In this document: positions 1 through 64,000 of the stretch, in pieces
How positions within the stretch are numbered: the stretch's first letter is position 1
Layout: each line of letters opens with the position of its first letter
Origin: Streptomyces mirabilis
GTDB lineage: Bacteria > Actinomycetota > Actinomycetes > Streptomycetales > Streptomycetaceae
Direction of reading: 5' to 3'
NCBI RefSeq assembly: GCF_039503195.1
Contig: NZ_JBCJKP010000001.1
Span: forward strand, 4,154,001 to 4,218,000
DNA: 64,000 nt
The notes under the pieces: model-generated
Databases searched by the model: none
Told to the model about the DNA's origin: nothing
What the model saw: only the letters and a program-made list of their open reading frames with translations
Made by a program: the position numbers and the translations under genes

Positions 1-386
1 CGGAAGGTGTAGCTCTGCCCGCCGGTGACCTTGGTCGTCGGCCAGGCCGCGCCCGAGGGGGTCTTGGGCTGGTCGAGCTGGCTGAAGTTGGTGTGGTTCG
101 CGGAGCAGATCTGTCCGTCCGCGGGACCCGCCGCCGGGAAGCCCTTCGGGCCCTCGACGCTCTGCGGCTCCCACTGGATGTCACCGCAGCCCGCGACACT
201 GCCGCCGTTGGCGGCGCACAACTTCTGCCGGCTGAGGGGCTGGTCGGTGTAGCCGTGGGCGTCGGCTCCGCCGGTGGAGAGCACGAACGTGCCCGCCGTG
301 GCGAGGCCCACGACAGCGGCGTACAGCTTGACTTTCCTGCTGGTACGGACCCTTGCCGCAGGGATCCTGGTCGTCCGTATGCGCAT
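1..386 (-). CDS. AA10 lytic polysaccharide monooxygenase (chitin-binding), 3' end cut by window
   Basis: Copper-dependent secreted enzyme that oxidatively cleaves crystalline chitin. About 128 N-terminal residues are visible. The start is the ATG at 386, giving an Arg/Lys-rich n-region (MRIRTTRIPAARVRTSRK), a hydrophobic core and cleavage after ADA, so that the mature protein begins with His-Gly-Tyr. That N-terminal His is half of the copper histidine brace in AA10. The following SRQKLC and CGDIQWEPQ, then ICSANHTNFSQLDQP, match the family. The C-terminal half lies outside the window, so the second brace His and any extra carbohydrate-binding module cannot be checked. The repeat pair upstream suggests control by chitin or N-acetylglucosamine. 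Confidence 0.9.
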   Translation of the reverse strand, partial: MRIRTTRIPAARVRTSRKVKLYAAVVGLATAGTFVLSTGGADAHGYTDQPLSRQKLCAANGGSVAGCGDIQWEPQSVEGPKGFPAAGPADGQICSANHTNFSQLDQPKTPSGAAWPTTKVTGGQSYTF

Positions 387-441
387 GCTGCCGCTCCTGG
401 AGGACGTGGGGGAGGTTCTCGTGAGCCGTGCGCGCGATTTT

Positions 442-496
442 CAGGTCTAGACCAAGTCCCAGATTATTGCCGCGACTTGAACATGTCCAGACCAAT
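442..496 (-). promoter_or_regulatory. Pair of chitinase-type 12-bp repeats (DasR-like) upstream of the LPMO
   Basis: On the LPMO coding strand two similar elements, ACTTGGTCTAGACCTG (442-457) and ATTGGTCTGGACATGT (481-496), lie 39 bp apart as direct repeats, with the nearer one about 56 bp before the start codon. Streptomyces chitinase promoters carry a pair of TGGTC(C/T)AGACC repeats, and the DasR consensus has the same core. The 442-457 copy is close to palindromic; the other has lost part of one arm. That they act as DasR or chitin-responsive operators is inferred from this likeness and from the gene they precede. Confidence 0.7.
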
Positions 497-564
497 AACC
501 AAGCTCTCCGTCCCCGGCGGGGCCCCACTGTCGGTCCCCGCCACGGCTCCGCTGGCCGTCCCCG

Positions 565-1725
565 TCACGGCGAGGAATCCCTGCGCCCCGTGTAGAACGC
601 CACCGTCAGATCCTTCACCAGCGCCTTGCGCTCGTAGTCGTCGAGTTCGACCAGCCCGCGCATGGTCAGCCGGGTCACCGTGTCCTCGACGGAGTCGACG
701 ACGGAGGTGAGCACGGTGTCGCGGTGCTGGGCGTCCAGGGTCGCGATCCGGCGGCGCTGCATCACGGCCGCTACCTCGGGGGCGTACTCGATCCGGGTCG
801 GCTGCGCCGAGAACACCTCCAGGCCGACCGGCGCGGCGTCCGCGGCGATCATCCCGGTGAGCGCCTCGCCGACCGCGTCCGTGTTGCGCAGGGTCGCCAC
901 GTCCTTGATGACGGCGGGCGGCGCCTCGGCCGGCAGCTGCGAGAGCATCCGCGACATCGCCGCCTCCACACACTCGCGCAGATACGTCTCGTGGTCCTCG
1001 ACGCCGAGCACGGCCCGCGCGGTGTCCTTGACCCGCCACACCACGAGCACCACCACCCGCAGCGCGACCCCGTTCGCGTCGACCACCGACATCGGCTCAC
1101 TGCGCCAGTGCCGCAGCCGTACGTCGACCCGGCGCCGCAGCACCATCGGGTTGATCCACAACAGCCCGGTGCGCCGGACCGTGCCCCGGTAGCGGCCGAA
1201 GAGGCCCAGCACCCAGGCACGCCCGGTCCGGCCGCGGGAGAGCCCGCCGAACCCGAACAGCCCGAGCGCGCCGGCCCCGGCGTACGCGGCCCACTGCGCG
1301 GGGCCGACCCCGGCCCCCGCGTACCAGGGCAGCCCGATCACTCTCGCCGCGCTGTGCGGCAGCACACCCGACCACCACGTGGTGAGTACACATCCGGCCA
1401 CCCCGCAGGCCCCGGCCAGCACACCCGCCACTCCGGGCAGCACCCGTGCGGGGCGCTCCACCAGTTCGGGGTCGATCTCCGGCACCGGGCGCGGGGCGCG
1501 GCCCAGCCCGGGGCGCCGGATCCGGGGCTGTTCGCCCGTCCCGCGCCGCCGCCCCACCACGGCGGGCGAGAGCGGCACGGACACCGGCTCGGGGTCGTCA
1601 CGGAAGAGCAGATGGACGGGGATCTCGGTGGTCGCCTCGTTGTGGATGAGCCGGGCGGACCGGGAGGCGCCGCCGCCCTCCGGCGTCCCCCCGGACTCCG
1701 GGGTGGGTGAAGTCGTCGTACTCAT
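565..1725 (-). CDS. SPFH/band-7 domain membrane protein
   Basis: A 386-aa membrane-associated scaffold-type protein of the SPFH (stomatin/prohibitin/flotillin) superfamily. I chose the ATG at 1725 (MSTTTSPTPESGG) because GGAGG sits 6-7 bases upstream; an in-frame ATG four codons earlier has no better site. Layout: a Pro/Arg-rich N-terminus, hydrophobic stretches around residues 90-150, then an SPFH domain starting near YRGTVRRTGLLW with the long VDVRLRHWRSEPMSVVDANG segment and a helical tail. Role unknown; such proteins organise membrane microdomains. It stands alone between the LPMO and the NlpC/P60 gene, all on the minus strand. Confidence 0.8.
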   Translation of the reverse strand: MSTTTSPTPESGGTPEGGGASRSARLIHNEATTEIPVHLLFRDDPEPVSVPLSPAVVGRRRGTGEQPRIRRPGLGRAPRPVPEIDPELVERPARVLPGVAGVLAGACGVAGCVLTTWWSGVLPHSAARVIGLPWYAGAGVGPAQWAAYAGAGALGLFGFGGLSRGRTGRAWVLGLFGRYRGTVRRTGLLWINPMVLRRRVDVRLRHWRSEPMSVVDANGVALRVVVLVVWRVKDTARAVLGVEDHETYLRECVEAAMSRMLSQLPAEAPPAVIKDVATLRNTDAVGEALTGMIAADAAPVGLEVFSAQPTRIEYAPEVAAVMQRRRIATLDAQHRDTVLTSVVDSVEDTVTRLTMRGLVELDDYERKALVKDLTVAFYTGRRDSSP

Positions 1726-1780
1726 AGCTGCCTCCATGCCTCCGCGCGTGGAAGGGTGATCCCGGCCGGGTGACGAGCCG

Positions 1781-1864
1781 TGGTGCGATGCCTGGTGCGA
1801 GCCTTGGTGCGATGCCTGGTGCGAGCCTTGGTGTGCTCCCTGACGCGTTGCCCGGTACGAGCCC
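1781..1864. repeat. Seven tandem 12-bp repeats (TGGTGCGAnGCC type)
   Basis: Successive 12-mers run from 1781: TGGTGCGATGCC, TGGTGCGAGCCT, the same pair again, then three degraded copies ending at 1864. The first four form two perfect 24-bp units. The block fills the gap between the SPFH start and the NlpC/P60 stop. All reading frames through it are unlike real coding sequence. Function unknown; it looks like slippage-expanded spacer DNA. Confidence 0.75.
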
Positions 1865-1878
1865 TGCCACCCGGCCTT

Positions 1879-2906
1879 TCACGAGAAGAGCCGGCGCCAG
1901 GTCTCGGGCCCCGGGCAGCCGTCCGCCGCGCCGCCGCGCCAGCCCTGCGCCCGCTGGAACGCCTCGACGCCCCGCCGGTCCGCCTCGCCCCAGCGCGGCC
2001 CCGGACCCGACGTGTAGTACGTGCCGAACCCCTTCTTCACGAGTTGCTCGCCGAGCCGGGTGACATGGGGGTTGTCCGCGCCGGGGCCGAAGAAGGACCG
2101 GCCCGGGTAGCGGCCCGGGTAGCGGCTGCTCGCCGCCCCCGTCACCGAGACGCCCGCGCCGCTCGTCTCCTCGGCCAGCCCCTTGTAGCGGTAGGGAACA
2201 TAGCGGTCCGAGTTGCTCCAGTAGGCGTACGGAGTGGACTGCCCGCGGGTGTGCGGGCGGGTCTGTTCATAGGCGAGGTAATAGGTGTGGGTGTAGTCCG
2301 ACCAGCCGCCGAAAAGGACGACGTGCGAGCCGTTCTGCGGATCCGCCGCATTATGGAAGAGGAGCATGTCGCCGGGCTGCAACTGGTCGCGTGAAACGCG
2401 TACGCCGAACGTGCCGAGGCTGCCCGTCCATTCGTTTCCCGGCAGGTTCCAGGCCATCGAGACGAGGCCCGAGCAGTCCTGCCGGTATCCGTCCGGCCAG
2501 TACTCGGTATTGCTGTACGGCACCCGCGCGGCGACCCACTTCTTGGCCCGGTTGATGATCGCCGCCCGCGTGGTCGCGGGGAGCTCGCCCCCGCCCCGGG
2601 CTTGGCGGGCCCCGCCGGGCCCCCGCCGGAGCCGTGCAGCGGGATCTTGGCGCCCTGCGGGGTGTCGGGCTCGTCACCTCGGGGGTCACCCGGCCGGGCG
2701 GGTCCGTGCGCGGCGGCCACGGCCGGCACCGGCTGGCCCGCGGCGAGGACGGTGCCCGCCGCGGCCAGCAGCAGCGCGCCCCGCGCCGCCGGGTGTCCCA
2801 CGGGCCCGGGGAGTGAGGAAGGGGGAATGACGCGCCGCCGGTGCACGCATCCGGGGCAATCGCAGTCGCTCGCGGGATCGAATTCCTCGAATACCGGAGC
2901 GTCCAT
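1879..2906 (-). pseudogene. Secreted NlpC/P60 peptidoglycan hydrolase with PG-binding tail, frameshifted
   Basis: The N-terminal part reads from ATG 2906 (MDAPVFEEFDPASDCDCPGC, then a hydrophobic export segment and a Pro/Gly linker). The catalytic part continues in another frame: PATTRAAIINRAKKWVAARV, then DCSGLVSMAWN with the catalytic Cys, GSHVVLFGGW with the His, and a C-terminal peptidoglycan-binding repeat ending GPETWRRLFS. The two frames join near 2588-2597, inside runs of five and four C on the plus strand; adding one base restores A-K-P-G-A-G-G-E-L-P. The intact family member is one exported cell-wall peptidase. The break is either a sequencing or assembly error or a true recent inactivation. 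All catalytic motifs downstream are intact, which favours error or a very young mutation. Confidence 0.8.
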
Positions 2907-3112
2907 GAGATTCCCCTCACACCACAGGTCCATGTCTCCGCACTTCTGCACAGTCGCCAGTTTCGCAACTGTCGCCTCTTGTCGCATGTTGACGGTCCGA
3001 ATGATGTACAGGGACCACTTCCGACCGGTTCGGGACACCTCACTGCTCACTTCACGACACCCACGTGGTCCGGAGCACCCTCCCCGGTCGGGTACAGTTC
3101 TCGGGTCAGCAG

Positions 3113-3186
3113 GCGCCGCTAGCTCAGTTGGTTAGAGCAGCTGACTCTTAATCAGCGGGTCCGGGGTTCGAGTCCCTGGCGGCGCA
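3113..3186 (+). tRNA. tRNA-Lys (anticodon CTT)
   Basis: A full cloverleaf folds. The acceptor stem is GCGCCGC (3113-3119) with GCGGCGC (3179-3185) and discriminator A3186. The anticodon stem GCTGA/TCAGC encloses loop CTCTTAA, with CTT at 3147-3149. The T arm has the TTCGAGT loop. CCA is not fully encoded (CC then G follow). A TACAGT -10-like hexamer lies at 3093-3098. An intact hairpin follows. No integrase or duplicated 3' end is seen nearby, so there is no sign of element integration here. Confidence 0.97.
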
Positions 3187-3192
3187 CCGACA

Positions 3193-3228
3193 CCGAAGGG
3201 CTCCTCACCAGCGTGAGGGGCCCTTCGG
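3193..3228 (+). terminator. Hairpin terminator after tRNA-Lys
   Basis: A 16-bp stem (3193-3208 with 3213-3228, one T:G wobble) closed by a CAGC tetraloop starts seven bases after the tRNA. There is no T-run, as is usual in Streptomyces terminators. Confidence 0.8.
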
Positions 3229-3677
3229 CTTGTGAGCGGGGCGGGCTCCCCATGGGCGCAAACGGCGTAAACGGCCACATAGAGCCGCATACGGGCCAGG
3301 CATATGCGCCCGGCGTATGGGGCGGTGACCCCATCTTCGTACACGCGTCCCAATTAGCGCGTATGACCGGTTAACACCGCGTTTCGCATCTTGCGATCAT
3401 GATGAACGCCGTAGAACCCTGGGCTTCAAGGGACTGTCGATATCTGACAGTTGGGGGTATGGCCGGTTGCGACCATGGGGGGTTGGGGGCCCCGTTCATG
3501 AACCGATGCCGAGGGGGGCATCATGCAACCGGAAGGTCGCATTTCTATGTCTCCCTTGTGTGGAGGGTGTGGTGATGCCGACCTGCCAGCATGCGTCCGT
3601 GACAGTCAAGGGGGACTCGAACGGGCGACAAGAACCGACGAACACGCACCTGGACGTGCGTGCGGGGGGAATGACTC
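3229..3677 (+). promoter_or_regulatory. Upstream region of cslA with an inverted repeat
   Basis: About 450 bp without a convincing gene. It holds a perfect inverted repeat, ACTGTC (3433-3438) and GACAGT (3446-3451), around an AT-rich GATATCT centre, a plausible operator. Downstream, G-rich tracts precede the cslA start. No confident -10/-35 pair or riboswitch fold was recognised. Confidence 0.4.
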
Positions 3678-5666
3678 ATGACGTCGACGCCGACGGGCGC
3701 CCGGCAGAACTTCGACCCGTCTGAGACGACCCAGCTCCGGATGCCATCGCACCGGACCGGCAGCAACTTCCGCAGGATCAAGAAGACCCTGCCGAGATAC
3801 GACTACGAGCACTACAGCCGGCTCGCGGGTCCCCTCACACAGCCCGATCCGAACAAGCCGTACAAGGTGCAGTACCGCTCGTTGCTGTCCCAGGAGCCGC
3901 ACCGCATCCGCGCCGCCCTGATGCTGGGCGCCGCGCCGCTGCTGTCGCTGATCCTGCTGGGCTGGCTGCTCCAGCCGGAGCACTGGACCGAACGCGACTA
4001 CCCGGCCTACGACTTCCTGCCGGTGCTGGACATCGTGATGCTGGTCTCGATCGGTCTGATCGAGTTCTTCCGCTGCATGAACGTGCTGTCGAACGCGCAC
4101 GCCACCCTGGTCGCCCGCGACCCGATCCCGGTGGTCCCGGAGACCGGCACCAGAGTCGCCTTCCTCACCTCCTTCGTGCCCGGCAAGGAACCCCTCGCCA
4201 TGGTGACCAAGACCCTGGAGGCGGCCGTCAAGCTGCGCCACCGGGGCCTTCTGCACGTCTGGCTCCTCGACGAGGGTGACGACCCGGAGGTGAAGGAGGT
4301 CTGCAAGCGCCTGGGCGTGCACCACTTCTCCCGCAAGGGCGTCGCGAAGTGGAACCAGGCCAAGGGCCCGCACCGCGCCAAGACCAAGCACGGCAACTAC
4401 AACGCCTGGCTGGAGGCGCACGGCGACGAGTACGACTTCTTCGCCTCGGTCGACACCGACCACGTGCCGCTGCCCAACTACCTGGAGCGGATGCTCGGCT
4501 TCTTCCGCGACCCGGACATCGGCTTCGTCATCGGCCCGCAGGTCTACGGCAACTACGACAACCCCATCACCAAGGCCGCCGAGTCCCAGCAGTTCCTCTT
4601 CCACGCGCTGATCCAGCGGGCCGGCAACCGCTACGGCGCGCCGATGTTCGTGGGCACCTCCAACGCCGTACGCATCAAGGCGCTCAAGCAGATCGGCGGC
4701 CTGTACGACTCGATCACCGAGGACATGGCGACCGGCTTCGAGATGCACCGCGCGAAGAACCCGGCGACGGGCAGGAAGTGGCGCTCGGTGTACACCCCGG
4801 ACGTTCTCGCGGTCGGTGAGGGCCCGAACGCCTGGACGGACTTCTTCACCCAGCAGCTGCGCTGGTCCCGGGGCACGTACGAGACGATCCTCAAGCAGTA
4901 CTGGAAGGGCTTCTTCTCGCTGCCGCCGAGCAAGCTCTTCAACTACACCATGATGATCATCTTCTACCCGATGTCCGCCCTCAACTGGATCCTCGCGGCC
5001 CTCAGCTGCGCACTCTTCCTGGGCCTGGGCGCATCCGGTGTGAACATCGACCCGACGGTCTGGCTGATGCTGTACGGCAACGCCTCCGCGCTGCAGATCG
5101 GCCTGTACGTATGGAACCGCCGCCACAACGTCTCCCCGCACGAGCCCGAGGGCTCGGGCGGCGTGGCGGGCATGATCATGTCGGCGCTCTCCGCGCCGAT
5201 CTACGCCCGCTCGCTGATGGACGCGGTGCTGCGCCGCAAGAGCAAGTTCGTAGTGACCCCCAAGGGTGATTCGGCCAGCCCCGACACACTGTTCGGGACC
5301 TTCCGGATCCACCTGTTCTTCATCCTGGTCTTCGCCGGCTCGATCGTCGCCGGACTCCTGCTCGGGCACTCCCACCCCGCGATGATCACCTGGGCCTCCT
5401 TCGCCCTGCTGATCACCGCCTCGCCGATCCTCGCCTGGCAGTGGGCCCTGCGCCAGGCGAAGAAGAAGCCGTCGGTGCCGCCCGCCTCACCCGAGGAGAC
5501 GGTGCCGCTGCCCGCTCAGGCCTCGGCGCCCCAGCAGGAGCAGCACGCTCCGCATGCCCCGCACGCCCCGCAGCACAAGCCCAACTGGGCGGCGGCACAG
5601 GGCGGCGGCAGCGGCGGAGGCAATGACCAGACCATGCAGATTTCCCTTGGGGGACGTAAAAAATGA
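3678..5666 (+). CDS. cslA: Cellulose synthase-like glycosyltransferase CslA
   Basis: A 662-aa integral-membrane GT2 processive beta-glycan synthase that, in streptomycetes, makes the beta-glucan at hyphal tips. Two N-terminal membrane helices (about residues 75-95 and 112-130) precede the cytosolic catalytic domain. It carries LDEGDD, D259-T-D261 in VDTDHVP, TED (347-349) and QQLRW (392-396), the full D,D,D,QxxRW set of this family. Several membrane helices follow, then a Pro/Gln/His-rich cytosolic tail. Start ATG 3678 was taken from the open frame and conserved N-terminus. The stop overlaps the glxA start by four bases (ATGA), so synthase and oxidase are translationally coupled. The symbol rests on the cslA-glxA-cslZ order. 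Confidence 0.95.
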   Translation: MTSTPTGARQNFDPSETTQLRMPSHRTGSNFRRIKKTLPRYDYEHYSRLAGPLTQPDPNKPYKVQYRSLLSQEPHRIRAALMLGAAPLLSLILLGWLLQPEHWTERDYPAYDFLPVLDIVMLVSIGLIEFFRCMNVLSNAHATLVARDPIPVVPETGTRVAFLTSFVPGKEPLAMVTKTLEAAVKLRHRGLLHVWLLDEGDDPEVKEVCKRLGVHHFSRKGVAKWNQAKGPHRAKTKHGNYNAWLEAHGDEYDFFASVDTDHVPLPNYLERMLGFFRDPDIGFVIGPQVYGNYDNPITKAAESQQFLFHALIQRAGNRYGAPMFVGTSNAVRIKALKQIGGLYDSITEDMATGFEMHRAKNPATGRKWRSVYTPDVLAVGEGPNAWTDFFTQQLRWSRGTYETILKQYWKGFFSLPPSKLFNYTMMIIFYPMSALNWILAALSCALFLGLGASGVNIDPTVWLMLYGNASALQIGLYVWNRRHNVSPHEPEGSGGVAGMIMSALSAPIYARSLMDAVLRRKSKFVVTPKGDSASPDTLFGTFRIHLFFILVFAGSIVAGLLLGHSHPAMITWASFALLITASPILAWQWALRQAKKKPSVPPASPEETVPLPAQASAPQQEQHAPHAPHAPQHKPNWAAAQGGGSGGGNDQTMQISLGGRKK

Positions 5667-7600
5667 AAGACGGTGCCCGTCGCCGCCGTGCTCGTCGACT
5701 TGCGATAGGCGGGGCGGTGGTGCTCGCGCTGGCCGGGATGAACGGGCCGTGGGTGTACCGCTTCAGCACGGAGAAATACCACGAGTACACGATCAACAAG
5801 CCCGAGTACAAAGCCAAGAACGGGCACTGGGACATCATCCAGTTCCCCGAGGAGTACAGACAGAACACCATCCACGCGGCCCTGCTGCACACCGGCAAGA
5901 TCCTGCTGATCGCGGGCTCGGGCAACAACCAGGACAACTTCGACGCGAAGAAGTTCGACACGCGGATCTGGGACCCGGTCAAGGGCACCATCAAGAAGAT
6001 CCCTACGCCCGCCGACCTGTTCTGCACGGGCCACACCCAGCTCGCCAACGGCAATCTGCTGATCGCGGGCGGCACGAAGCGGTACGAGACGCTGAAGGGT
6101 GACGTCACCAAGGCGGGCGGCCTGATGGTCGTCCACAACGAGAACCCGGACAAGCCGATCACGCTGCCCGCGGGCACCAGGTTCACCGGCAAGGAGAACG
6201 GCAAGACGTTCGTCTCCAAGGACCCGGTGCTCGTCCCGCGCGCGACGAAGGTCTTCGACAAGGCGACCGGCAGGTTCCTGCGCAACGACCCGGGCCTCGG
6301 CCGTATCTACGTCGAGGCACAGCAGAGCGGCCAGAAGTACGAGACGGGCACCCAGGACAACTACCGCATCCAGGGCCTGACCGGAGCCGACGCCCGCAAC
6401 ACCTACGGCATCGCGCAGAAGCTCGCCCTGGACAAGAAGGACTTCCAGGGCATCCGGGACGCATACGAGTTCGATCCGGTCGCCGAGAAGTACATCAAGG
6501 TCGACCCGATGAACGAGGCCCGCTGGTACCCGACGCTCACCACCATGAGCGACGGCAAGATCCTCAGCCTCTCCGGTCTGGACGAGATCGGCCAGCTGGT
6601 CCCGGGCAAGAACGAGGTGTTCGACCCGAAGACCAAGAAATGGACGTACACCAAGGGAATCCGCCAGTTCCCGACCTACCCGGCGATCTCCCTGATGCAG
6701 AACGGCGAGATGTTCTACTCGGGCTCGAACGCGGGCTACGGACCGGACAACGTGGGCCGCGACCCCGGCATCTGGGACGTGGCCACCAACAAGTTCACCA
6801 AGCTGCCGGGCCTGAGCGACCCCAACATGATGGAGACGTCCGGCACGGTGCTGCTGCCGCCCGCGCAGGACGAGAAGTACATGGTGATCGGCGGCGGCGG
6901 GGTCGGCGAGTCCAAGCTGTCCAGCAAGAAGACCCGGCTGATCGACCTCAAGGACAAGAACCCGAGCTTCGTCGACGGGCCCGAACTGGAGAAGGGCACC
7001 CGCTATCCGCAGTCCTCGATCCTGCCGGACGACACCGTCCTGGTGTCCGGCGGCTCCGAGGACTACCGGGGGCGCAGCGCCTCCAACATCCTCCAGGCGC
7101 GGATCTACGACACCAAGTCGAACACCTTCGACCGGGTCGCCGATCCGCTGGTGGGCCGCAACTACCACTCGGGCTCGATCCTGCTGCCCGACGGCCGGGT
7201 GATGTTCTTCGGCTCCAACTCGCTCTACGCGGACAAGGCCAACACCAAACCGGCCACGTTCGAGCAGCGCATCGAGATCTACACGCCGCCGTACCTCTAC
7301 CGGGACTCCCGGCCCGATCTGACCGGCGGTCCGAAGACGATCGCGCGCGGCGGCTCGGCGACGTTCACCTCGCAGCACGCGTCGACCATCAGGACGGCCC
7401 GGCTGATCCGGCCGAGCGCGTCCACGCACGTCACCGACGTCGATCAGCGTTCCATCGCGCTGGACTTCAAGAAGACGAAGAACGGGGTCACGGTGACCGT
7501 GCCGAAGAACCGGAATCTCGTGGAGTCCGGCTGGTACATGCTGTTCGTGACGGACGACCAGGGGACGCCGAGCAAGGCGCAGTGGGTCAAGGTGCCGTAG
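5663..7600 (+). CDS. glxA: Galactose-oxidase-like copper radical oxidase GlxA
   Basis: A 645-aa extracytoplasmic mono-copper oxidase needed with CslA for glycan deposition at the hyphal tip. An Arg-rich n-region (MKDGARRRRARRLAIGG) and a hydrophobic helix form an export signal or membrane anchor. A Kelch-type beta-propeller follows, then a C-terminal Ig-like domain. Expected cofactor residues are present: Cys121 (LFCTGHT) and Tyr289, preceded by Trp288 (EARWYPT), for the Tyr-Cys radical cofactor; Tyr501-His502 (GRNYHSG) and His589 (SASTHVTD) as copper ligands by analogy with galactose oxidase. Overlaps cslA by ATGA. A strong bidirectional hairpin lies beyond its stop. Confidence 0.95.
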   Translation: MKDGARRRRARRLAIGGAVVLALAGMNGPWVYRFSTEKYHEYTINKPEYKAKNGHWDIIQFPEEYRQNTIHAALLHTGKILLIAGSGNNQDNFDAKKFDTRIWDPVKGTIKKIPTPADLFCTGHTQLANGNLLIAGGTKRYETLKGDVTKAGGLMVVHNENPDKPITLPAGTRFTGKENGKTFVSKDPVLVPRATKVFDKATGRFLRNDPGLGRIYVEAQQSGQKYETGTQDNYRIQGLTGADARNTYGIAQKLALDKKDFQGIRDAYEFDPVAEKYIKVDPMNEARWYPTLTTMSDGKILSLSGLDEIGQLVPGKNEVFDPKTKKWTYTKGIRQFPTYPAISLMQNGEMFYSGSNAGYGPDNVGRDPGIWDVATNKFTKLPGLSDPNMMETSGTVLLPPAQDEKYMVIGGGGVGESKLSSKKTRLIDLKDKNPSFVDGPELEKGTRYPQSSILPDDTVLVSGGSEDYRGRSASNILQARIYDTKSNTFDRVADPLVGRNYHSGSILLPDGRVMFFGSNSLYADKANTKPATFEQRIEIYTPPYLYRDSRPDLTGGPKTIARGGSATFTSQHASTIRTARLIRPSASTHVTDVDQRSIALDFKKTKNGVTVTVPKNRNLVESGWYMLFVTDDQGTPSKAQWVKVP

Positions 7601-7624
7601 CGTTCCGCTGATTGGGCCGTTTCG

Positions 7625-7715
7625 ACTGCGGGTTCGTTGTGGCTGGTCGCGCCCACGCGGCGGAGCCGCATGATGTCAGAGCCCCGCGCCCCTAAAAGAT
7701 AGGGCGCGGGGAATT
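7625..7715. terminator. Bidirectional terminator within a Streptomyces intergenic repeat
   Basis: The perfect stem CCCCGCGCCC (7682-7691) with GGGCGCGGGG (7702-7711) lies between the convergent glxA and cslZ genes. The preceding stretch (GGTTCGTTGTGGCTGGTCG, then a second small GC hairpin) is the same module that appears in reverse after the gene ending at 19103, so this is a repeated intergenic terminator cassette. Confidence 0.8.
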
Positions 7716-7719
7716 GGCG

Positions 7720-8736
7720 TCAGTTGGATGACTTGGCCAGCTTCAGGGCGTACTCGGGCCACCATTCGCCCGCCTTCGGACCCCCCTTGCACTCCCCGTC
7801 CGACTCACCCGGCCGCTTGACCCAGAGATACGCGTCGACGAGCGGATCGGCGGTCTTGGTCGTCGGGGTCTCGCCCAGCGCGCGCCCCGGCGGATTGCAC
7901 CAGTTCTCGTCCGCCTCGCCGGCCGTGTAGGGGCCGTTTCCGTTGCGGCTGGTGTCGATGACGAAATGCTTGCCGCCGACCTTCGCGGACAGTTGCCTGC
8001 CGTACGCGAGGGAGTCCTTGGTCGAGTAGAAATTGGAGACGTTGACGGAGAAGCCGTCGGCCCGGTCGATGCCCGCCCGCTTCAGCGGCTGGAAGATCTG
8101 GTCGGGGTGACCCCAGCCCGCGTTGCCCGCGTCGAGGTACACCTTCGTGTTCTTCAGGGCCTTGAGCTTGGTGACCGCGGTCTCGAGGAGGAAGTACCGC
8201 TCCTCCTGGAACTGCGCCGGAGTGCACTGGTTGACCAGGTGCAGAATGGCGTCCGGTTCCAGGATCACCGTGGCGGGCCGGTCCTGGATGCCGCGGGCGA
8301 CCCCGTCGATCCAGGCCTTGTAGGCGTCGCCGTCCGCCGCGCCGCCCTGCGAGAACTGGCCGCAGTCGCGGTGCGGGATGTTGTAGAGGACCAGGATGGC
8401 CGCCCGGTCGGCCTGCTGCGCCGCCTCGGTGAAACCGCGCGCCTCCCGCTCGGGATTCTCCGGCCCGATCCACTCGCCGGTCGGCTGTTCGGCTATCTTG
8501 CGGATCTGCTCGGCGTCGTCCTTCTTGCCCGCCTTGACGTACGCGGCGACCTGCTCGGCCGCGTTGCCCGCCGGGTTGACCCAGAACGGGTCGGAGTTCT
8601 TGGGCTGTTGTGTGACCTTGGAACCGGAACCGTCGCTCTTGTCGCCGCCGCCCCCGGAGGAACACCCCGCGAGCACCAGCAACGCCCCCACCACCACGAC
8701 GGACGCCCGAGCCCCGGCCCCCTTGCTGCCGTACAT
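7720..8736 (-). CDS. cslZ: GH6 endoglucanase lipoprotein CslZ
   Basis: A 338-aa glycoside hydrolase family 6 enzyme expected to trim the beta-glucan made by CslA. The start is ATG 8736 (MYGSKGAGARASVVVVG), with GAGGGGGAG upstream; an in-frame ATG 21 codons earlier lacks a site. A signal peptide ends in the lipobox LAG-C, so the enzyme is membrane-anchored on the outside. GH6 signatures: HRDCGQFS with the acid Asp, VILEPDAILHLVNQC, YLDAGNAGWGHP, VSNFYST and VIDTSRNGNGP. A Gly/Ser/Asp-rich linker follows the lipobox. It converges on cslA-glxA. Confidence 0.9.
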   Translation of the reverse strand: MYGSKGAGARASVVVVGALLVLAGCSSGGGGDKSDGSGSKVTQQPKNSDPFWVNPAGNAAEQVAAYVKAGKKDDAEQIRKIAEQPTGEWIGPENPEREARGFTEAAQQADRAAILVLYNIPHRDCGQFSQGGAADGDAYKAWIDGVARGIQDRPATVILEPDAILHLVNQCTPAQFQEERYFLLETAVTKLKALKNTKVYLDAGNAGWGHPDQIFQPLKRAGIDRADGFSVNVSNFYSTKDSLAYGRQLSAKVGGKHFVIDTSRNGNGPYTAGEADENWCNPPGRALGETPTTKTADPLVDAYLWVKRPGESDGECKGGPKAGEWWPEYALKLAKSSN

Positions 8737-9049
8737 GCAACTCCCCCTCGGGTGCACTGTCCTTGGGGTCAATCGTGACATAGGTGGCGCCTCGCCCACG
8801 AGATCGCCCGCCCCTTGTCGGTGAGCTGTTACAGCCCCCCACGGGGACAGGTCCTAGGCCAGAACGCTCATACGTTCTAGAGTTGCCTCAAACGGACCCC
8901 GAACCTCCCGCGCCGACCGCCGGGTTACTCCCGCAGCCCGTGCGCGCGCGGTCGAGGACCAGCCCGGTCGGCGGCTCCGGGGGGAGCGGGCCGCCGACCG
9001 GGCCAGGTGGAACCGGTCACCGGGACACCGGCCGCGGTCACCCGCATCA
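8737..9049. promoter_or_regulatory. cslZ upstream region with an inverted repeat
   Basis: About 310 bp between the cslZ start and the sortase stop, both on the minus strand. It carries AGAACG (8861-8866) and CGTTCT (8873-8878), a perfect inverted repeat about 125 bp before cslZ. It may be an operator. No CebR-type TGGGAGCGCTCCCA box was seen. Confidence 0.3.
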
Positions 9050-9724
9050 TCATCCGTGGCCCGTCAGGTACGCCGACACGACCACGTTCGCGGTGTAGGT
9101 GCGGCTGGCCCGGTCGAAGGTGCCGCCGCAGGTGACGAGCCGCAGCTCGGCCCGCCCCGACTCCCGTGGCCCGTAGGCCTGTCGGGCGTCGAAGTGGTCG
9201 CGCGGGAAGACCTGCACGTCGTCCACGGTGAACTCGGCGACCGTCCCGTCGTCGCGGACCACCCGGACCGTCTGCCCCGGCCGTACCGTGCTGAGTTTGT
9301 AGAAGACCGCGGGCCGGGTCTCGGTGTCGACGTGCCCCACGAACAACGCGGTCCCGGCCGCCCCCGGCCGCACCCCGGCGGCGTACCAGCCGACCACGCC
9401 CGGCTGGTCGAAGGGCGGCGGATCGATCGCCCCCTGCCCGTCGAGCCCGCGGCCCACGACCGGCGCCTGCACCCCCATCGAGGGAATGTCGATGCGCTGC
9501 GGCACCGCGCTCGTCAGCGGCTTCAGCGCGGGTGGCAGCCGTACCTCGGGCGGTCGTCCGACCGCCGCGATGTCCCCCGTCGTCGGCGCCGCTATCCCCT
9601 GCCGTACGTCGGTCAGGTCACGGCCCCACAGCCACAGCCCGAGCAGCAGCACCGCCCAGGCGACACCGGTCAGCAGCCGGCCGGCGCCGGAGGAACGCCC
9701 GTGTGCGGGCATGTCGTCGGACAT
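9050..9724 (-). CDS. Class F sortase
   Basis: A 224-aa membrane-anchored cysteine transpeptidase of the class F sortase group. One N-terminal helix (about residues 17-35, VAWAVLLLGLWLWG) is followed by the sortase beta-barrel. The triad is visible: His in LFVGHVDTE, Cys in LRLVTCGGTFD and Arg in ASRTYTANVVV. The start ATG 9724 lies just after the stop of the upstream gene at 9726, so the two form an operon. The partner protein has a C-terminal membrane helix but no LPxTG-like motif, so the true substrate is unclear. Confidence 0.9.
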   Translation of the reverse strand: MSDDMPAHGRSSGAGRLLTGVAWAVLLLGLWLWGRDLTDVRQGIAAPTTGDIAAVGRPPEVRLPPALKPLTSAVPQRIDIPSMGVQAPVVGRGLDGQGAIDPPPFDQPGVVGWYAAGVRPGAAGTALFVGHVDTETRPAVFYKLSTVRPGQTVRVVRDDGTVAEFTVDDVQVFPRDHFDARQAYGPRESGRAELRLVTCGGTFDRASRTYTANVVVSAYLTGHG

Positions 9725-9725
9725 G

Positions 9726-10334
9726 TCAGTCTCGGGTGTCGTGGCCCCGGCGCGCGCTGCGGACCGCGACCGCCACCGCGGCGGCGCTCGCGAGGACGAG
9801 GCCGATCACCGCGTGCTTGGTGCCGGGGCTCGACGAGCGGGCGTCCACGGAGGCGAAGTGCGCGGTGCCGCCGCCGCCCGCGTGCACGGGGGCGACGGGC
9901 GAGGCCAGGCCGTTCGGTAGGGCCAGGGCGGATGTCAAGGCGGTCGGGACGGCGAGGGCGGACCTCAGGGAGGTCGGGCCGCCCGGCGCGGTGACCGTGA
10001 CCGTGCCGTTCACCCGGTTCTGGCGGCCGTCACAGCTGACCTTGACCTCGTAGGCACCGGGCGTGGCCGACGAGCGGACACGGGTGTCGCCGACGAGCAC
10101 CCCGCCCTGGCCGGTGAGCCGCGCGTCCGCGACGAACGCCGTCGAGACCGCGGTACCGGTCGTCCCCGTACAGCCCAGCGCCCGCAGCTGGACGTCGCTG
10201 CCGGGGGCCGGGGACACGGGAGAGACGGAGACGCCGCCGTCGGCCGCGTACGCGGCGGGAGTGAACGCCGCCGCGAGCACCGCACCGGCACAGAGAGTGA
10301 GTCGCGCACAGAGAGCGAGTCGACATGAACCCAT
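9726..10334 (-). CDS. Secreted protein with C-terminal membrane anchor, sortase-linked
   Basis: A 202-aa exported protein of unknown function. The start is ATG 10334 (MGSCRLALCARL), supported by GGAGG nine bases upstream; the longer frame begins in the promoter. A signal peptide with cleavage near AAYA-ADG leads into a beta-rich domain with two Cys (ALGCTGT, VSCDGRQ), then an Ala/Pro linker, a helix (HAVIGLVLASAAAVAVAV) and a short basic tail. That is the topology of a cell-wall anchored or membrane-tethered surface protein, although no sorting pentapeptide is obvious. It is directly upstream of the class F sortase. Confidence 0.75.
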   Translation of the reverse strand: MGSCRLALCARLTLCAGAVLAAAFTPAAYAADGGVSVSPVSPAPGSDVQLRALGCTGTTGTAVSTAFVADARLTGQGGVLVGDTRVRSSATPGAYEVKVSCDGRQNRVNGTVTVTAPGGPTSLRSALAVPTALTSALALPNGLASPVAPVHAGGGGTAHFASVDARSSSPGTKHAVIGLVLASAAAVAVAVRSARRGHDTRD

Positions 10335-10465
10335 CGTGAACCTCCAGATACCTGGAGACTCCCCCTCCGGGCCGCCGGACGCATCCTCAGACGCCCCCGA
10401 CTGCTCCAAACGGGTCTCGAAAGGTTTGGCGCGGGCCGGTCGCCCGCCCTCCGGTCCGGGCGGCG

Positions 10466-11245
10466 TCAGATCCGCTCGACGAGGTCCGCGATCGAGTCCA
10501 CGATCCTGGAGGGCCGGAAGGGGTACTGCTCGATCTCCTCGCGGGTGGTCAGCCCGGTGAGGACGAGATAGGTCACCATGCCCGCCTCGAGGCCGGCCAG
10601 GACGTCCGTGTCCATCCGGTCGCCGATCATCGCGCTGGTCTCGGAGTGCGCCCCGATGGCGTTGAGACCCGTCCGCATCATCAGCGGGTTCGGCTTGCCT
10701 GCGAAGTAGGGCTGCTTGCCGGTCGCCTTGGTGATCAGCGCGGCCACCGCGCCGGTCGCGGGCAGCGGGCCCTCGGCGGACGGGCCGGTCTCGTCGGGGT
10801 TGGTGGCGATGAACCGGGCGCCGCCCTTGATCAGCCGGACCGCCTTGGTCATGGCCTCGAAGGAGTACGTTCGGGTCTCGCCGAGGACCACGTAGTCCGG
10901 CTCGTGGTCGGTCAGGACGTACCCGATGTCGTGCAGTGCCGTGGTCAGGCCCGCCTCGCCGATGACGTACGCGGTACCGCCGGGCCGCTGGTCGTCCAGG
11001 AACTTGGCGGTGGCGAGCGCGGAGGTCCAGATGTTCTCGACCGGCACGTCCAGGCCCATGCGCCGCAGCCTGGCGTGCAGGTCACGAGCGGTGTAGATCG
11101 AGTTGTTGGTGAGCACCAGGAACGGCTTCCCGGACTCCCGCAGCCTCTTGACGAAGGCGTCCGCGCCGGGGATCGGCACACCCTCGTGGATGAGGACGCC
11201 GTCCATGTCGGTGAGCCACGACTCGATGGGCTTGCGCTCTGCCAT
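10466..11245 (-). CDS. HAD-superfamily IIA phosphatase (NagD-like)
   Basis: A 259-aa cytosolic hydrolase. HAD motif I is WLTDMDGVL with nucleophile and acid Asp separated by one residue. Motif II is FLVLTNNS, the Lys is in FAGKPNPLM, and motif IV is MIGDRMDTDV. The cap domain lies between motifs II and III, as in the NagD/PNPP-type IIA subclass. Substrates in this group are sugar or nucleotide monophosphates; the exact one cannot be told. Start ATG 11245. Monocistronic on the minus strand. Confidence 0.88.
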   Translation of the reverse strand: MAERKPIESWLTDMDGVLIHEGVPIPGADAFVKRLRESGKPFLVLTNNSIYTARDLHARLRRMGLDVPVENIWTSALATAKFLDDQRPGGTAYVIGEAGLTTALHDIGYVLTDHEPDYVVLGETRTYSFEAMTKAVRLIKGGARFIATNPDETGPSAEGPLPATGAVAALITKATGKQPYFAGKPNPLMMRTGLNAIGAHSETSAMIGDRMDTDVLAGLEAGMVTYLVLTGLTTREEIEQYPFRPSRIVDSIADLVERI

Positions 11246-11344
11246 GGTGCTGGTTCTCCTGCCGTCCTGGCGTACGTACGCACACGATCCGGGGGCGCCG
11301 GAACGACGATGTGCCGACGCCCCCAGCCTAGTCAGGGTGGAGTG

Positions 11345-11570
11345 TCAGCTTCCCGTGGCCGTCTTCCAGTCCTCGACGTACGAGGTCAGGTTCTTGTCGA
11401 TGTCGGCCCAGTCCGGCTCGACAAGGGCGACGCCGGCCATGAGCCTGGTCAGGGCCGGCGACGTCCAAATGAACTACGCCCAGTCCAAGGACTGTTCTTG
11501 TACCGCGCGCCGAGCAGCTCCTCCCAGGTGGTGGGGGCCTGCTTCAGCTCCTTCTTGTCGTAGCGCAACT
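11345..11570 (-). pseudogene. Remnant of an aminophosphonate ABC transporter substrate-binding protein
   Basis: Fragments of a periplasmic binding protein remain. [21 protein letters not shown] is followed, after a frame change and an in-frame TAG at 11474-11476, by [20 protein letters not shown] and a final SYVEDWKTATGS with stop at 11345-11347. The N-terminal two thirds and the whole permease gene are missing. The fragment is fused at about 11560-11572 to the truncated ATPase, so one deletion removed everything between. Identification as the aminophosphonate-type receptor comes from the phosphonate genes next door and the typical ATPase-permease-receptor order. Confidence 0.7.
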
Positions 11571-12154
11571 CCCGGTGCAGCCGGGAGAGTTCGGCCAGCA
11601 TTCCCGACCGCAGCTGCGCGTCGAGCGCGGACAGCGGCTCGTCGAGGAGGAGGACGCCGGGCCGGATGGCGAGCGCCCGCGCGATGGCGACCCTCCCCCA
11701 GTGCTTTAAGGGCCTGGGGTACACCCAGCTGCTGCCCGCCGGACAGTCCCCGCGGGCGGCGCCGGGCGTAGGCCGCCATCCCGGTCATCTCCAGCGCCTC
11801 GGCGACCCGTCCGCGCCTCTTGCCCCTGGCGACCTTCTGCGCCCTGAGCCCGAAGGCGACGTTGTCCTCGACCCGCATGTGCGGGAACAACGTGTACCGC
11901 TGCACCACCATGCCGACGCCGCGCCGGTGGGGCGGCAGAGCGGTCATGTCCCGGTCGCCGATGAACACCCGGCCCGAGGCGGGCCGTACGAACCCGGCGA
12001 CGGCCCGTAGCGCGGTGGTCGTCCCGGACCCGGACGGCCCGAGCAGCGCCATCACCTCGCCGGGCTCGACGGTGAGGTCGAGGGAGTCGAGGACCGTGGT
12101 GCCGTCGTACCCGACGGACACCCGGTCGAAGCGGATACCGCTGCCGCCGCTCAC
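11571..12154 (-). pseudogene. Truncated ABC transporter ATPase (aminophosphonate type)
   Basis: The start is GTG 12154, overlapping the stop of the HAD gene by GTGA. Walker A is GPSGSGTTT (Thr where Lys is normal), the Q-loop is VVQRYTLFPH, and the signature is GLSGGQQ. After GGQQ the coding sequence is interrupted by about 34 bp containing CCCCAG...CTGGGG arms (about 11698-11735). It then resumes in a different frame as [26 protein letters not shown] (Walker B, D-loop) and LSRLHREL, where it is fused to the binding-protein remnant. The C-terminal half with the H-loop is gone. The missing Walker A Lys, the insertion, the frameshift and the truncation all point to a dead gene. Confidence 0.8.
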
Positions 12155-12870
12155 CGCCCGGCTCCGGGATGCGGATCGGCTCCGGTGGGTCCGTCGAGCA
12201 GGGCGGGAAGTTCGGCCACCGAGCCGAGCACATGGCCGGCCCCGGCCGCGCGCAGCGCCTCGGTGCCGTGCGCCCCGGTGAGCACACCGGCCACCACGCC
12301 CGCCCCGGCGCGTACGCCGCTGAGCATGTCGGACGAGGTGTCGCCCACGACCGCGACCTGCTGGACGCCCTCCGCCGCCTTGGTGCGCAGGAAGGCCTCC
12401 AGGACCATGTCGGGGTACGGCCGCCCGCGGCCTGAGGCGTCGGCCGGGCACAGCGTGAGCGGCACCAGCCCCTGCCAGCCGAGGGCGTCGAGGATGGCGT
12501 CCCGGGTGACGCGGGCGAACCCGGTGGTCAGGACGACGGTGCGGCCGCCGGCCCGGAGCTCCTCGATCGCCTCGCGCGCCCCGGCGATCGGCGCGAGGCG
12601 CCCCCCGTCGACGAGTTCCCCGTACGCCTTCTCGAAGGCGGCGTTGGCCCGCCGGGCGAGGGACTCCTCGCCGAACAGGTGCCGGAAGACGGAGATCTTG
12701 GACTCGCCCATGGTGGCCCGGACGTGGTCGAGCTTCTCGGCGTGGTCGGCGGACCCGGGCTCGACGCCCAGCTCCTCGGCGGCCACGGCGAAGGCCTGCT
12801 CCACCAGGCCGCCGTCGGCGACGGTGGTGCCCGCCATGTCGAGCACGACGAGTCGTATGTCCTCGGTCAT
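12151..12870 (-). CDS. Phosphonatase-like HAD hydrolase (TIGR03351 type)
   Basis: A 239-aa HAD hydrolase, probably a C-P bond-cleaving enzyme of the phosphonatase-like group. Motifs: VVLDMAGTTV (nucleophile Asp with the MAGTT signature), VVLTTGFAR, the Lys region replaced by GRGRPYPDMV, and VVGDTSSDMLSG. I took ATG 12870 (MTEDIRL); an ATG at 12882 would overlap the upstream stop and is also possible. The family normally pairs with the FAD oxidase encoded just upstream; in that pair the oxidase is thought to produce a phosphono-aldehyde that the HAD enzyme cleaves to phosphate. It overlaps the ATPase remnant by four bases. Confidence 0.85.
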   Translation of the reverse strand: MTEDIRLVVLDMAGTTVADGGLVEQAFAVAAEELGVEPGSADHAEKLDHVRATMGESKISVFRHLFGEESLARRANAAFEKAYGELVDGGRLAPIAGAREAIEELRAGGRTVVLTTGFARVTRDAILDALGWQGLVPLTLCPADASGRGRPYPDMVLEAFLRTKAAEGVQQVAVVGDTSSDMLSGVRAGAGVVAGVLTGAHGTEALRAAGAGHVLGSVAELPALLDGPTGADPHPGAGR

Positions 12871-12875
12871 TTCTT

Positions 12876-14000
12876 TCACCATCCCAGCTCGTTGGCGGTC
12901 GTTTCGGCGATGGCGGGCGAACAGGTCATGCCGCGCCCGCCGGGCCCGGTGACCAGCCACACCCCGTCCCGCACCCGCTGCCGGTGCACGACTCGGCTCG
13001 GGTCGGTGCACTGCGCGTACACCCCGGCCCAGCGGCGCCGGACCTTCGGCAGCGGGCGGCCGAGGAAGGACTCGACGACCTCGGTGAGGTGGTCGTAGGG
13101 GTCTTCGAGGGTGTCGAAGGCGAAGGGGTGCTCGTACTCGTGGGTGTCGCCGATGGTCAGCCCGCCGTCCGCGCGCTGCACCATGAGCAGCTGCATCCGG
13201 TGCGCGGCGGCGATCGGCGCCTGCGGCCGGTGTGCGTCGAACTCGTCGAGGGCGGCGCTGCGGTACGCGGGGTAGTACCGGAAGCTGTCGGCGTCGGCGA
13301 CGGAGGTGGTGAGCGGCTCGCCCAGCGGTTCGGTCTGCATCATCTGCAGCCGCACCCGCCGTACGGGCAGCTCGGGCCCGGCCAGCTCCCGTACGAGACC
13401 ACCGAGCCAGGCGCCCGTGCACAGCACGACGACGTCACCGGCGTGGACGTCCCCGTGGTCGTCGCGCACGGCGTGTTCCCCGACGACGTCACGGACCTCG
13501 CGGCCCGGCAGGAACGTGTAGCTCGGGGACTTCGACAGCTCGGCGCGGAGGGCGAGTTGGGCCGTGCGCGGCTCGACGGCCGCGTCGCGCTCGCAGAACA
13601 GGGCCGCTTCGAAGGCACCCCGCAGGGCGGGGTTCACGGCGCGCGCCTCGTCCGCGGCGAGCAGCTTGTAGCCGCGAGCGGCGGCGTCCTCGCGGGCCAG
13701 GGCGGCCTCGGCGACGGCGCGTTCGCGCGGGTTGCGCACGGGGGTCAACGATCCGCACGCCCGGAAGCCGAGGTCCGGGACGCGTGCCCCGATCTCCTCC
13801 CACAGCTCCCGCGCCCGCAGGGCGGTCTCCAGCTCCTCTCCTCCGGCGCGACCACTCACCCAGATCTGTCCGAAGTTGCGCAGCGAGGCCCCGCGGGCCT
13901 CCGCCTCACGCTCGATCTGTACGACCTCGTGGCCGCGTTCCACCGCGTGCCAGGCGTGCAGGGTACCCACCACGCCGGCTCCGACGACTATCACTCTCAC
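12876..14000 (-). CDS. FAD-dependent amine/aminophosphonate oxidase (TIGR03364 type)
   Basis: A 374-aa glycine-oxidase-like (DAO fold) flavoenzyme. The start is the GTG at 14000 (VRVIVVGAGVVG), which puts the Rossmann GxGxxG at residues 7-12 and has GAGGAG about ten bases upstream; the open frame runs 24 codons further without a site. FAD-binding features: EREAEARGASLRNFGQIW, VVVLCTGAWLG and the C-terminal TGPGGRGMTCSPAIAETTA. This clade occurs beside phosphonatase-like HAD proteins and is believed to oxidise aminoethylphosphonate analogues (hydroxylated or N-methylated) to phosphonoacetaldehyde-type products. First gene of a minus-strand operon with the HAD enzyme and the dead transporter. 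Confidence 0.85.
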   Translation of the reverse strand: MRVIVVGAGVVGTLHAWHAVERGHEVVQIEREAEARGASLRNFGQIWVSGRAGGEELETALRARELWEEIGARVPDLGFRACGSLTPVRNPRERAVAEAALAREDAAARGYKLLAADEARAVNPALRGAFEAALFCERDAAVEPRTAQLALRAELSKSPSYTFLPGREVRDVVGEHAVRDDHGDVHAGDVVVLCTGAWLGGLVRELAGPELPVRRVRLQMMQTEPLGEPLTTSVADADSFRYYPAYRSAALDEFDAHRPQAPIAAAHRMQLLMVQRADGGLTIGDTHEYEHPFAFDTLEDPYDHLTEVVESFLGRPLPKVRRRWAGVYAQCTDPSRVVHRQRVRDGVWLVTGPGGRGMTCSPAIAETTANELGW

Positions 14001-14202
14001 GACGGCCACGCTCCTCGGGAAGGGGGAATCAAAGGGGTCCGGACAGCAACCGGATGGTGAACCGCCCATCATATTTGGGCTAGACCCGTTATCTCCCTGT
14101 GACGATACTTGGCCGAAAGGACGAGCCCGAGCCCGCCCCGGCCGTCCATGCGTCAGCTGCCGAGGTGCGTGGAACGTCAGCCGCCGAGGTGGGCCGTGAA
14201 CG
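14001..14202. promoter_or_regulatory. Promoter region of the aminophosphonate operon, possible GntR operator
   Basis: About 200 bp between the oxidase start and the GntR stop. GGGCTAGACCC at 14077-14087, about 77 bp upstream of the oxidase, is near-palindromic and in the right place for the adjacent GntR regulator. The assignment is inferred from position only. Confidence 0.35.
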
Positions 14203-14961
14203 TCACCTGCCCAGGTGTGCCGTGAACGAGAACCGGTCCCCCCGGTACAGCGTCCGCACCCGCTCCAGCGGCCGCCCCTTCGCGTCCCGCGAGACCCGGT
14301 GGATCAGCAGCATCGGCAGCGCGGGCGGCGTACCGATGAGCAGCGCCTCGCGCGGCGTCGCCAGCACCGTCTCGATCCGCTCGTCCGCGTCACCGAACGC
14401 GATGCCGAGCCGGTCGTGGAGGTAGGCGTAGAACGAGGAGTCGGGGTCGAAGTCGCGGTCGAGGTCGGGCACCCGGGCCACGGCGACGTACGTACTCTCC
14501 AGTCCGACCCGCTCGTCGTCGGCGAGCAGCACGCGCTCCATGTGCCAGACGGGCTCGCCGCGCGTCAGCCCCGCCTCGGTGGCCAGCGCCTGCGGGCAGG
14601 GGAAGCGGTCGAGCGAGATGAGCGTACGACCGGGGGTGCGCCCCTGCCGCCGTACGCCTTCGGTGTAGCTCGCGAGGGAGAGCGGCTGCTCCAGTTTCGG
14701 CCCCGCGACGACCGTGCCGCGCCCCTGCCGCCGCAGCTTGCCTTCGAGCAGCAACTCCCGCAGGGCCTGCCGTACGGTCTCGCGGGCCACCTCGTACTTC
14801 TCGGCGAGATCGCGCTCGGTGGGCAGGAGCCCCCCTTCGCCCAACTCCTCGATCAGCACGGCGATGTGCGCCTTGACCGCGTAGTACTTCGGGATACGGC
14901 CGTGCTCCGGGATGCCGGAGCGGACGGGGGCGCCGGGCGATTGGTCGTTCGGGTAGTCCAC
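14203..14961 (-). CDS. GntR/HutC-family regulator with UTRA domain
   Basis: A 252-aa repressor. A winged-helix DNA-binding domain is at about residues 24-95 (LPTERDLAEKYEVARETVRQ is the classic GntR helix-turn-helix). A UTRA effector domain fills the rest, with EPVWHMERVLLADDERVGLE and the final LIHRVSRDAKGRPLE / YRGDRFSFTAHL. It is the likely local regulator of the aminophosphonate oxidase operon immediately downstream on the same strand. Effector unknown. Start ATG 14961. Confidence 0.9.
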   Translation of the reverse strand: MDYPNDQSPGAPVRSGIPEHGRIPKYYAVKAHIAVLIEELGEGGLLPTERDLAEKYEVARETVRQALRELLLEGKLRRQGRGTVVAGPKLEQPLSLASYTEGVRRQGRTPGRTLISLDRFPCPQALATEAGLTRGEPVWHMERVLLADDERVGLESTYVAVARVPDLDRDFDPDSSFYAYLHDRLGIAFGDADERIETVLATPREALLIGTPPALPMLLIHRVSRDAKGRPLERVRTLYRGDRFSFTAHLGR

Positions 14962-15009
14962 GGGGGGATGGTCGCAGACGCGGTACGGGCGGTGCGCCGG
15001 TGGGAGGGC

Positions 15010-16068
15010 TCAGCGACGCCGGAACCGGGACCAGCGGGAGGCCGCCAGCAGCACGCCTCCGGCGGCGAGCAGGACGACGCCCACCACCAGGGCGGCTTCG
15101 CGCGGTCCGGTCATGGCCAGCTCGTCTGCGGACGAGGACTCCTCGTCCGCCGACGAGGACCCGTCCCGTTCCTTTCCCGCGGCGTCACCGTCGCTGTCAC
15201 CGCCGTCACGACCGCCGCCACCGCCGCCACTACCGTCGCCGGTACCGGTGGGGCTGCCGCTGGGACTGCCGGTGCCCGTGCCGGTGACGCCGTCCGTGCT
15301 ACTGCCGGTGCTGTTGCCGGTGCCGGTGCCACTGGCGTCGGGAGCCGCGCTCGTACCGCCGCCGCCTCCGCTGTCCCCTCCGCCATCGCCACCGTCCCCA
15401 GTACCCCCGTTGCCCCCGCCGTCCCCAGTGCCCCCAGTGCCCTCGGCTTCCACGACGTCGCCGTCGCTCGTCTTGCTCTCGTCGTCGATCCGGAAGCGGT
15501 ACGCGTTCGACTCCCCCACCCAGTCCCCGTCGTTGTTGTGGCGCTGCACCACGGCCGCGTTGGCGACGACGTCGTTCGGCACGGCGGCGTCGGAGGTCAC
15601 GGAGAGCCGGACCTTCACGGTGAGCGTGCGGCCGGGTCCGACCGTGAACCCCGGGAACCCGTCGTCGAACGCCCCGACGTTCTCGTCCTGGTCGCTCTTC
15701 TCGAACTCGACGGGATGCGTGCGCTCCCCCTCGTAGAACTCCAGCCGCGCCTGTTCCGGCCGCAGCGTCCGCTTGCTGTCCACGAGTACGACGATCGGGT
15801 GGATGTTTCCGCAGGTGTGCGCGGTGGTGTTGGTCAGGTCGATGTACCAGGTCCGGAAGTCGCCGCCGACGTCGTAGGCGTCCGGCCCGCCGTGGATCCG
15901 GGTCTTGATCGGGAAGGCCCGGGTGTCGGGCGCGGCACAGGTGGGACGGGGGCTCGCGGTGGGCCCGAGCGGCATGAGCGCGTGGACGGCGGGCGGCGGT
16001 GCGAGCCCGAGGCCCAGGGCGGGGGCAACGGCGGTCAGGGCGAAGGGGCTGGTCTTGCGCAGTCGCAT
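15010..16068 (-). CDS. LAxTG-anchored surface protein with Gly/Ser/Asp-rich stalk
   Basis: A 352-aa secreted protein. Start ATG 16068 (MRLRKTSPFALTAV); the longer open frame upstream is spacer. A signal peptide is followed by a beta-rich globular domain (about residues 40-190, with two Cys), then a low-complexity Gly/Thr/Ser/Asp stalk of roughly 110 residues. The C-terminus is LAMTG, a helix (AALVVGVVLLAAGGVLLA) and an Arg-rich tail. LAxTG is the sorting motif used by class E sortases in streptomycetes, so the protein is probably linked covalently to the cell wall. A class E sortase is encoded at 23884-24723. Function of the globular domain unknown. Confidence 0.8.
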   Translation of the reverse strand: MRLRKTSPFALTAVAPALGLGLAPPPAVHALMPLGPTASPRPTCAAPDTRAFPIKTRIHGGPDAYDVGGDFRTWYIDLTNTTAHTCGNIHPIVVLVDSKRTLRPEQARLEFYEGERTHPVEFEKSDQDENVGAFDDGFPGFTVGPGRTLTVKVRLSVTSDAAVPNDVVANAAVVQRHNNDGDWVGESNAYRFRIDDESKTSDGDVVEAEGTGGTGDGGGNGGTGDGGDGGGDSGGGGGTSAAPDASGTGTGNSTGSSTDGVTGTGTGSPSGSPTGTGDGSGGGGGGRDGGDSDGDAAGKERDGSSSADEESSSADELAMTGPREAALVVGVVLLAAGGVLLAASRWSRFRRR

Positions 16069-16244
16069 GAGGGGCCTTTGCCGATCAAGGGCGGCGGGAG
16101 GGGGTCGGGAAAGGGGTCGGAAGCGTCGGGCGGTGAGGGCAACGGCGTACAGGGCAACGGCCCCGTGACCGTCCCACACCGGCCTGCGCCCACCGCGCCG
16201 CCACCCCCGCGACACACCCCGCCCGGCCCCTGAAGTCCCCCGAA

Positions 16245-16297
16245 CAGCCGAGTCACCCGGCCCCCGAAGCCCCTCCGGACAACCGAGTCACCCGGCC
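16245..16297. repeat. 18-bp direct repeat in intergenic DNA
   Basis: CAGCCGAGTCACCCGGCC (16245-16262) recurs as CAACCGAGTCACCCGGCC (16280-16297), 17 of 18 identical, in the 258-bp gap between the ROK gene stop and the LAxTG protein start. A degraded third copy may follow at about 16315. Nothing else is recognised in the gap. Confidence 0.6.
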
Positions 16298-16326
16298 GGA
16301 ACCCCGCCCCAGAACAGCCGAGCCGG

Positions 16327-17475
16327 TCAGTCCTCCCCGCGCCCGAACAACGGCGCCAGCAGCAACTGCGCCGCACCCTCCGCGACCCCACGCGCCCCAC
16401 CGGGCGCCACCCGCACCGGAATCGCCCCGTCGTCCACGCCCTCCAGCCGAGCCCGTTCCTCAAGAACGGCACCGACACCCCGTACGAAGGCCTCCTCATG
16501 CGCGGCGACGGTACGCCCGCCGAGGAGCACGAGGTCGATGTCCAACAGCCCCACCAGATTCGCGGCGCCCACCCCGAGCACCCGCGCCGCCTCACCCACG
16601 GCACCGCGGTCCACCGCGGCGAGGCACAACGCCTCGATGCAGCCACGGTTGCCGCAGCCGCACGGGGGCCCGTCCAGCTGGATGACCTGATGCCCGAACT
16701 CCCCCGCCCCGGTACGCGCCCCCCGGTGCACGCCCCCACCGATCACGAGCCCCGCCCCGAGCCCCGTACCGAGATGCAGATAGGCGAAGGATTCGAGGGG
16801 GCCGGGGGACACATCCCCCGTCTTCCCGATGCCGCTCTCCCTCCCCACCACCGCGATCCCCAACGCGGCCGCGTTCGTGTCCTTGTCCACCACCACGGGC
16901 ACCCCGAGCCGCCCCGCCAGCGCGTCCCGCAGCGGGAACCCGTCCCACTCGGGAAACCCGGTCACCCGATGCAGCACACCCCGGACATGGTCGAGCGGCC
17001 CCGGCAGGGCGACGCCCACGCCCAGTACGGACACCCCCGCCCCCGCGAGCAGCGCCTCGACCTCCCCCGCCGCCGACTCGACGACCGCCTCCGCCCCCGC
17101 CCCCAGATCGAGCGGAACCCGCCGCTCGGCGACCACCGCGCCGGTGAGGTCGCACAGCACGACCGTCACCTCGTCGCGGTCGAGGTGGAGCCCGACCGCG
17201 TGCCCGGCCTCGGGCACGAGCCGCAGCACGGTCCGCGGCTTGCCGCCGGTCGACGCACGGCGCCCCGCCTCCGCCACCAGCCCGTCCGCCCGCAGCCGAG
17301 CGGTGATCTTGCTGACGGCCTGCGGGGTCAGCCCGGTGCGCTCGGCGAGTTCGAGCCGGCTGATACCGCCCTCCCCGGCCGTGCGCAGCAGATCGAGCAC
17401 GAGCGCGGCGTTGTGGCTGCGCAGGGCGAGCAGATTGACTCCCGACTCGGCGTTGGTCCTGTTCACGTACGCCAT
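16327..17475 (-). CDS. ROK-family transcriptional regulator / sugar kinase
   Basis: A 382-aa protein. Start ATG 17475 (MAYVNRTNAESG); the frame stays open upstream but runs into the divergent gene. A winged helix (about residues 20-85, LELAERTGLTPQAVSKITAR) precedes a ROK sugar-kinase fold with VGVALPGPLD, VDKDTNAAALG, LHLGTGLGAGLVIGG, the zinc motif CGCGNRGCIEA and GEFGHQ. In this arrangement ROK proteins are sugar-responsive repressors. It is divergent from a Gfo/Idh dehydrogenase with only 48 bp between starts, and the palindrome there is its probable operator, regulating both genes. Confidence 0.9.
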   Translation of the reverse strand: MAYVNRTNAESGVNLLALRSHNAALVLDLLRTAGEGGISRLELAERTGLTPQAVSKITARLRADGLVAEAGRRASTGGKPRTVLRLVPEAGHAVGLHLDRDEVTVVLCDLTGAVVAERRVPLDLGAGAEAVVESAAGEVEALLAGAGVSVLGVGVALPGPLDHVRGVLHRVTGFPEWDGFPLRDALAGRLGVPVVVDKDTNAAALGIAVVGRESGIGKTGDVSPGPLESFAYLHLGTGLGAGLVIGGGVHRGARTGAGEFGHQVIQLDGPPCGCGNRGCIEALCLAAVDRGAVGEAARVLGVGAANLVGLLDIDLVLLGGRTVAAHEEAFVRGVGAVLEERARLEGVDDGAIPVRVAPGGARGVAEGAAQLLLAPLFGRGED

Positions 17476-17490
17476 TGTCCCCCGCGCTTG

Positions 17491-17517
17491 CACTTTGGCA
17501 ACAGCGTTGCGAAAGTG
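17491..17517. promoter_or_regulatory. 27-bp palindromic operator between ROK regulator and dehydrogenase
   Basis: CACTTTGGCAAC (17491-17502), AGC, then GTTGCGAAAGTG (17506-17517): 11 of 12 positions are symmetric. It sits in the 48-bp divergent gap, with its right edge seven bases from the dehydrogenase ATG, so a bound repressor would block both starts. Assignment to the adjacent ROK protein is inferred from position. Confidence 0.8.
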
Positions 17518-17523
17518 GACGTC

Positions 17524-18618
17524 ATGACTGGTACGACTGGCACGACTGGCACCCCCCTCCGTGTGGCCCTCATCGGTTACGGCCTCGCGGGCTCCGTCTT
17601 CCACGCCCCGCTGATCGCCGCGACCGAGGGCCTGGCCCTGGACACGATCGTCACCGCGAACCCGGAGCGGCGGGAGCAGGCCCGCGCCGAGTTCGGCGGC
17701 GGCGTCTCGTTCGCCGCCACGCCCGAAGAGCTCTGGGCGCGCGCCGACGAGCTGGACCTGATCGTCATCGCCTCCCCGAACAAGACCCACGTCCCGCTCG
17801 CGACCGCCGCCCTCGAGGCGGGCCTGCCGGTCGTCGTCGACAAGCCCCTCGCCGGTACGGCGGCGGAGGCCCGCGAGCTGGCCGCGCTGGCCGAAGAGCG
17901 CGGCCTGCTCCTCTCCGTCTTCCAGAACCGCCGCTGGGACAACGACTTCCTGACCCTCCGCAAGCTGCTCGACGAGGGCGAGCTGGGCGACGTATGGCGC
18001 TTCGAGTCCCGTTTCGAGCGGTGGCGTCCGCAGCCCAAGGGCGGCTGGCGCGAGTCCGGTGACCCGGCAGAGATCGGAGGTCTCCTCTACGACCTCGGCA
18101 GCCACGTCGTCGACCAGGCCCTCGTCCTCTTCGGCCCCGCGGCCTCGGTGTACGCCGAGACGGACGTCCGCCGCCCCGGCGCGCAGACCGACGACGACAC
18201 CTTCATCGCGATCACGCACACGAACGGCGTCCGCTCCCACCTCTACGTCTCCGCGACGACCGCCCAACTCGGCCCGCGCCTGCGCGTACTGGGCTCGCAG
18301 GCGGGTTACGTGAAGTACGGCCTCGACCCGCAGGAGGCGGACCTGCGCGAGGGCAAGCGTCCCGACACGACCGCCGAGTGGGGCGCCGAGCCCGAGTCCC
18401 TGTGGGGCCGCGTCGGCTCCGGCGAGTCCCCGCTCACGGGTGGCGGACGCCCCGAGCCCACACTCCCGGGCGCCTACCCCGCGTACTACGCGGCCATCGC
18501 CGCCGCCCTCCGCGACGGCGCCCCGAACCCGGTCACCGCGCGGGAGGCCGCGGCCGCCCTCGACGTCCTGGAGGCGGCCCGCCGCTCCGCCGCCGAGGGC
18601 ACGGCGGTGTCCCTGTGA
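17524..18618 (+). CDS. Gfo/Idh/MocA-family oxidoreductase
   Basis: A 364-aa NAD(P)-dependent dehydrogenase acting on a sugar or cyclitol. The Rossmann motif is ALIGYGLAGSVFH, the family EKP-type motif is VVVDKPLAGT, and the C-terminal domain holds GGLLYDLGSHVVDQ. Start ATG 17524, directly beside the palindrome; the long open frame upstream is on the reverse of the ROK gene. The stop overlaps the next gene by GTGA. The substrate is unknown; the neighbouring ROK regulator suggests a sugar. Confidence 0.9.
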   Translation: MTGTTGTTGTPLRVALIGYGLAGSVFHAPLIAATEGLALDTIVTANPERREQARAEFGGGVSFAATPEELWARADELDLIVIASPNKTHVPLATAALEAGLPVVVDKPLAGTAAEARELAALAEERGLLLSVFQNRRWDNDFLTLRKLLDEGELGDVWRFESRFERWRPQPKGGWRESGDPAEIGGLLYDLGSHVVDQALVLFGPAASVYAETDVRRPGAQTDDDTFIAITHTNGVRSHLYVSATTAQLGPRLRVLGSQAGYVKYGLDPQEADLREGKRPDTTAEWGAEPESLWGRVGSGESPLTGGGRPEPTLPGAYPAYYAAIAAALRDGAPNPVTAREAAAALDVLEAARRSAAEGTAVSL

Positions 18619-19103
18619 GCAGCGAGGACACCGCGCGGCAGCTCGCGGAACAGATCACGGAACTGGAGTCCCAGGAGCGGCAGCTGGTCCTCCCCCACTT
18701 CACGTACGACGACGCGTGGACCCTGGGCACCCTGCTCGTGGGCATGGCCCGCGAGGCCGCCGCTCCGGTCGCCGTCGACATCCGCCGCGGCGGCCAGCAG
18801 CTCTTCCACGCGGCCCTGCCGGGTTCGACCCCGGACAACGACGCCTGGATCGACCGCAAGCGCCGCGTCGTCGAGCGCTACGGCTGCTCCTCGCTCCTCG
18901 TCGGCACCCGCTTCCGCGCCAAGGGCACCACCTTCGAGGCGTCCTCCCGCCTCGACCCCGACGCCTACGCGGCCCACGGCGGCGCGTTCCCCCTCACGGT
19001 CGAGGGCGCGGGCGTCATCGGCACGGTGGTGGTCTCGGGCCTCCCCCAACTGGAAGACCACGCCCTGGTCATCAAGGCGCTCCACCAGTTCCTGGGAAGG
19101 TAG
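18615..19103 (+). CDS. Heme-degrading/HbpS-like (UPF0303, GlcG-type) protein
   Basis: A 162-aa cytosolic protein of the UPF0303 family, annotated as heme-degrading domain proteins because of likeness to HbpS/GlcG. The start GTG 18615 overlaps the dehydrogenase stop by four bases. Family features: VAVDIRRGGQQLFHAALPG, DNDAWIDRKRRVV, and GAFPLTVEGAGVIGTVVVSGL near the C-terminus. No signal peptide is seen. Being coupled to a sugar dehydrogenase is common for this family, so it may serve metabolite rather than heme binding. Confidence 0.8.
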   Translation: MSSEDTARQLAEQITELESQERQLVLPHFTYDDAWTLGTLLVGMAREAAAPVAVDIRRGGQQLFHAALPGSTPDNDAWIDRKRRVVERYGCSSLLVGTRFRAKGTTFEASSRLDPDAYAAHGGAFPLTVEGAGVIGTVVVSGLPQLEDHALVIKALHQFLGR

Positions 19104-19112
19104 GTCCCGCAC

Positions 19113-19142
19113 CCGCGCCCCTGTTTCTTTTCAGGGGCGCGG
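19113..19142 (+). terminator. Hairpin terminator with repeat module
   Basis: CCGCGCCCCTG (19113-19123) pairs with CAGGGGCGCGG (19132-19142) across a T-rich loop. The following AACTGCGCGCCCAGCCACAA continues a module also seen, inverted, at 7625-7715. Confidence 0.8.
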
Positions 19143-19229
19143 GGAACTGCGCGCCCAGCCACAACAAACCGGCACCCGACAAAGCACCCCGACCCCCACC
19201 CGCACCCCCCGCCGAACCCAACGGAGTGC

Positions 19230-20087
19230 CTACGCGGGTTTGAACTCCTGCCGCTGCCTGCCCAACCCCCCGATCTCCAGCTCCACCACATCCCCGGCCC
19301 GCAGATACGGCTTCGGCTCCGGCTGCCCCAAGGCAACCCCCGCCGGCGTCCCCGTGTTGATGACGTCCCCCGGATAGAGCGTCATGAACTGACTGACGTA
19401 CCGGACCACTTCCGCCACCGAGAAGATCTGCTCGGCCGTGGTCCCGTCCTGCTTCAGCTCACCGTTCACCCACAGCTTCAGCGAAAGACCCTGCGGGTCC
19501 GAAACCTCGTCCGCCGTCACCAGCCACGGCCCCAGCGGATTGAACGTCTCGCAGTTCTTGCCCTTGTCCCACGTCCCCCCGCGCTCGATCTGGAACTCCC
19601 GCTCGGAGACGTCGTGCGCCACCGCGTACCCGGCGACACGCGCGAGCGCCTCCTCGTGCGACTCCAGATAGCGGGCGGTACGCCCGATGACGACCGCGAG
19701 TTCGACCTCCCAGTCGGTCTTGACCGACCCACGCGGCAGAAGCACGGTGTCGTCCGGCCCGACCACCGTGTCCGCCGCCTTGAAGAAGATCACCGGCTCG
19801 GCAGGCGGCTCGGCCCCGGTCTCGCGGGCGTGGTCGTGGTAGTTGAGCCCGATGCAGACGATCTTGCCGATCCGGGCGAGCGGCGGCCCGACGCGCAGCC
19901 CGTCCGCGTCCAGCACGGGCAGTTCGCCCGACTCGGCGGCCGCACGAACCCGCCCGAGCGCCGCGTCGTCGGCGAGCAGCGCCCCGTCGATGTCCGGCAC
20001 GACGCCCGACAGATCCCGGAGAATCCCTTCGGCGTCGAGCAGCGCGGGCCGCTCCGATCCCGCCGTACCGACTCGCAGCAGCTTCAT
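19230..20087 (-). CDS. Fumarylacetoacetate hydrolase family protein
   Basis: A 285-aa metal-dependent enzyme of the FAH superfamily (hydrolases, decarboxylases or isomerases of beta-keto acids). Start ATG 20087 (MKLLRVGTAG). Family motifs: GKIVCIGLNYHDHARE with the metal-site His region, VIFFKAADTVVGP, DWEVELAVVIG with the metal-binding Glu pair, GGTWDKGKNCETFNPLGPW and INTGTPAGVALG. The neighbours do not reveal the pathway. It is convergent with the upstream plus-strand pair. Confidence 0.88.
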   Translation of the reverse strand: MKLLRVGTAGSERPALLDAEGILRDLSGVVPDIDGALLADDAALGRVRAAAESGELPVLDADGLRVGPPLARIGKIVCIGLNYHDHARETGAEPPAEPVIFFKAADTVVGPDDTVLLPRGSVKTDWEVELAVVIGRTARYLESHEEALARVAGYAVAHDVSEREFQIERGGTWDKGKNCETFNPLGPWLVTADEVSDPQGLSLKLWVNGELKQDGTTAEQIFSVAEVVRYVSQFMTLYPGDVINTGTPAGVALGQPEPKPYLRAGDVVELEIGGLGRQRQEFKPA

Positions 20088-20212
20088 GATCCCAGTCTCC
20101 CTCGATCGCGGGCAGCCACCGACGGGTGCAGCCATCGGAGGACTGGTCGATCCTCCAAGCTGCGCGTCCACTCCGCAATACCCCGTTCACGGACTGGACC
20201 GCCGCCCCACCC

Positions 20213-20980
20213 TCAGGGATACAGGACCGCCCGCTCCACGGCACTCCAGGCCGTACTGGTCACCACGTACAACGCGGCGGCCAGCGGCACCACCGCCACG
20301 GTGACGAGTGTGAAGAAGGACAGGAACGGCACGAACGCGCTCACCGCGCCGAGGCCGGGCATCTCCGCCGCGTCGGCGGCAGGCGCCGAGGCGGCCATCG
20401 TCCGCTTCGTACGCCGGTAGTTGAAGACAGTCACGGCGCCGACAGCCACGAACAGAGTGAGGTAGACGAGCCCGGCGGCACCGAACACCCCACCGCCCCC
20501 GAGCACGTCCAGCCACCGCCCGCCGAGCGGTGCGGCGAACAGCCGGTGGCTCAGCAGCTCGTTGGCCTCACCGCCGACGGTGGAACTGGAAAACAGGTGA
20601 TAGAGAAGAAAGAAGGCCGGCAGCTGAAGGAGCCCGGGCAGAATCCCGGACAGCGGCGACACCTTCTCCTTCTCGTGCAGTTCCAGCACCGCCTTCCGCA
20701 TCCTCTCGGGATCCTTCCGATGCTTCTTGCGCAGTTCGGCGACCCGCGGCCGCAACGCGGCACGCGCCCGCTGTCCACGCGCCGCCGCCCGGGACAGGGG
20801 ATGCACGAGCAGTCGTACGAGCGCGGTGAACAGGACGATCGCGGCGGCGGCAGCGGACGCGTGGAACAGCGGTTCGAGCAGGTCGGCGAGCCGCTCGACC
20901 AGCCCGGCGAAAGCGGACATGGGTGTGGGCGTGAAAGCGGACGGGGGGGCAGACATGGAGGCGGACATGAACGTGGACAT
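20213..20980 (-). CDS. YidC/Oxa1-family membrane insertase (second copy type)
   Basis: A 255-aa polytopic membrane protein. Start ATG 20980 has GGAGGG seven bases upstream. It holds the conserved YidC core: a basic first cytosolic loop (RAALRPRVAELRKKHRKDPE), LPAFFLLYHLF, and C-terminal helices with FLSFFTLVTVAVVPLAAALYVVTS. It lacks the long lipidation region and tail of the main actinobacterial YidC and is not beside rnpA/rpmH, so it is an accessory paralogue. The start of DUF6412 lies upstream on the same strand, a pairing seen elsewhere in streptomycetes. Confidence 0.85.
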   Translation of the reverse strand: MSTFMSASMSAPPSAFTPTPMSAFAGLVERLADLLEPLFHASAAAAAIVLFTALVRLLVHPLSRAAARGQRARAALRPRVAELRKKHRKDPERMRKAVLELHEKEKVSPLSGILPGLLQLPAFFLLYHLFSSSTVGGEANELLSHRLFAAPLGGRWLDVLGGGGVFGAAGLVYLTLFVAVGAVTVFNYRRTKRTMAASAPAADAAEMPGLGAVSAFVPFLSFFTLVTVAVVPLAAALYVVTSTAWSAVERAVLYP

Positions 20981-21106
20981 GGATGAGCCCTCCGGGGGTC
21001 TCGTCGTGCCGGAATGAGAAATGACGCATCGGCATGACGACCCGCGTGGGGTACGCAGACAGGGGTTGTACGACTGGCGAGTGCTGGCGAGTTCCTGCCG
21101 GGATCC

Positions 21107-21433
21107 CTACGCGGCGGCCGTCAGGAGGGCCCGCCCGGGCGCTCGGGGGCGCGGACGCCCCGAGGCGTCGGGATCACGTTGAGGCAGGAACGCCGTACGG
21201 TGCTCACGGTCGCGGATCGCCGTACGAACCCGCGTACGCGGGACTGCGGACGCGCGGCGCGAGCCGACGAGGGCGCAGACGGCGAGCGCGGCCCCGGCCG
21301 CGGCGGTCGCGGTGAACGCGACGGCGACGGCTGCCGGGAGGCTGCCGGCGTCCAGCACGGCGAGTTCGAGGAGCAGCGCGAGCAGAAGGGCGGCAGGGCG
21401 CAGAAGTCGCGCGTTCGCCGAGTTCCGGACCAC
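21107..21433 (-). CDS. DUF6412-type small membrane protein
   Basis: A 108-aa protein with two adjacent hydrophobic helices (LLRPAALLLALLLELAVL and AVAVAFTATAAAGAALAVCAL) and a basic, Pro-rich cytosolic tail. The GTG at 21433 is preferred because GAGGAGAGG lies seven to eight bases before it; an upstream ATG at 21496 reads through the 22-bp repeat block. Function unknown; it is upstream of, and probably co-transcribed with, the accessory YidC. Confidence 0.65.
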   Translation of the reverse strand: MVRNSANARLLRPAALLLALLLELAVLDAGSLPAAVAVAFTATAAAGAALAVCALVGSRRASAVPRTRVRTAIRDREHRTAFLPQRDPDASGRPRPRAPGRALLTAAA

Positions 21434-21490
21434 GGACCACCTCTCCTCTCGCCTTCTCGTACGTGAGCTCGTGTCCCCCCGTACCTGCTT

Positions 21491-21578
21491 ACGCATGACC
21501 GGTGTCGGTCTTATGCGTGACCGGCGTCGGCCTTACACGTGACCGCTGTCGGTCTCTGCGTGACCGGTGTCGATCGGC
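21491..21578. repeat. Four tandem 22-bp repeats overlapping the end of the HxlR gene
   Basis: Copies start at 21491, 21513, 21535 and 21557, with core GTGACCGGTGTCGGTCT. Because 22 is not divisible by three, consecutive copies shift frame; on the minus strand the first three each give TAA after GGTCAC/T-xxx, so all three reading frames are closed within 66 bp. The HxlR gene itself ends in copy three (stop 21533-21535). Confidence 0.8.
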
Positions 21579-22081
21579 TCCAGCAGCCGCCTCGGCTTGA
21601 GCAGCGCCCGGCTGACCGGATCCGCCGGGTCCGGATCGAGTCCGGGTCCCGGCACCATTTCGACGTCCGGAACGGGTACGACGGTTCCACACGTGGCACA
21701 TTCGCCGTACGAGCCGAGCTCCGTACCGCAGGTCGCGTGCCGGAAGTAGCGCAGCTGCGCCTCGCCGAGGTGCTCGCGGCCCCACCGCCCGAGCGAGCGC
21801 AGGGTCGGCCACAGGGCGATGCCACGGTCGGTGACGACGTACTCGTCGCGCGGCGGCGACTCCTGGTAGCGGCGCTTCTCGAGGATGCCCTCGGCGGTCA
21901 GCGCCTGGAGGCGGGACGCGAGAACGGCGCGCGGGATGCCGAGGTGGACGAGGAAGTCGTTGTAGCGCCGTACGCCGTAGAGCGCGTCGCGCACGACGAG
22001 GAGCGTCCACCGCTCGCCGACGATCTCGAGCGCGCTGGCGATCGAGCACTCCTGCGTCGCGTAGTCCTTGCCGAGAGCCAT
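21533..22081 (-). CDS. HxlR-family winged-helix regulator with zinc-ribbon-like tail
   Basis: A 182-aa regulator. The HxlR winged helix spans residues 5-105 (CSIASALEIVGERWTLLVVR, with the typical Cys in position 12 or so; GIPRAVLASRLQAL; YVVTDRG). The C-terminal part has C-x9-C-x2-C (HATCGTELGSYGECATCG), a zinc-ribbon-like pattern added to the usual domain. Start ATG 22081. Divergent from an MFS exporter; the two palindromes between them are its likely binding sites, so it probably represses or senses the pump substrate. Confidence 0.88.
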   Translation of the reverse strand: MALGKDYATQECSIASALEIVGERWTLLVVRDALYGVRRYNDFLVHLGIPRAVLASRLQALTAEGILEKRRYQESPPRDEYVVTDRGIALWPTLRSLGRWGREHLGEAQLRYFRHATCGTELGSYGECATCGTVVPVPDVEMVPGPGLDPDPADPVSRALLKPRRLLEPIDTGHAETDSGHV

Positions 22082-22111
22082 GACCCCACTGTAGCCACTT
22101 TTCGACCTGTC

Positions 22112-22173
22112 GGTTCAATGAACGAACCTGGAGTGCTACGGTCGACCCACGGGGGCGGTTCATTCACTGAACC
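22112..22173. promoter_or_regulatory. Twin GGTTCA-N5-TGAACC operators between hxlR-type gene and MFS pump
   Basis: GGTTCAATGAACGAACC (22112-22128) and GGTTCATTCACTGAACC (22157-22173): two 17-bp palindromes with the same arms, 45 bp centre to centre. The second has perfect six-base arms. Each lies near one of the two divergent starts. Control by the adjacent HxlR protein is inferred. Confidence 0.8.
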
Positions 22174-22214
22174 TACCCTTCCACCGATCCGCTCCGGAGC
22201 CCGAAGGGCAGACC

Positions 22215-23621
22215 ATGTCCCAGCTCGATCACGCCACCACCGCGAAGGCGTCCTCGACACCCCCCGGCACGCCCCTCGAGACGCCCCCGCGGGCGACCGC
22301 CACCCTCGCCGTCACCAGCGCCGCCACCGCCGTGGCCCTGATGACGTACACCGCGCCGATGGTCACGCTCCCCGACACCGCCGCCGCGCTGCACACCCCT
22401 GTCTCCGCCCAGGCCTGGCTGCTCAACGGCACCCCGCTGGGCCTCGCCGCGCTGCTCCTGGTCGCGGGCAGCCTCGCCGACGACTACGGCCGCCGCCGGA
22501 TCTTCCTCTCCGGCACCATCGCCCTCGGCATCACCACCGCGCTCGGCGCGCTCGCGACCTCCACCTGGCTGTTCACACTGGCCCGCGTCGCGCAGGGCGC
22601 GGCGAGCGCCGCGATCCTCGCCAGCAGCCTGGGCCTGCTCGTCCACGCCTTCCCGACCGCCCGCGGCAGGCTGCACGCGACCGGCGTGTGGGGCGCGTTC
22701 GTCAGCGGCGGCATAGCCCTGGGCCCGCTGCTCGCCGGCGCGATCGCCCAGACCCTGAACTGGCGGATCGCGTACGCCGTCCTGGGCGCCGCCGCGCTCC
22801 TGGTCGCCCTGCTGGGCACCCGGGCCCTCACCGAGTCCCGGGCCTCCCGAGGCGGTCGTCCCGACCTGGCCGGCGCCTTCACCTTCGGCCTGGCGCTGGT
22901 CGCCCTGGTGGCCGCGCTCACGCTGGGCCGGGACGGCTGGCTGCGCCCCTCGGTGGGCCTCCTGCTGACCGCGTTCGTCGTCCTGACGACGGCGTTCGTG
23001 TTCGTCGAACACCGCACCCGTACGCCCATGATCGACCTCTCCCTGCTCCGCCACCGCCGCTTCCTCGCCTCCTCCGCGAGCGGTCTGTTCACGGGCCTCG
23101 CGGTGATCGGCCTGTTCAGCTTCCTGCCGGCGCTGCTCCAGCAGACCCTGGGCCTGTCCGCGCTGGACACGGCGTGGCTGTTCCTGCTCTGGTCCGGGCT
23201 GTCCTTCGGGGTCGCCCTGCAGGCGCGGCGCCTCGCGGGCCGGGTCTCCCCGCGCCACCAACTCGCCCTCGGATTCGCGCTGCACGCGGTCGGCGTCCTG
23301 ACGATGCTGGGCGCGCTCGACGCCGGTTCATGGACCCGTCTGCTGCCCGGCTTCCTCGTCTCCGGCGTCGGCAGCGGGCTCCTCAACGCCGCGCTGCCGC
23401 TCGTCGCGGTCGAGTCCGTCCCCGCGAGCCGCGCCGCGATGGGCTCGGGCGCGCAGCAGACGTTCCGCTACATCGGCTCGTGCGCCGGCGTGGCCCTGAC
23501 CATCGCGATCGTCACCTCCACGGGTGGGCTCGCGCACGGCGCGGACATCGCGATCGCGGTCTCGGCGGGGCTGGCGCTGGTGGCGGGCGCGAGCGTGCTG
23601 GCCCTTCGGGACCGGGTCTGA
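22215..23621 (+). CDS. MFS drug exporter, DHA2 (14-helix) type
   Basis: A 468-aa polytopic membrane transporter. Start ATG 22215. Fourteen hydrophobic segments are apparent. Motif A after helix 2 reads GSLADDYGRRRIFLSG, motif B is LARVAQGAASA, and motif C in helix 5 is GGIALGPLLAG, which marks proton-driven exporters. Late motif: PASRAAMGSGAQQTFRYIG. Its substrate is unknown. The divergent HxlR gene and twin operators suggest induction by a toxic small molecule, with the pump as self-protection. Confidence 0.92.
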   Translation: MSQLDHATTAKASSTPPGTPLETPPRATATLAVTSAATAVALMTYTAPMVTLPDTAAALHTPVSAQAWLLNGTPLGLAALLLVAGSLADDYGRRRIFLSGTIALGITTALGALATSTWLFTLARVAQGAASAAILASSLGLLVHAFPTARGRLHATGVWGAFVSGGIALGPLLAGAIAQTLNWRIAYAVLGAAALLVALLGTRALTESRASRGGRPDLAGAFTFGLALVALVAALTLGRDGWLRPSVGLLLTAFVVLTTAFVFVEHRTRTPMIDLSLLRHRRFLASSASGLFTGLAVIGLFSFLPALLQQTLGLSALDTAWLFLLWSGLSFGVALQARRLAGRVSPRHQLALGFALHAVGVLTMLGALDAGSWTRLLPGFLVSGVGSGLLNAALPLVAVESVPASRAAMGSGAQQTFRYIGSCAGVALTIAIVTSTGGLAHGADIAIAVSAGLALVAGASVLALRDRV

Positions 23622-23666
23622 CGCCGGCCTGGCGGGGCCGTTTCCTCGGAGGGGACGGATCTCCGG

Positions 23667-23880
23667 GCGGGGGTGTTCTCCAGGCGGGGTGCTCTCCGGG
23701 CGGGGTGCTCTCCGGGCGGGGTGCTCTCCAGGCGGGGTGTTCTCCGGGCAGGGGCGCACTCCGCGCGCGACCGTTCCCCCGGACGGGACGGATCCCCGCG
23801 CAGACCGTTCCCGCACCCGACGGTTCCCCTCACGGAACCGTTCCCCGCACAGGACCGTTCCCCTCACGGGCCGGTGACCG
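23667..23880. repeat. Two blocks of intergenic minisatellite
   Basis: Six tandem 16-17-bp units of GCGGGGTGCTCTCCGG type run from 23667 to 23763, with two units identical and the outer ones drifting. A second, looser block (23770-23876) repeats (C)CGTTCCCC(G/T)CAC about five times. Together they fill the gap between the converging MFS and sortase genes. No terminator hairpin stands out. All six frames look non-coding. Confidence 0.75.
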
Positions 23881-23883
23881 TGG

Positions 23884-24723
23884 TCAACGCGGGCGCGTGG
23901 AGGTCAACTTTCCCCACACCACGAGCCGATACCGGGAGGTGTACTCGGGCGTGCAGGTGGTGAGGGTGATGTAGTACCCCGGCGCGCTGTATCCGTAGGC
24001 GGGCCGAACGGTACTGCGCGGCATCTCCCGAATGACCCCTCCGTCATGCGCGGAGGTCTGCGCAAGCGTCTTGTCGACGACGTAGACGTAGCGCCCCGCC
24101 GCCGTCTCGACATCGATCTCGTCCCCCCGCCGCAGCCGGTTGATGTACCGGAACGGCTCCCCATGAGTGTTCCGATGCCCCGCGAGCGCGAAGTTCCCCG
24201 CCTGCCCCGCCTGTTGGGTGTGCGGGTAGTGCCCGACGTACCCCTTGTTGAGGACATCCCGCTTGCCGACCCCCTCCGCGACCGGCACACGAAGACCGAG
24301 CCGGGGAATGGAGAGCACGGCGTACGCCTGGGACGACCGGGGCGTTCCCCGAGCCCGCCCACTCCCGGTGGACGCCCCGGAGCCACCCCCGCCGGACGCT
24401 CCGGAAGCACCACCGGTGGACGCGCCACTCCCCGCACCCGACACCCCCGCCCCCAGCTCCTGCCCCTCCCCCTTTCCCTCCGCCTCCCCACTCCCCCACT
24501 CCTTCTCCAACGCCTGGACCTTCCTCTCGGCGCCCTCCCGGGCCTGCCGATTGGTCCACCAGAGCTGATGCACGACGAGAAGCAGGAGAAGGAGACCGAC
24601 GGTGACGAGCACCTCGCCTCCGCCCCACACCACCCGCCGGTACGCGGCCCGCCGCCGCCGAGTGCCGTGATCCACGACGCCGGGAGCCCCGAGGCCGCGC
24701 CGCACGATGCCGGGAGCCCGCAT
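23884..24723 (-). CDS. Class E sortase
   Basis: A 279-aa membrane-anchored transpeptidase. The start ATG 24723 (MRAPGIVRRGLG) is chosen for GAGG seven bases upstream; an ATG at 24807 lacks a site. A basic N-terminus, one helix (VLVTVGLLLLLLVVHQLWW) and a Ser/Gly/Thr-rich linker of about 60 residues lead to the sortase barrel. Catalytic His is in FALAGHRNTHG, Cys in ITLTTCTPEYTS and Arg in SRYRLVVWG; the TLTTCTP form is typical of class E. Class E enzymes recognise LAxTG, matching the LAMTG protein at 15010-16068. Confidence 0.9.
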   Translation of the reverse strand: MRAPGIVRRGLGAPGVVDHGTRRRRAAYRRVVWGGGEVLVTVGLLLLLLVVHQLWWTNRQAREGAERKVQALEKEWGSGEAEGKGEGQELGAGVSGAGSGASTGGASGASGGGGSGASTGSGRARGTPRSSQAYAVLSIPRLGLRVPVAEGVGKRDVLNKGYVGHYPHTQQAGQAGNFALAGHRNTHGEPFRYINRLRRGDEIDVETAAGRYVYVVDKTLAQTSAHDGGVIREMPRSTVRPAYGYSAPGYYITLTTCTPEYTSRYRLVVWGKLTSTRPR

Positions 24724-24911
24724 ACCGATGCCTCGCCTCCTCGACTGCCTCGCCTCCTTGACCGGGCCCGCAAGATAAGGGCTGCGCCCCGAACTCACCA
24801 GCCCCATGACCGCCCGAACCGTTCGTCGGTACCCAAGGGCACCGAAGAGATCCCACCCTCTGGCCTGCAGGTATCTCTCCCTCGAACGGCATCGGCAGTA
24901 CGGTGTCCCCC

Positions 24912-25931
24912 ATGCGCCCCGACACGTCTGCCGAGCACGTCGACCACCACGCCGAAGCAGCGCGCCTGGAGCGGACCGCAGGCCTCTACCCCGAGGACGC
25001 CGAACACCTGCTCGTGCAGGCCGCGGCCCACCTCGAACTGGCCGGCGACCGCCCCGGAGCCACCGCGCTCTACGACCGCCTGCTGTCGTCCTCGACGCCC
25101 CTGGAGCATCCCCACCTGGTCCGCGCCCTCAAGGCGTCGAACCTGTGGGAGTACGGCCACGAGGCCGAGGCCCGGGCGATCATCGACGGCATCCGCGCCG
25201 CGTCCCCCCGTGACCCGGCCCCCTGGGTGATCGTGGCCGAGGCCCTGGAGTCCCACGACGAGCTGGAAGCGGCGCAGGAGACGTTCACCCAGGCCGCGCA
25301 GCTCCTCCTCACGGAGACGTCGGAGCCCCCGTACGCCACCCACCCGCTCCTCTTCGGCCGCCACCGCGTCCGCCGCATGCTGGGCGCGGCCCACGACGAC
25401 TGGGACTCCCTGGCCGACACGCTCCACTCGTCCCCGGTCTCCCTCGACGAACTCCACGACCCGAAGCGCGTCTGGTCCCTCGGCTCGGACAACCCCGCCG
25501 AACTCCAGGCGGAGATCTCCCGCCTGCGGGCGGAGCTGGGCACGTTCAGGGAGGCGCTGTCCCGCCCGTTCCCGGTGGCGATCCTGCACTGGCCGACCAC
25601 CGAACTGACGGAACTCCTGACGGCGTACCCCACCCTCACCTCGGAGTACCCGTCCCACGAGGAACACCTCGCGACCATAGAGGCCTCGCTCCGGGAACTG
25701 GCGACCTCCGGCACCCCGAACCTCGGCATCGTCACGGGAACCGTCCCGTCCTACGAGGCCTTCGCCGCCTCGGAGGCCTCCTCCCCGTCGGACGCGACCC
25801 TGCTCCCGCAGTACGCGACGACGCTGGCGGCACGGGGGCTGGCGGTGGCCTGGCCGCCGCAGCGGGGGGTTGAGTGCTGGTGCGGGTCGGAGCGGGGCTA
25901 TGGGGAGTGCCACGGAACCACCGCCCAGTAA
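24912..25931 (+). CDS. TPR-like protein with C-terminal SEC-C zinc motif
   Basis: A 339-aa cytosolic protein. The start is ATG 24912 (MRPDTSAEHVD). No Shine-Dalgarno is seen, so a leaderless transcript is likely; the GTG at 24903 is less plausible. The N-terminal half has TPR-like helices (ALYDRLLSSSTPLEHPHLV, AEALESHDELEAAQETF). A middle domain follows with coiled-coil character (ELQAEISRLRAELGTFREAL). The C-terminus has CWCGSERGYGECHG, the zinc-binding SEC-C motif known from SecA tails. It may act in protein quality control, but the role is unknown. Confidence 0.8.
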   Translation: MRPDTSAEHVDHHAEAARLERTAGLYPEDAEHLLVQAAAHLELAGDRPGATALYDRLLSSSTPLEHPHLVRALKASNLWEYGHEAEARAIIDGIRAASPRDPAPWVIVAEALESHDELEAAQETFTQAAQLLLTETSEPPYATHPLLFGRHRVRRMLGAAHDDWDSLADTLHSSPVSLDELHDPKRVWSLGSDNPAELQAEISRLRAELGTFREALSRPFPVAILHWPTTELTELLTAYPTLTSEYPSHEEHLATIEASLRELATSGTPNLGIVTGTVPSYEAFAASEASSPSDATLLPQYATTLAARGLAVAWPPQRGVECWCGSERGYGECHGTTAQ

Positions 25932-26028
25932 CGCGCCCCTCTCTCCCCGGCTCCCCCGGCCTCGGGGCCGGGGGACCGGGCGTCATCAGCGTGCCCTCCG
26001 GGCCCCCGAAGCCATGCCGTCGCTCCGT

Positions 26029-26064
26029 TCGGCTGACGTCACTCGCTCGGCCGACGTCGCTCCA
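26029..26064. repeat. 18-bp direct repeat with GACGTC cores
   Basis: TCGGCTGACGTCACTCGC (26029-26046) is followed directly by TCGGCCGACGTCGCTCCA (26047-26064). The rest of the gap 25932-26194 shows only GC-rich spacer and, near 26180, the GGGAG site of the next gene. Confidence 0.5.
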
Positions 26065-26194
26065 CTGGGCAAACCCCAGGTGTCCCAGATGACGCCCCGG
26101 TGAAATCAATCGCAAGGATCCGAGCACCCCCGGCACCCCGGGAACGCGCCCGCCACCATGGCCCTCCCAGCCCCTTCTTCCGCGGGAGTCGACC

Positions 26195-27772
26195 GTGAAC
26201 GGTTCCTGGCAACTCGCGTTCGCCGTACTGGGCTTGGCCCTCCCCGGGATCGCGGCGCTCTGGGAGTTCGTCCTCGTCGGCGGCAAACGGCTCGGCTACC
26301 GGGTCCAGATGGACACGACCGCCCGGGACGAACGCGCCTTGCCGTACGCCGGGGTGCTTCAGCAGATGCAGCGGACCAACGGCGGGCCGCTGCGTGACCC
26401 GTCGTTCGTGCTGCTGCGGATCGAGAACAGCGGCTGGGCCCCCATCGTGGAGCACAGCTACCTGGCGCCCGACCGGGGCCACGCGGGCATCCAGGTCAAG
26501 TGCCGGGGCCGCCGCGTCGTCGGCATGGTCGTGACCGAACTCAGCCGCAACGAGCTGCGCGGCTTCTTCACGCCGAGCAGCGACGACCAGCACCCCACAC
26601 CGCACGTCCCCGGCCTCGGGGTCACCGACGGCGTCATCGAACTGCCCAAGGTGAAACTGAACCGCGGCGACCACTACAAGGTGCTGGCGGTCCTGGAACG
26701 CGAGGAGAGCTTCACGGACGACGAGTTCCCCGAGCCCGAGGTCGTCGCGAGCATCGTGGGCGGAGTACGCCGCGGGAAGATCAAGAAGACCGAGTACTAC
26801 CCGTTCGCCTCGAAGCCGGTCAGGTGGGTGCTCGCCCTCCTCGTCATGGTCAGCGCCGTCCAGTCCATCCTCACGTTCACCAGGCACGATGCCACGGCCG
26901 CACCACTGGACTGCGCCACGGGGACGCTCACCCTGTCCGGTTCCACCGCGTTCGCGCCAGTGCTCCAGGAGGCGGCGAGGCAATACCACAGGACCTGCCC
27001 CGACGCCTTCATACCCATCACCAACGACACGTTCCACGGCAGCGTGTCGGGGCTCGACGCCCTCGCCGCGGCGGGCCGGAAGGCCAAACCGACGGGCAGC
27101 CAGGGCCTGGGCGACCGGCTGGCGTTCAGCGACGGACCCAAGAGCGACGGCCGTCCGCAACTGCTCCCCAGACCCGTCGCCCTGTCCCTGTTCGCCCTGG
27201 TCGTCAACAAGGACGCCGGCGTCCAGGACCTGTCCCTGAAACAGATCAGGAACATCTACGTCGGAAAGATCACCAACTGGAGCCAGGTGAAGGGCAACAA
27301 CGTGCCCATCCACCTCGTCAGCCGCAACCCCGGCTCGGGCACCCGGACCACACTGGAACACCAAGTGCTGGACGAAAAGCCCCTGTTGGCCGTCACCGCG
27401 AACGACTGCACGGCACTGGACGAGAACAAGCCCGGCCGCTGCGAGGTCAGCGACACGGAGACCCTCCTCCGCACCGTGGCCTCAACACACGGAGCCCTCG
27501 GCCACAGCGAGGTCCGCGCCGCCACCGCACACGACGACGTCCAGCAGATTCGCATCGACGGCTACCCGGCCACCCTTGAAGGCGCGGACGAGGGCGCCTA
27601 CCCGTACTGGCAGACCGAGTACGCCTACACCTACGGAGAGCCGCCCGCGAACTCCCTCGCCGCGGGATTCCTGCGCTACCTCGCCAACGAGGTCGGCAAG
27701 GACATCATCCGCTCCCACGGAGACCGCCCCTGCGCCGAACTGGCCAAGCCATTGCTTTGCCAGCCCAGTTAG
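26195..27772 (+). CDS. Membrane-tethered PstS-like substrate-binding protein
   Basis: A 525-aa protein with an unusual layout. Helix 1 is at about residues 6-27; a domain of about 180 residues follows (VLLRIENSGWAPIVEHSYL; likely cytosolic because a second helix follows); helix 2 is at about 209-230; then an extracytoplasmic phosphate-binding-protein-like domain (LTLSGSTAFAPVLQEAARQY, LRNIYVGKITNWSQV-like QIRNIYVGKITNW, RNPGSGTRTT). Start GTG 26195 with GGGAG ahead. PstS normally is a lipoprotein beside pstCAB; here there is no transporter. It might be a sensor. It lies just outside the defence island. Confidence 0.75.
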   Translation: MNGSWQLAFAVLGLALPGIAALWEFVLVGGKRLGYRVQMDTTARDERALPYAGVLQQMQRTNGGPLRDPSFVLLRIENSGWAPIVEHSYLAPDRGHAGIQVKCRGRRVVGMVVTELSRNELRGFFTPSSDDQHPTPHVPGLGVTDGVIELPKVKLNRGDHYKVLAVLEREESFTDDEFPEPEVVASIVGGVRRGKIKKTEYYPFASKPVRWVLALLVMVSAVQSILTFTRHDATAAPLDCATGTLTLSGSTAFAPVLQEAARQYHRTCPDAFIPITNDTFHGSVSGLDALAAAGRKAKPTGSQGLGDRLAFSDGPKSDGRPQLLPRPVALSLFALVVNKDAGVQDLSLKQIRNIYVGKITNWSQVKGNNVPIHLVSRNPGSGTRTTLEHQVLDEKPLLAVTANDCTALDENKPGRCEVSDTETLLRTVASTHGALGHSEVRAATAHDDVQQIRIDGYPATLEGADEGAYPYWQTEYAYTYGEPPANSLAAGFLRYLANEVGKDIIRSHGDRPCAELAKPLLCQPS

Positions 27773-27845
27773 CCTCGGGTAAAGAGTCGGCCGCCGCAGC
27801 AGCGGGTCGGCGCGGGTCCTGAAGCGCATGGCACGAACAGCGGTC

Positions 27846-28328
27846 CTACTCGCGTGTTCCTCCTTCTGACCACAACACTCGGACTGGGACCCCGTTCCGT
27901 TCGGCGTACGCCACCACATCCGCAGTGCCCCCGTACCCCCACGCCGGTTTCCCGTCCCAGACAGCGAACAGTTCCTCGGCCAAGCCCACCAGGATCTCGC
28001 TGCCCGCCATGTGCGCGTCCGAGTCCGACGCCGTCCTGCCCGTGTGGTGCACCCGTGCCGCACGACGCATCAACTCGTCGTAGACCGGCCAGTGACTTTC
28101 CGAGAGACCTTCGCGGTACTGCTCAGCGGGAACGACGACTTCTAGCTCTCCGCCATGCTTCAGCACGGCCTCCGCGAACCATGCGTCCGGGCCATCCGCG
28201 ATGCACGAGACCCCCACCAATTCAGCGGCATCGATTTCGCGAACAGCCGCTTCGAGAAGCTGGCGAACCTGCTGCTCAACATCTCGGCTCAGACCCCGAT
28301 GCCCGGTGATCCCGACACGAATGGACGT
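27846..28328 (-). CDS. Small Rossmann-like (SLOG/nucleotide-binding-like) protein without a normal start codon
   Basis: About 160 residues: SIRVGITGHRGLSRDVEQQV, then GVSCIADGPDAWFAEAVL, VVVPAEQYREG, ARVHHTGRTASDSDAHMAG, and ELFAVWDGKPAWGYGGTADV. The order of a GxTGHR loop, a Gly-rich A-D-G-P segment and a late VWDG is like nucleotide-binding SLOG-type Rossmann proteins, but I cannot name the family. The conserved start position reads ACG-TCC-ATT (28328-28320) after GGAGGGGG; no ATG, GTG or TTG is in frame there. A two-base loss of a GTG would explain it. The first usable in-frame start (GTG 28220) would delete the glycine loop. Confidence 0.55.
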   Translation of the reverse strand, partial: TSIRVGITGHRGLSRDVEQQVRQLLEAAVREIDAAELVGVSCIADGPDAWFAEAVLKHGGELEVVVPAEQYREGLSESHWPVYDELMRRAARVHHTGRTASDSDAHMAGSEILVGLAEELFAVWDGKPAWGYGGTADVVAYAERNGVPVRVLWSEGGTRE

Positions 28329-28388
28329 TCCCCCTCCTACAGAGAGACGCCGTGAAGGCGTTCATCGAAGCCGGACCGCACCCGTCCC

Positions 28389-28963
28389 CTGCACGACCCG
28401 GCGAACCTGCATGCGGCCCGCGCACGCGTCATGGTCGTGAAGAAGAACAAGTCGGTCCTGGAGAATCTGGTCAAGGACCTCAAGAAGATGGGCCCGATCC
28501 TCGGCGAGATACCGGCCCTGATCATCGACGACGAGTCGGACCAGGCTTCGGTGAACACGACGGACCCGAAGAAGTGGGAGGACGGCAAGGTCACCCGCAC
28601 GGCGATCAACGGCCAGATCAGCAAGCTCCTCAAGCTCCTGCCGCGCGCCCAGTACGTCGGCTACACCGCGACTCCCTTCGCCAACGTGTTCATCGACCCG
28701 GGCGACGAGGAGGACCTTGGGCGATCGCCTCCAGGAAGCCCTCGACGCCTTCGTCCTCACGGGCGCTCTGAAGCTCTACCGCGCCGACCACGGCGTCACC
28801 TCCGACCTCCGACCCCTTCCGTCACCACACGATGCTGGTGCACGAATCGGTCCGCATGGCCGAACACGCCGCACTCGCCCTGCGCATCAGCAGCTGGTTC
28901 CGCGCGGTCGACTCGAGCCGGCAGGATGCAGTGGTCATCGACCGAGACGACGTACGTTCTTGA
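28389..28963 (+). pseudogene. Z1-domain protein remnant
   Basis: The fragment LHDPANLHAARARVMVVKKN continues through LIIDDESDQASVNT and YVGYTATPFANVFIDP, which resemble helicase motifs II and III of Z1-domain proteins (partners of MutL-like ATPases, Vsr and C5 methylases in restriction-type operons). After about 28720 the frame changes (DRLQEALDAFVLTGALKLYR) and again after SDLR to FRHHTMLVHESVRMAEHAAL. The N-terminus with the Walker A motif is missing. The gene is clearly dead. It sits immediately upstream of vsr, the place a Z1 gene has in such operons. Confidence 0.75.
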
Positions 28964-28975
28964 GGCTCGACAGCA

Positions 28976-29419
28976 GTGGACAACGTAAGGCCCTCCTCTC
29001 CCGGCGTCTCCGCACGCATGTCCCGACAGGCCAGCAAGGACACGAGCGCCGAACTGGCCGTACGGCAATTGCTGCACGCGGCGGGCCTGCGCTATCGCGT
29101 GGAGTACCCCGTGCCGGGCATGGCGCGGCGGCGCATCGACGTGGCCTTCACCCGGGCCAAGGTGGCCGTTCTGATCGACGGGTGCTTCTGGCACGGGTGC
29201 CCCGAGCACGCGACGCAGCCGAAGTCGAACGCAGAGTGGTGGCGGCACAAGCTGGACCGCAACATGGCGCGTGACGCGGAGACCACCGAGCACCTCGTGG
29301 CCGCCGGGTGGGAGGTCCTGCGGTTCTGGGAGCATGAAGCGCCGGAGGATGTGGCCCTGCGCGTCGCGGCGGCGGTGACGCGACGCAGAGCCCAACGGGG
29401 ACGGGGGACGAATCGATGA
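28976..29419 (+). CDS. vsr: Very short patch repair endonuclease (Vsr)
   Basis: A 147-aa strand-specific endonuclease that nicks beside T:G mismatches created by deamination of 5-methylcytosine. Catalytic Asp55 lies in RRRIDVAF. The zinc/active-site cluster CFWHGCPEH spans residues 70-78, with DGCFWHGC as in characterised Vsr. The late segment EVLRFWEHEAPEDVA is typical. Start GTG 28976 with GAGG about ten bases ahead. It overlaps the following methyltransferase-like gene by four bases (ATGA), so the two are co-translated, as expected for Vsr and a cytosine methylase. Confidence 0.92.
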   Translation: MDNVRPSSPGVSARMSRQASKDTSAELAVRQLLHAAGLRYRVEYPVPGMARRRIDVAFTRAKVAVLIDGCFWHGCPEHATQPKSNAEWWRHKLDRNMARDAETTEHLVAAGWEVLRFWEHEAPEDVALRVAAAVTRRRAQRGRGTNR

Positions 29420-30387
29420 GCGGGCTGACCTTTGTGGACGTGTGCTCCGGGGCGGGTGGACTGGCCCTGGGACTGGAGCAGGCCGGCTTCGAGCCGACAC
29501 TGCTCCTGGACGAGGACGCCGATGCTTGCCGGACCCTACGGGCCAACCGACCGCACTGGAACGTGCTTCAAGGGGACCTTCTGGACCTCGACCCGAGCGA
29601 GCACCCGGAGAGCTATGACGTGGACCTGCTGTCCGCGGGACTGCCGCGGGTGAAGTCCAATGCCACTGCCGCACGGACCGAGTCGGGAGAGGAGGAGCGG
29701 CTGCTGAAGGCCGCCGTCTACCTCGCCCACGCGGTCAAGCCTCGGGCCATGGTCGTCGAGAACGTGCCCGCCCTCGCGGACTCCGACAGGTTCCACGACT
29801 TCCGCGAGTTCGCCCGCGCCGAACTGGAGCATCTCGGTTACGAGTTCAGCTGGTTCGTCCTCAACGCCGCCGACTTCGGAGTGCCGCAGGACCGCAAGCA
29901 GGGAGTGCTGGTGGCGCTCAAGAAGCGGTGGTTCCCGGCCTTTCGGCCGCCCTCTGGGACCGTGACGGATCATGTGTCGGCCGGCGAAGCCCTGGCACCC
30001 TCCATGCGGTCGCGTGGCTGGAAAGACGCCGACCGATGGGCGGCCCAAGCGGCCACCGTGGCTCCGACGCTGGTCGGCGGGTCGAAGAATCGCGGTGGGG
30101 CCGACCTGGGCCCGTCCGGAACCAAGCGGAAGTGGGAGAAAATGGGGGTGAACGGCCACTCGCTGGGCGATGAGATCCCCGGACGGGACTTCACGTGGAC
30201 GCCGGAACTCGGCAAGGACCATATGGTGCGGCTCACGGTGGACCAGACAGCCCTGCTCCAGAGCTTCCCGAAGGACTGGGAGATCACCGGAAAGAAGACG
30301 GCCCGCTACCGGCAGGTCGGCCACGCCTCTCCGCCGCCGGTGGGCGAGGCACTGGGCTTGGCCATAGCCCACGCGCTGCGTTCCTGA
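29416..30387 (+). CDS. C5-cytosine methyltransferase homologue lacking the catalytic cysteine
   Basis: A 323-aa protein with the C5-methylase fold. Motif I is FVDVCSGAGGLALGLEQAGF, motif IV position reads LLSAGLPRVKS where PPCQ is expected, motif VI is VVENVPALA, and motif VIII is QDRKQGVLV where QxRxR is usual. Near the C-terminus QVGHASPPPVGEALG resembles motifs IX-X. The catalytic Cys is replaced (Leu-Pro-Arg), so methyl transfer by the standard covalent mechanism should be impossible. No other sign of decay is seen: the frame is open and codon use normal. It may be a DNA-recognition subunit for the second methylase downstream. Confidence 0.85.
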   Translation: MSGLTFVDVCSGAGGLALGLEQAGFEPTLLLDEDADACRTLRANRPHWNVLQGDLLDLDPSEHPESYDVDLLSAGLPRVKSNATAARTESGEEERLLKAAVYLAHAVKPRAMVVENVPALADSDRFHDFREFARAELEHLGYEFSWFVLNAADFGVPQDRKQGVLVALKKRWFPAFRPPSGTVTDHVSAGEALAPSMRSRGWKDADRWAAQAATVAPTLVGGSKNRGGADLGPSGTKRKWEKMGVNGHSLGDEIPGRDFTWTPELGKDHMVRLTVDQTALLQSFPKDWEITGKKTARYRQVGHASPPPVGEALGLAIAHALRS

Positions 30388-30470
30388 ACGAAGATTTTCC
30401 TGGTCAGGGCAGAAATGGCGGGCGCCAGAAGGTCTGCCTGATACCCGCAAACGCAGGACGCCCGGCCGGC

Positions 30471-30484
30471 TACACTTGCACCCC
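30471..30484 (+). promoter_or_regulatory. Promoter -10 for a leaderless methyltransferase transcript
   Basis: TACACT at 30471-30476 lies eight bases before ATG 30485, with no Shine-Dalgarno between. That spacing puts the transcription start at or next to the A of the start codon. No clear -35 is present. Confidence 0.5.
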
Positions 30485-31725
30485 ATGACCCGAGCACCAC
30501 ATCCGGACGCGGACGCGTTCATGAACGCGAACCAGGATCCACCCGTGATCGTCGATCTCTTCGCGGGGCCGGGTGGCCTGGACATCGCAGCCGAGATGCT
30601 CGGAGTACGCGCTATCGGTGTGGAGTGGGAGAAATCGACCCGCGCGACCCGGCACGCCGCCGGTCTACGCACCACCGAGGTGGGCGACGTGGCGAAGCTG
30701 AACCCGCTCGACCCCGAGGTTCGCTCTGCCCGCGTCCTCACCGGAGGTCCGCCCTGCCAGACCTACTCGGTGGCGGGTAACCGAGAGGGACACAAAGCCC
30801 TCGACGAGGTGCTGGACCTGGCCCAGCTCGTGGGAGACAGCACGACCGTCGGGAAGCTGGAGAAGGCATGGGCGGAGGTGGAGCGGAGAGCCGTCGACCT
30901 GGAATGGGCCGACGAGCGCACCGGACTCGTGCTCCAACCGCTTCGGTGGATCGTCGAGAAGAAGCTCAAGTCCGATCCCTATGAGGTTGTGGTACTGGAG
31001 CAGGTCCCAACCGTCCTCCCCGTATGGAAGAAGTACCGCGAGATCCTTCGCGAGCTCGGGTACGACGCGGATTGCGAGATGCTGCACACCGAGGAATACG
31101 GGGTGCCACAGACACGTCGTCGCGCGGTGCTGATCGCCCGTTACCGGGGGGCTGGCAGAGGCCGCAGCGTCGAGTTCCCGCCGCTGACGCATCAGCGCTA
31201 TCGCAAGGGGGCGAAGCGCCTCTCCGCGGTGGAGGAATCCGAGGTGCAGACACCTGCCCTCCCGCAGAGCCCGCTCTTCGGTGCCCCGGCCTCCCACTCG
31301 GTGAAGCCATGGGTCTCCATGGGCGACGCGCTCAAGGACTCGCGTTCAACGGACTTCGTCGTCCGCTCCAACTACGGGTCGGGGGTGATCCCAAGAAGCG
31401 AGGACTCCGCGCCTCCGACGCGCCGGCGGCCACGGTCACCGGCAAGGTGCGCCGAAACACAGTGCACGACCTCAAGGGCTACAACGCGGACGGTGAGCCC
31501 GAACTGGGTCCGGAACAGGAGCGGTTCACGTTCCGCGAGGCCGGACTGCTGCAGACCTTTCCGGCCGAGTACCCCTGGCGAGGCACCGACGTCGCGCAGC
31601 AGATCGGCAACGCGATCCCGCCGCTCCTGGCCGTGCACGTCCTGTGCACGGCACTGGAGCTGGACGAGAGCCGCAAGGAACGAGCCATCGAGGCGCTGAA
31701 GTCCTGGCGCCCTCCCCACCTGTAG
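30485..31725 (+). pseudogene. C5-cytosine DNA methyltransferase (PCQ motif), single frameshift
   Basis: N-terminal frame: IVDLFAGPGGLDIAAEM (motif I), VLTGGPPCQTYSVAG (motif IV with catalytic Cys), LEQVPTVLPVW (motif VI), PQTRRRAVLIA (motif VIII). At the five-G run 31381-31385 the sequence moves to the next frame, continuing GDPKKRGLRASDAPAATVTG, then LQTFPAEYPW and AQQIGNAIPPLLAV (motifs IX-X), ending at 31725. One extra G restores a protein of about 413 residues. Both halves keep every family motif. It is either a sequencing error or a phase-variable or newly broken gene. As the methylase beside DrmA/DrmB it would be the self-marking enzyme (drmMII-like). Confidence 0.85.
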
Positions 31726-31934
31726 GACTAGGACGAAAGGCGGATCACTCCTCCTCCGGGCCCTCCTCGCTCTCTTCCTTCCTTCGTACGGGCGCGTCCG
31801 CGAAAAGGTCCGCCAGGCGCTCCACCGAATCCTCGGGGGCACGCTCCTCAGCAGGCCCGACGGGAAGAGGGCAGTGTACGGCCAAGCCCCTCTCGCCTGG
31901 CCGGTGTACGTGCCGGCCCCGGACCGCCAGGGCG
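31726..31934 (-). other. Intergenic strip between methyltransferase and drmB with an open acidic frame
   Basis: A minus-strand frame ending at 31745 reads VERLADLFADAPVRRKEESE and overlaps the end of drmB. Its composition is plausible, but no start codon or ribosome site is evident outside drmB. It may be a short downstream gene or a remnant; confidence is low. No terminator hairpin was recognised between the converging genes. Confidence 0.25.
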
Positions 31935-33791
31935 TCAGCGAGTGAAGAAGCCTGGCACTCGACCGTCCGGTGTCCCGACGAGGGCTGCCCGGTCGAGCAG
32001 GATGTTGTTGTTCTCGCAGCTCGTCTCGGGGAGCAGTAGACAGGCATGGCAGGCGGCCACGTTCAGGCTGTCCGCGCCGCTCGACTCGGACTCCATGCAC
32101 AGGGGGTCGTTCGAGCACCAGCTCGCTCTATGCAGGGCAGCCCGGAGCGAGGCTTCGAGACGGTCCGGTTCACCCTGGGCGACGACGCCGCCGAGGCTGC
32201 CGGCGGAGTCGCTGGTGGCCGTGTAGACGAGTACGCCTGCCATGCCTTCCTCGCCGTAGATCCGCTCGCGAAGGGAAGCTGCCGGGTAACCGCCGTCCAG
32301 ACTCCATTCGTTGATCAATATGTGTGCCAGGGCATGCAGAAGGAGAAAACGGGGCGTGGCGGGTGAGGGCGGAACCGGCTTGTCCGAGTCGCCGATACGT
32401 GCTGCCAGCAGCCTCTCGTGATTTTCCCGGATCAGGGTGGCGCGAGCGACTTGCCCCGGTTCCTGCTCCCAGACTCGCAGCCGCTCAGGGTCGAGACGAA
32501 CGAACACCCCTTCACCGCTCACTTCGAAAGCCGGCAGCCAACTCGGCCGGTCCAGTGAGATCGCGGCCTCGCGCAGTGGGGAGTCCGCCGGACTCGGTTC
32601 CTCCACGCGCCGGAACGACTGCAGTGCCCTAACCTCGCGCAGTCGCTTGATCAGCATCACCTGAGCCAAGCCATGGGACGAGAGCAGAGCGCCGATCGGG
32701 GTGGTGGGGGGCTCGCAGACGAACTCCTGCTCCTGGTCCGCGACTTCGGGGTGCGGCGTGGACAGGCTCTGGTACTCGCCCTCGTAGATCTCCTGCCGGT
32801 AGTTGCGTGCGCGCTTGGCAAGCTCCGTTCCATCGGCCGGCTCCGTCGCGGCGGCCTCGGCCGCGCGCCGCCGCTCGACCTCGGCCACCACGTCGTTGCC
32901 GGTGTACTCCGGGTGGTGACGCAGCAGTTTCTGCATGCGCACGTACGCCTGGATCGAGGCGGCATCCTCATGTTTGAAGACTTCGTAGTACGGCGCGACG
33001 AGCTTGGCGATGCCCTGGCTCCACGGGGGGATGGAGAGAGCCGAGTACATGACCGGGAACCACACCGAGGAGGAACCGCGCTGGAGGGTGCGCGGTGGCT
33101 CCTGGCAGCTCACGGCTGGAGCGTCCTTGAGCCAGGGGCTACGGCCGGCGCACCGGATGCCGAGGTCCTTGAGGGCCTGCCGTCGGAACGACCCCTCCAT
33201 GGACACCTCCTCCACCCCGCAACTGCAACCGATCAACACGGCACGCAGCGATGCGGTCGAGCCGTCGGCCCGGAACGTCAGTTGCCCCCCGCAGGCCCCG
33301 GATGTCGTCCGGTTGCCCCTATGGAGCCACTTCCAGTAGGGGAAGTCCTCCAGATGGCCGTGCGTGCACGCGATCACGAAGCGGGACGGGACCAGGTTCT
33401 CCTGACAGGTCGAGCACTCGGCCCGGCCGGCGGGCGAGTTGAACTTGCGGAAGGGCTGCAGTTGATGGCAGTTGGGGCATGAGTACATCTCCGGGAAGCG
33501 CACTGCCCGTACGCCGTCCCGGGCCTTGTCGGGATCGGGAGCCGGTGGCATCCGGAAGCCGGAGACGCCCAACTGCCAGGCCAGACGGGGCTCCGAGATG
33601 ACGGGAGCCTCGGAGATGTCCCACGAGTCGATGCCGCGGACGAGGAAGGACTCGTTCTCCACCGCGATCATGGCTCCGACACCGTACGTCGTGATGAGCT
33701 GGGCCCGGCGGATCTCTCCGAGCTTGCGGGCGGTACGGGCCGGGGTCGACGGGAGGCCGCGGCGACGAGTGCGAGGCGGGACGGGGCTCAT
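31935..33791 (-). CDS. drmB: DISARM protein DrmB (DUF1998 domain)
   Basis: A 618-aa protein. Start ATG 33791, three bases after the drmA stop. Visible features: an N-terminal helix (LGEIRRAQLITTYGVGAMIA), zinc-type cysteines in YSCPNCHQLQPF and AECSTCQENLVP, RFVIACTHGHLEDFPYWKW (a DrmB hallmark), more Cys in IGCSCGVEE, LQRGSSSVWFPVMYSALSIP, and the C-terminal DUF1998 region FLLLHALAHILINEWSLDGG with CSNDPLCMES and ACHACLLLPETSCE. In DISARM, DrmA and DrmB form the complex that recognises and blocks incoming phage DNA. A dead second drmB lies at 48735-49867. Confidence 0.92.
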   Translation of the reverse strand: MSPVPPRTRRRGLPSTPARTARKLGEIRRAQLITTYGVGAMIAVENESFLVRGIDSWDISEAPVISEPRLAWQLGVSGFRMPPAPDPDKARDGVRAVRFPEMYSCPNCHQLQPFRKFNSPAGRAECSTCQENLVPSRFVIACTHGHLEDFPYWKWLHRGNRTTSGACGGQLTFRADGSTASLRAVLIGCSCGVEEVSMEGSFRRQALKDLGIRCAGRSPWLKDAPAVSCQEPPRTLQRGSSSVWFPVMYSALSIPPWSQGIAKLVAPYYEVFKHEDAASIQAYVRMQKLLRHHPEYTGNDVVAEVERRRAAEAAATEPADGTELAKRARNYRQEIYEGEYQSLSTPHPEVADQEQEFVCEPPTTPIGALLSSHGLAQVMLIKRLREVRALQSFRRVEEPSPADSPLREAAISLDRPSWLPAFEVSGEGVFVRLDPERLRVWEQEPGQVARATLIRENHERLLAARIGDSDKPVPPSPATPRFLLLHALAHILINEWSLDGGYPAASLRERIYGEEGMAGVLVYTATSDSAGSLGGVVAQGEPDRLEASLRAALHRASWCSNDPLCMESESSGADSLNVAACHACLLLPETSCENNNILLDRAALVGTPDGRVPGFFTR

Positions 33792-33794
33792 GCT

Positions 33795-36700
33795 TCAGCG
33801 CTCCTCGAAGAAGGTGGACGAAGCGTCGACGTCGCGCAGACTCCACAGGGTCTTCCACGGCGAGGCATCGGGCGACTCGTCGTCGTAATTGGCCAACAGA
33901 GCGGGCACGCGGGAGCCACGCGGAGCCTCGTACACGAGGTTCGGGCTGGCCAGCGCCTCGTCCTCCCACCATCCGACGAAGTCCTCGAAGGCCGCTGTGG
34001 TGGACTCGAGCTCGGCCGGCTCGACCGCCGCCACCCGGTCGAGCAGGAGGGCACCGACGGTCTCGCGGAGGTCCATCACGAAGTCCTCTACGCGTGATGC
34101 GGCGTCGTTGTCCCGTGCGGCCGGCAGCATCAACCGGGCCAGAGCCACCACCACGGCGTGCAGTCCTCGGTCGCGGGCCCGGGCGGAGAAGGGGGTCACG
34201 CTGGTGGACTCCACCTCGCGGTACAGGGCTGAGTGGAAGCTCTGGAAGTCCTCGTAGTGTGAACGGTCCCGTGAGCGAGCGGAGTTGAGCATGATCGCGA
34301 CGAGACCGGGATGTTGCCGGCCGACCCGGCTCGTCGCCTGGATGTACTCCGCAGTGGTCTGCGGTTGACCCATCACTGCCATCAGCCCCAGTCGGTCCAC
34401 GTCGACTCCCACGGAGATCATGTTGGTGGCGAGCAGCACGTCGAGTACGTCCGGCATCGGGAGCTGTCGTTCCACGGCCTTGAGCCGGCGGGAGATGTCG
34501 CTGGAATTCGCCCGGCTGCTCAACTCCGTGAGGGCGTCGGCGCGGCGTACCTTGATTCCGTCACGCAGTGCGAGGTGTCCCAGACGCTCCTGGACATCGT
34601 CGAGGACCTGGAGCTCCGCCGCCGAAAGCAGTCGCAGGCTGTTGAAGTAGCCAATCAGGGTCCAATACGCGTCCTTCACCTCAGGCGGAGCATCATGGGT
34701 GTGAGCCCGATGGAGCAGCGACGCGTACACGCGGATCAGCAAGGTGGCCTGGCTGGTGCTGGAGGTCAGCAGGCCGACGTAGCGACGGGCCGCCTTCCGC
34801 TCCCGTGGCGTCTCCACGGCGAACCAGGAATCCCGGGAGTCGAGGCCCGAGGGCGGAAACTGCTCCACCGAACGGGCGAACAGTCGGGTGCCCTGCTCGT
34901 CGGCGCGTCGAATGGTCGCAGTCGAGGCGACGACCTTGGGACGATCCGCCAAGGCGTCCACGGCCGTCTCGTACAGGCCGGTCAGCGTGCCGAGCGGGCC
35001 CGAGATCAGATGGAGCTCGTCCTGGACGATGAGCTCGGGCGGTGGCACTCCGTCCACGTCCCGGTTGAACAGGGCCGCCGACGCGGGTCGCCACGGCATC
35101 GAGGCGAACTTGTCGACCGTTGCGATGACCAAGGTCGGTCGATGGGCGTAGATGGCTTCGTCGATTAGGTGTACCGGCAGCCCTCCCCAGTGGAAGTCGC
35201 ACGTGCCGGAGGGGCAGTTGACGGTCATGCGTACGGCGTCCTCATCGACCGAGTAGTCCGCCGCCCGCAACGATTCGCCGCACCAAGGGCAGTTGCGCAG
35301 TTGGACCGGGTTCTCGGTCTCCAACTGGAAATTTTCGTTGCGCACGAGATCGGCCAGCTTGCTCGTGGCGACGGCCAGCGTGTTGGGGGTCGCCGAACGA
35401 CCCACCCACATGCCGATGGAGATCTCCTCGTGCCCCAGGCTCGCCGGATCGGCTGCCCGCAGTAGTTCCATCGCGCAGATGAGCGCCGCAGCGCGCTCGA
35501 ACTGTTGGAGGGTGAGTAGTCGGAGCGTGTACCGCATGAGCACCGTGACGCCGGCCCCGTCCTCCCCGCCCCGCAGGCGCCTCAGGAAGGTGGTGAAGGC
35601 GATCAGGCCAAGGTACGCCTCCGTCTTGCCACCACCTGTGGGGAACCACAGCAGGTCGGAGACCTTTCGGTCGTCGTGGTCCGGAGCGACGATCCCGGCC
35701 AGGCAGAGCAGGATGAAGGAGATTTGGAAGGGCCGCCACCGCCCGGCCTGGCTATCCGGTTCGCCCGACCTGCCGCCCTTGATCCACGCGGTACGTGCCC
35801 GCTGGTCGGCCATCGCGAGGTTCGCCAGCCGGAACGCGCGCAGAATGTTCGGCTGCTCCGTGTCCTCCAGCAGATCCACGCCTTCGCGCATCCGGCGCAG
35901 TGCTCGCCGGCAGAGCTGGACCTGTTCGGCCGCGATTTTGCCGTGTTCCGTGTCGTGCAACAGGCGGGCCTGACCCTCTTGGGTCTCGATCCACCGCTCG
36001 TATCCGCTCAGCAAGGTGCGAAGGGCCGAGACGACCTCGTGGGTCGGGTCGGTTCCCAGCCGGTACATGGTCAGCGCCTTGTCGTCGATCTCCGGGTTGG
36101 AGTCCGTCAGCAACACCTCCTGGGAGGGGACGAACTCGGTCCGCAGGGTGGTGACGGCCGGAGGATCGATCGATACGGATCCCACCGGAGGTGGCGGCCA
36201 GTCCCAATGCGCCGCACAGCCATGGCCGGTGGCGAAGCTCGGCGCATGGCGGTACAGGAGGCGGCTCAGCGCATGTTCCGAGTCGACCGCGTCCAGAGCG
36301 GTCGGCCGTGCCACGAACACCGGGCTGCTGCCGTCCTCAGCGGTGACGATCAGCTCCGGTTGGTAGAAGCAGTGCGCGTCCCGGAGGTCGAACTGGCCGA
36401 CCTTCAGACTGTTGACGACCGTGGCCGTCACGGTCACCGTCCGGTCCGACTCGGACCGGGGGCGGACCAGCACACGCAGTTCCAGCCCGGGATGGAGGTC
36501 GAAGGGCTTGAGCAGGCCGGGCTGTGTGACGTCCACGTCGACGGGCTCGATCCGCAGGGCGGAACGGCGCCAATGTTCCCGCTGGGCCTTCGTGCTTCGG
36601 GCCTCGGTCCGCTTCGCGGACACCGGATTCCCCTCGGAGTCCTCGGGAGCATAGACGGCAGCGTGTACGGTCAGCCGAATCCGCGCGGACTCGGTCGGGT

Positions 36701-37049
36701 CCACGGCGAATGTCAAACCGATGGATGACGGCATCCGGACGTTTGCCAGCGAGACGCCCAGATCGCCGGGGCCTTCCTCGGGGTCCCGACGGGTGCCGAG
36801 TGGCACCGCGTCGGGCCCGTCCCGCTCGGACTCCAGATCCCCCTGTTCGGCCGGACCACTCTGGGGCGAGATACCGGACCGGTCCGCCTGCGAGCGCGGG
36901 AAGAGCACACCGACCGGGTACATGGTGATCGGCGCATCGTCCGTGAGAACCTCGTCCGGACCACCCACGGGGCCGAGCAGGTCTTGCCGCAGGGCGCCGA
37001 CGAGCGAGTCGCGCACCTCGTAATGTGCTTGGTGAGTCGACCTGCTCAT
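33795..37049 (-). CDS. drmA: DISARM helicase DrmA
   Basis: A 1084-aa SF2-type helicase. Start ATG 37049 (MSRSTHQAHYEVRDSL) overlaps the upstream stop by ATGA. Walker A LLWFPTGGGKTEAYLGL is near residue 470, the DExH-like box IVQDELHLISGPLG near 676, ATATIRRADEQ-type motif III (VVASTATIRRADEQ) just after, and TNMISVGVDVDRLGLM with QATSRVGRQHPGLV (motifs V-VI) near 890-910. The N-terminal 450 residues are beta-rich, as usual for DrmA. It is the motor of DISARM and forms a complex with DrmB, encoded next. Length and motifs fit the family; drmC is absent after drmB. Confidence 0.92.
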   Translation of the reverse strand: MSRSTHQAHYEVRDSLVGALRQDLLGPVGGPDEVLTDDAPITMYPVGVLFPRSQADRSGISPQSGPAEQGDLESERDGPDAVPLGTRRDPEEGPGDLGVSLANVRMPSSIGLTFAVDPTESARIRLTVHAAVYAPEDSEGNPVSAKRTEARSTKAQREHWRRSALRIEPVDVDVTQPGLLKPFDLHPGLELRVLVRPRSESDRTVTVTATVVNSLKVGQFDLRDAHCFYQPELIVTAEDGSSPVFVARPTALDAVDSEHALSRLLYRHAPSFATGHGCAAHWDWPPPPVGSVSIDPPAVTTLRTEFVPSQEVLLTDSNPEIDDKALTMYRLGTDPTHEVVSALRTLLSGYERWIETQEGQARLLHDTEHGKIAAEQVQLCRRALRRMREGVDLLEDTEQPNILRAFRLANLAMADQRARTAWIKGGRSGEPDSQAGRWRPFQISFILLCLAGIVAPDHDDRKVSDLLWFPTGGGKTEAYLGLIAFTTFLRRLRGGEDGAGVTVLMRYTLRLLTLQQFERAAALICAMELLRAADPASLGHEEISIGMWVGRSATPNTLAVATSKLADLVRNENFQLETENPVQLRNCPWCGESLRAADYSVDEDAVRMTVNCPSGTCDFHWGGLPVHLIDEAIYAHRPTLVIATVDKFASMPWRPASAALFNRDVDGVPPPELIVQDELHLISGPLGTLTGLYETAVDALADRPKVVASTATIRRADEQGTRLFARSVEQFPPSGLDSRDSWFAVETPRERKAARRYVGLLTSSTSQATLLIRVYASLLHRAHTHDAPPEVKDAYWTLIGYFNSLRLLSAAELQVLDDVQERLGHLALRDGIKVRRADALTELSSRANSSDISRRLKAVERQLPMPDVLDVLLATNMISVGVDVDRLGLMAVMGQPQTTAEYIQATSRVGRQHPGLVAIMLNSARSRDRSHYEDFQSFHSALYREVESTSVTPFSARARDRGLHAVVVALARLMLPAARDNDAASRVEDFVMDLRETVGALLLDRVAAVEPAELESTTAAFEDFVGWWEDEALASPNLVYEAPRGSRVPALLANYDDESPDASPWKTLWSLRDVDASSTFFEER

Positions 37050-38962
37050 CCTTCGTTCCCTTCCCGTCCGTCCGCGTACCACTGGAAGCGCCCCAGACCG
37101 CACAACCGGGGTGCGACCCACGCGCCGTGTGTACCCAGCCCGGCGGCCTCGGTCGCCGCAGGAATGCCCGCCACGCTCTCCACGCATTCGACCCGGAGAC
37201 CGGTGATCAGCGGCGGCCAGCGATCGACCTCAGAGTGCGCGGTGCGGCGCAGCATTCGGTGCAGGTCGGTGCGGAAGCGCTCCGACACCACCGCGATCTG
37301 TCGGCCACCGACCACCACCGCGTACGGTGGGGACTGGTCGGCGGCGACGGGGATGCCGTGCAGCAGCACGAGTTCCGCCTCGGCACCGGCGGTGACGTCG
37401 GCCAGGAGGTACCGCGACACCTCCGCAGCGTCCTGGTGAATTCCCTCCGTGCCCGGAGGCTGCTCGTGGGACACGTCCGAGCCGATCATCTCGATGCCGT
37501 TGCGGGCCCAGGTGCTGCGACCACCCAGGTACCAGCGGTCGATCCTCTTGTCCTTACGGAGGAGCCACGAGTTGGGGGCGTCCAGGACGTACAGATCATC
37601 CCGGGTCCGGGTCATGGCCACATACAGCAGCCGGGCTTCCGCCGCCGGGTCGTAGTCGTACTTCTTCTTCCGGACTTGGGCCGGCTCCTTCAGCACGCGT
37701 GGTTCGACGATCAGGACCCGGTCGAACTCCAGGCCCTTGGCCCGGTGCACGGTCGAGATCACGAGGGATGACGACTGGGCCGCGGTGAGCTCGTCGGGCA
37801 GCCGGCCCTCAGCGAGCGCCCGGTGCAGCCCGACGACATCGACGGTGCCGCGGCCGCTGCCCCGCGCCACCTTGCGCACCGACCGCCACAGCGCCTCCGG
37901 TGTGCTGCCGGCTGGGCCCTTCAGGTCGACCAGCAGTTCTTCGAAGCGCTCCCGACTCAGAGTGGACGCGCCAGTCGAGGCGAGGAGTTCGGCGATCCAC
38001 ACAGGGGCCGAGCGCTCGCGCGCCGACCGCTGCAGTGTGTGGGGGACATCGGCGTCGGCCAACATGTCGGACAACGTCAATGCCTGGCCGTTGTCGCGGC
38101 ACAGGATGGTGGTGGTGTCGGGATAGTCGCGCAGTGCTGCCCGCACGAACTCGTCCTCCAGGCTCCCGAAGTTCGGTGCCGAGAGCAGCAGAGCACGCAG
38201 GTCGCCGTGGATACGCTCGGCCTCGGCGGCGGACTCGGCCCGATCGCGGGGCAGCCGCTGCAACTGGGCACCGTAGGGCAGGGCCATTCGGGCAGCCTCG
38301 CTGCGGGCCCGGAAATTGTCGCCCAGATGGATTTCCACCAGGTCCTCACCGAAGGTGGCGCGCACCCAGGCCAGGAAGCGGTCGGTCTCCTCGGCCCGCT
38401 GATCCGGATCGGACACCTGGAATCCGTACACCGCCTGAGCCGAATCACCCACCACGGTGAAGCCGCTGTTCTCCTGGAACCGGTCGAGCAGTGCCTCGAC
38501 CATCTCCCGACGGACACCCACGAGGTCCTGAACCTCATCGATCACCACATGGGCGGGCAAGTACTCGCCGCCCTCGACCGCCCCCTTGTCGATCGCCTCG
38601 GTGGCGGCCTCGATGCGCTCGTCGAAGGTGTACGTCCCCCAGTCCGTGTCCGGGTAGGCGCGGTTGAGCAGAGCTGCAGCCCAGGCGTCGAAGGTCTGCA
38701 CACGAATCCGCTGCGCGGCGGCGGCATGCCGCTCGATCCGCTCGGTGAGTTCGCGCACGGCGGCACGGGAGAAGCTGAGCACCAGGATCTCCCCGGCCTC
38801 CAGTTCCTCGCGCTCCACCAACACGTCGAGCCGCCGCACGAGGGTGTGCGTCTTGCCGGCGCCGGCACCGGCCGTGACCAGCACCCGGGCGTCCCAGGGC
38901 TGGTCCACCACGGCCTGCTGCGCGTCGGTGAGTCGATGCTCGGTGAGCGGGGTGACGGTCAC
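37046..38962 (-). CDS. UvrD/Rep-type SF1 helicase
   Basis: About 638 aa. The GTG at 38962 gives a GTGA overlap with the upstream stop and a GAGGG-like site; GTG 38977 would add five residues. SF1A motifs: TAGAGAGKTHTLVRRLD (I), VIDEVQDL (II), VGDSAQAVYGFQ (III), LGDNFRARSE (IV), STVHRAKGLEFDRVLI (V), YVAMTRTRDDLYV (VI). The C-terminal 130 residues form a separate domain without recognised motifs. No nuclease motif is apparent. Coupled on both sides (ATPase-helicase upstream, DrmA downstream), so it belongs to the same system; UvrD-like proteins are not standard DISARM parts. Confidence 0.9.
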   Translation of the reverse strand: MTVTPLTEHRLTDAQQAVVDQPWDARVLVTAGAGAGKTHTLVRRLDVLVEREELEAGEILVLSFSRAAVRELTERIERHAAAAQRIRVQTFDAWAAALLNRAYPDTDWGTYTFDERIEAATEAIDKGAVEGGEYLPAHVVIDEVQDLVGVRREMVEALLDRFQENSGFTVVGDSAQAVYGFQVSDPDQRAEETDRFLAWVRATFGEDLVEIHLGDNFRARSEAARMALPYGAQLQRLPRDRAESAAEAERIHGDLRALLLSAPNFGSLEDEFVRAALRDYPDTTTILCRDNGQALTLSDMLADADVPHTLQRSARERSAPVWIAELLASTGASTLSRERFEELLVDLKGPAGSTPEALWRSVRKVARGSGRGTVDVVGLHRALAEGRLPDELTAAQSSSLVISTVHRAKGLEFDRVLIVEPRVLKEPAQVRKKKYDYDPAAEARLLYVAMTRTRDDLYVLDAPNSWLLRKDKRIDRWYLGGRSTWARNGIEMIGSDVSHEQPPGTEGIHQDAAEVSRYLLADVTAGAEAELVLLHGIPVAADQSPPYAVVVGGRQIAVVSERFRTDLHRMLRRTAHSEVDRWPPLITGLRVECVESVAGIPAATEAAGLGTHGAWVAPRLCGLGRFQWYADGREGNEG

Positions 38963-41900
38963 TGGCCCTCGCTCCACAGGTACTCGAACTCGGTGAAGGC
39001 GAGTTCCTCGCCGAAGTTCGTGATGTTGTCCCGCACGTTCAGGATCAGGCAGCTCTCCTTGCCACCGTTCTTCGGGCCGCGCAGACCGCGTCCGATCATC
39101 TGCTGGTAGATGTTCGGGCTGTACGTCGGGCGAGCCACGACCACGACGCGGGTGGCCGGTGCGTCGAAGCCCTGGGTGAGCACGCCGTAGTTGGTCAGGA
39201 CCTGGATCCTGCCCTTGCGGAAGTCGTCGATCTGCTTACGACGTTCATTGGGGGGCGTGGTCGAGTCGATCGCGGCGGCCTTGATGTCCCGGTCACCGAG
39301 CTTGGCGGCCAGTAGCTTGGCGTGAGCCACGGAGGTGGCGAACACCAGCACCGGCCAGTCGGAGGGCATGGCGGCGATCTCGTCGACGATGCGCTGGCTG
39401 CGTCCGTGGTCCTCGGCCAGCCGCTGCTCGGCGCCCTTGGGCAAGGTGGAGAATTTCTCGGACTGGGCACGCTCGTCCGCCGTCAGCGCGATGTCGGCGC
39501 CCACTAGTTCTCGGTGCTTGACCTGGGCCAGGACACCGATCTGCTGCAACCCCTTGATGGCGACGGACAGATCGCCGTCGAAGACGCCGGTGTCGAGGCG
39601 GTTGCCGAACCGCTGCACCAGCAGCCGGGTCAGTTCCTCGTTGTTCCGGTACGGGGTCGCGGTGAGTCCGATCAGGTGACGACTGGTGCGGCGGTGCGTG
39701 AGGTCGAGCTGTTCGAGCAGCCGTGTGTAACGCGGGGACATCGCGGTGTGCGCCTCGTCGATGATGACGAGTTCGGCAGCCTCCCTCAGCCAGGCGTAGT
39801 CCTCCTTTTCCAGGCAGCTGTCCAGTTTGGCGTCGGTGGCGACGACCAGGTGCGGACGTCCGTCGACGGGGGTCGCCTCGTTCGAGGCCCAGAGCCGGCT
39901 GATGACCAGGGGAAGCTCGGGACCCACCTTCGACCAGACGAACTTCCAGCTCTGCACGGCCTGCTCGCACAGCTCTTCGGTCTGGGCGATCCACAGGACC
40001 GGACCGGGCAGATCCTTCCGATCACGGATCCACCGGATCACTCCCTCCGCCGTGACGCGGGTCTTGCCGGATCCGGTCGGCAGGCTGAGCATGCCGCGCT
40101 GGGGCATCGAGTTCTCCAGCAGAGCGAGCAGCGCCTGCGCGAGTTCCTCCTGGTAGGGGTGCAGGGAAGGGAACTCTGACGGACCGTCGACCTCGAGGCG
40201 GGGCTCCAGCGAGGGCACCTGGGCGCCCGCGAACGAGTCCGGGAACCCGAGGTCGGTGACGAAGCGCAAGGCCTTCGTGTTCCCGGTGAAGGAGCTGGGG
40301 GCGCGGGTGGGGAAGTCCAGAGCGAGATCCCGGGAGTGGACCCGAAGGATCGCTTCGCCGTGGGCGTTGAAGGCCATCTCGGCGATGCGCCGAGGGTTCG
40401 GTTCGGCGCCCTGCTCCTGGATCTCGCTCTCCATCAAGCCAGGCGGAAGTTCGCCACGCAAGGCCTCCTCACCGATCAGCAGAGCGATCTTGTCGATGAC
40501 GCTCTCGCTTTCCCGCACAGCGCGCAGCCGCCCCAGCAGAGCCTGGTCGTGCTCCTGCCTGTCCTGGAGAGCGAGGGCCTGGTTGCAGCCGGCCACGCCG
40601 AAGCCCCACTTGAACTCCTCATCCGCGGCCTGCAGAACCTGCAGCCGGTCGAGGGAGTCCAGTACGAACAAGGTCTGGCCCTTCCTCGCGAACTTGAGCG
40701 ACTTCCGCTTGCTGCCCATGGGCGTGCGCACCACCTGCTCGAGCTCAGAGCAGCGCTGGATCTTGTAGCTGCTGCCTGCCTGACCGAGGCGCGCCTTGAC
40801 GGTCGTGAACTCCTCGAACAGGGACACGGCCCGCCCGGTCTTGACGGGCTCGATCTCTCTGCTGATGACGTCGGAGACCTTGAGCATCCCCCATTCCTCG
40901 ATCATCTCCTTCGCCGTGGCCACGTCCGCCTTGTCGGTGACCAGGAGCGCGGGGAGGCGCTCACGGACGAGCTCCTTGAACTCCACCTCGTTCAGCGCGA
41001 CGGCGATCTCGTTGTCGGCGCGTCCTTCCCAGGAGGACCCCACCCGGCAGCGGGTGAGCACGTCTTCCGGGAACTCGAAGCCGACCCGGTGCAGCAGGGC
41101 GTACGCACGACCGATGAAGGCGTCGTCCTCGCTCTCGAGTACGAGGTCCAACAGCTTGCCCCAGCGCCGGGTGGGCACCTCGTCGGAGGTCGTGGGCATG
41201 TTCAGCTTCCGCGCCGTCTCCTCCGCGATCTCGGCGACAGGGAGCACGGCGCGGAAAGCCTTGAGCTGGGGACCGACGGCCTCGGACACCCGGGTCAGTC
41301 CCAAGGAAGTCTTCACGAGGCCATGCTTGGAGATCATCCAGCGCAGCGGGGACATCACGGCCTTGCGGGTGCTGGTGGTGGCTCCGTACTGCATCTGCCA
41401 GTGCTGCGAGATGTCGGACGCCGGCAGAGCCGCCACGAAGGCAGCGCGGCCCTCCTCGGACAGCGCGGGCAGCAGGTGCAGCGGCCCCAACGTCGCAGCA
41501 CCCTCGACCGAGAGGCGGGAAATGCTGGGCCGGGGGGCGGCGCTCGGCAGACTGCGCAGGTGCGAGTCGTGAACGACCTGTCGGTACTCCTCGAACCACG
41601 TTTCCTCGTGGGGCCGGTATCCGCCGGTAGGGCGATCGAACAGCCCTAGGTCGCGGAAGACCGGTCTGTCGCTCTCGTGGAAATCCAGGTCGACGGCGAT
41701 GGCCTTGTCGCGGTTTCCGTCGCGGGGCACCACCGGTCCGGGCAGGAGGCAGTCGCGCATCAGCCTGTAACGACCGTCCAGGGTACGGACGCGCAACGTC
41801 TCCAGCGGCTTGGGCACCTTGGCACGAATGCGGTCGACGTTCGCGCTACCGCCGGCGCTGCGCAGCAGGATCCAGAAGTTCGACCACGAGTTGTCGTCGT

Positions 41901-43758
41901 AGTTGTCGAACCCCTGATCGAGGACGCCCTCGAACCGTCCCTGCGCATCGGCGACCCTGATGCCGATGTTGTGCAGATGCCGCGCCATTTCGGAGCGCTC
42001 GGAGATCGACGGGTGGACGTAGACCATGTCGTCGCGGAGTGTGTCGGCGGCGGTTCGGTGGAAGATCTCACCGGCTACGGGTGCGACGACCCCGTGCTCC
42101 TCGGTCAGCACGATCCGGGCCTTGCGGGCCTCGGCGGTGAGCGGGGAGTCCCCGCGCAAGCGTCCGGCCTGATCCTTGAGCACCATCAGCGACAGGATCT
42201 CGATGGCGTGGCACGAGGCCTCCGCGGAGCCGTCGGCGACGAGCGCCTCGAGCCAGTCCTTGACGTTCTCGGGCGTCTTCCCGGCCGCGTCGAGGATGTG
42301 CGTCATCTTGCCGCGGCGGAGGGCGGTGTCGGAGGCATCGACGGATGGGTGCACCCAGTTGGTGGGGCGGCCGCTGTACTCCGACCAGATCCGGACCCAT
42401 TCCTTGTCAAGATTCGACGGCGTGATGAACAGGTCGCGAGGGACTTGGAGTTCGCCGTTCTGGTCGGGCAGGGAGGGGCGCTGGGCAGCTATTTCCCACA
42501 CTTGCCGGAGGAAGTAATCGTCGGCCCAGTTGAGCTTCTCCTTGGTGCGGCCCGGCAGCAGGGGAAGATATGCGGCGGGGTCCTCGGCAGGCACAAGCCG
42601 GGGCAGGGTATCGATCACCAACCGGGCCGCGACCTGCAGCAGTTCCCGGTTGAAGGGGCTGCCGTCCAGAAGGTGCTGTCTGTCCTCGTTTGTCTTCCAT
42701 GGGGCGTTCAGGATGCCGGTCAGCGACACCTCGTACTTCGTCGGGAAGAACGCCCAGAACGATCCCCTGCCGACGGGTGTGGTGTACAGGCCGTTGCGGA
42801 CGCTGTATTCGGGCACCGCCCAGGAGATCTCCAGCACCGGGCGGTTGTGCAACTCGCCGGCGGTGTCCGCGACCTTGTCGGTGGGGGAGTGGGCCACAGA
42901 GAACACCTTCCACTGCTCGGTGGTCTGCTTGGCGCCGCGTGCCACTTCCTTGAGGGTGCGGTGGATGCCCTTGGGTTCGATCGAGATCTCCCTGCGCGCG
43001 GGGGGCATGGTGCGCTCGTCGTGCAGGAGTACCTGGCCGACGTGGGAGGAGAACAGCTGGAAGTGAGCAGGGAAGGCTTCCGTCACCCGCCCACTGCGAC
43101 TCCTGTACCCGCTGATGTCCCGTCCGAGACGCTCTGCGGCACCGGGCATCAGGGGCAGGCGGACGACGGTGGTCGCCCAGCGCAGGAGCTTGTCCAGCAC
43201 GTTGTCGTCGGAACGTTCCTGTTCGACGTCGAGGGGCCGGGCCATGCGGAGCACCGGGGTGTCCATGTCGATGTCGCCCTGCCAGCCGATGGCCTGGGCG
43301 ATCTCGGCGGCCGACCATTCCCGGTCGAAGCCGAAACCGAAGGCACCGTTCCCGCTGAAGAACTGGGGCGAGTCGCTCACGGAGAGCACGGACTTGACGC
43401 CGACGCCGAAGCGGCCGATCTGCCCCCCGCGCTTCCGCGAGACACTCATGCGCAGGATCGTCTCGGCGCCCTCCGGCGTGACCGGAGTGCCTTCGTTCGC
43501 GCAGTAGAGGTGGTTCTCGGTCAGGACGACGTGCAGCTTGCCGCCGGGTGATGCCGCGATCTCGTCCGCCGCGTTCTGGACGAGTTCGAGCAACTGCCTT
43601 TCGCCGTAACCGCCCTGGGTGATACGACGCTCACCGTTGGCGTGCTCCTGTATCAGCCCCGGGTCGACCTGATACGTCTTCAGGACGGTCGAGGACTGTC
43701 GGATCACGGTGTCGATCACGGGCGGGAGCGAAGGGTCGGCCAACTGCCGGTCGGTCAT
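38959..43758 (-). CDS. HSP90-type (sacsin-like) ATPase fused to an SF2 helicase
   Basis: A 1599-aa protein. Start ATG 43758 (MTDRQLADPSLPP), with an AGGTG-type site; the open frame runs 22 codons further. The N-terminal GHKL ATPase has its N-box QLLELVQNAADEIA at about residues 55-68, YCANEGTPVTPEG, and GRFGVGVKSVLSVSD near 115-130, as in HSP90/sacsin. A long middle region (about 900 residues) has no motif I can name. The C-terminal 450 residues are a DEAD/DEAH helicase: LSLPTGSGKTRVTAE, LVIIDEAHTAMS, LIGLTATPYR, VLTQGFDAPATR and QMIGRGLRG. It is coupled to the UvrD gene by GTGA. Such fusions occur in anti-phage loci. Confidence 0.88.
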   Translation of the reverse strand: MTDRQLADPSLPPVIDTVIRQSSTVLKTYQVDPGLIQEHANGERRITQGGYGERQLLELVQNAADEIAASPGGKLHVVLTENHLYCANEGTPVTPEGAETILRMSVSRKRGGQIGRFGVGVKSVLSVSDSPQFFSGNGAFGFGFDREWSAAEIAQAIGWQGDIDMDTPVLRMARPLDVEQERSDDNVLDKLLRWATTVVRLPLMPGAAERLGRDISGYRSRSGRVTEAFPAHFQLFSSHVGQVLLHDERTMPPARREISIEPKGIHRTLKEVARGAKQTTEQWKVFSVAHSPTDKVADTAGELHNRPVLEISWAVPEYSVRNGLYTTPVGRGSFWAFFPTKYEVSLTGILNAPWKTNEDRQHLLDGSPFNRELLQVAARLVIDTLPRLVPAEDPAAYLPLLPGRTKEKLNWADDYFLRQVWEIAAQRPSLPDQNGELQVPRDLFITPSNLDKEWVRIWSEYSGRPTNWVHPSVDASDTALRRGKMTHILDAAGKTPENVKDWLEALVADGSAEASCHAIEILSLMVLKDQAGRLRGDSPLTAEARKARIVLTEEHGVVAPVAGEIFHRTAADTLRDDMVYVHPSISERSEMARHLHNIGIRVADAQGRFEGVLDQGFDNYDDNSWSNFWILLRSAGGSANVDRIRAKVPKPLETLRVRTLDGRYRLMRDCLLPGPVVPRDGNRDKAIAVDLDFHESDRPVFRDLGLFDRPTGGYRPHEETWFEEYRQVVHDSHLRSLPSAAPRPSISRLSVEGAATLGPLHLLPALSEEGRAAFVAALPASDISQHWQMQYGATTSTRKAVMSPLRWMISKHGLVKTSLGLTRVSEAVGPQLKAFRAVLPVAEIAEETARKLNMPTTSDEVPTRRWGKLLDLVLESEDDAFIGRAYALLHRVGFEFPEDVLTRCRVGSSWEGRADNEIAVALNEVEFKELVRERLPALLVTDKADVATAKEMIEEWGMLKVSDVISREIEPVKTGRAVSLFEEFTTVKARLGQAGSSYKIQRCSELEQVVRTPMGSKRKSLKFARKGQTLFVLDSLDRLQVLQAADEEFKWGFGVAGCNQALALQDRQEHDQALLGRLRAVRESESVIDKIALLIGEEALRGELPPGLMESEIQEQGAEPNPRRIAEMAFNAHGEAILRVHSRDLALDFPTRAPSSFTGNTKALRFVTDLGFPDSFAGAQVPSLEPRLEVDGPSEFPSLHPYQEELAQALLALLENSMPQRGMLSLPTGSGKTRVTAEGVIRWIRDRKDLPGPVLWIAQTEELCEQAVQSWKFVWSKVGPELPLVISRLWASNEATPVDGRPHLVVATDAKLDSCLEKEDYAWLREAAELVIIDEAHTAMSPRYTRLLEQLDLTHRRTSRHLIGLTATPYRNNEELTRLLVQRFGNRLDTGVFDGDLSVAIKGLQQIGVLAQVKHRELVGADIALTADERAQSEKFSTLPKGAEQRLAEDHGRSQRIVDEIAAMPSDWPVLVFATSVAHAKLLAAKLGDRDIKAAAIDSTTPPNERRKQIDDFRKGRIQVLTNYGVLTQGFDAPATRVVVVARPTYSPNIYQQMIGRGLRGPKNGGKESCLILNVRDNITNFGEELAFTEFEYLWSEGQ

Positions 43759-43808
43759 GAGGCACCTGTCTCGAATGAGAGAAACGAACCGAGGACACGT
43801 GGGGGATC

Positions 43809-43839
43809 GGGGGTGCCGGTGCATGAGGCCGGCACCCCC
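43809..43839 (-). terminator. Perfect hairpin between the small basic gene and the ATPase-helicase gene
   Basis: GGGGGTGCCGG (43809-43819) pairs perfectly with CCGGCACCCCC (43829-43839) over a nine-base loop. It lies in the 125-bp gap after the stop at 43884 and before the start at 43758, so it either ends the small gene or attenuates read-through into the helicase operon. Confidence 0.7.
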
Positions 43840-43883
43840 GGTGAAACAAATCAGGACAGCTTATGAGAAAAAGCAGAGGGGGA

Positions 43884-44276
43884 TCAGCTGTTGATGGTGG
43901 TGACCGTGGTGACGGTCGTGACCGTGGTGACGGTCGTCGTCACGGTCACGACAGTCGCGGTTCGCTTGGCCGTGCGGATCTTCTTGGTGCGGGTGACCTT
44001 GATCCGGTAGGTGCGGGGGCTACCGACGCGCCGAGGGGTGGTGGGGCGGCGGGTGGCACGGGTACGGAACGTGCGGGGCACGTGCGGGACGAAGGGGGTG
44101 GTCGTCTGCTGCTCCGTGGGCTGACTCTGCGCGCGGCGGGCGAGACGCCGCCGCTCCGACGCCAGAATCTGGGGGTGGATACCGTGACACATCAGAAGCT
44201 CGGCGCGGAGATCGGGGTCCTCCGTCTTGTCGTACTCCTTGATGAACCACGCCATCCAGGCCTCATCGTCGTTCAT
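43884..44276 (-). CDS. Small basic protein with Thr/Val repeat tail
   Basis: A 130-aa protein of unknown function. Start ATG 44276 (MNDDEAWMAWFIKEYDK), preceded by GGGAGGGG. The acidic N-terminal 40 residues are predicted helical (AELLMCHGIHPQILASERRR). A middle of Arg/Thr/Pro-rich segments (about residues 55-105) follows, then a C-terminal tail made of Val-Thr-Thr repeats (TVVTVTTTVTTVTT). On the plus strand the tail is an 18-bp tandem repeat GTGACCGTGGTGACGGTC (twice) plus partial copies. The basic middle could bind nucleic acid; the tail is likely extended beta and aggregation-prone. First gene of the minus-strand defence run. Confidence 0.65.
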   Translation of the reverse strand: MNDDEAWMAWFIKEYDKTEDPDLRAELLMCHGIHPQILASERRRLARRAQSQPTEQQTTTPFVPHVPRTFRTRATRRPTTPRRVGSPRTYRIKVTRTKKIRTAKRTATVVTVTTTVTTVTTVTTVTTINS

Positions 44277-44597
44277 GTGGGTCCCCTCCCTATGGGCGCG
44301 CGTCAACGAGCGCCCGTGACTGGATGACGCATGCAAAGAAAGCTGTGCAACTGGTCTGAGGACAGAGCTCTCCGCCCCCCGGAGCAAGCGCATCCTCAAC
44401 AGCCTTGACCGCGTAGGGAGTTGCCCAGGAGAACCGTAGCATGCGGTTCATCTGCCGATCTGAAGATCGGAAGAAAATTCAATCCACTCCGCTGGCGCTC
44501 GAATCGATCACGCATGTCTATTGAAATTTGACAGTGTCGGCGACGTCAATCGGGGTGCTACCGTGGCGCTGCCCGGAACCGATGGGGAGGTGGGGCT
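44277..44597. promoter_or_regulatory. Divergent control region of the two defence operons
   Basis: The region is noticeably more AT-rich than its surroundings. It holds a perfect palindrome CCGATC-TGAA-GATCGG (44455-44470) and an imperfect one beginning TTGACAGTGTC (44528-44538) and ending GACGTCAA (to 44549), the latter about 50 bp before the XRE-ATPase start and containing a TTGACA hexamer. The XRE domain of the plus-strand ATPase is a natural candidate to bind here, which would link both operons. This is inference. Confidence 0.5.
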
Positions 44598-46688
44598 ATG
44601 GAGGACGACACCGAGGACTTCGGCATGTGGCTTGGGCGCCAGCTGCGCCGCAAGGGGATCTCGCAGGCGGAGTTCGCCAAGCGGCTGGACCTGACGCGCG
44701 CGGCGGTGTCGGCGTGGGTCACCGGCAGGGCGCAACCACGCGCGGAGGTGATGGTCAGGATCGCCGAGATCCTGGAGACGGACGTCGCCACCCTGGTCAC
44801 CAGGGACGCCGACGCCGGATCGGCCCGACCGATCGGCTGGTATCACCGGATCGCCCACCATGACGGCGGCCGGGAGTACGGTAACGCGGCCGCCTTCGCC
44901 TTCGACGCGAACCTGGCCGTACTGGCCCGGGAGGTCACGCAGAACTCCTTGGACGAGCGGCTGGACCCGCGGCGTCCGGTGCGGGTGCGCTTCACCCTGC
45001 ACGAGCTGACCGGTGAACACCTGCACTCCTTCCTGTCCGCGCTGAAGTGGGACGAGCTGGAGCCCCACTACATGGCGGCGGCACAGTCCCGGCAGAAGGT
45101 CGGCCGGGTCCTCGCAGAGGGACTTCGGGCCTTGCGTGAGGACTCCTCTCTTCTGCTTCTCCGGGTGGACGACTACAACGCCTCAGGGCTTACCGGGCCC
45201 GAGTACGGGGACGGCCGGTACGCCGCTGTGGTCCGCCGGCAGCTCGACAGTCACAAAAGCGACGACCGGGCCGGTGGTTCGTACGGGCTGGGGAAGGCCA
45301 CCCTGTGGGCAGCCAGTCGGCTCGGTCTGGTGCTGATCAACAGCACCCTGTCCGAGACGTATGAGGGGCGGACGGCCCGCCGGGTGGTCGGACGTCTCGA
45401 CCTTCCCTGGCGAGAGGTCGACGGAGTCGCCTACGCCGGACCTGCCTGGCTCGGTGAGTCGGACACGGAGAAAGAGCACGAAGGTGTCTCCCGCTCCTGG
45501 TGGGCGGACGAGCGTGTGGTCGCCGATCTGCGACTCGATCGGGACAGCGATGATCCGGGAACTTCCTTCCTCGTCGTCGGTGCTCACGACGCGGGCGGCA
45601 ACAACGACACCCTGGAGGACCTGCACGAAGCCCTCAGCCGGGCGCTGGCCGACAATTTCTGGGCCGCCATGACCTCCGGCCGTTCGACGTCGGCCACGCT
45701 GGAGGCATCGGTCCGCGCTCTTCGCAATGGTGAATTCGCGGTTCCGGAGAAGCGGGTCGATCCGCTCGAACGGCACCCGGCGCTGGCCCACGCACTCCGG
45801 GCGTACATCGACGGCGAGACGGTCGACGAGCTCACGGCCACCGGACAGGTCGCCGCCGTGGAGGTCGATCTTGCCGTCCCGCCGCTGCGGGCCGCCGGGC
45901 GCAGGGCTGAAGGACACAGCCACCGTGCCGTACTCCTGGTCACTCCTGCCGCCGACAAGGACGAGGAGCACAGCCGCATCACCTGTATGCGCGGGACTCG
46001 CATGACTGTTACGACCCGACGTCCTCGCGGCCTGCGGCCGGGAGTGGACCCCTTCCAAGCCGTCCTGCTCGCCGGTTTCGCCACTGGCGACGACGGCGCG
46101 GCGACTCACGCCGCCGAGGCGTTCCTACGAGCCGCCGAGCCGCCGGAGCACGACAGGTGGGGGGCGACGGAGGAACTCACCGCCGCCTATGCCAACGCGC
46201 CTCGGCGATTGACCGAGTTCAACGCGGCCATGGACTCGGCGCTGCGGGGCGTGATCGGTCGGCGGACTGTCGGTCAGGGGTCGACCGGCCCTGAGGTCCT
46301 CCGGAAGCTGCTGCGCCTGGATGTGCCCGCCGAAGTGAGCGGTCGTCGTGGCCAGAGACACCCGCTCGTGGACCGGGTCGTCGGGAAGGTGGACAAAGAC
46401 GGGGCCTGGACCTTGGACGTGACGCTGACCGTCCCGCAGCGCGACGACCGCTGGCTGCTACTGCCGGTGGTCAAGTTCGATGTGCGATCAGGGGGACGTC
46501 CTTCATTGGAGTGGGCGGAGCTGTCCGCGACGGAAAACTGCGAGATCGTCGACGGCAGGCTGCTCGTCGATCCGGACGTACGGTCGGCTCGCTTCGGTGG
46601 CGTCACGGCTGTCGGCAGCCACCCGGTGGCCGCCGCCATGGCCGGTGTGATCGTGGACATCCAGCAGGCACGGGAGGCTTCGGCGTGA
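44598..46688 (+). CDS. XRE-HTH protein fused to a GHKL (MutL/MORC-like) ATPase
   Basis: A 696-aa protein. Start ATG 44598 with GGAGGTGGGG ahead. An N-terminal XRE helix-turn-helix (residues 10-70: LRRKGISQAEFAKRLDLTRA, AVSAWVTGRAQPR) is followed by a GHKL ATPase with N-box LAREVTQNSLDERL, G1 RVDDYNASGLTGPE and G2 GGSYGLGKATLWAAS. The C-terminal half (about 350 residues) has no named motif. Similar MutL-like ATPases occur with Z1 proteins, Vsr and C5 methylases in predicted restriction/defence operons; here a Z1 relic, vsr and two methylases lie across the island. Stop overlaps the next start by GTGA. Confidence 0.85.
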   Translation: MEDDTEDFGMWLGRQLRRKGISQAEFAKRLDLTRAAVSAWVTGRAQPRAEVMVRIAEILETDVATLVTRDADAGSARPIGWYHRIAHHDGGREYGNAAAFAFDANLAVLAREVTQNSLDERLDPRRPVRVRFTLHELTGEHLHSFLSALKWDELEPHYMAAAQSRQKVGRVLAEGLRALREDSSLLLLRVDDYNASGLTGPEYGDGRYAAVVRRQLDSHKSDDRAGGSYGLGKATLWAASRLGLVLINSTLSETYEGRTARRVVGRLDLPWREVDGVAYAGPAWLGESDTEKEHEGVSRSWWADERVVADLRLDRDSDDPGTSFLVVGAHDAGGNNDTLEDLHEALSRALADNFWAAMTSGRSTSATLEASVRALRNGEFAVPEKRVDPLERHPALAHALRAYIDGETVDELTATGQVAAVEVDLAVPPLRAAGRRAEGHSHRAVLLVTPAADKDEEHSRITCMRGTRMTVTTRRPRGLRPGVDPFQAVLLAGFATGDDGAATHAAEAFLRAAEPPEHDRWGATEELTAAYANAPRRLTEFNAAMDSALRGVIGRRTVGQGSTGPEVLRKLLRLDVPAEVSGRRGQRHPLVDRVVGKVDKDGAWTLDVTLTVPQRDDRWLLLPVVKFDVRSGGRPSLEWAELSATENCEIVDGRLLVDPDVRSARFGGVTAVGSHPVAAAMAGVIVDIQQAREASA

Positions 46689-47659
46689 GCGCCGTGTACG
46701 CGTATCCGACCTTGGTGGGGAAGATCGAGGTCACCGTTCGAGGGGCGACCATAGACGGGAAGCCGCTGCAGCTCTCGCTGATCTCCCAACGCGATCAGGT
46801 CGTCGCCCTCCATCAGATCGAGCGGGACGACTGGACCGAAGGCGTACTCGATCTCGAAGTCTCCCTCCCCATGGACGAATTGGCCGACGGGCCGTGGTCC
46901 AGAGTCACCTGCGTCGCCGTACTGTCCGAGGGAGCCACCAACACCCGCAGGGTGAGTCGCCTGGAACGCCGTCGTGACGACACCCACTGGCGAGGCGAGG
47001 TCCGAGTGCGCCGCTCCGCTCACGTGGCGCGCGCTGTCCTGGACGTGAGCGTCGTCGGCAGTCACGGTGGAGTCGACGGGCGTGTTCTCGGCACCACTGA
47101 TACGCCCTGGATCGTGGACCTGCTTGCCCGTACTCCCACGAGACAACGCGATCTGGAGATCCTGGAGGAGGATTTCCGGGACGGTCCGCAGGAGTGGCTG
47201 CGTTCGTTCATGGATGCGCCTTGGTTGATCGACGCCACCGGAGACGTGCCGGCCGTCCTGCTCAACACGTCCTTCGAGGGTCTTCCCGAGCTGCTGTCCG
47301 GTGCTCGTGGCCCGTTGGAGAAGGCAACCGCGGGACTCGTGGCCGCGCAGATCGCGGGAGAGGCGTGGGCGACGATGTTCCACTCCGCGCTGAGCGACCT
47401 CGAGTTCGATGAGGACGGCACTCCGCGCTTTCCTGGTGGATGGCGGGAGTCGGTGCTGCGCTCCATGCTTCCCGAGGTGTTTCCCGGGCTGCCCCTCTCC
47501 GAGGCCTTGGGTGAGGCCCACAGCCGCCGAGGTGACGGCCGAGGATGGGCAGAGGTCCAGTCGCGGATCCAGTTCGCCGCCGGAAGACGCGGCCAGGTGC
47601 CCAAGAATCTGACGGCGGCCATCCGTGCCGTAACCCGTGCCCAGGAAATGAGCCGATGA
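46685..47659 (+). CDS. Unrecognised defence-operon protein
   Basis: A 324-aa protein I cannot assign. Start GTG 46685 overlaps the ATPase stop by four bases. The N-terminal 130 residues alternate as beta strands (LQLSLISQRDQVVALHQI, GVLDLEVSLPMDEL, WSRVTCVAVLSEG); the C-terminal 200 are mostly helical with conserved-looking Trp (WLRSFMDAPWLIDATGD, GEAWATMFHSAL). No Walker, nuclease (PD-(D/E)XK) or zinc motif is evident. It is coupled to the ATPase and to the DUF6339 gene, so it likely forms a complex with them. Confidence 0.75.
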   Translation: MSAVYAYPTLVGKIEVTVRGATIDGKPLQLSLISQRDQVVALHQIERDDWTEGVLDLEVSLPMDELADGPWSRVTCVAVLSEGATNTRRVSRLERRRDDTHWRGEVRVRRSAHVARAVLDVSVVGSHGGVDGRVLGTTDTPWIVDLLARTPTRQRDLEILEEDFRDGPQEWLRSFMDAPWLIDATGDVPAVLLNTSFEGLPELLSGARGPLEKATAGLVAAQIAGEAWATMFHSALSDLEFDEDGTPRFPGGWRESVLRSMLPEVFPGLPLSEALGEAHSRRGDGRGWAEVQSRIQFAAGRRGQVPKNLTAAIRAVTRAQEMSR

Positions 47660-48561
47660 GCCGACACCGCATCGAGCCCCCCGAACGGCTCGCGTTGCTC
47701 CCCGGTCACGTCGCCACGGCCTTCCTCACCCATGGGGTACGCGCGGGACAGGACGGCCTGCCGCAGGTGGCGATCCTCCGGGCGAGCACGCCGATCGAGA
47801 GCGACTCCGCTCGATGGAACGCTGCCCCGGTGCGGGAGATCGTAGAGGAGGCGATGCATAGGTTCGATGCGGCGCGGACCGACGCCGATGCCTGGCTGGC
47901 GCCTCGGCTGCACGCGACCCTGCGAATGACCCGAGCCGAGGCGGCGAAGCCCGGTCTGTGGAACTTCCTGGCCCTGGCCGTCGCGCCGGACTTCGTCTTG
48001 TGGCGGCACATGCCGTCCGGGGAGTCCGGCGACGGCGCGCTCAGGAAGGTCAACAGCGCCAGGTTCGTAGGTCCTCACTACAGCCAAGCCTTCGCCCGAC
48101 TGTGGTGGGCCGCCGAGATGTTCCGTGACGGGCCCGATTACACCCCCGCGGAGATCGCCTGCCGCAATCAGGACATGACCAACACAGCGCTCCGGCTCGC
48201 TGTCATCGATCACAAGCCCACCGCGCTGGCCCTGGTGCGGGTCCTCAAAGGGCTGGCCGACGAGGGAGCCACACGACTCGGGGATCGGGTCAACGCGCTC
48301 TGTACGGCAGTCAATACGGCTGGCAGCACGCTCATGTACGAGGTGATCGCTCCGGACGAGGCGCCCGACCACCACGCGCTCACCGACTGGATCGACGATG
48401 CGGAATCGGCCCCGGCTGTTCCGTGGGACCGGCTTCCCGGAGGGCCGGACGACGGCACTGCCCGGCGTTCCTCCTGCGAGGTCCTGTCGCGGATGTTCGA
48501 GCGATTCGCCGCAGAGGCGCCGTTGCGTGACCGGGCTCGGTCCGGGGCGGCGCACGCTTAG
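47656..48561 (+). CDS. DUF6339-family protein
   Basis: A 301-aa protein. Start ATG 47656 overlaps the previous stop (ATGA). It matches what I know of DUF6339: RATLRLTRAEA-type segment (LHATLRMTRAEAAKPGLWN), FLALAVAPDFVLWRH, RFVGPHYSQAFARLWWAAEM, DYTPAEIACRNQDMTN, and KPTALALVRVLKGL. No enzyme motif is known to me for the family. Third gene of the coupled ATPase operon. The C-terminal 60 residues are Pro/Arg-rich and variable. Confidence 0.75.
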   Translation: MSRHRIEPPERLALLPGHVATAFLTHGVRAGQDGLPQVAILRASTPIESDSARWNAAPVREIVEEAMHRFDAARTDADAWLAPRLHATLRMTRAEAAKPGLWNFLALAVAPDFVLWRHMPSGESGDGALRKVNSARFVGPHYSQAFARLWWAAEMFRDGPDYTPAEIACRNQDMTNTALRLAVIDHKPTALALVRVLKGLADEGATRLGDRVNALCTAVNTAGSTLMYEVIAPDEAPDHHALTDWIDDAESAPAVPWDRLPGGPDDGTARRSSCEVLSRMFERFAAEAPLRDRARSGAAHA

Positions 48562-48734
48562 AAGTTGCTGTCTTTCCGAACTTGAGGACCGCGTTTTCGC
48601 TGGTCGGGCATAGGGCGGACGTTTCCGTGGGAGTGGTGGCGTGTCGTGTCGTAGCTCCCGTGGAGGTCGTGGATGCCGTCGGTCGTGGGGCTGCTGGAAC
48701 AGCGCGAGGTCGCCGCGCGCCGTCGCGTGCGGCC

Positions 48735-49867
48735 TGACCCCTCGCACCCTCCAGCGCGGTTCCTCCACCATGTGGCAACCGGTACTGAAGTCGGCGCTCT
48801 CCATCCCACCGTGGAGCGACGGGCGCGCCGATCCGCTCGCCGAGCACTGGGACGAGCTGCGCAAGCTGAACAGCCGCGCGGAGGTCGAAATGCCTCAAGT
48901 TCGTGTTCAAGGGCGAGAGCCCGGTCCCGGTCGACGAGGTGATGGCACTCCTCGACGCTGAACGCGAGGAGGACCCCACCTTCGACCACCGCTACCGTGC
49001 CCTGCGCAACAAGGAGTACGAACGGCTCCGCTCCGGGAACGACGAGAGCGAGCGCTCCCGCGACGAACAGTTCATCTGCGAGACCCCGCTCGGCGACTCG
49101 GCCCCCTCGGCCCTCTCGGTGTCGCCGGCCCTATGTTGGTGAAGAAACTCCGCGAGGTCCGTGCCCTCAAGGCGTTCACCCGGCTCGCGGACCCCAACTC
49201 GACCAACGAGGGCAACGAGGGCAACGAGGCCGCGCTCTCCGCCTCGGAACTGACCTGGCTCCCCGCCATGGAAGTCCGCAGCGAGGGTGTCTTCCTCCGG
49301 CTGGTCGACGAACGACTCGACGCCTGGTCACGCGCGACCGCCGTGGCGGCGCGCGCCGAGCGGATACGCACCGCGCGCCGGAGGGTCATGGAGCAGCGCG
49401 CAGCCGACCCCACCCGGGTCCCGCCCTCCCCGGCGCCCCCCGGATGGTGCTGCTCCACACCCTGGCCTGTCCTCATCAACGAATGGAGCCTCGACGCCGG
49501 CTACCCCGCCGCCGCGCTTCGCGAGCGTCTCTACGCCGACGACGACATGGCAGGGATCCTCGTCTACACCGCGACGAGCGACTCCGTGGGCAGCCTCGGT
49601 GGGCTCGTCGCCCAAGGGGAACCGGACCGCCTCGCCCGGACGATCCGCTCGGCTGTGCGTCGCGCCGAGTGGTGTTCCTCCGACCCGCTCTGCGTCGAGT
49701 CCGAGGCATCCGGCACCGGCGGCACCAACCTCGCCGCCTGCCACGCCTGCGTGATGCTCCCGGAGACGAGCTGCGAGCACAACAACAGCCTGTTGGACCG
49801 TGCGCTGCTCGTCGGTACCCCGGACGATCCTCATCTGGGCTTCTTCGCGAACGTACTGGAGCAGTGA
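48735..49867 (+). pseudogene. Second, decayed drmB (DUF1998) copy
   Basis: Only the last two thirds remain. PRTLQRGSSTMWQPVLKSAL is close to the same segment of the intact DrmB. After RAEVEM (about 48895) the frame shifts to KFVFKGESPVPVDEVMALL; after SALSVSPAL (about 49130) it shifts to VKKLREVRALKAFTRL; near 49440-49475 two compensating shifts disturb the conserved LHTLAHVLINEWS region (now CCSTPWPVLINEWS). The tail CSSDPLCVESEASG and ACHACVMLPETSCE to stop 49867 is intact. It is opposite in strand to the functional drmB and different enough to come from another DISARM system, not a recent duplication. Confidence 0.85.
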
Positions 49868-50291
49868 CATCCAGCTGACCGTGGGGCACGACACAGATCG
49901 GCGCCCTGTACCACGACGTCTCGGTAGGGCCGGGGACTGGCGCGGCAGCTGTAGCTCCCTTTCCAGTCCCCGCCGCGTCACGCCGCGCAGGCCATTCTCT
50001 CGCACGTAGCTTTCCGCCCCGCTCGCCGGCCGACATGCGCCGTCGACCTGTGCGCGTCTCCAGTGAAGTAGTAGCCCCAAGCCCGAGGCTCCACCCGCGT
50101 TCGCAGAGCGCTCTGGCGCGGACGACGGCGATGAGATGCGGCGCGGTGCGGTGCGGTCACTGTCCGCCGGCGGGCGTGGGCGGACTCGACGCGGTGCTGA
50201 CGCCGGATGGTCGGGTCAGGCCTCCTTTCCACGACGTGGCGCGCCCAACCTCCCGGCTGGTCTCAGGATGACGCCTCGCTACCCTGCCCCC
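49868..50291. other. Right edge of the island: non-coding DNA with a hairpin
   Basis: About 420 bp without a convincing gene. GCCGGGGACTGG (49929-49940) and CCAGTCCCCGCC (49963-49974) form 12-bp arms (11 of 12 pair) around a 22-base loop, just after the drmB relic. At the far end TACCCT (50280-50285) precedes the next gene. No tRNA, integrase or obvious attachment site is seen. Confidence 0.5.
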
Positions 50292-50954
50292 ATGATTCGC
50301 GCAGTGGTCTTCGACGTCGGTGAGTGCCTCGTGGACGAGACCCGCGAGTATGGGACCTGGGCCGACTGGCTGGGGGTGCCACGTCACACCTTTCACGCGA
50401 TGTTCGGGGCTGTCATCGCGCAGGGCCGCGACTACCGGGAGACCTTTCAGGAGTTCGAGCCCGGCTTCGACCTCTACGCGGAACGCGAGAAGCGCGCTGC
50501 TGCCGGTCAGCCGGAGACATTCGGCGAAGAGGATCTGTATGTAGATGTCCGTCCGGCTCTCGCCCAGCTCCGTGCCGACGGGCTATGGCTCGGCATCGCG
50601 GGCAACCAGACCGTGCGGGCGGGTGGGATTCTGCGGGCGCTCTTCTCCGACGACGTCGACCTGATCGGTACGTCGGACGACTGGGGTGCCAACAAACCCG
50701 ACCCCGAGTTCTTCAATCGGGTCGCCGCCGTGGTGCCCTTCGCCGTCGACGAGATCCTTTACGTCGGTGATCGATGCGACAACGACATCCGTCCGGCCCG
50801 CGAGGCCGGGATGCGCACCGCACTCATGCGTCGCGGGCCGTGGGCCACGGTCCAATGGAACACTCGCGAAGCCAGGGAGCTGCCGACCTTCCGCATCAAC
50901 AACCTGCTCGAACTAAGCGAACGAATCGGGGAGTTCAACGACCCAGTGCGCTGA
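50292..50954 (+). CDS. HAD-family hydrolase
   Basis: A 220-aa cytosolic phosphatase-like protein. HAD motif I is AVVFDVGECLVDE, motif II LGIAGNQTV, Lys in WGANKPDPEFF, and motif IV YVGDRCDNDIRPA. The helical cap lies between motifs I and II. The start ATG 50292 has no ribosome site but a TACCCT -10 six bases upstream, so the mRNA is probably leaderless. Its 3' end overlaps the convergent XRE gene by 20 bp. Substrate unknown. Confidence 0.88.
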   Translation: MIRAVVFDVGECLVDETREYGTWADWLGVPRHTFHAMFGAVIAQGRDYRETFQEFEPGFDLYAEREKRAAAGQPETFGEEDLYVDVRPALAQLRADGLWLGIAGNQTVRAGGILRALFSDDVDLIGTSDDWGANKPDPEFFNRVAAVVPFAVDEILYVGDRCDNDIRPAREAGMRTALMRRGPWATVQWNTREARELPTFRINNLLELSERIGEFNDPVR

Positions 50955-52209
50955 TGGTCGTCGACCAGTCGTAGAGCCGGTCGTCGAGATCACGAACGCA
51001 GGGCTGATGCTGGTGCGGGGTCAGCGTGCGGCGGACCTCGCGTACGCGCTCCATGCCCGTCGCGTACCAGGTGATGGCAAGTTGGTCGAGAGCTCGTCCC
51101 GAGTACTCGCACGCCTGCTCCGGGTTTCCGGACGCTGCCTCGACAGCAGCCAGGTCGCCGTAGACGACGGTGCGCTGTTTGTCCTCGCCGGGGGACATCG
51201 CGTCCAGGACGCCGAGGAGTGTCTCGCGAGCCTGTGGAAGGTGGCCCGCAATCATCTGGGTGTTTCCCTTGAACGCCGCCAGCCGCGCCGGGGAGAACCA
51301 GTCCATCCACTCCGGTGAGGCGTGGTCGTTGCCTGAATGCAGGACGTCCTCGGCGTGCCCGATCAGATGCAGGGCGGTGCGAGCGTTGCCGCACCGGGTC
51401 TCACATTCGGCTTCCACCGCGTCCAGCCATGCGAGGAACTCCGCGGAAGCGGGGGCGCGGCGGGCGTACGTGCGTGCCGCGATCATTCGCTCCAATGCCG
51501 CGTCACGATCAGCCGCCCAGCCCGGGATGAAGGCCATGTGCGCGATGACCGCCGAGCCGAGCAGCGAATCGTCGGCCTCACCCGCGGCTTGCAGCGCCAG
51601 GAGGAGGGTGTCGTTCGCCGTGCTTGGTTGACGGAGGTCGAAGAACTCGATCCGACCTGCGAGGAGGTACGTCTCCGCCAGCGCGGCCGCGACCGTGCGG
51701 CGCGTGGAGTCCGTGGTCTCAGGGAGCAACACGCAGCCCAGCGTCGCGTGCGCGATGATGGCGGGGTGCAGCTTGGTCGGTGCGACGGACCAATAGAGCC
51801 TGCGGTGGGAGCGCGTCACGGCTTCGAAGTCGAAGCCTGCGGTGGCTGGTTGAGGCGCCGCGACGACGCGTCCGGGTACGGCCGCCAGTCCGAGAACTGC
51901 AGCGCCGCCGGTCACCAGCGTGCGCCGGGCGTGGTTCGGCTGAGGTCTGTCCGATCCCCACGGTGGCGTGAAACCAAGTGCCTCCATGCTTTGGCCCAAC
52001 AGATGTACGAGTACGCGCTGGCAGTCCGGTTGCGGCCAGGGTGCGTTGTCCGACTCCCAACGCCGAACCTGCCGCACGCCGACGGACAGGCCTCGAATAC
52101 CCATCTGTCTTGCGTTCTCGGTCAGGGCGTCAGCCAAGTCCTGCTGTGAGTTGAATCCAGCGGCTACGCGGGCGGCCTTGAGTCGGACGTTGCCTGTGGG
52201 TCGAGGCAC
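50935..52209 (-). CDS. XRE-type regulator with TPR-like sensory region
   Basis: A 424-aa protein. The N-terminal helix-turn-helix (residues 7-75: KAARVAAGFNSQQDLADAL, VGVRQVRRWESDNAPWPQ) is of the Streptomyces XRE subtype with WES-type recognition. An Ala-rich segment (about 95-115) and a long helical, TPR-like region follow (AALAETYLLAGRIEFFDL, AVEAASGNPEQACEYSGRAL). Members regulate secondary metabolism or development, often with effectors or peptide partners unknown. Start ATG 52209, with GGAGG ten bases upstream. It may control the divergent small-protein cluster starting at 52401. Confidence 0.85.
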   Translation of the reverse strand: MPRPTGNVRLKAARVAAGFNSQQDLADALTENARQMGIRGLSVGVRQVRRWESDNAPWPQPDCQRVLVHLLGQSMEALGFTPPWGSDRPQPNHARRTLVTGGAAVLGLAAVPGRVVAAPQPATAGFDFEAVTRSHRRLYWSVAPTKLHPAIIAHATLGCVLLPETTDSTRRTVAAALAETYLLAGRIEFFDLRQPSTANDTLLLALQAAGEADDSLLGSAVIAHMAFIPGWAADRDAALERMIAARTYARRAPASAEFLAWLDAVEAECETRCGNARTALHLIGHAEDVLHSGNDHASPEWMDWFSPARLAAFKGNTQMIAGHLPQARETLLGVLDAMSPGEDKQRTVVYGDLAAVEAASGNPEQACEYSGRALDQLAITWYATGMERVREVRRTLTPHQHQPCVRDLDDRLYDWSTTISALGR

Positions 52210-52400
52210 GGGACACCTCCTGGTGGCGACTGCTGCAACCTTCCCACAGTAAGTCCGATGTGGGGCGTGCTTTCACTCTCAAGGCGTCATCTAGGTCCTC
52301 CCAAAGTCCTATTGGAGGCCTTTCAGAGTCCTCGAAGCAGAGCGACAGTTCATGGACTCTGTGTGACGTACCTGACCACGGACGAAGGCAAGGGCAGGCC

Positions 52401-52892
52401 ATGGACACACAAGAGGCTTTGGACAGAGCGATTACCGAATGGCTCGCGCGAGCGCACCCGGTACCTGAGCAAGCCCGAGCGGAGTGGTCGAATCAAGGCG
52501 TAGCACTCTTACCCCTTGGCCGACGGTTCGCCGCAGTTAGGCTGACGGGCGCCCTGGTGCACGCCGCCCTCGACTCGGACGACCCGGGCGTGGTGACCGA
52601 GGGCTTGTCTGCGCGACTGCGGGGTCCCGTCATCCACGACCACCGCACCACAGGCCAGACGTATTACGCGCTCATTCAGTGGCATGCCGGTCTGGTCTGG
52701 GACTACAACCGCAGTGCGCCGTGCCTGCGAGACGACACCTATCTCGGCGTCCCCCGGATCGATCGTCGAGAACCGCCTGGAACTTACTGGGTCGTTCCAC
52801 CGCGCTACGACGGCAACCTGTGCAAGCCACAGGCCGTACGAGATCTGGTCGACGCCGGGTACCGGCAGCTCATCGAGTACGCGTCGGCCTGA
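52401..52892 (+). CDS. Hypothetical protein
   Basis: A 163-aa protein I do not recognise. Start ATG 52401 (MDTQEALDRAITEWLAR) with GGGCAGG just ahead. Features: LLPLGRRFAAVRLTGALVHA, RGPVIHDHRTTGQTYYALI, and PPGTYWVVPPRYDGNLCKPQ, giving a mixed alpha/beta soluble domain with no membrane helix or signal. It opens a plus-strand run of small genes (to 54737) beside the divergent XRE regulator; the 190-bp gap holds CCTCC/GGAGG inverted arms at 52296-52316. Confidence 0.65.
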   Translation: MDTQEALDRAITEWLARAHPVPEQARAEWSNQGVALLPLGRRFAAVRLTGALVHAALDSDDPGVVTEGLSARLRGPVIHDHRTTGQTYYALIQWHAGLVWDYNRSAPCLRDDTYLGVPRIDRREPPGTYWVVPPRYDGNLCKPQAVRDLVDAGYRQLIEYASA

Positions 52893-53038
52893 TCCCCGGC
52901 CCCACCGCTTCCCGCTGCGCGAAGGGGCTGCGCCATGCGACGCGCGGCGGGCCCGAGTCCCCTGTCTCCGAGCGCACGACAGGCAGTCGGCACTCGAGGA
53001 GAGGCCATCCAAAGTTCCCCCACATATGAGGTATTGCC

Positions 53039-53122
53039 GTGTTCAACACAAGCCCGCCCGAACGGCCGCCCGGTCCGACCCCGCCCAGGGGCAGCACGAG
53101 TCCGCAGGAGGCCCAGCGGTGA
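53039..53122 (+). CDS. 27-residue Pro-rich small ORF coupled to the next gene
   Basis: GTG 53039 is preceded by GAGG with seven-base spacing. It encodes MFNTSPPERPPGPTPPRG followed by STSPQEAQR and stops at TGA 53120-53122, overlapping the next GTG by four bases (GTGA). The good ribosome site and exact coupling argue for real translation. It could be a leader that controls translation of the downstream gene or a small peptide. It has no Cys, so it is not itself a thioether-type precursor. Confidence 0.45.
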   Translation: MFNTSPPERPPGPTPPRGSTSPQEAQR

Positions 53123-53568
53123 CGACCACCCTTGTGGCCGATCTCGGCGCAGGCACCCGTACCGGCCGCTCCCTAGTCATGGACACCGAGTTCGACATGC
53201 TCGCCGCGTTCTGCGCCGACGAGTACGGACTCGAGCGTTGCGTTGCCGACCGCGTCGTCGACCAGGCACTCGCGCTCGTCTACGTGATGGGCTCGACTGG
53301 CGAGGGCGCTGCCATGGCCCCATCCCAGCAGGTGGACCCAGGCTGGCACACACTCATCCTGCACACCGACTGGTATGCCGACTGGTGTGACCGGAGCTTC
53401 GGCTACTTCTTGCATCACCAGCCGAACAGCAAGACCCGTACTCACGGCCTGATGACGGACGTCGTCAGGAAGCTCCGTGCGGCGGGATTCGACGTCGACG
53501 AGCGCTTGTGGGGTACGGCGGCCGACTGCAACCCGCCTGCCTGCTGCGGCGACGGTCCCTGCTGCTGA
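53119..53568 (+). CDS. GRDP/DUF1399-like protein with Cys-rich C-terminal tail
   Basis: A 149-aa protein. Start GTG 53119 with AGGAGG seven bases ahead; an ATG at 53025 in frame would add 31 residues of poor composition. The core VDPGWHTLILHTDWYADWCD then FGYFLHHQPN matches the WHT-x-L-x2-T-x2-Y-x2-FC / HH pattern of glycine-rich-domain (GRDP-like) proteins, possibly metal-binding. The C-terminus ends TAADCNPPACCGDGPCC: five Cys in the last 13 residues. That tail could bind metal or be a modified peptide segment. It is coupled to the small Pro-rich ORF. Confidence 0.65.
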   Translation: MTTTLVADLGAGTRTGRSLVMDTEFDMLAAFCADEYGLERCVADRVVDQALALVYVMGSTGEGAAMAPSQQVDPGWHTLILHTDWYADWCDRSFGYFLHHQPNSKTRTHGLMTDVVRKLRAAGFDVDERLWGTAADCNPPACCGDGPCC

Positions 53569-53663
53569 GCTGCAGTCTCTAACCACTCCCCCTCGCACAG
53601 GCGGGTCGGCCTTCTCCTGGGCCGACCCGTCCGCCTTCCTCTGCGTCAGAACGGACTCGCCCC

Positions 53664-54065
53664 ATGCCCCTGACCGAACTCACCGCAACCAGTCGTGTGA
53701 CCGTCTTCCCTCTGGAGAGCCTCACCATCGCCTACACCACTCAGTCCAGCGATGAGCGGTGTCTAGGTGACATCGGGCTCGTCACTGTCGTCGACGAACA
53801 GGGCGACGGCGACGAACTGTGGCGCCTGGCTCGCAAACTCGGTGGGCGCAACTCCGGCGGGGAACAGGCCCGCTGGATCCTGACGCAGGCGAGCCGCGCC
53901 CGGACCGTCGCGTCGTACAGAAACCTGCTGGCCGCGACGTGGACGGCGTACATCCGCCGACGCTTCGATCTGGACGCGCTCTTCGCCAATCACGACATCC
54001 TGATGACCGGCCGGATCGCGCTGTTGAGCCTCGCTGCGCGGTCGGGGGACGATGCGGTGGCTTGA
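53664..54065 (+). CDS. Hypothetical protein
   Basis: A 133-aa soluble protein with no family I can name. Start ATG 53664 (MPLTELTATSRVTVFPLES). It carries IGLVTVVDEQGDGDELWRLA and a helical second half (YRNLLAATWTAYIRRRFDLD, LFANHDILMTGRIALLSLAA). Part of the small-gene run between the XRE regulator and the DUF5753 gene; probably co-transcribed. Confidence 0.6.
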   Translation: MPLTELTATSRVTVFPLESLTIAYTTQSSDERCLGDIGLVTVVDEQGDGDELWRLARKLGGRNSGGEQARWILTQASRARTVASYRNLLAATWTAYIRRRFDLDALFANHDILMTGRIALLSLAARSGDDAVA

Positions 54066-54131
54066 CGAACCACCGCGCCACACCACGTATGAACTCCCCG
54101 GATTCACTGTCATCGGCTGAAGGGAGGGGCG

Positions 54132-54737
54132 GTGACCCATTCCGTCCCGTGGCAACAGCGCCTGTCCAGTGGTACCGAAGATATCCAGGACGAGGTGATC
54201 CGCTGGTACCAACAGACTCGGCATGGCAAGGGGTACGTCCCCACGATGATCTGGGGCACCCTCCAGACCGAGGCCTACGCGACTGTGATCCTCCGCCGGG
54301 TCGTTGACTTCCTCGGGGTTCCGGACGATGTGCCGGCAGGGGTGGCCAAGCGGATGGAGCGGCAGCAGGTGCTGTACGACGGTGAGCACCACTACGACGT
54401 GATCCTCGGCGAACAGGCTCTGTACACGAACATCGGTGGGCCGGAGGTGATGCGCGAGCAGATGGAACGGCTTCTCAGGGATATCGACCTGCCCTCGCTC
54501 TCCCTCGGCGTCCTCGCCGCCACCGCCGAGGTGAGCGTGGTCCCCATGCCCGGCTTCAGCATGTACGACGACGCGAGAGTTCACTACGAACTCGTCTCCA
54601 CCGGTGTGGACGTCACCGAGCCGGATGAACTCGCCCTCCATGACAAGGCCTTCAATGCCCTGAGTAGTGCCGCCTATTACGGCGACCACGCCAAGGATCT
54701 GATCACCAAGGCCCTGGTGTTCTGGAGCCACGACTGA
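54132..54737 (+). CDS. DUF5753 protein without its usual HTH domain
   Basis: A 201-aa protein consisting only of DUF5753: TMIWGTLQTEAYATVILRRV, VAKRMERQQVLYD, HYDVILGEQALYTNIGGPEV, LGVLAATAEVSVVPMPGFSM, YELVSTGVDVTEPDELALHD. In streptomycetes this domain normally follows an N-terminal XRE helix-turn-helix (about 75 residues), which is missing here. GTG 54132 directly follows GAGGGGC, so the short form has its own start and is not a truncation artefact. It may work with the separate XRE regulator at 50935-52209. Confidence 0.75.
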   Translation: MTHSVPWQQRLSSGTEDIQDEVIRWYQQTRHGKGYVPTMIWGTLQTEAYATVILRRVVDFLGVPDDVPAGVAKRMERQQVLYDGEHHYDVILGEQALYTNIGGPEVMREQMERLLRDIDLPSLSLGVLAATAEVSVVPMPGFSMYDDARVHYELVSTGVDVTEPDELALHDKAFNALSSAAYYGDHAKDLITKALVFWSHD

Positions 54738-54831
54738 TCGATCCGTCGCCACGGCGACGATCACGTCGGCTCACGTGACGTTGGCATCAAGGCACCCAAG
54801 GCCGCCCGGTTTTGCTGAGTTTGGCGGTTCC

Positions 54832-54906
54832 GGGGTGAGCGTCAAGAGCGCCCTTCGGGCGTCGGCTGCGCCGATTTCGCTTCGCTCCACTCTTGACCCT
54901 CACCCC
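54832..54906. repeat. Long inverted-repeat element upstream of the HNH gene
   Basis: GGGGTGAGCGTCAAGAG (54832-54848) and CTCTTGACCCTCACCCC (54890-54906) are 17-bp arms (16 pair); between them is a small GCGCCC-TTC-GGGCGT hairpin. The stretch 54785-55180 reads like a dispersed streptomycete intergenic repeat and has no gene. No transposase is nearby; the only linked gene is the DUF222/HNH endonuclease. Confidence 0.7.
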
Positions 54907-55235
54907 TCCACCGCGGAGTGCTCTTGGCAGGGCGGCCCGAAAGGGGGCGGCGGGGGAAGCGGGGGTTGGGTTTCTTCGCGTTGCCGGGTGCCGGGAATTT
55001 GTGGCTTGTGGGACGCCTGGGCTTTCCGCGCACGCCGGGTTGGCATGACGGCTTCCGGATGGTGGGTGGGACGAGAGCACGTCTGGGGTGGTCCGGGTGG
55101 ACCAGGACGCCAGTCGTCTGGCGCGGCACCGGTTGCGATGACGCGCTGCGTGGGCTGGCAGCTGGCCAGCGACAGACAGAGTTCCCAGTTCCGAGGTGGA
55201 TCATTCTGACGGATGAAATGCGGCAATGAGCTGGG

Positions 55236-55260
55236 ATTATCACTCTCCGTGAGCGATAAT
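55236..55260 (+). promoter_or_regulatory. Palindrome overlapping a GATAAT -10 of the HNH gene
   Basis: ATTATCACTC (55236-55245), TCCGT, GAGCGATAAT (55251-55260): nine of ten positions are symmetric. The right arm contains GATAAT, a good -10, about 58 bp before the gene start. A protein bound here would block the promoter. Confidence 0.6.
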
Positions 55261-55317
55261 GGAGGTGTCGGGCCATTGGTGGGTGGGTGAGGTTCGGCGC
55301 TCTCATGGGGGACGGGG

Positions 55318-56673
55318 GTGAGCGCGGTGGCGGTTGTGGTGGAGTCCGAAGTCGATGTGTCGTCTGCGGTGGCAGATGAGTGGATCGCTGAATTGCGGTC
55401 GTGCGCGCCTTCGGTGGAGACCCTGGGGTTGCTGGTCGAGTTGGCCGGTGAGCGACTTTCGGCGCGGGGGCGGATTGATGCCCTGGCCGTGTTCGAGAGG
55501 CATCTTGCCTGGATTCAGGGGATGCAGGTCGAGGTGTTGGCAGCTATTGGGGATTACACGGATTCTGGGGCCGATGCTGCCGCAGCCGGTGAGGCGTTCG
55601 ATGCTCGGCTGCTGCGGGAGTGGGATGCCGCGAGTGATGAAGTGGCTTGTGCCGTGCGGCTGGCCGGCGGCACCGCTTCGCGGCGGCTCGATGTGGCGCA
55701 GCAGCTGTGCGCTCGGTATCCGGCGACTCTGGAGTTGCTGAAGCGTGGGGAGATCTCTTATCTGCAGGCCGAAGCCGTCACGGAATTGTGTGCGGTTCTC
55801 GAGCCGGAGACGGCTGGGCAGGTTGAGGCCGTCGTGGTCGCGAAGATGCCGGAGTTGGCCGTCGGGCAGACGCGGGCCTTGTTGCGTCGGCAGATTCATA
55901 AGGCCGATCCTGACGGGGCTGAGGAGCGGCATCGGCGGCGCAAGACGGATCGGGAGACTGTCCTTTATCCGCGAGAGGATGGAATGGCTCTCTTCGGCGC
56001 CGTCCTGCCTGCTGAGCAGGCTGCCGAGATGGGACAGGCCGTCGATGCACACGCGGCCACGTTCGACAATGACGGGCGGACTATGGCGCAGAAGCGTGCC
56101 GACGCGTTGTACGACCTTGTGGTCAACCGGAACGGTGTGGTGGGAGATTGCGCGAGTCCGGTGCGGGGGCGGGCTGCTGCGGTCGTGCAGGTCACGGTGC
56201 CTCTTGATGTTCTGGTGGGGGCCGAGGACGGGCCTGCGGAGCTGAAGGGGTACGGGCCGATCACCGCGGGGCAGGCGCGCGAGATCGCCTTTGCTCCGGG
56301 GACGATCTGGCGGAGGCTCATCACCGATCCTGGCAGTGGGCTGCTCGTGAAGGTCGATCCGACCACCTACCGACCCACAGCTGATGCCGAGCGGCAGGTC
56401 ATTGCCCGCGATCAGTACTGCGCCTTTCCCAGTTGTCGGATGCCTGCGCATCGCTGCGATGTCGATCACGTCGAGCCGTTCGATCACGAGCGTCCTGAAG
56501 CGGGTGGGTTGACCATTCCCGACAATCTTCAACCGTTGTGTCGGCGGCATCATCGGCTGAAGACCCACCATCCCGGGTGGAGGGTGACACGAGATCCGCA
56601 TACCGGGATTGCCAGTTGGACGAGTCCTACCGGGCATACGTACAGGAATGCGCCGCCCGTTTATCGGGAGTGA
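55318..56673 (+). CDS. DUF222 / HNH endonuclease (13E12 repeat family)
   Basis: A 451-aa protein. Start GTG 55318. The DUF222 region covers about residues 30-300 (LGLLVELAGERLSARGRI, YLQAEAVTELCAVLEPE, MALFGAVLPAEQAAEMGQAV). The C-terminal HNH nuclease has CAFPSCRMPAHRCDVDHVEP then NLQPLCRRHHRLKTHHPGW, with both zinc Cys pairs and the D-H-V and H-H residues. This is the mobile-looking 13E12 family common in actinobacteria. Third-codon bases use A and T far more than neighbouring genes, suggesting recent transfer. The inverted-repeat element upstream may be part of the same unit. Confidence 0.88.
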   Translation: MSAVAVVVESEVDVSSAVADEWIAELRSCAPSVETLGLLVELAGERLSARGRIDALAVFERHLAWIQGMQVEVLAAIGDYTDSGADAAAAGEAFDARLLREWDAASDEVACAVRLAGGTASRRLDVAQQLCARYPATLELLKRGEISYLQAEAVTELCAVLEPETAGQVEAVVVAKMPELAVGQTRALLRRQIHKADPDGAEERHRRRKTDRETVLYPREDGMALFGAVLPAEQAAEMGQAVDAHAATFDNDGRTMAQKRADALYDLVVNRNGVVGDCASPVRGRAAAVVQVTVPLDVLVGAEDGPAELKGYGPITAGQAREIAFAPGTIWRRLITDPGSGLLVKVDPTTYRPTADAERQVIARDQYCAFPSCRMPAHRCDVDHVEPFDHERPEAGGLTIPDNLQPLCRRHHRLKTHHPGWRVTRDPHTGIASWTSPTGHTYRNAPPVYRE

Positions 56674-56689
56674 GTGAGGTTTTCTCACT
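56673..56689. terminator. Short convergent hairpin
   Basis: AGTGAG (56673-56678), GTTTT, CTCACT (56684-56689): it starts on the last base of the HNH stop codon and reaches into the end of the opposing membrane-protein gene. It may end both transcripts. Confidence 0.5.
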
Positions 56690-57851
56690 GACCGACGGTG
56701 AGGAACAGAGTTCCGACTAGAACTGACAGGAGGATCTCATAGCCGAGGACGATGCAGGCCAGGGCCAACACTCCCTTCTGCCACAGACGCGGTCCGCGGT
56801 AGGGAAGGAGCGGTGGCTGGTCCGAGGGTTGGAGCGCCGCTTCGGTCGGGGGCGTGCCCATCTCCGCGCGGGTGCGCCACCAGTGACGTAGCGTTTCGCT
56901 CTTGGCTTCGAACTCCGAGTCCCAGAGCACGCGTCCGACACGCGGTACTGGCAAGGGCGTTCGGCGACTGCTCGCTTCAAGGATGACTAGCCTGCGCCCG
57001 CCGCGGTGGCGCTCGACGGCGATCCCTTGAATCTCGTCCCAGGGAACGGTTCGGGGCCGCAGCCCTCGTATGACCAGGTGGTCGGCAGTGAGGATGACGC
57101 CTCTGCCGAAGCTCAGGAAGCCCGCGCCCAGCAGCAGCGAGATCGCGACGAGTGCGCCGAGCGTGCGGCCGAGGAGCGACGGGTGATCAGCGCCGGGCCC
57201 CTCGGCGAACCCCGCCATCACCGCATCAGCCGCAAGCCAGCCGAGCAGCAGGGCCGTGGGCACCGACCGGCTTGGCGCAGGTCGCATACTCAGTCGCTCG
57301 GGCAGCAGGCCGTGGGTATGCCCCCAGGCGCCGAGTTCACCAGCCGTGTCTTCGACTTGGGCCGCGCCGCCGTTGGCAAGCCACCAGCTTCGGATGGTCG
57401 CGACCTTGTCGTCAAACCGGCGGTCGCGGGACAGGAAACCGGAGCTGGGCATTCGTAGCGGGGTGCGGCGTCCATCCGTCTCGTAGAGGACCACCCGCCG
57501 TCCGCCGGTGAAGGGCTCGACCGCGACCTCGGCCACGTTGGTCCACGGGATGGTCCGGCGGCGCAGGTTGTGGACGACGACCGCCTCAGGGGTCAGGGTT
57601 ACCCCGACGTAGCGGCTCAGCACCCACAGTTCGAGCGTGAAGAAGAACGGCAGCACCACGGCCAGGACCCACGACTCGAACGGCAGCCCGGGCCGCTGGT
57701 GCGCCCACAGCAAGGGGTTCGACAACTGCATCAGCACGGCGGCGCCGAGGATCAGGCCCAGTGGCAGGGACTGCTGCCACGAAGCCCGATAGCGCACTCG
57801 GCCGACCATTTCCGACGATTCCGCTCCGCCATTGCGGGCTTCCTGGTTCAC
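56685..57851 (-). CDS. Membrane protein with two bacterial PH-like domains
   Basis: A 388-aa protein. Start GTG 57851 (VNQEARNGGAESSEMVGR); the longer open frame crosses the divergent promoter. Two halves are alike. Each has two hydrophobic helices (SLPLGLILGAAVLMQLSNPL and VLAVVLPFFFTLELWVLS; then TALLLGWLAADAVMAGF and LVAISLLLGAGFLSFG), followed by a beta-rich bPH-type domain (VTLTPEAVVVHNLRRRTIPW; ILTADHLVIRGLRPRTVPWD). A final helix ends the protein. It was evidently built by internal duplication. Role unknown; such proteins take part in envelope or phage-receptor biology. Confidence 0.75.
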   Translation of the reverse strand: MNQEARNGGAESSEMVGRVRYRASWQQSLPLGLILGAAVLMQLSNPLLWAHQRPGLPFESWVLAVVLPFFFTLELWVLSRYVGVTLTPEAVVVHNLRRRTIPWTNVAEVAVEPFTGGRRVVLYETDGRRTPLRMPSSGFLSRDRRFDDKVATIRSWWLANGGAAQVEDTAGELGAWGHTHGLLPERLSMRPAPSRSVPTALLLGWLAADAVMAGFAEGPGADHPSLLGRTLGALVAISLLLGAGFLSFGRGVILTADHLVIRGLRPRTVPWDEIQGIAVERHRGGRRLVILEASSRRTPLPVPRVGRVLWDSEFEAKSETLRHWWRTRAEMGTPPTEAALQPSDQPPLLPYRGPRLWQKGVLALACIVLGYEILLSVLVGTLFLTVGQ

Positions 57852-57916
57852 AGCTGTTCCACCCCTGCCGCACGAATGACGCGGGGCATCATGCCTGGCC
57901 AGGGACTGTTCGCGCA

Positions 57917-58213
57917 ATGGCTGCCGACGGCCCCAGTGCGACAGAGCAACTGGCAGCCAGGGCGAGTACGTGCCTTCTGCTCGTAGCGCCCACGGCGCTA
58001 CTCCCTCCGGCCGTTCGCTTGGGAGCGCATCTGCCCGGTGTTGCGATCCGGGCCCATGGCCAGGTCGCACTCAGAGACCTGCGCGCACTGGGCGAGCGCA
58101 CCGCCGCCGAGCGCAAGGAACGCTGGCGCGCACTCGAGCACGTCACGCTCAGCCCGAGCCGGATTGGCGACCTAGCGCGGGCCGCCCTTGTCCACAACGG
58201 CAACTGGAAATGA
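57917..58213 (+). CDS. Small hypothetical protein with one membrane helix
   Basis: A 98-aa protein. Start ATG 57917 (MAADGPSATEQLAARAST). One hydrophobic stretch (CLLLVAPTALLPPAVRLGAH) is followed by a charged helical region (LRALGERTAAERKERWRALE). Divergent from the PH-domain protein with a 65-bp gap. A weak AGGGA lies about ten bases ahead. Codon bias is acceptable, but no family is recognised, so it may be spurious. Confidence 0.4.
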   Translation: MAADGPSATEQLAARASTCLLLVAPTALLPPAVRLGAHLPGVAIRAHGQVALRDLRALGERTAAERKERWRALEHVTLSPSRIGDLARAALVHNGNWK

Positions 58214-58533
58214 TCTCCGGCGGGAAAGCCTCAGTGATCAACCGTTCTGGTTCGCCGGTTCGGCGGGCAGCTTCCAATGGAGGCCGCGCCTTGAGTCGGC
58301 ACGCCGGAAGTTCCGCGACTTGCTTCATGACTCCCCCGCCCCTGGGGCGACTTGCGCTCAGTGGGCCGTATCGCGGTGGAGCAACAGTGATCGTGTGCGA
58401 GGTCTTGACAGGAGCTTGGGCGCGCGGCCACCTTTGGCAACGTTGTCACACCCTCTGGCAACGTTGTCATGCCACGCCTCCGGCGCCTCCGCGTGTTCGT
58501 CGGCCGCGCTGTTTTCTGATGGGACTCACGTTC
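58214..58533 (+). promoter_or_regulatory. GH2 promoter region with two LacI-type operators
   Basis: Two identical 14-bp near-palindromes TGGCAACGTTGTCA lie at 58435-58448 and 58456-58469, 21 bp apart centre to centre, i.e. on the same face of the helix. A TTGACA hexamer at 58405-58410 stands upstream. CG-centred palindromes of this kind are bound by LacI-family sugar repressors. The rest of the 320 bp shows no gene. Confidence 0.75.
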
Positions 58534-61500
58534 ATGGCAGGTCAGTCACATGCGCCGCGGGATCCTTCTGGTCCTTCCCGGCGGTCGGTGGTCACTACGG
58601 GTTCGGCTCTCCTCGGCGGGTTCGGTCTAAGCGCTCTGTTCCCGGCGACGAGCACGGCCGCCGGGCGCGGCGACGCGCTCACCGCGGCGGCGTCGTCCGG
58701 TGAACTCGCCGCCTACCGCCCCGTCGAGGTCTCCTCGACGGACTACGCGCCGACTCCGGGCGAGTTCGTGGTCGACCGTCTCGCGTCGCCCGGAGTCCGG
58801 GGAAGCGGATGGCGTGCGGCGGCGGGGGACGATCCGCAGTGGATCTCGGTCGATCTTCAGGCCGACTGCCAGGTGACGCGGGTCCGGCTCACCTTCGAGG
58901 CCGACGCGAGCGATCCGGTTTTCACGCCGCCCGCCACCGGCAACAAGGCGGATGGCACCACCGGCAAGGAGATCCTGTCCAGTTACGCGCTCGCCTTCGT
59001 GGTCGAGACGTCCAGGGACGGCAGCTCCTGGACGAGCGTGTACCGCACGACGGCCGGTACGGGTGGGGTGGTGGACATTCCGCTGACCCGGTCCGTGACG
59101 GCGCGGTGGGTGCGGATGACGGCTCAGCGGCGGTCCAGTCCCAATCCGCTCGGCTTGAACGGATTCGAGGTGTACGGCACGGCCGGCGGGCGGCGTCCCC
59201 CGGTCACCGGCTGGACCGACTGGGGTAGCCACCCCGGCGAGGCTCCCGGGCTGGCTGTCGCGGCGGACGGCACAGTGCCGTTGGAGTCCGGCTGGCGGCT
59301 GACCCTGGACGACTGGGCCGACGGCGAGGGTCCCGACCTGTCGAAGCCGACCGTGGACACCAGCGGCTGGCTGCCCGCCACCGTGCCCGGCACGGTCCTC
59401 GCCTCACTCGTCGACCAGGGAAAGCTCCCGGACCCGGTCGCCGGCCTGAACAATCTGCACATCCCTGAGGCGCTCTCCCGCCATTCCTGGTGGTACAAGC
59501 GTGACTTCGACCTGCCGTCCGGTCTGCGCACCGGCCATGGCCGCAGGGTCTGGCTGGAGTTCGACGGCATCAACCATCAGGCCGACATCTGGCTCAACGG
59601 CCACCAGGTGGGTGGGCTCACCTACCCGTTCGCCCGCTCGGCCCATGACGTGACGGAGTGGATCGCCGAGAAGGGCGAGAACGCGCTGGCGGTGAAGATC
59701 ACGCCGATGCCCGTCCCCGGCAGCCCGGGGGACAAGGGTCCCGCCGGGGAGTCCTGGGTGGACGCGGGCGCGGGTCAGATGAACCTCAACTCGCCCACGT
59801 ATCTGGCCGCTTCGGGGTGGGACTGGATGCCCGCCGTGCGGGACCGGGCCTCGGGGATCTGGAACCATGTCCGGCTGAGGTCCACGGGGCCCGTGGTCAT
59901 CGGCGACCCCCGGGTGGACACGGTTCTGCCGGACCTGCCCGACACCTCGGTCGCCGAACTGACCCTCACCGTCCCGGTCCGTAACGCCGACGCGGTCGAG
60001 CACACCACGACCGTCTCCGCGTCCTTCGGCGACGTACGTGTCACCAAGGCCGTCACCGTCCCGGCAAGCCGGAGCGTCGACGTCACCTTCGCCCCGGACG
60101 CCTTCAGCCGGTTGCGGCTGCGCAACCCCGCACTGTGGTGGCCCAACGGGCTCGGCAGCCCCGCGCTGCACGACCTCACCCTGGCCGCCTCGGTCGACGG
60201 GACGGAGAGCGACCGGCGCACCACTCGCTTCGGTATCCGCCAGTTCGGCTACGAGTACGACGTGCCGCTCCCCTTCACCTCGTCCGGCGACGCCTGCACC
60301 CAGTCGCTGGAGGTCGGAAGGCAGCAGGCCCGCTATGTACGGGTCAGGTGCCTGACCAGGGCCACCGACTGGGGCAACTCCCTGTGGACCCTGTCCGTGA
60401 CCGACAGCGGCAGACCGGGTACCGACCTCGCTCTGCACGCGAGCGCCACCTCCTCCACGACGGACGGCGACGACCACGGCCCCGGCAACGTCACCGACGG
60501 TGATCCCGGCACCCGCTGGTCCTCGGCCTACCAGGACGATCAGTGGATCCGCGTGGACCTGGGCTCCCAGCAGTCCTTCGACGGCGTCGACCTCGTGTGG
60601 GAGCAGGCCTACGCCCGGACGTACGTGGTCCAGGTGTCCACGGACGACTCGACCTGGACGGACGCGAAGTCCGTCGACAACACCGCCGTACCGCTGCCGT
60701 TCAACACCGACCGGGCGAGCCTGCAGGTGGAGGACTTCACCGCCCGCACCGCCCGCTTCGTGCGGATCAACTGCGGTGTGCGCCAAACCAGTTGGGGCAA
60801 CTCCCTCTGGTCCCTTTCGGTGATCGACCGTTCCCGTCCGGGCACCGACCTGGCATTGCACAAGGCGGCCACGGCCTCCACGGAGGAGTCCGACCATCCG
60901 GCCGCCGCCGCGACCGACGGCAGCCCCGACAGCCGGTGGTCGTCGCAGTACGAGGACCACCAGTGGATCCAGGTCGACCTCGGCTCCGCCGAGAGTTTCG
61001 ACCGCGTGGCCATCCTGTGGGAACAGGCCTATCCGAAGACGTACGTCATCCAGGTGTCGGCGGACGGTGACACCTGGACGGATGTGAAGTCCGTGGACAA
61101 CAGTCCGGTGCCGCTGAAGATCAGTGTGAACGGCGTACGGGTGCTGGCCCGGGGTGGCAACTGGGGCTGGGACGAACTGCTGCGGCGGATGCCGGCCGAG
61201 CGGATGGACGCGGCGGTGCGCATGCACCGCGACATGAACTTCACGATGATCCGCAACTGGGTCGGCAGCGTCAACCGCGAGGAGTTCTACGCCAGTTGCG
61301 ACGAACACGGCATCCTGGTGTGGAACGACTTCCCCAATGCCTGGGGCATGGACCCGCCGGACCATGACGCGTTCAACGCGATCGCGCGCGACACCGTGCT
61401 GCGCTACCGCATCCACCCCTGCGTGGTGGTGTGGTGCGGCGCCAACGAGGGCGACCCGCCGGCCGCCATCGACAAGGGCATGCGCGACGCCGTCGAGCAG

Positions 61501-62643
61501 CAGGCCCCCGGCATCCTCTACCAGAACAACTCCGCCGGAGGCATCATCACCGGCGGCGGCCCCTACAACTGGGTGGAGCCCGAGAAGTACTACGACCCGT
61601 CGACCTACGGCAGCAACAGCTTCGGATTCCACACCGAGATCGGCATGCCGGTCGTCTCCACCGCCGAGAGCATGCGCGACCTCGTGGGCGGCGAGAAGGA
61701 GTGGCCGATAGGCGGAGCGTGGTACTACCACGACTGGAGTGAACACGGGAATCAGGCTCCGCAGCAGTACCGGGCGGCGATCGAAGCGCGCCTGGGCACC
61801 GCGACGGACCTCGACGACTTCGCCGGCAAGGCGCAGTTCGTCAACTACGAGAACGCGCGCAGCATGTTCGAGGCGTGGAACGCCCACCTGTGGGACGACG
61901 CCAGCGGCCTCATGCTGTGGATGTCCCACCCCGCCTGGCACAGCACCGTCTGGCAGACCTACGACTACGACTTCGACGTCAACGGCACCTACTACGGTGC
62001 CCGCACCGCCTGCGAGCCCCTGCACGTCCAGGCCGACCCGCGGAAATGGCAGCTTCTCGTGGTGAACCACACACGCGGGAAGGTCGAGGGCGCGACCGTC
62101 ACCGCCCGACTCCATGACCTCGCCGGTCGCCGGATCGGCGGGACCAGGAAAGCCGTGGTCGATGTCGCGTCGGCCTCCACCACACCCGCCTTCGCCGTGG
62201 ACTGGACCGACGACCTGCCCGATCTGCACCTGCTGCGCCTGACCCTCGAGGACCACGCGGGTCGTACGCTCTCGGCCAACACCTACTGGCGCCATCGGAC
62301 CCCGGCCGCGATGAAGGCACTCAACGACCTCCCGCGGGTCAGGCTCTCGGCCTCGATCACCCGCGTGTCGCACTCCGGTACCGGTACCGGTACCCGGCGT
62401 GAACTGACCGCTGTCGTCAAGAACCGTGGGTCGGCCCTCGCCCCGATGGTCCGGCTGTCGCTGCTGGACGATCACAGCGATGAGCGCGTCCTGCCGACGC
62501 TGTACAGCGACAACTACCTCTGGCTGCTGCCCGGCGAGTCGCGGACGGTCACCCTGTCCTGGCCGGCTCACGCGCTGCCGTCGAACCGTCCGGCGCTCAG
62601 CGTGTCCGCCTACAACAGTCCCCGCACAGTCGCCCGGGGGTAG
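58534..62643 (+). CDS. Tat-exported GH2 glycosidase with inserted discoidin modules (exo-beta-glucosaminidase/mannosidase-like)
   Basis: A 1369-aa secreted glycoside hydrolase. Start ATG 58534 (58519 is possible); the Tat signal holds SRRSVVTTG and a cleavable hydrophobic segment. Layout: an F5/8-type (discoidin) domain at about 60-225; a GH2 sugar-binding domain at about 253-420 (WWYKRDFDLPSGL, GINHQADIWLNGHQVGGL); an Ig-like domain to about 585; two tandem discoidin-like modules (about 590-720 and 725-860); then the GH2 barrel (VLARGGNWGWDELLRRMP). Catalytic acid/base is Glu972 (CGANEGDPP), nucleophile Glu1035 (GFHTEIGMP). The exact substrate is unclear. A LacI-type operator pair precedes it. 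Confidence 0.85.
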   Translation: MAGQSHAPRDPSGPSRRSVVTTGSALLGGFGLSALFPATSTAAGRGDALTAAASSGELAAYRPVEVSSTDYAPTPGEFVVDRLASPGVRGSGWRAAAGDDPQWISVDLQADCQVTRVRLTFEADASDPVFTPPATGNKADGTTGKEILSSYALAFVVETSRDGSSWTSVYRTTAGTGGVVDIPLTRSVTARWVRMTAQRRSSPNPLGLNGFEVYGTAGGRRPPVTGWTDWGSHPGEAPGLAVAADGTVPLESGWRLTLDDWADGEGPDLSKPTVDTSGWLPATVPGTVLASLVDQGKLPDPVAGLNNLHIPEALSRHSWWYKRDFDLPSGLRTGHGRRVWLEFDGINHQADIWLNGHQVGGLTYPFARSAHDVTEWIAEKGENALAVKITPMPVPGSPGDKGPAGESWVDAGAGQMNLNSPTYLAASGWDWMPAVRDRASGIWNHVRLRSTGPVVIGDPRVDTVLPDLPDTSVAELTLTVPVRNADAVEHTTTVSASFGDVRVTKAVTVPASRSVDVTFAPDAFSRLRLRNPALWWPNGLGSPALHDLTLAASVDGTESDRRTTRFGIRQFGYEYDVPLPFTSSGDACTQSLEVGRQQARYVRVRCLTRATDWGNSLWTLSVTDSGRPGTDLALHASATSSTTDGDDHGPGNVTDGDPGTRWSSAYQDDQWIRVDLGSQQSFDGVDLVWEQAYARTYVVQVSTDDSTWTDAKSVDNTAVPLPFNTDRASLQVEDFTARTARFVRINCGVRQTSWGNSLWSLSVIDRSRPGTDLALHKAATASTEESDHPAAAATDGSPDSRWSSQYEDHQWIQVDLGSAESFDRVAILWEQAYPKTYVIQVSADGDTWTDVKSVDNSPVPLKISVNGVRVLARGGNWGWDELLRRMPAERMDAAVRMHRDMNFTMIRNWVGSVNREEFYASCDEHGILVWNDFPNAWGMDPPDHDAFNAIARDTVLRYRIHPCVVVWCGANEGDPPAAIDKGMRDAVEQQAPGILYQNNSAGGIITGGGPYNWVEPEKYYDPSTYGSNSFGFHTEIGMPVVSTAESMRDLVGGEKEWPIGGAWYYHDWSEHGNQAPQQYRAAIEARLGTATDLDDFAGKAQFVNYENARSMFEAWNAHLWDDASGLMLWMSHPAWHSTVWQTYDYDFDVNGTYYGARTACEPLHVQADPRKWQLLVVNHTRGKVEGATVTARLHDLAGRRIGGTRKAVVDVASASTTPAFAVDWTDDLPDLHLLRLTLEDHAGRTLSANTYWRHRTPAAMKALNDLPRVRLSASITRVSHSGTGTGTRRELTAVVKNRGSALAPMVRLSLLDDHSDERVLPTLYSDNYLWLLPGESRTVTLSWPAHALPSNRPALSVSAYNSPRTVARG

Positions 62644-62730
62644 GGCGGAGGCAGGGCGGTCGTCGGGCGTCCGTTCGTGCGCGTTAGCCTCGTTTTGTTC
62701 GAAAGACGCAGGCAGGAGCGGGAGGCAGCA

Positions 62731-63033
62731 ATGGCGAAGGTACCGGCCGCGGCGGTGGCCGCGGGTGGGCTCATCGGCGGCTACGGCGTGGCCAAGTGGA
62801 CCAAGAAGCGGCAGCTCGGCGGGGTGGTGCTGGCGGCCGCCGGGGCCACGGCCGCGCAGCAGTGGCGTCGGCAGGCCGGCGGGAAGGCCGCCGGGGCGCT
62901 GACCGTCGCGTACGTCGCCGCCTTCGCGGGGTCCCACCCGCTGGCCAAGAAGGTGGGCGCCTGGCCCTCCGTGTTCGGCGTCGCCGGTGCCGTGGCCCTC
63001 GCCTCGTGGGCCGTGGCCGACCGGCGGGCCTGA
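62731..63033 (+). CDS. Small membrane protein
   Basis: A 100-aa protein. Start ATG 62731 with GGGAGGCAGC just ahead. It has a short N-terminal Gly-rich helix, a basic loop (WTKKRQLGGV), and two or three weak hydrophobic segments (VVLAAAGATAAQQW; ALTVAYVAAFAGSHPL; VFGVAGAVALASWAVA). No family is recognised. Alone on the plus strand after the GH2 gene; a TAGCCT -10 lies near 62685. Confidence 0.6.
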   Translation: MAKVPAAAVAAGGLIGGYGVAKWTKKRQLGGVVLAAAGATAAQQWRRQAGGKAAGALTVAYVAAFAGSHPLAKKVGAWPSVFGVAGAVALASWAVADRRA

Positions 63034-63057
63034 GCAAGCGCAGAGCACCACGGGCTC

Positions 63058-63121
63058 GAGGGCTTGAGGGCTTGAGGGCTTGAGGGCTTGAGGGCTTGAG
63101 GGCTTGAGAGTCTGAGGGCCT
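63058..63121. repeat. 8-bp microsatellite (GAGGGCTT)
   Basis: Six perfect tandem copies of GAGGGCTT from 63058 to 63105 are followed by GAGAGTCT and GAGGGCCT (to 63121), the last reaching the stop codon of the opposing regulator gene. Slippage-prone, between converging genes. Confidence 0.9.
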
Positions 63122-64000
63122 ACGAGGCCGCGGCAGCGGACAGGGATTCCGGGACCGGGACTGAGGTGGGGACCGGGACCGGAACCGGAGTCGGTCCCGG
63201 GCTCTGGAACGCCCGGCGGTACGCGTACGGGCTCGTTCCCACCACCCGTTTGAACCGCTCCCGGAACGCCGTCGGTGAGCCGAACCCCGCCTGGGTCGCG
63301 ATGCGTTCGACCGGGTACGTGGTCGTCTCCAGGAGGTACTGGGCGCGGCGGACCCGGGCGCGGTGCAGCCACTGGAGCGGTGTGGTGCCGGTCTGATCGC
63401 GGAAGCGGCGGTTGAGCGTACGGGTGCTCATGCCGGCGTGGGCGGCGATGTCCTCCAGGGTCAGCTCGCGCTCCGCGTTCTCCTCCAGCCAGGCGAGGAG
63501 GGGCTCCATCGTGGTGCCGGCCGGTACCGGGGGCTGGTCGTGGATGATGAACTGGGCCTGGCCGCCCTCCCGTTCGAGCGGCATGACCGACATCCGGGCC
63601 GCATGCGCGGCGACCGCCGAACCGTGGTCGTTGCGGATCATGTGCAGGCACATGTCGAGGGCGGCGGCCGCGCCCGCCGAGGTGAGGAACTGGCCGTTGT
63701 CGACGTAGAGGACGTTCGGGTCGACGGTCACGGCGGGGTATCTGGCCGCCAGGTTCTGCGCCGCGACCCAGTGGGTGGTGGCGCGCAGCCCGTCCAGCAG
63801 GCCGGTGGCGGCGAAGACGAAGGCGCCCACGCAGATCGAGGCGATCCGGGTGCCGTTCGCGGCCGCCGCGCGCAGCGCCTCCGTCACACCCGGCGGGAGC
63901 GGGGCGGCCGGGTTCGCGACGCCGGGCAGGATGATCGTGTCGGCCTCGGCCAGCGCCTCCAGACCATAGGGGGCGCGGATCGTGAACGGGCCCGCGCTCA
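63120..64000 (-). CDS. AraC-family regulator with DJ-1/PfpI-like domain (5' end cut by window)
   Basis: About 293 C-terminal residues are visible and the frame is open to the window edge. The N-terminal DJ-1/PfpI-like (GATase1) domain shows ASICVGAFVFAATGLLDGL (nucleophile-elbow Cys), ATTHWVAAQNLAARYP and TSAGAAAALDMCLHMI. The C-terminal AraC domain has two helix-turn-helix motifs: LTLEDIAAHAGMSTRTLNRR and ERIATQAGFGSPTAFRERFK. A Pro/Val repeat tail ends the protein (PTPVPVPVPTSVPVPE). These GlxR/FtrA-type regulators respond to small metabolites. The last bases run into the 8-bp repeat. Confidence 0.9.
   Translation of the reverse strand, partial: SAGPFTIRAPYGLEALAEADTIILPGVANPAAPLPPGVTEALRAAAANGTRIASICVGAFVFAATGLLDGLRATTHWVAAQNLAARYPAVTVDPNVLYVDNGQFLTSAGAAAALDMCLHMIRNDHGSAVAAHAARMSVMPLEREGGQAQFIIHDQPPVPAGTTMEPLLAWLEENAERELTLEDIAAHAGMSTRTLNRRFRDQTGTTPLQWLHRARVRRAQYLLETTTYPVERIATQAGFGSPTAFRERFKRVVGTSPYAYRRAFQSPGPTPVPVPVPTSVPVPESLSAAAAS

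Follow-up and report, generated by a model that had tools for sequence, protein, structure and literature searches.

Does an operon that joins drmA and drmB to two large helicase genes, and lacks drmC, encode a DISARM system with a different effector step? The window examined here, a stretch of 64,000 nucleotides from the soil bacterium Streptomyces mirabilis (contig NZ_JBCJKP010000001.1, positions 4,154,001 to 4,218,000), contains such an operon. The initial annotation described a minus-strand run of genes for a small basic protein, an ATPase-helicase, a UvrD helicase, DrmA and DrmB, and proposed a new DISARM class. All of these genes are at that place, and DrmA and DrmB score above their NCBIfam cut-offs (Table 1).

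Table 1. Coordinates of features in the window and the matches that characterize them
Feature	Coordinates	Strand	Matches or conservation
Vsr-type endonuclease gene, 147 aa	28976..29419	+	Pfam PF03852 E=5e-15; PADLOC Vsr
MT1, C5 cytosine DNA methylase, 323 aa	29416..30387	+	PF00145 146 bits, profile positions 2-322/324
MT2, second C5 methylase-like protein, 407 aa	30476..31699	+	PF00145 72.5 bits; PADLOC MTase_II 336 bits
drmB (MZB/DUF1998 domain), 618 aa	31935..33791	-	NCBIfam DrmB_fam NF038324 482 bits, cut-off 240
drmA	33795..37049 (probable start)	-	DISARM_DrmAS NF038325 1008 bits, cut-off 950; PDB 7s9v DrmA E=6e-174
uvrD, UvrD/GajB-like SF1 helicase, about 638 aa	37046..38962 (probable start)	-	
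sacH, sacsin-type GHKL/HSP90-like ATPase + long middle region + RadD-like SF2 helicase, 1599 aa	38959..43758	-	
Small basic protein, 130 aa, lineage-restricted	43884..44276	-	
HTH + GHKL ATPase (paraMORC-like), 696 aa	44598..46688	+, divergent	HTH_3; PADLOC PDC-M33A 76 bits
c8, about 324 aa	46685..47659	+	kept in 22/23 related loci
DUF6339 protein, about 301 aa	47656..48561	+	PF19866 47.5 bits (cut-off 23.2); PADLOC PDC-M33C 25 bits
Second drmB copy, degraded, several frames	48641..49867	+	

The genes sacH, uvrD, drmA and drmB form a four-gene operon. The drmA open reading frame extends to 37187, but in many loci the match starts around residue 52; from this homology, drmA probably starts at the ATG at 37049. 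For uvrD, homologues of 638 aa point to the GTG at 38962 as the probable start. Given these starts, sacH and uvrD overlap by GTGA, uvrD and drmA overlap by ATGA, and three bases separate drmA from drmB, as originally described for the last four genes. The length of SacH is counted from the ATG at 43758, within an open reading frame that reaches 43824. The gene for the small basic protein belongs less clearly to the run: it lies 125 bases upstream of this ATG, its product is recognizable in only four of 23 related loci, and its longer open reading frame has no family match in Pfam, PADLOC or NCBIfam.

Both helicase partners resemble known families in part. SacH matches the P_loop_sacsin family (NF047352, 67.5 bits) above the cut-off of 50, and its helicase part matches PF04851/PF00271 and, at 117 bits, RadD, below the RadD family cut-off of 720. 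Its sacsin-type N-terminal part (residues 42-475) matches PADLOC TmtA models at 147 bits, although the match is confined to roughly the first third of the TmtA profiles; a literature search for TmtA returned no description of it. Nucleotide-binding and helicase motifs, whose names we assigned ourselves, are conserved in 117 UvrD rows and 120 SacH rows, drawn from the best 120 of 1526 UvrD relatives and the best 120 of 1626 SacH relatives, with short ones excluded. The C-terminal region of UvrD (about 470-636) is a further folded part whose fold was not recognized.

The initial annotation would have the association be accidental if the helicase genes rarely occurred with drmAB elsewhere. In a scan of contigs, 23 UvrD loci were found in records whose titles name Streptomyces, Kitasatospora, Embleya, Actinacidiphila, Catellatospora and Streptosporangium, and the order sacH-uvrD-drmA-drmB is kept in all 22 with enough downstream sequence; in the 23rd, the contig ends inside uvrD. 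In L012 and L015, sacH is broken into two pieces, as is uvrD in L028. Searches of 199 genomes of the genus detected sacH in at least 37 and UvrD in at least 33 (both E<=1e-60), DrmA in at least 79 (E<=1e-40) and DrmB in at least 78 (E<=1e-25), these counts being lower bounds because the best 2-11 candidates per genome were scored. All 33 genomes carrying UvrD keep the same order, with sacH at most 200 bp from the UvrD match and drmA within 600 bp downstream of uvrD; in 32 of them, no more than 100 bp separate drmA and drmB, the exception being G144, whose drmA spans two contigs. The uvrD match in G070 covers residues 3-389 only, and sacH is in two pieces in G171. DrmA in these genomes is 54-100% identical to that of the window (47% for the short G144 piece), and DrmB is 46-100% identical. 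Because the order is the same in 22 of 22 related loci and 33 of 33 genomes, the association of sacH and uvrD with drmAB is more than chance.

Four genomes have sacH without a UvrD match. Two of them (G172 and G097) have a related operon, as does a second place in the S. mirabilis genome; in the other two (G150 and G067), the sacH match is to the helicase part only and lies beside another drmA. Of 396 genomes of the phylum, 24 have a DrmA match (E<=1e-40). The closest DrmA outside the genus is in G370 (52%), followed by G468 (46%), whose locus (L081) has uvrD-drmA-drmB, with sacH not found there. In G370, from another actinobacterial family, a NERD-SF1 helicase gene follows sacH-uvrD-drmA-drmB (L080, 4330-17263), combining both partner types.

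The two DISARM classes are reportedly distinguished, as set out by Ofir in 2018, by DrmD with DrmMI (class 1) or DrmE with DrmMII (class 2). The present cassette has the DrmA helicase and the DUF1998 protein DrmB that DISARM requires. Neither DrmD nor DrmE is among the PADLOC matches listed for its proteins (the best 25 families for the methylases and UvrD), and MT1 matches DrmMII models at 87 bits, far below DruM2 (299 bits) and MTase_II (226 bits). We searched for DrmC in 41 genomes, namely the 33 with this cassette and eight with a DrmC-type DrmA. Twelve strong matches (E<1e-20) were found, 11 of which directly adjoin other drmA/drmB genes, among them a further system of the S. mirabilis genome at 8.59 Mb, and serve as a positive control; the twelfth, from G139, is a fragment whose contig has no drmA among those listed. 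Beside the 33 cassettes there was none, which answers the concern that drmC might lie just outside the operon in relatives. Because DrmC and the class markers were not found, the cassette is DISARM-like but is not class 1 or class 2 DISARM. The proposal of a new DISARM class stands as far as a well conserved variant of a DISARM-like DrmAB operon, with two non-canonical helicase partners and no match to drmC, drmD or drmE, is concerned. The accompanying remark that DISARM proper has no visible nuclease was wrong: in the available portions of two studies, DISARM typically carries DrmC, a phospholipase D (PLD) nuclease (PMC9142583, PMC12458937).

No conserved nuclease was found with the sacH-uvrD-drmAB type. 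One explanation is that the system still ends in nuclease cleavage as in DISARM, with a PLD or other nuclease of the host acting in trans and UvrD and SacH serving as accessory processivity factors. According to the accessible part of one report, DrmC is apparently non-essential, and recruitment of other PLD nucleases has been proposed (PMC9142583). Consistent with this, 13 of the 33 genomes have weak matches to the DrmC model away from the cassette, and six have DUF4420 at another locus. However, the weak matches say little, as the same model matches nine of 14 control genomes (E<=0.001; in these, PF00145 matches 10 and PF14390 none). Furthermore, in related subtypes that have a NERD nuclease-related domain, this domain is encoded within the operon itself, suggesting that a dedicated nuclease, where needed, is retained. 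We consider supply in trans unlikely, if still a serious contender.

A census of the genus is informative about which partners accompany drmAB. The 92 drmA loci, from the 199 genomes, are those listed by the genus DrmA search, excluding L153 and L154, with type-A neighbourhoods also taken from the sacH, UvrD and DrmB searches; neighbours were detected with small home-made profiles. DrmC is present in 26 loci, none of which has UvrD of the present type, the NERD-helicase or the small protein c3. One of these three SF1 families lies in the drmAB direction in 62 loci, in which DrmC was not found, and four loci have neither partner, two of them (L120 and L127) being cut by a contig end. The 62 comprise 33 of the present type, three with sacH and NERD-helicase, five with NERD-helicase, c3 and the GHKL trio described below, 19 with c3 and a sigma-70-type protein family, and two with NERD-helicase, one cut inside the operon (L138, which ends just after the drmA frame). 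The present type is thus about as common as drmA loci bearing DrmC (33 vs 26). Five DrmC assignments (L098, L148, L149, L150 and L152) are weak, at 34-40 bits; of these, L149 was confirmed (E=9e-22). Type D, with 19 loci, has a c3 that may be SF1-like: in the one member scanned, Pfam SF1 models fall below their cut-offs and PADLOC NERD and UvrD/GajB models match weakly.

No census locus had both DrmC and any of the three SF1 families, suggesting that drmAB is a portable sensor/motor whose partner is DrmC or else an SF1-type helicase from one of three families. The exclusion applies to these families and not to UvrD helicases as such, since 11 of the 26 DrmC loci have a UvrD helicase of another family, c5, which is encoded divergently in 10 of them. 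In L096 (377-5369), the c5-family gene lies about 1.6 kb past drmC and shares its strand. A tree of 116 DrmA rows, built with FastTree, places the present type (45 rows, including L080) on one side of a branch with support 95, adjoined by the DrmA of L081, and 29 DrmC-bearing rows on another branch with support 98, with long branches (L080, L081, L099 and others) limiting the deep order.

Other drmAB loci have further companions. In the 19 loci with c3 (L066, L070-L079, L121-L126, L128 and L133), the small SF1-like protein is encoded downstream, and the other protein family, whose scanned member (L074) has sigma-70 regions 2-4, is encoded upstream or divergently; some have McrB/McrC-like genes nearby. 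In L064, L065, L067, L068 and L069, genes for GHKL proteins with long N-terminal additions adjoin c8, DUF6339, methylases and NERD-helicase-drmAB; the only such protein scanned (L068, 1212 aa) has sigma-70 regions in this addition.

The S. mirabilis genome itself contains two more drmAB systems. The first, a paralogous operon (L060, 4535-18424; G000:C1:6.8625-6.8764 Mb), resembles the window in consisting of sacH2, an SF1 helicase gene, drmA and drmB, with no DrmC match in the operon, and two C5 methylase genes lie beyond drmB. It differs in that its helicase belongs to the NERD-helicase family, whose scanned relative (L062) has an N-terminal NERD nuclease-related domain. The other (L061, 733-15893; G000:C1:8.576-8.591 Mb) has DrmC, a UvrD helicase encoded divergently, and a protein of 2075 aa that matches the PADLOC models PDC-S37/MkoC/Hhe. 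There, as in L097, DrmC is encoded by the gene after drmB (375 and 368 bits, respectively).

A single convergent C5 methylase had been noted beside the operon; there are in fact two, preceded by a Vsr gene. An incidental methylase is not supported, as C5 methylase matches occur within 15 kb of the cassette in 32 of 33 genomes. Equally constant is DUF6339, the marker of a divergent GHKL-c8-DUF6339 trio, at 8.5-9.1 kb from uvrD in 32 of 33. The GHKL ATPase has no Pfam GHKL match, its GHKL motifs having been read by eye and being near-invariant in 28 rows; c8, which probably overlaps the stop of the preceding GHKL gene (GTGA), has no Pfam or PADLOC match. The DUF6339 protein, whose gene start was inferred from the reading frame, has a predicted model with a pLDDT of 91 and no convincing PDB match. 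In PADLOC, the GHKL and DUF6339 proteins fall under candidate PDC-M33, and a GHKL ATPase with a C5 methylase and Vsr is the combination of paraMORC-type restriction-modification, the closest known relative of this half of the locus in the sections available to us of Iyer et al. 2008 (PMC2292703). The methylases and the trio are parts of such a system, which has kept its methylation half and mostly lost its own cutting parts. Alternatively, the SacH-UvrD-DrmAB system could be separate from the paraMORC restriction-modification system, the two being independent neighbours in one defence hotspot, which we regard as improbable.

Most loci have their methylase genes at the DUF6339 end. The window, like G137, has them at the drmB end, and its layout is the usual one with the block from drmB to DUF6339 inverted. 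The degraded second drmB lies at the far end of this block. By gapped tblastn it is 46% identical to the DrmB of the window (residues 226-616) and 55% identical to that of L021 (residues 233-619), and it is closer to the DrmB of L021-L025 than to that of the window. We guess that the two drmB copies mediated the inversion. A gene for a SEC-C-motif protein (24903-25931), found beside both stand-alone and hybrid loci, is a probable hotspot anchor. The rest of the lower-GC island (50136-58070) has HAD hydrolase, DUF5753, bacterial PH-domain and unrecognized genes.

The cassette was also compared with other systems. As in DISARM, DrmA and DrmB orthologues are encoded by two adjacent genes with DNA methylases nearby; as far as the available text goes, DISARM is the only branch in which helicase and DUF1998 module are consistently in separate genes (PMC12458937). 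Unlike DISARM, the cassette lacks DrmC (33 of 33), has no DrmD or DrmE match where scanned, combines a sacsin-SF2 helicase with UvrD in one operon, and has its DrmA on a separate branch. ARMADA type II is similar in having a YprA-family helicase and a GajB/UvrD-like helicase in one operon; in the portion consulted, its features are a BrxHII-like helicase, a PglX-like methylase, YprA with fused DUF1998 and RelE-GajB (PMC12458937). In contrast, the DUF1998 part of the cassette is a separate gene, DrmB, and no BrxHII, PglX or RelE-like domain is among the cassette matches listed. Gabija has the GajA nuclease next to GajB, whereas GajA is absent from the matches listed (the best 25 families for UvrD and the methylases). 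The accessible text of PMC12458937 does not describe sacsin or UvrD proteins as partners of DrmAB, and the SacH-UvrD-DrmAB combination is not described in the literature searched, which includes the available parts of PMC9142583, PMC2292703, PMC3710099, PMC8011034, PMC10952713 and PMC10693628, with supplements and most subscription papers outside its scope.

The resemblance of the UvrD- and RadD-like helicases to repair enzymes, and the nearby Vsr gene, would also fit an anti-plasmid or genome-maintenance device in which the helicases process aberrant single-stranded DNA or R-loops. Patchy presence (33 of 199 genomes), a shared hotspot and the DISARM core point instead to defence, making such a role very improbable.

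We infer that the sacH-uvrD-drmAB variant has a different effector step. This could be an effector swap, in which drmAB would go with an SF1-type helicase where DISARM has DrmC, and the variant may have acquired its marking half from another restriction system. The variant bears on a question about DISARM itself, namely what destroys DNA when DrmC is dispensable. The effector step would be directly testable in laboratory strains, by deleting parts or exchanging them between stand-alone and hybrid loci.
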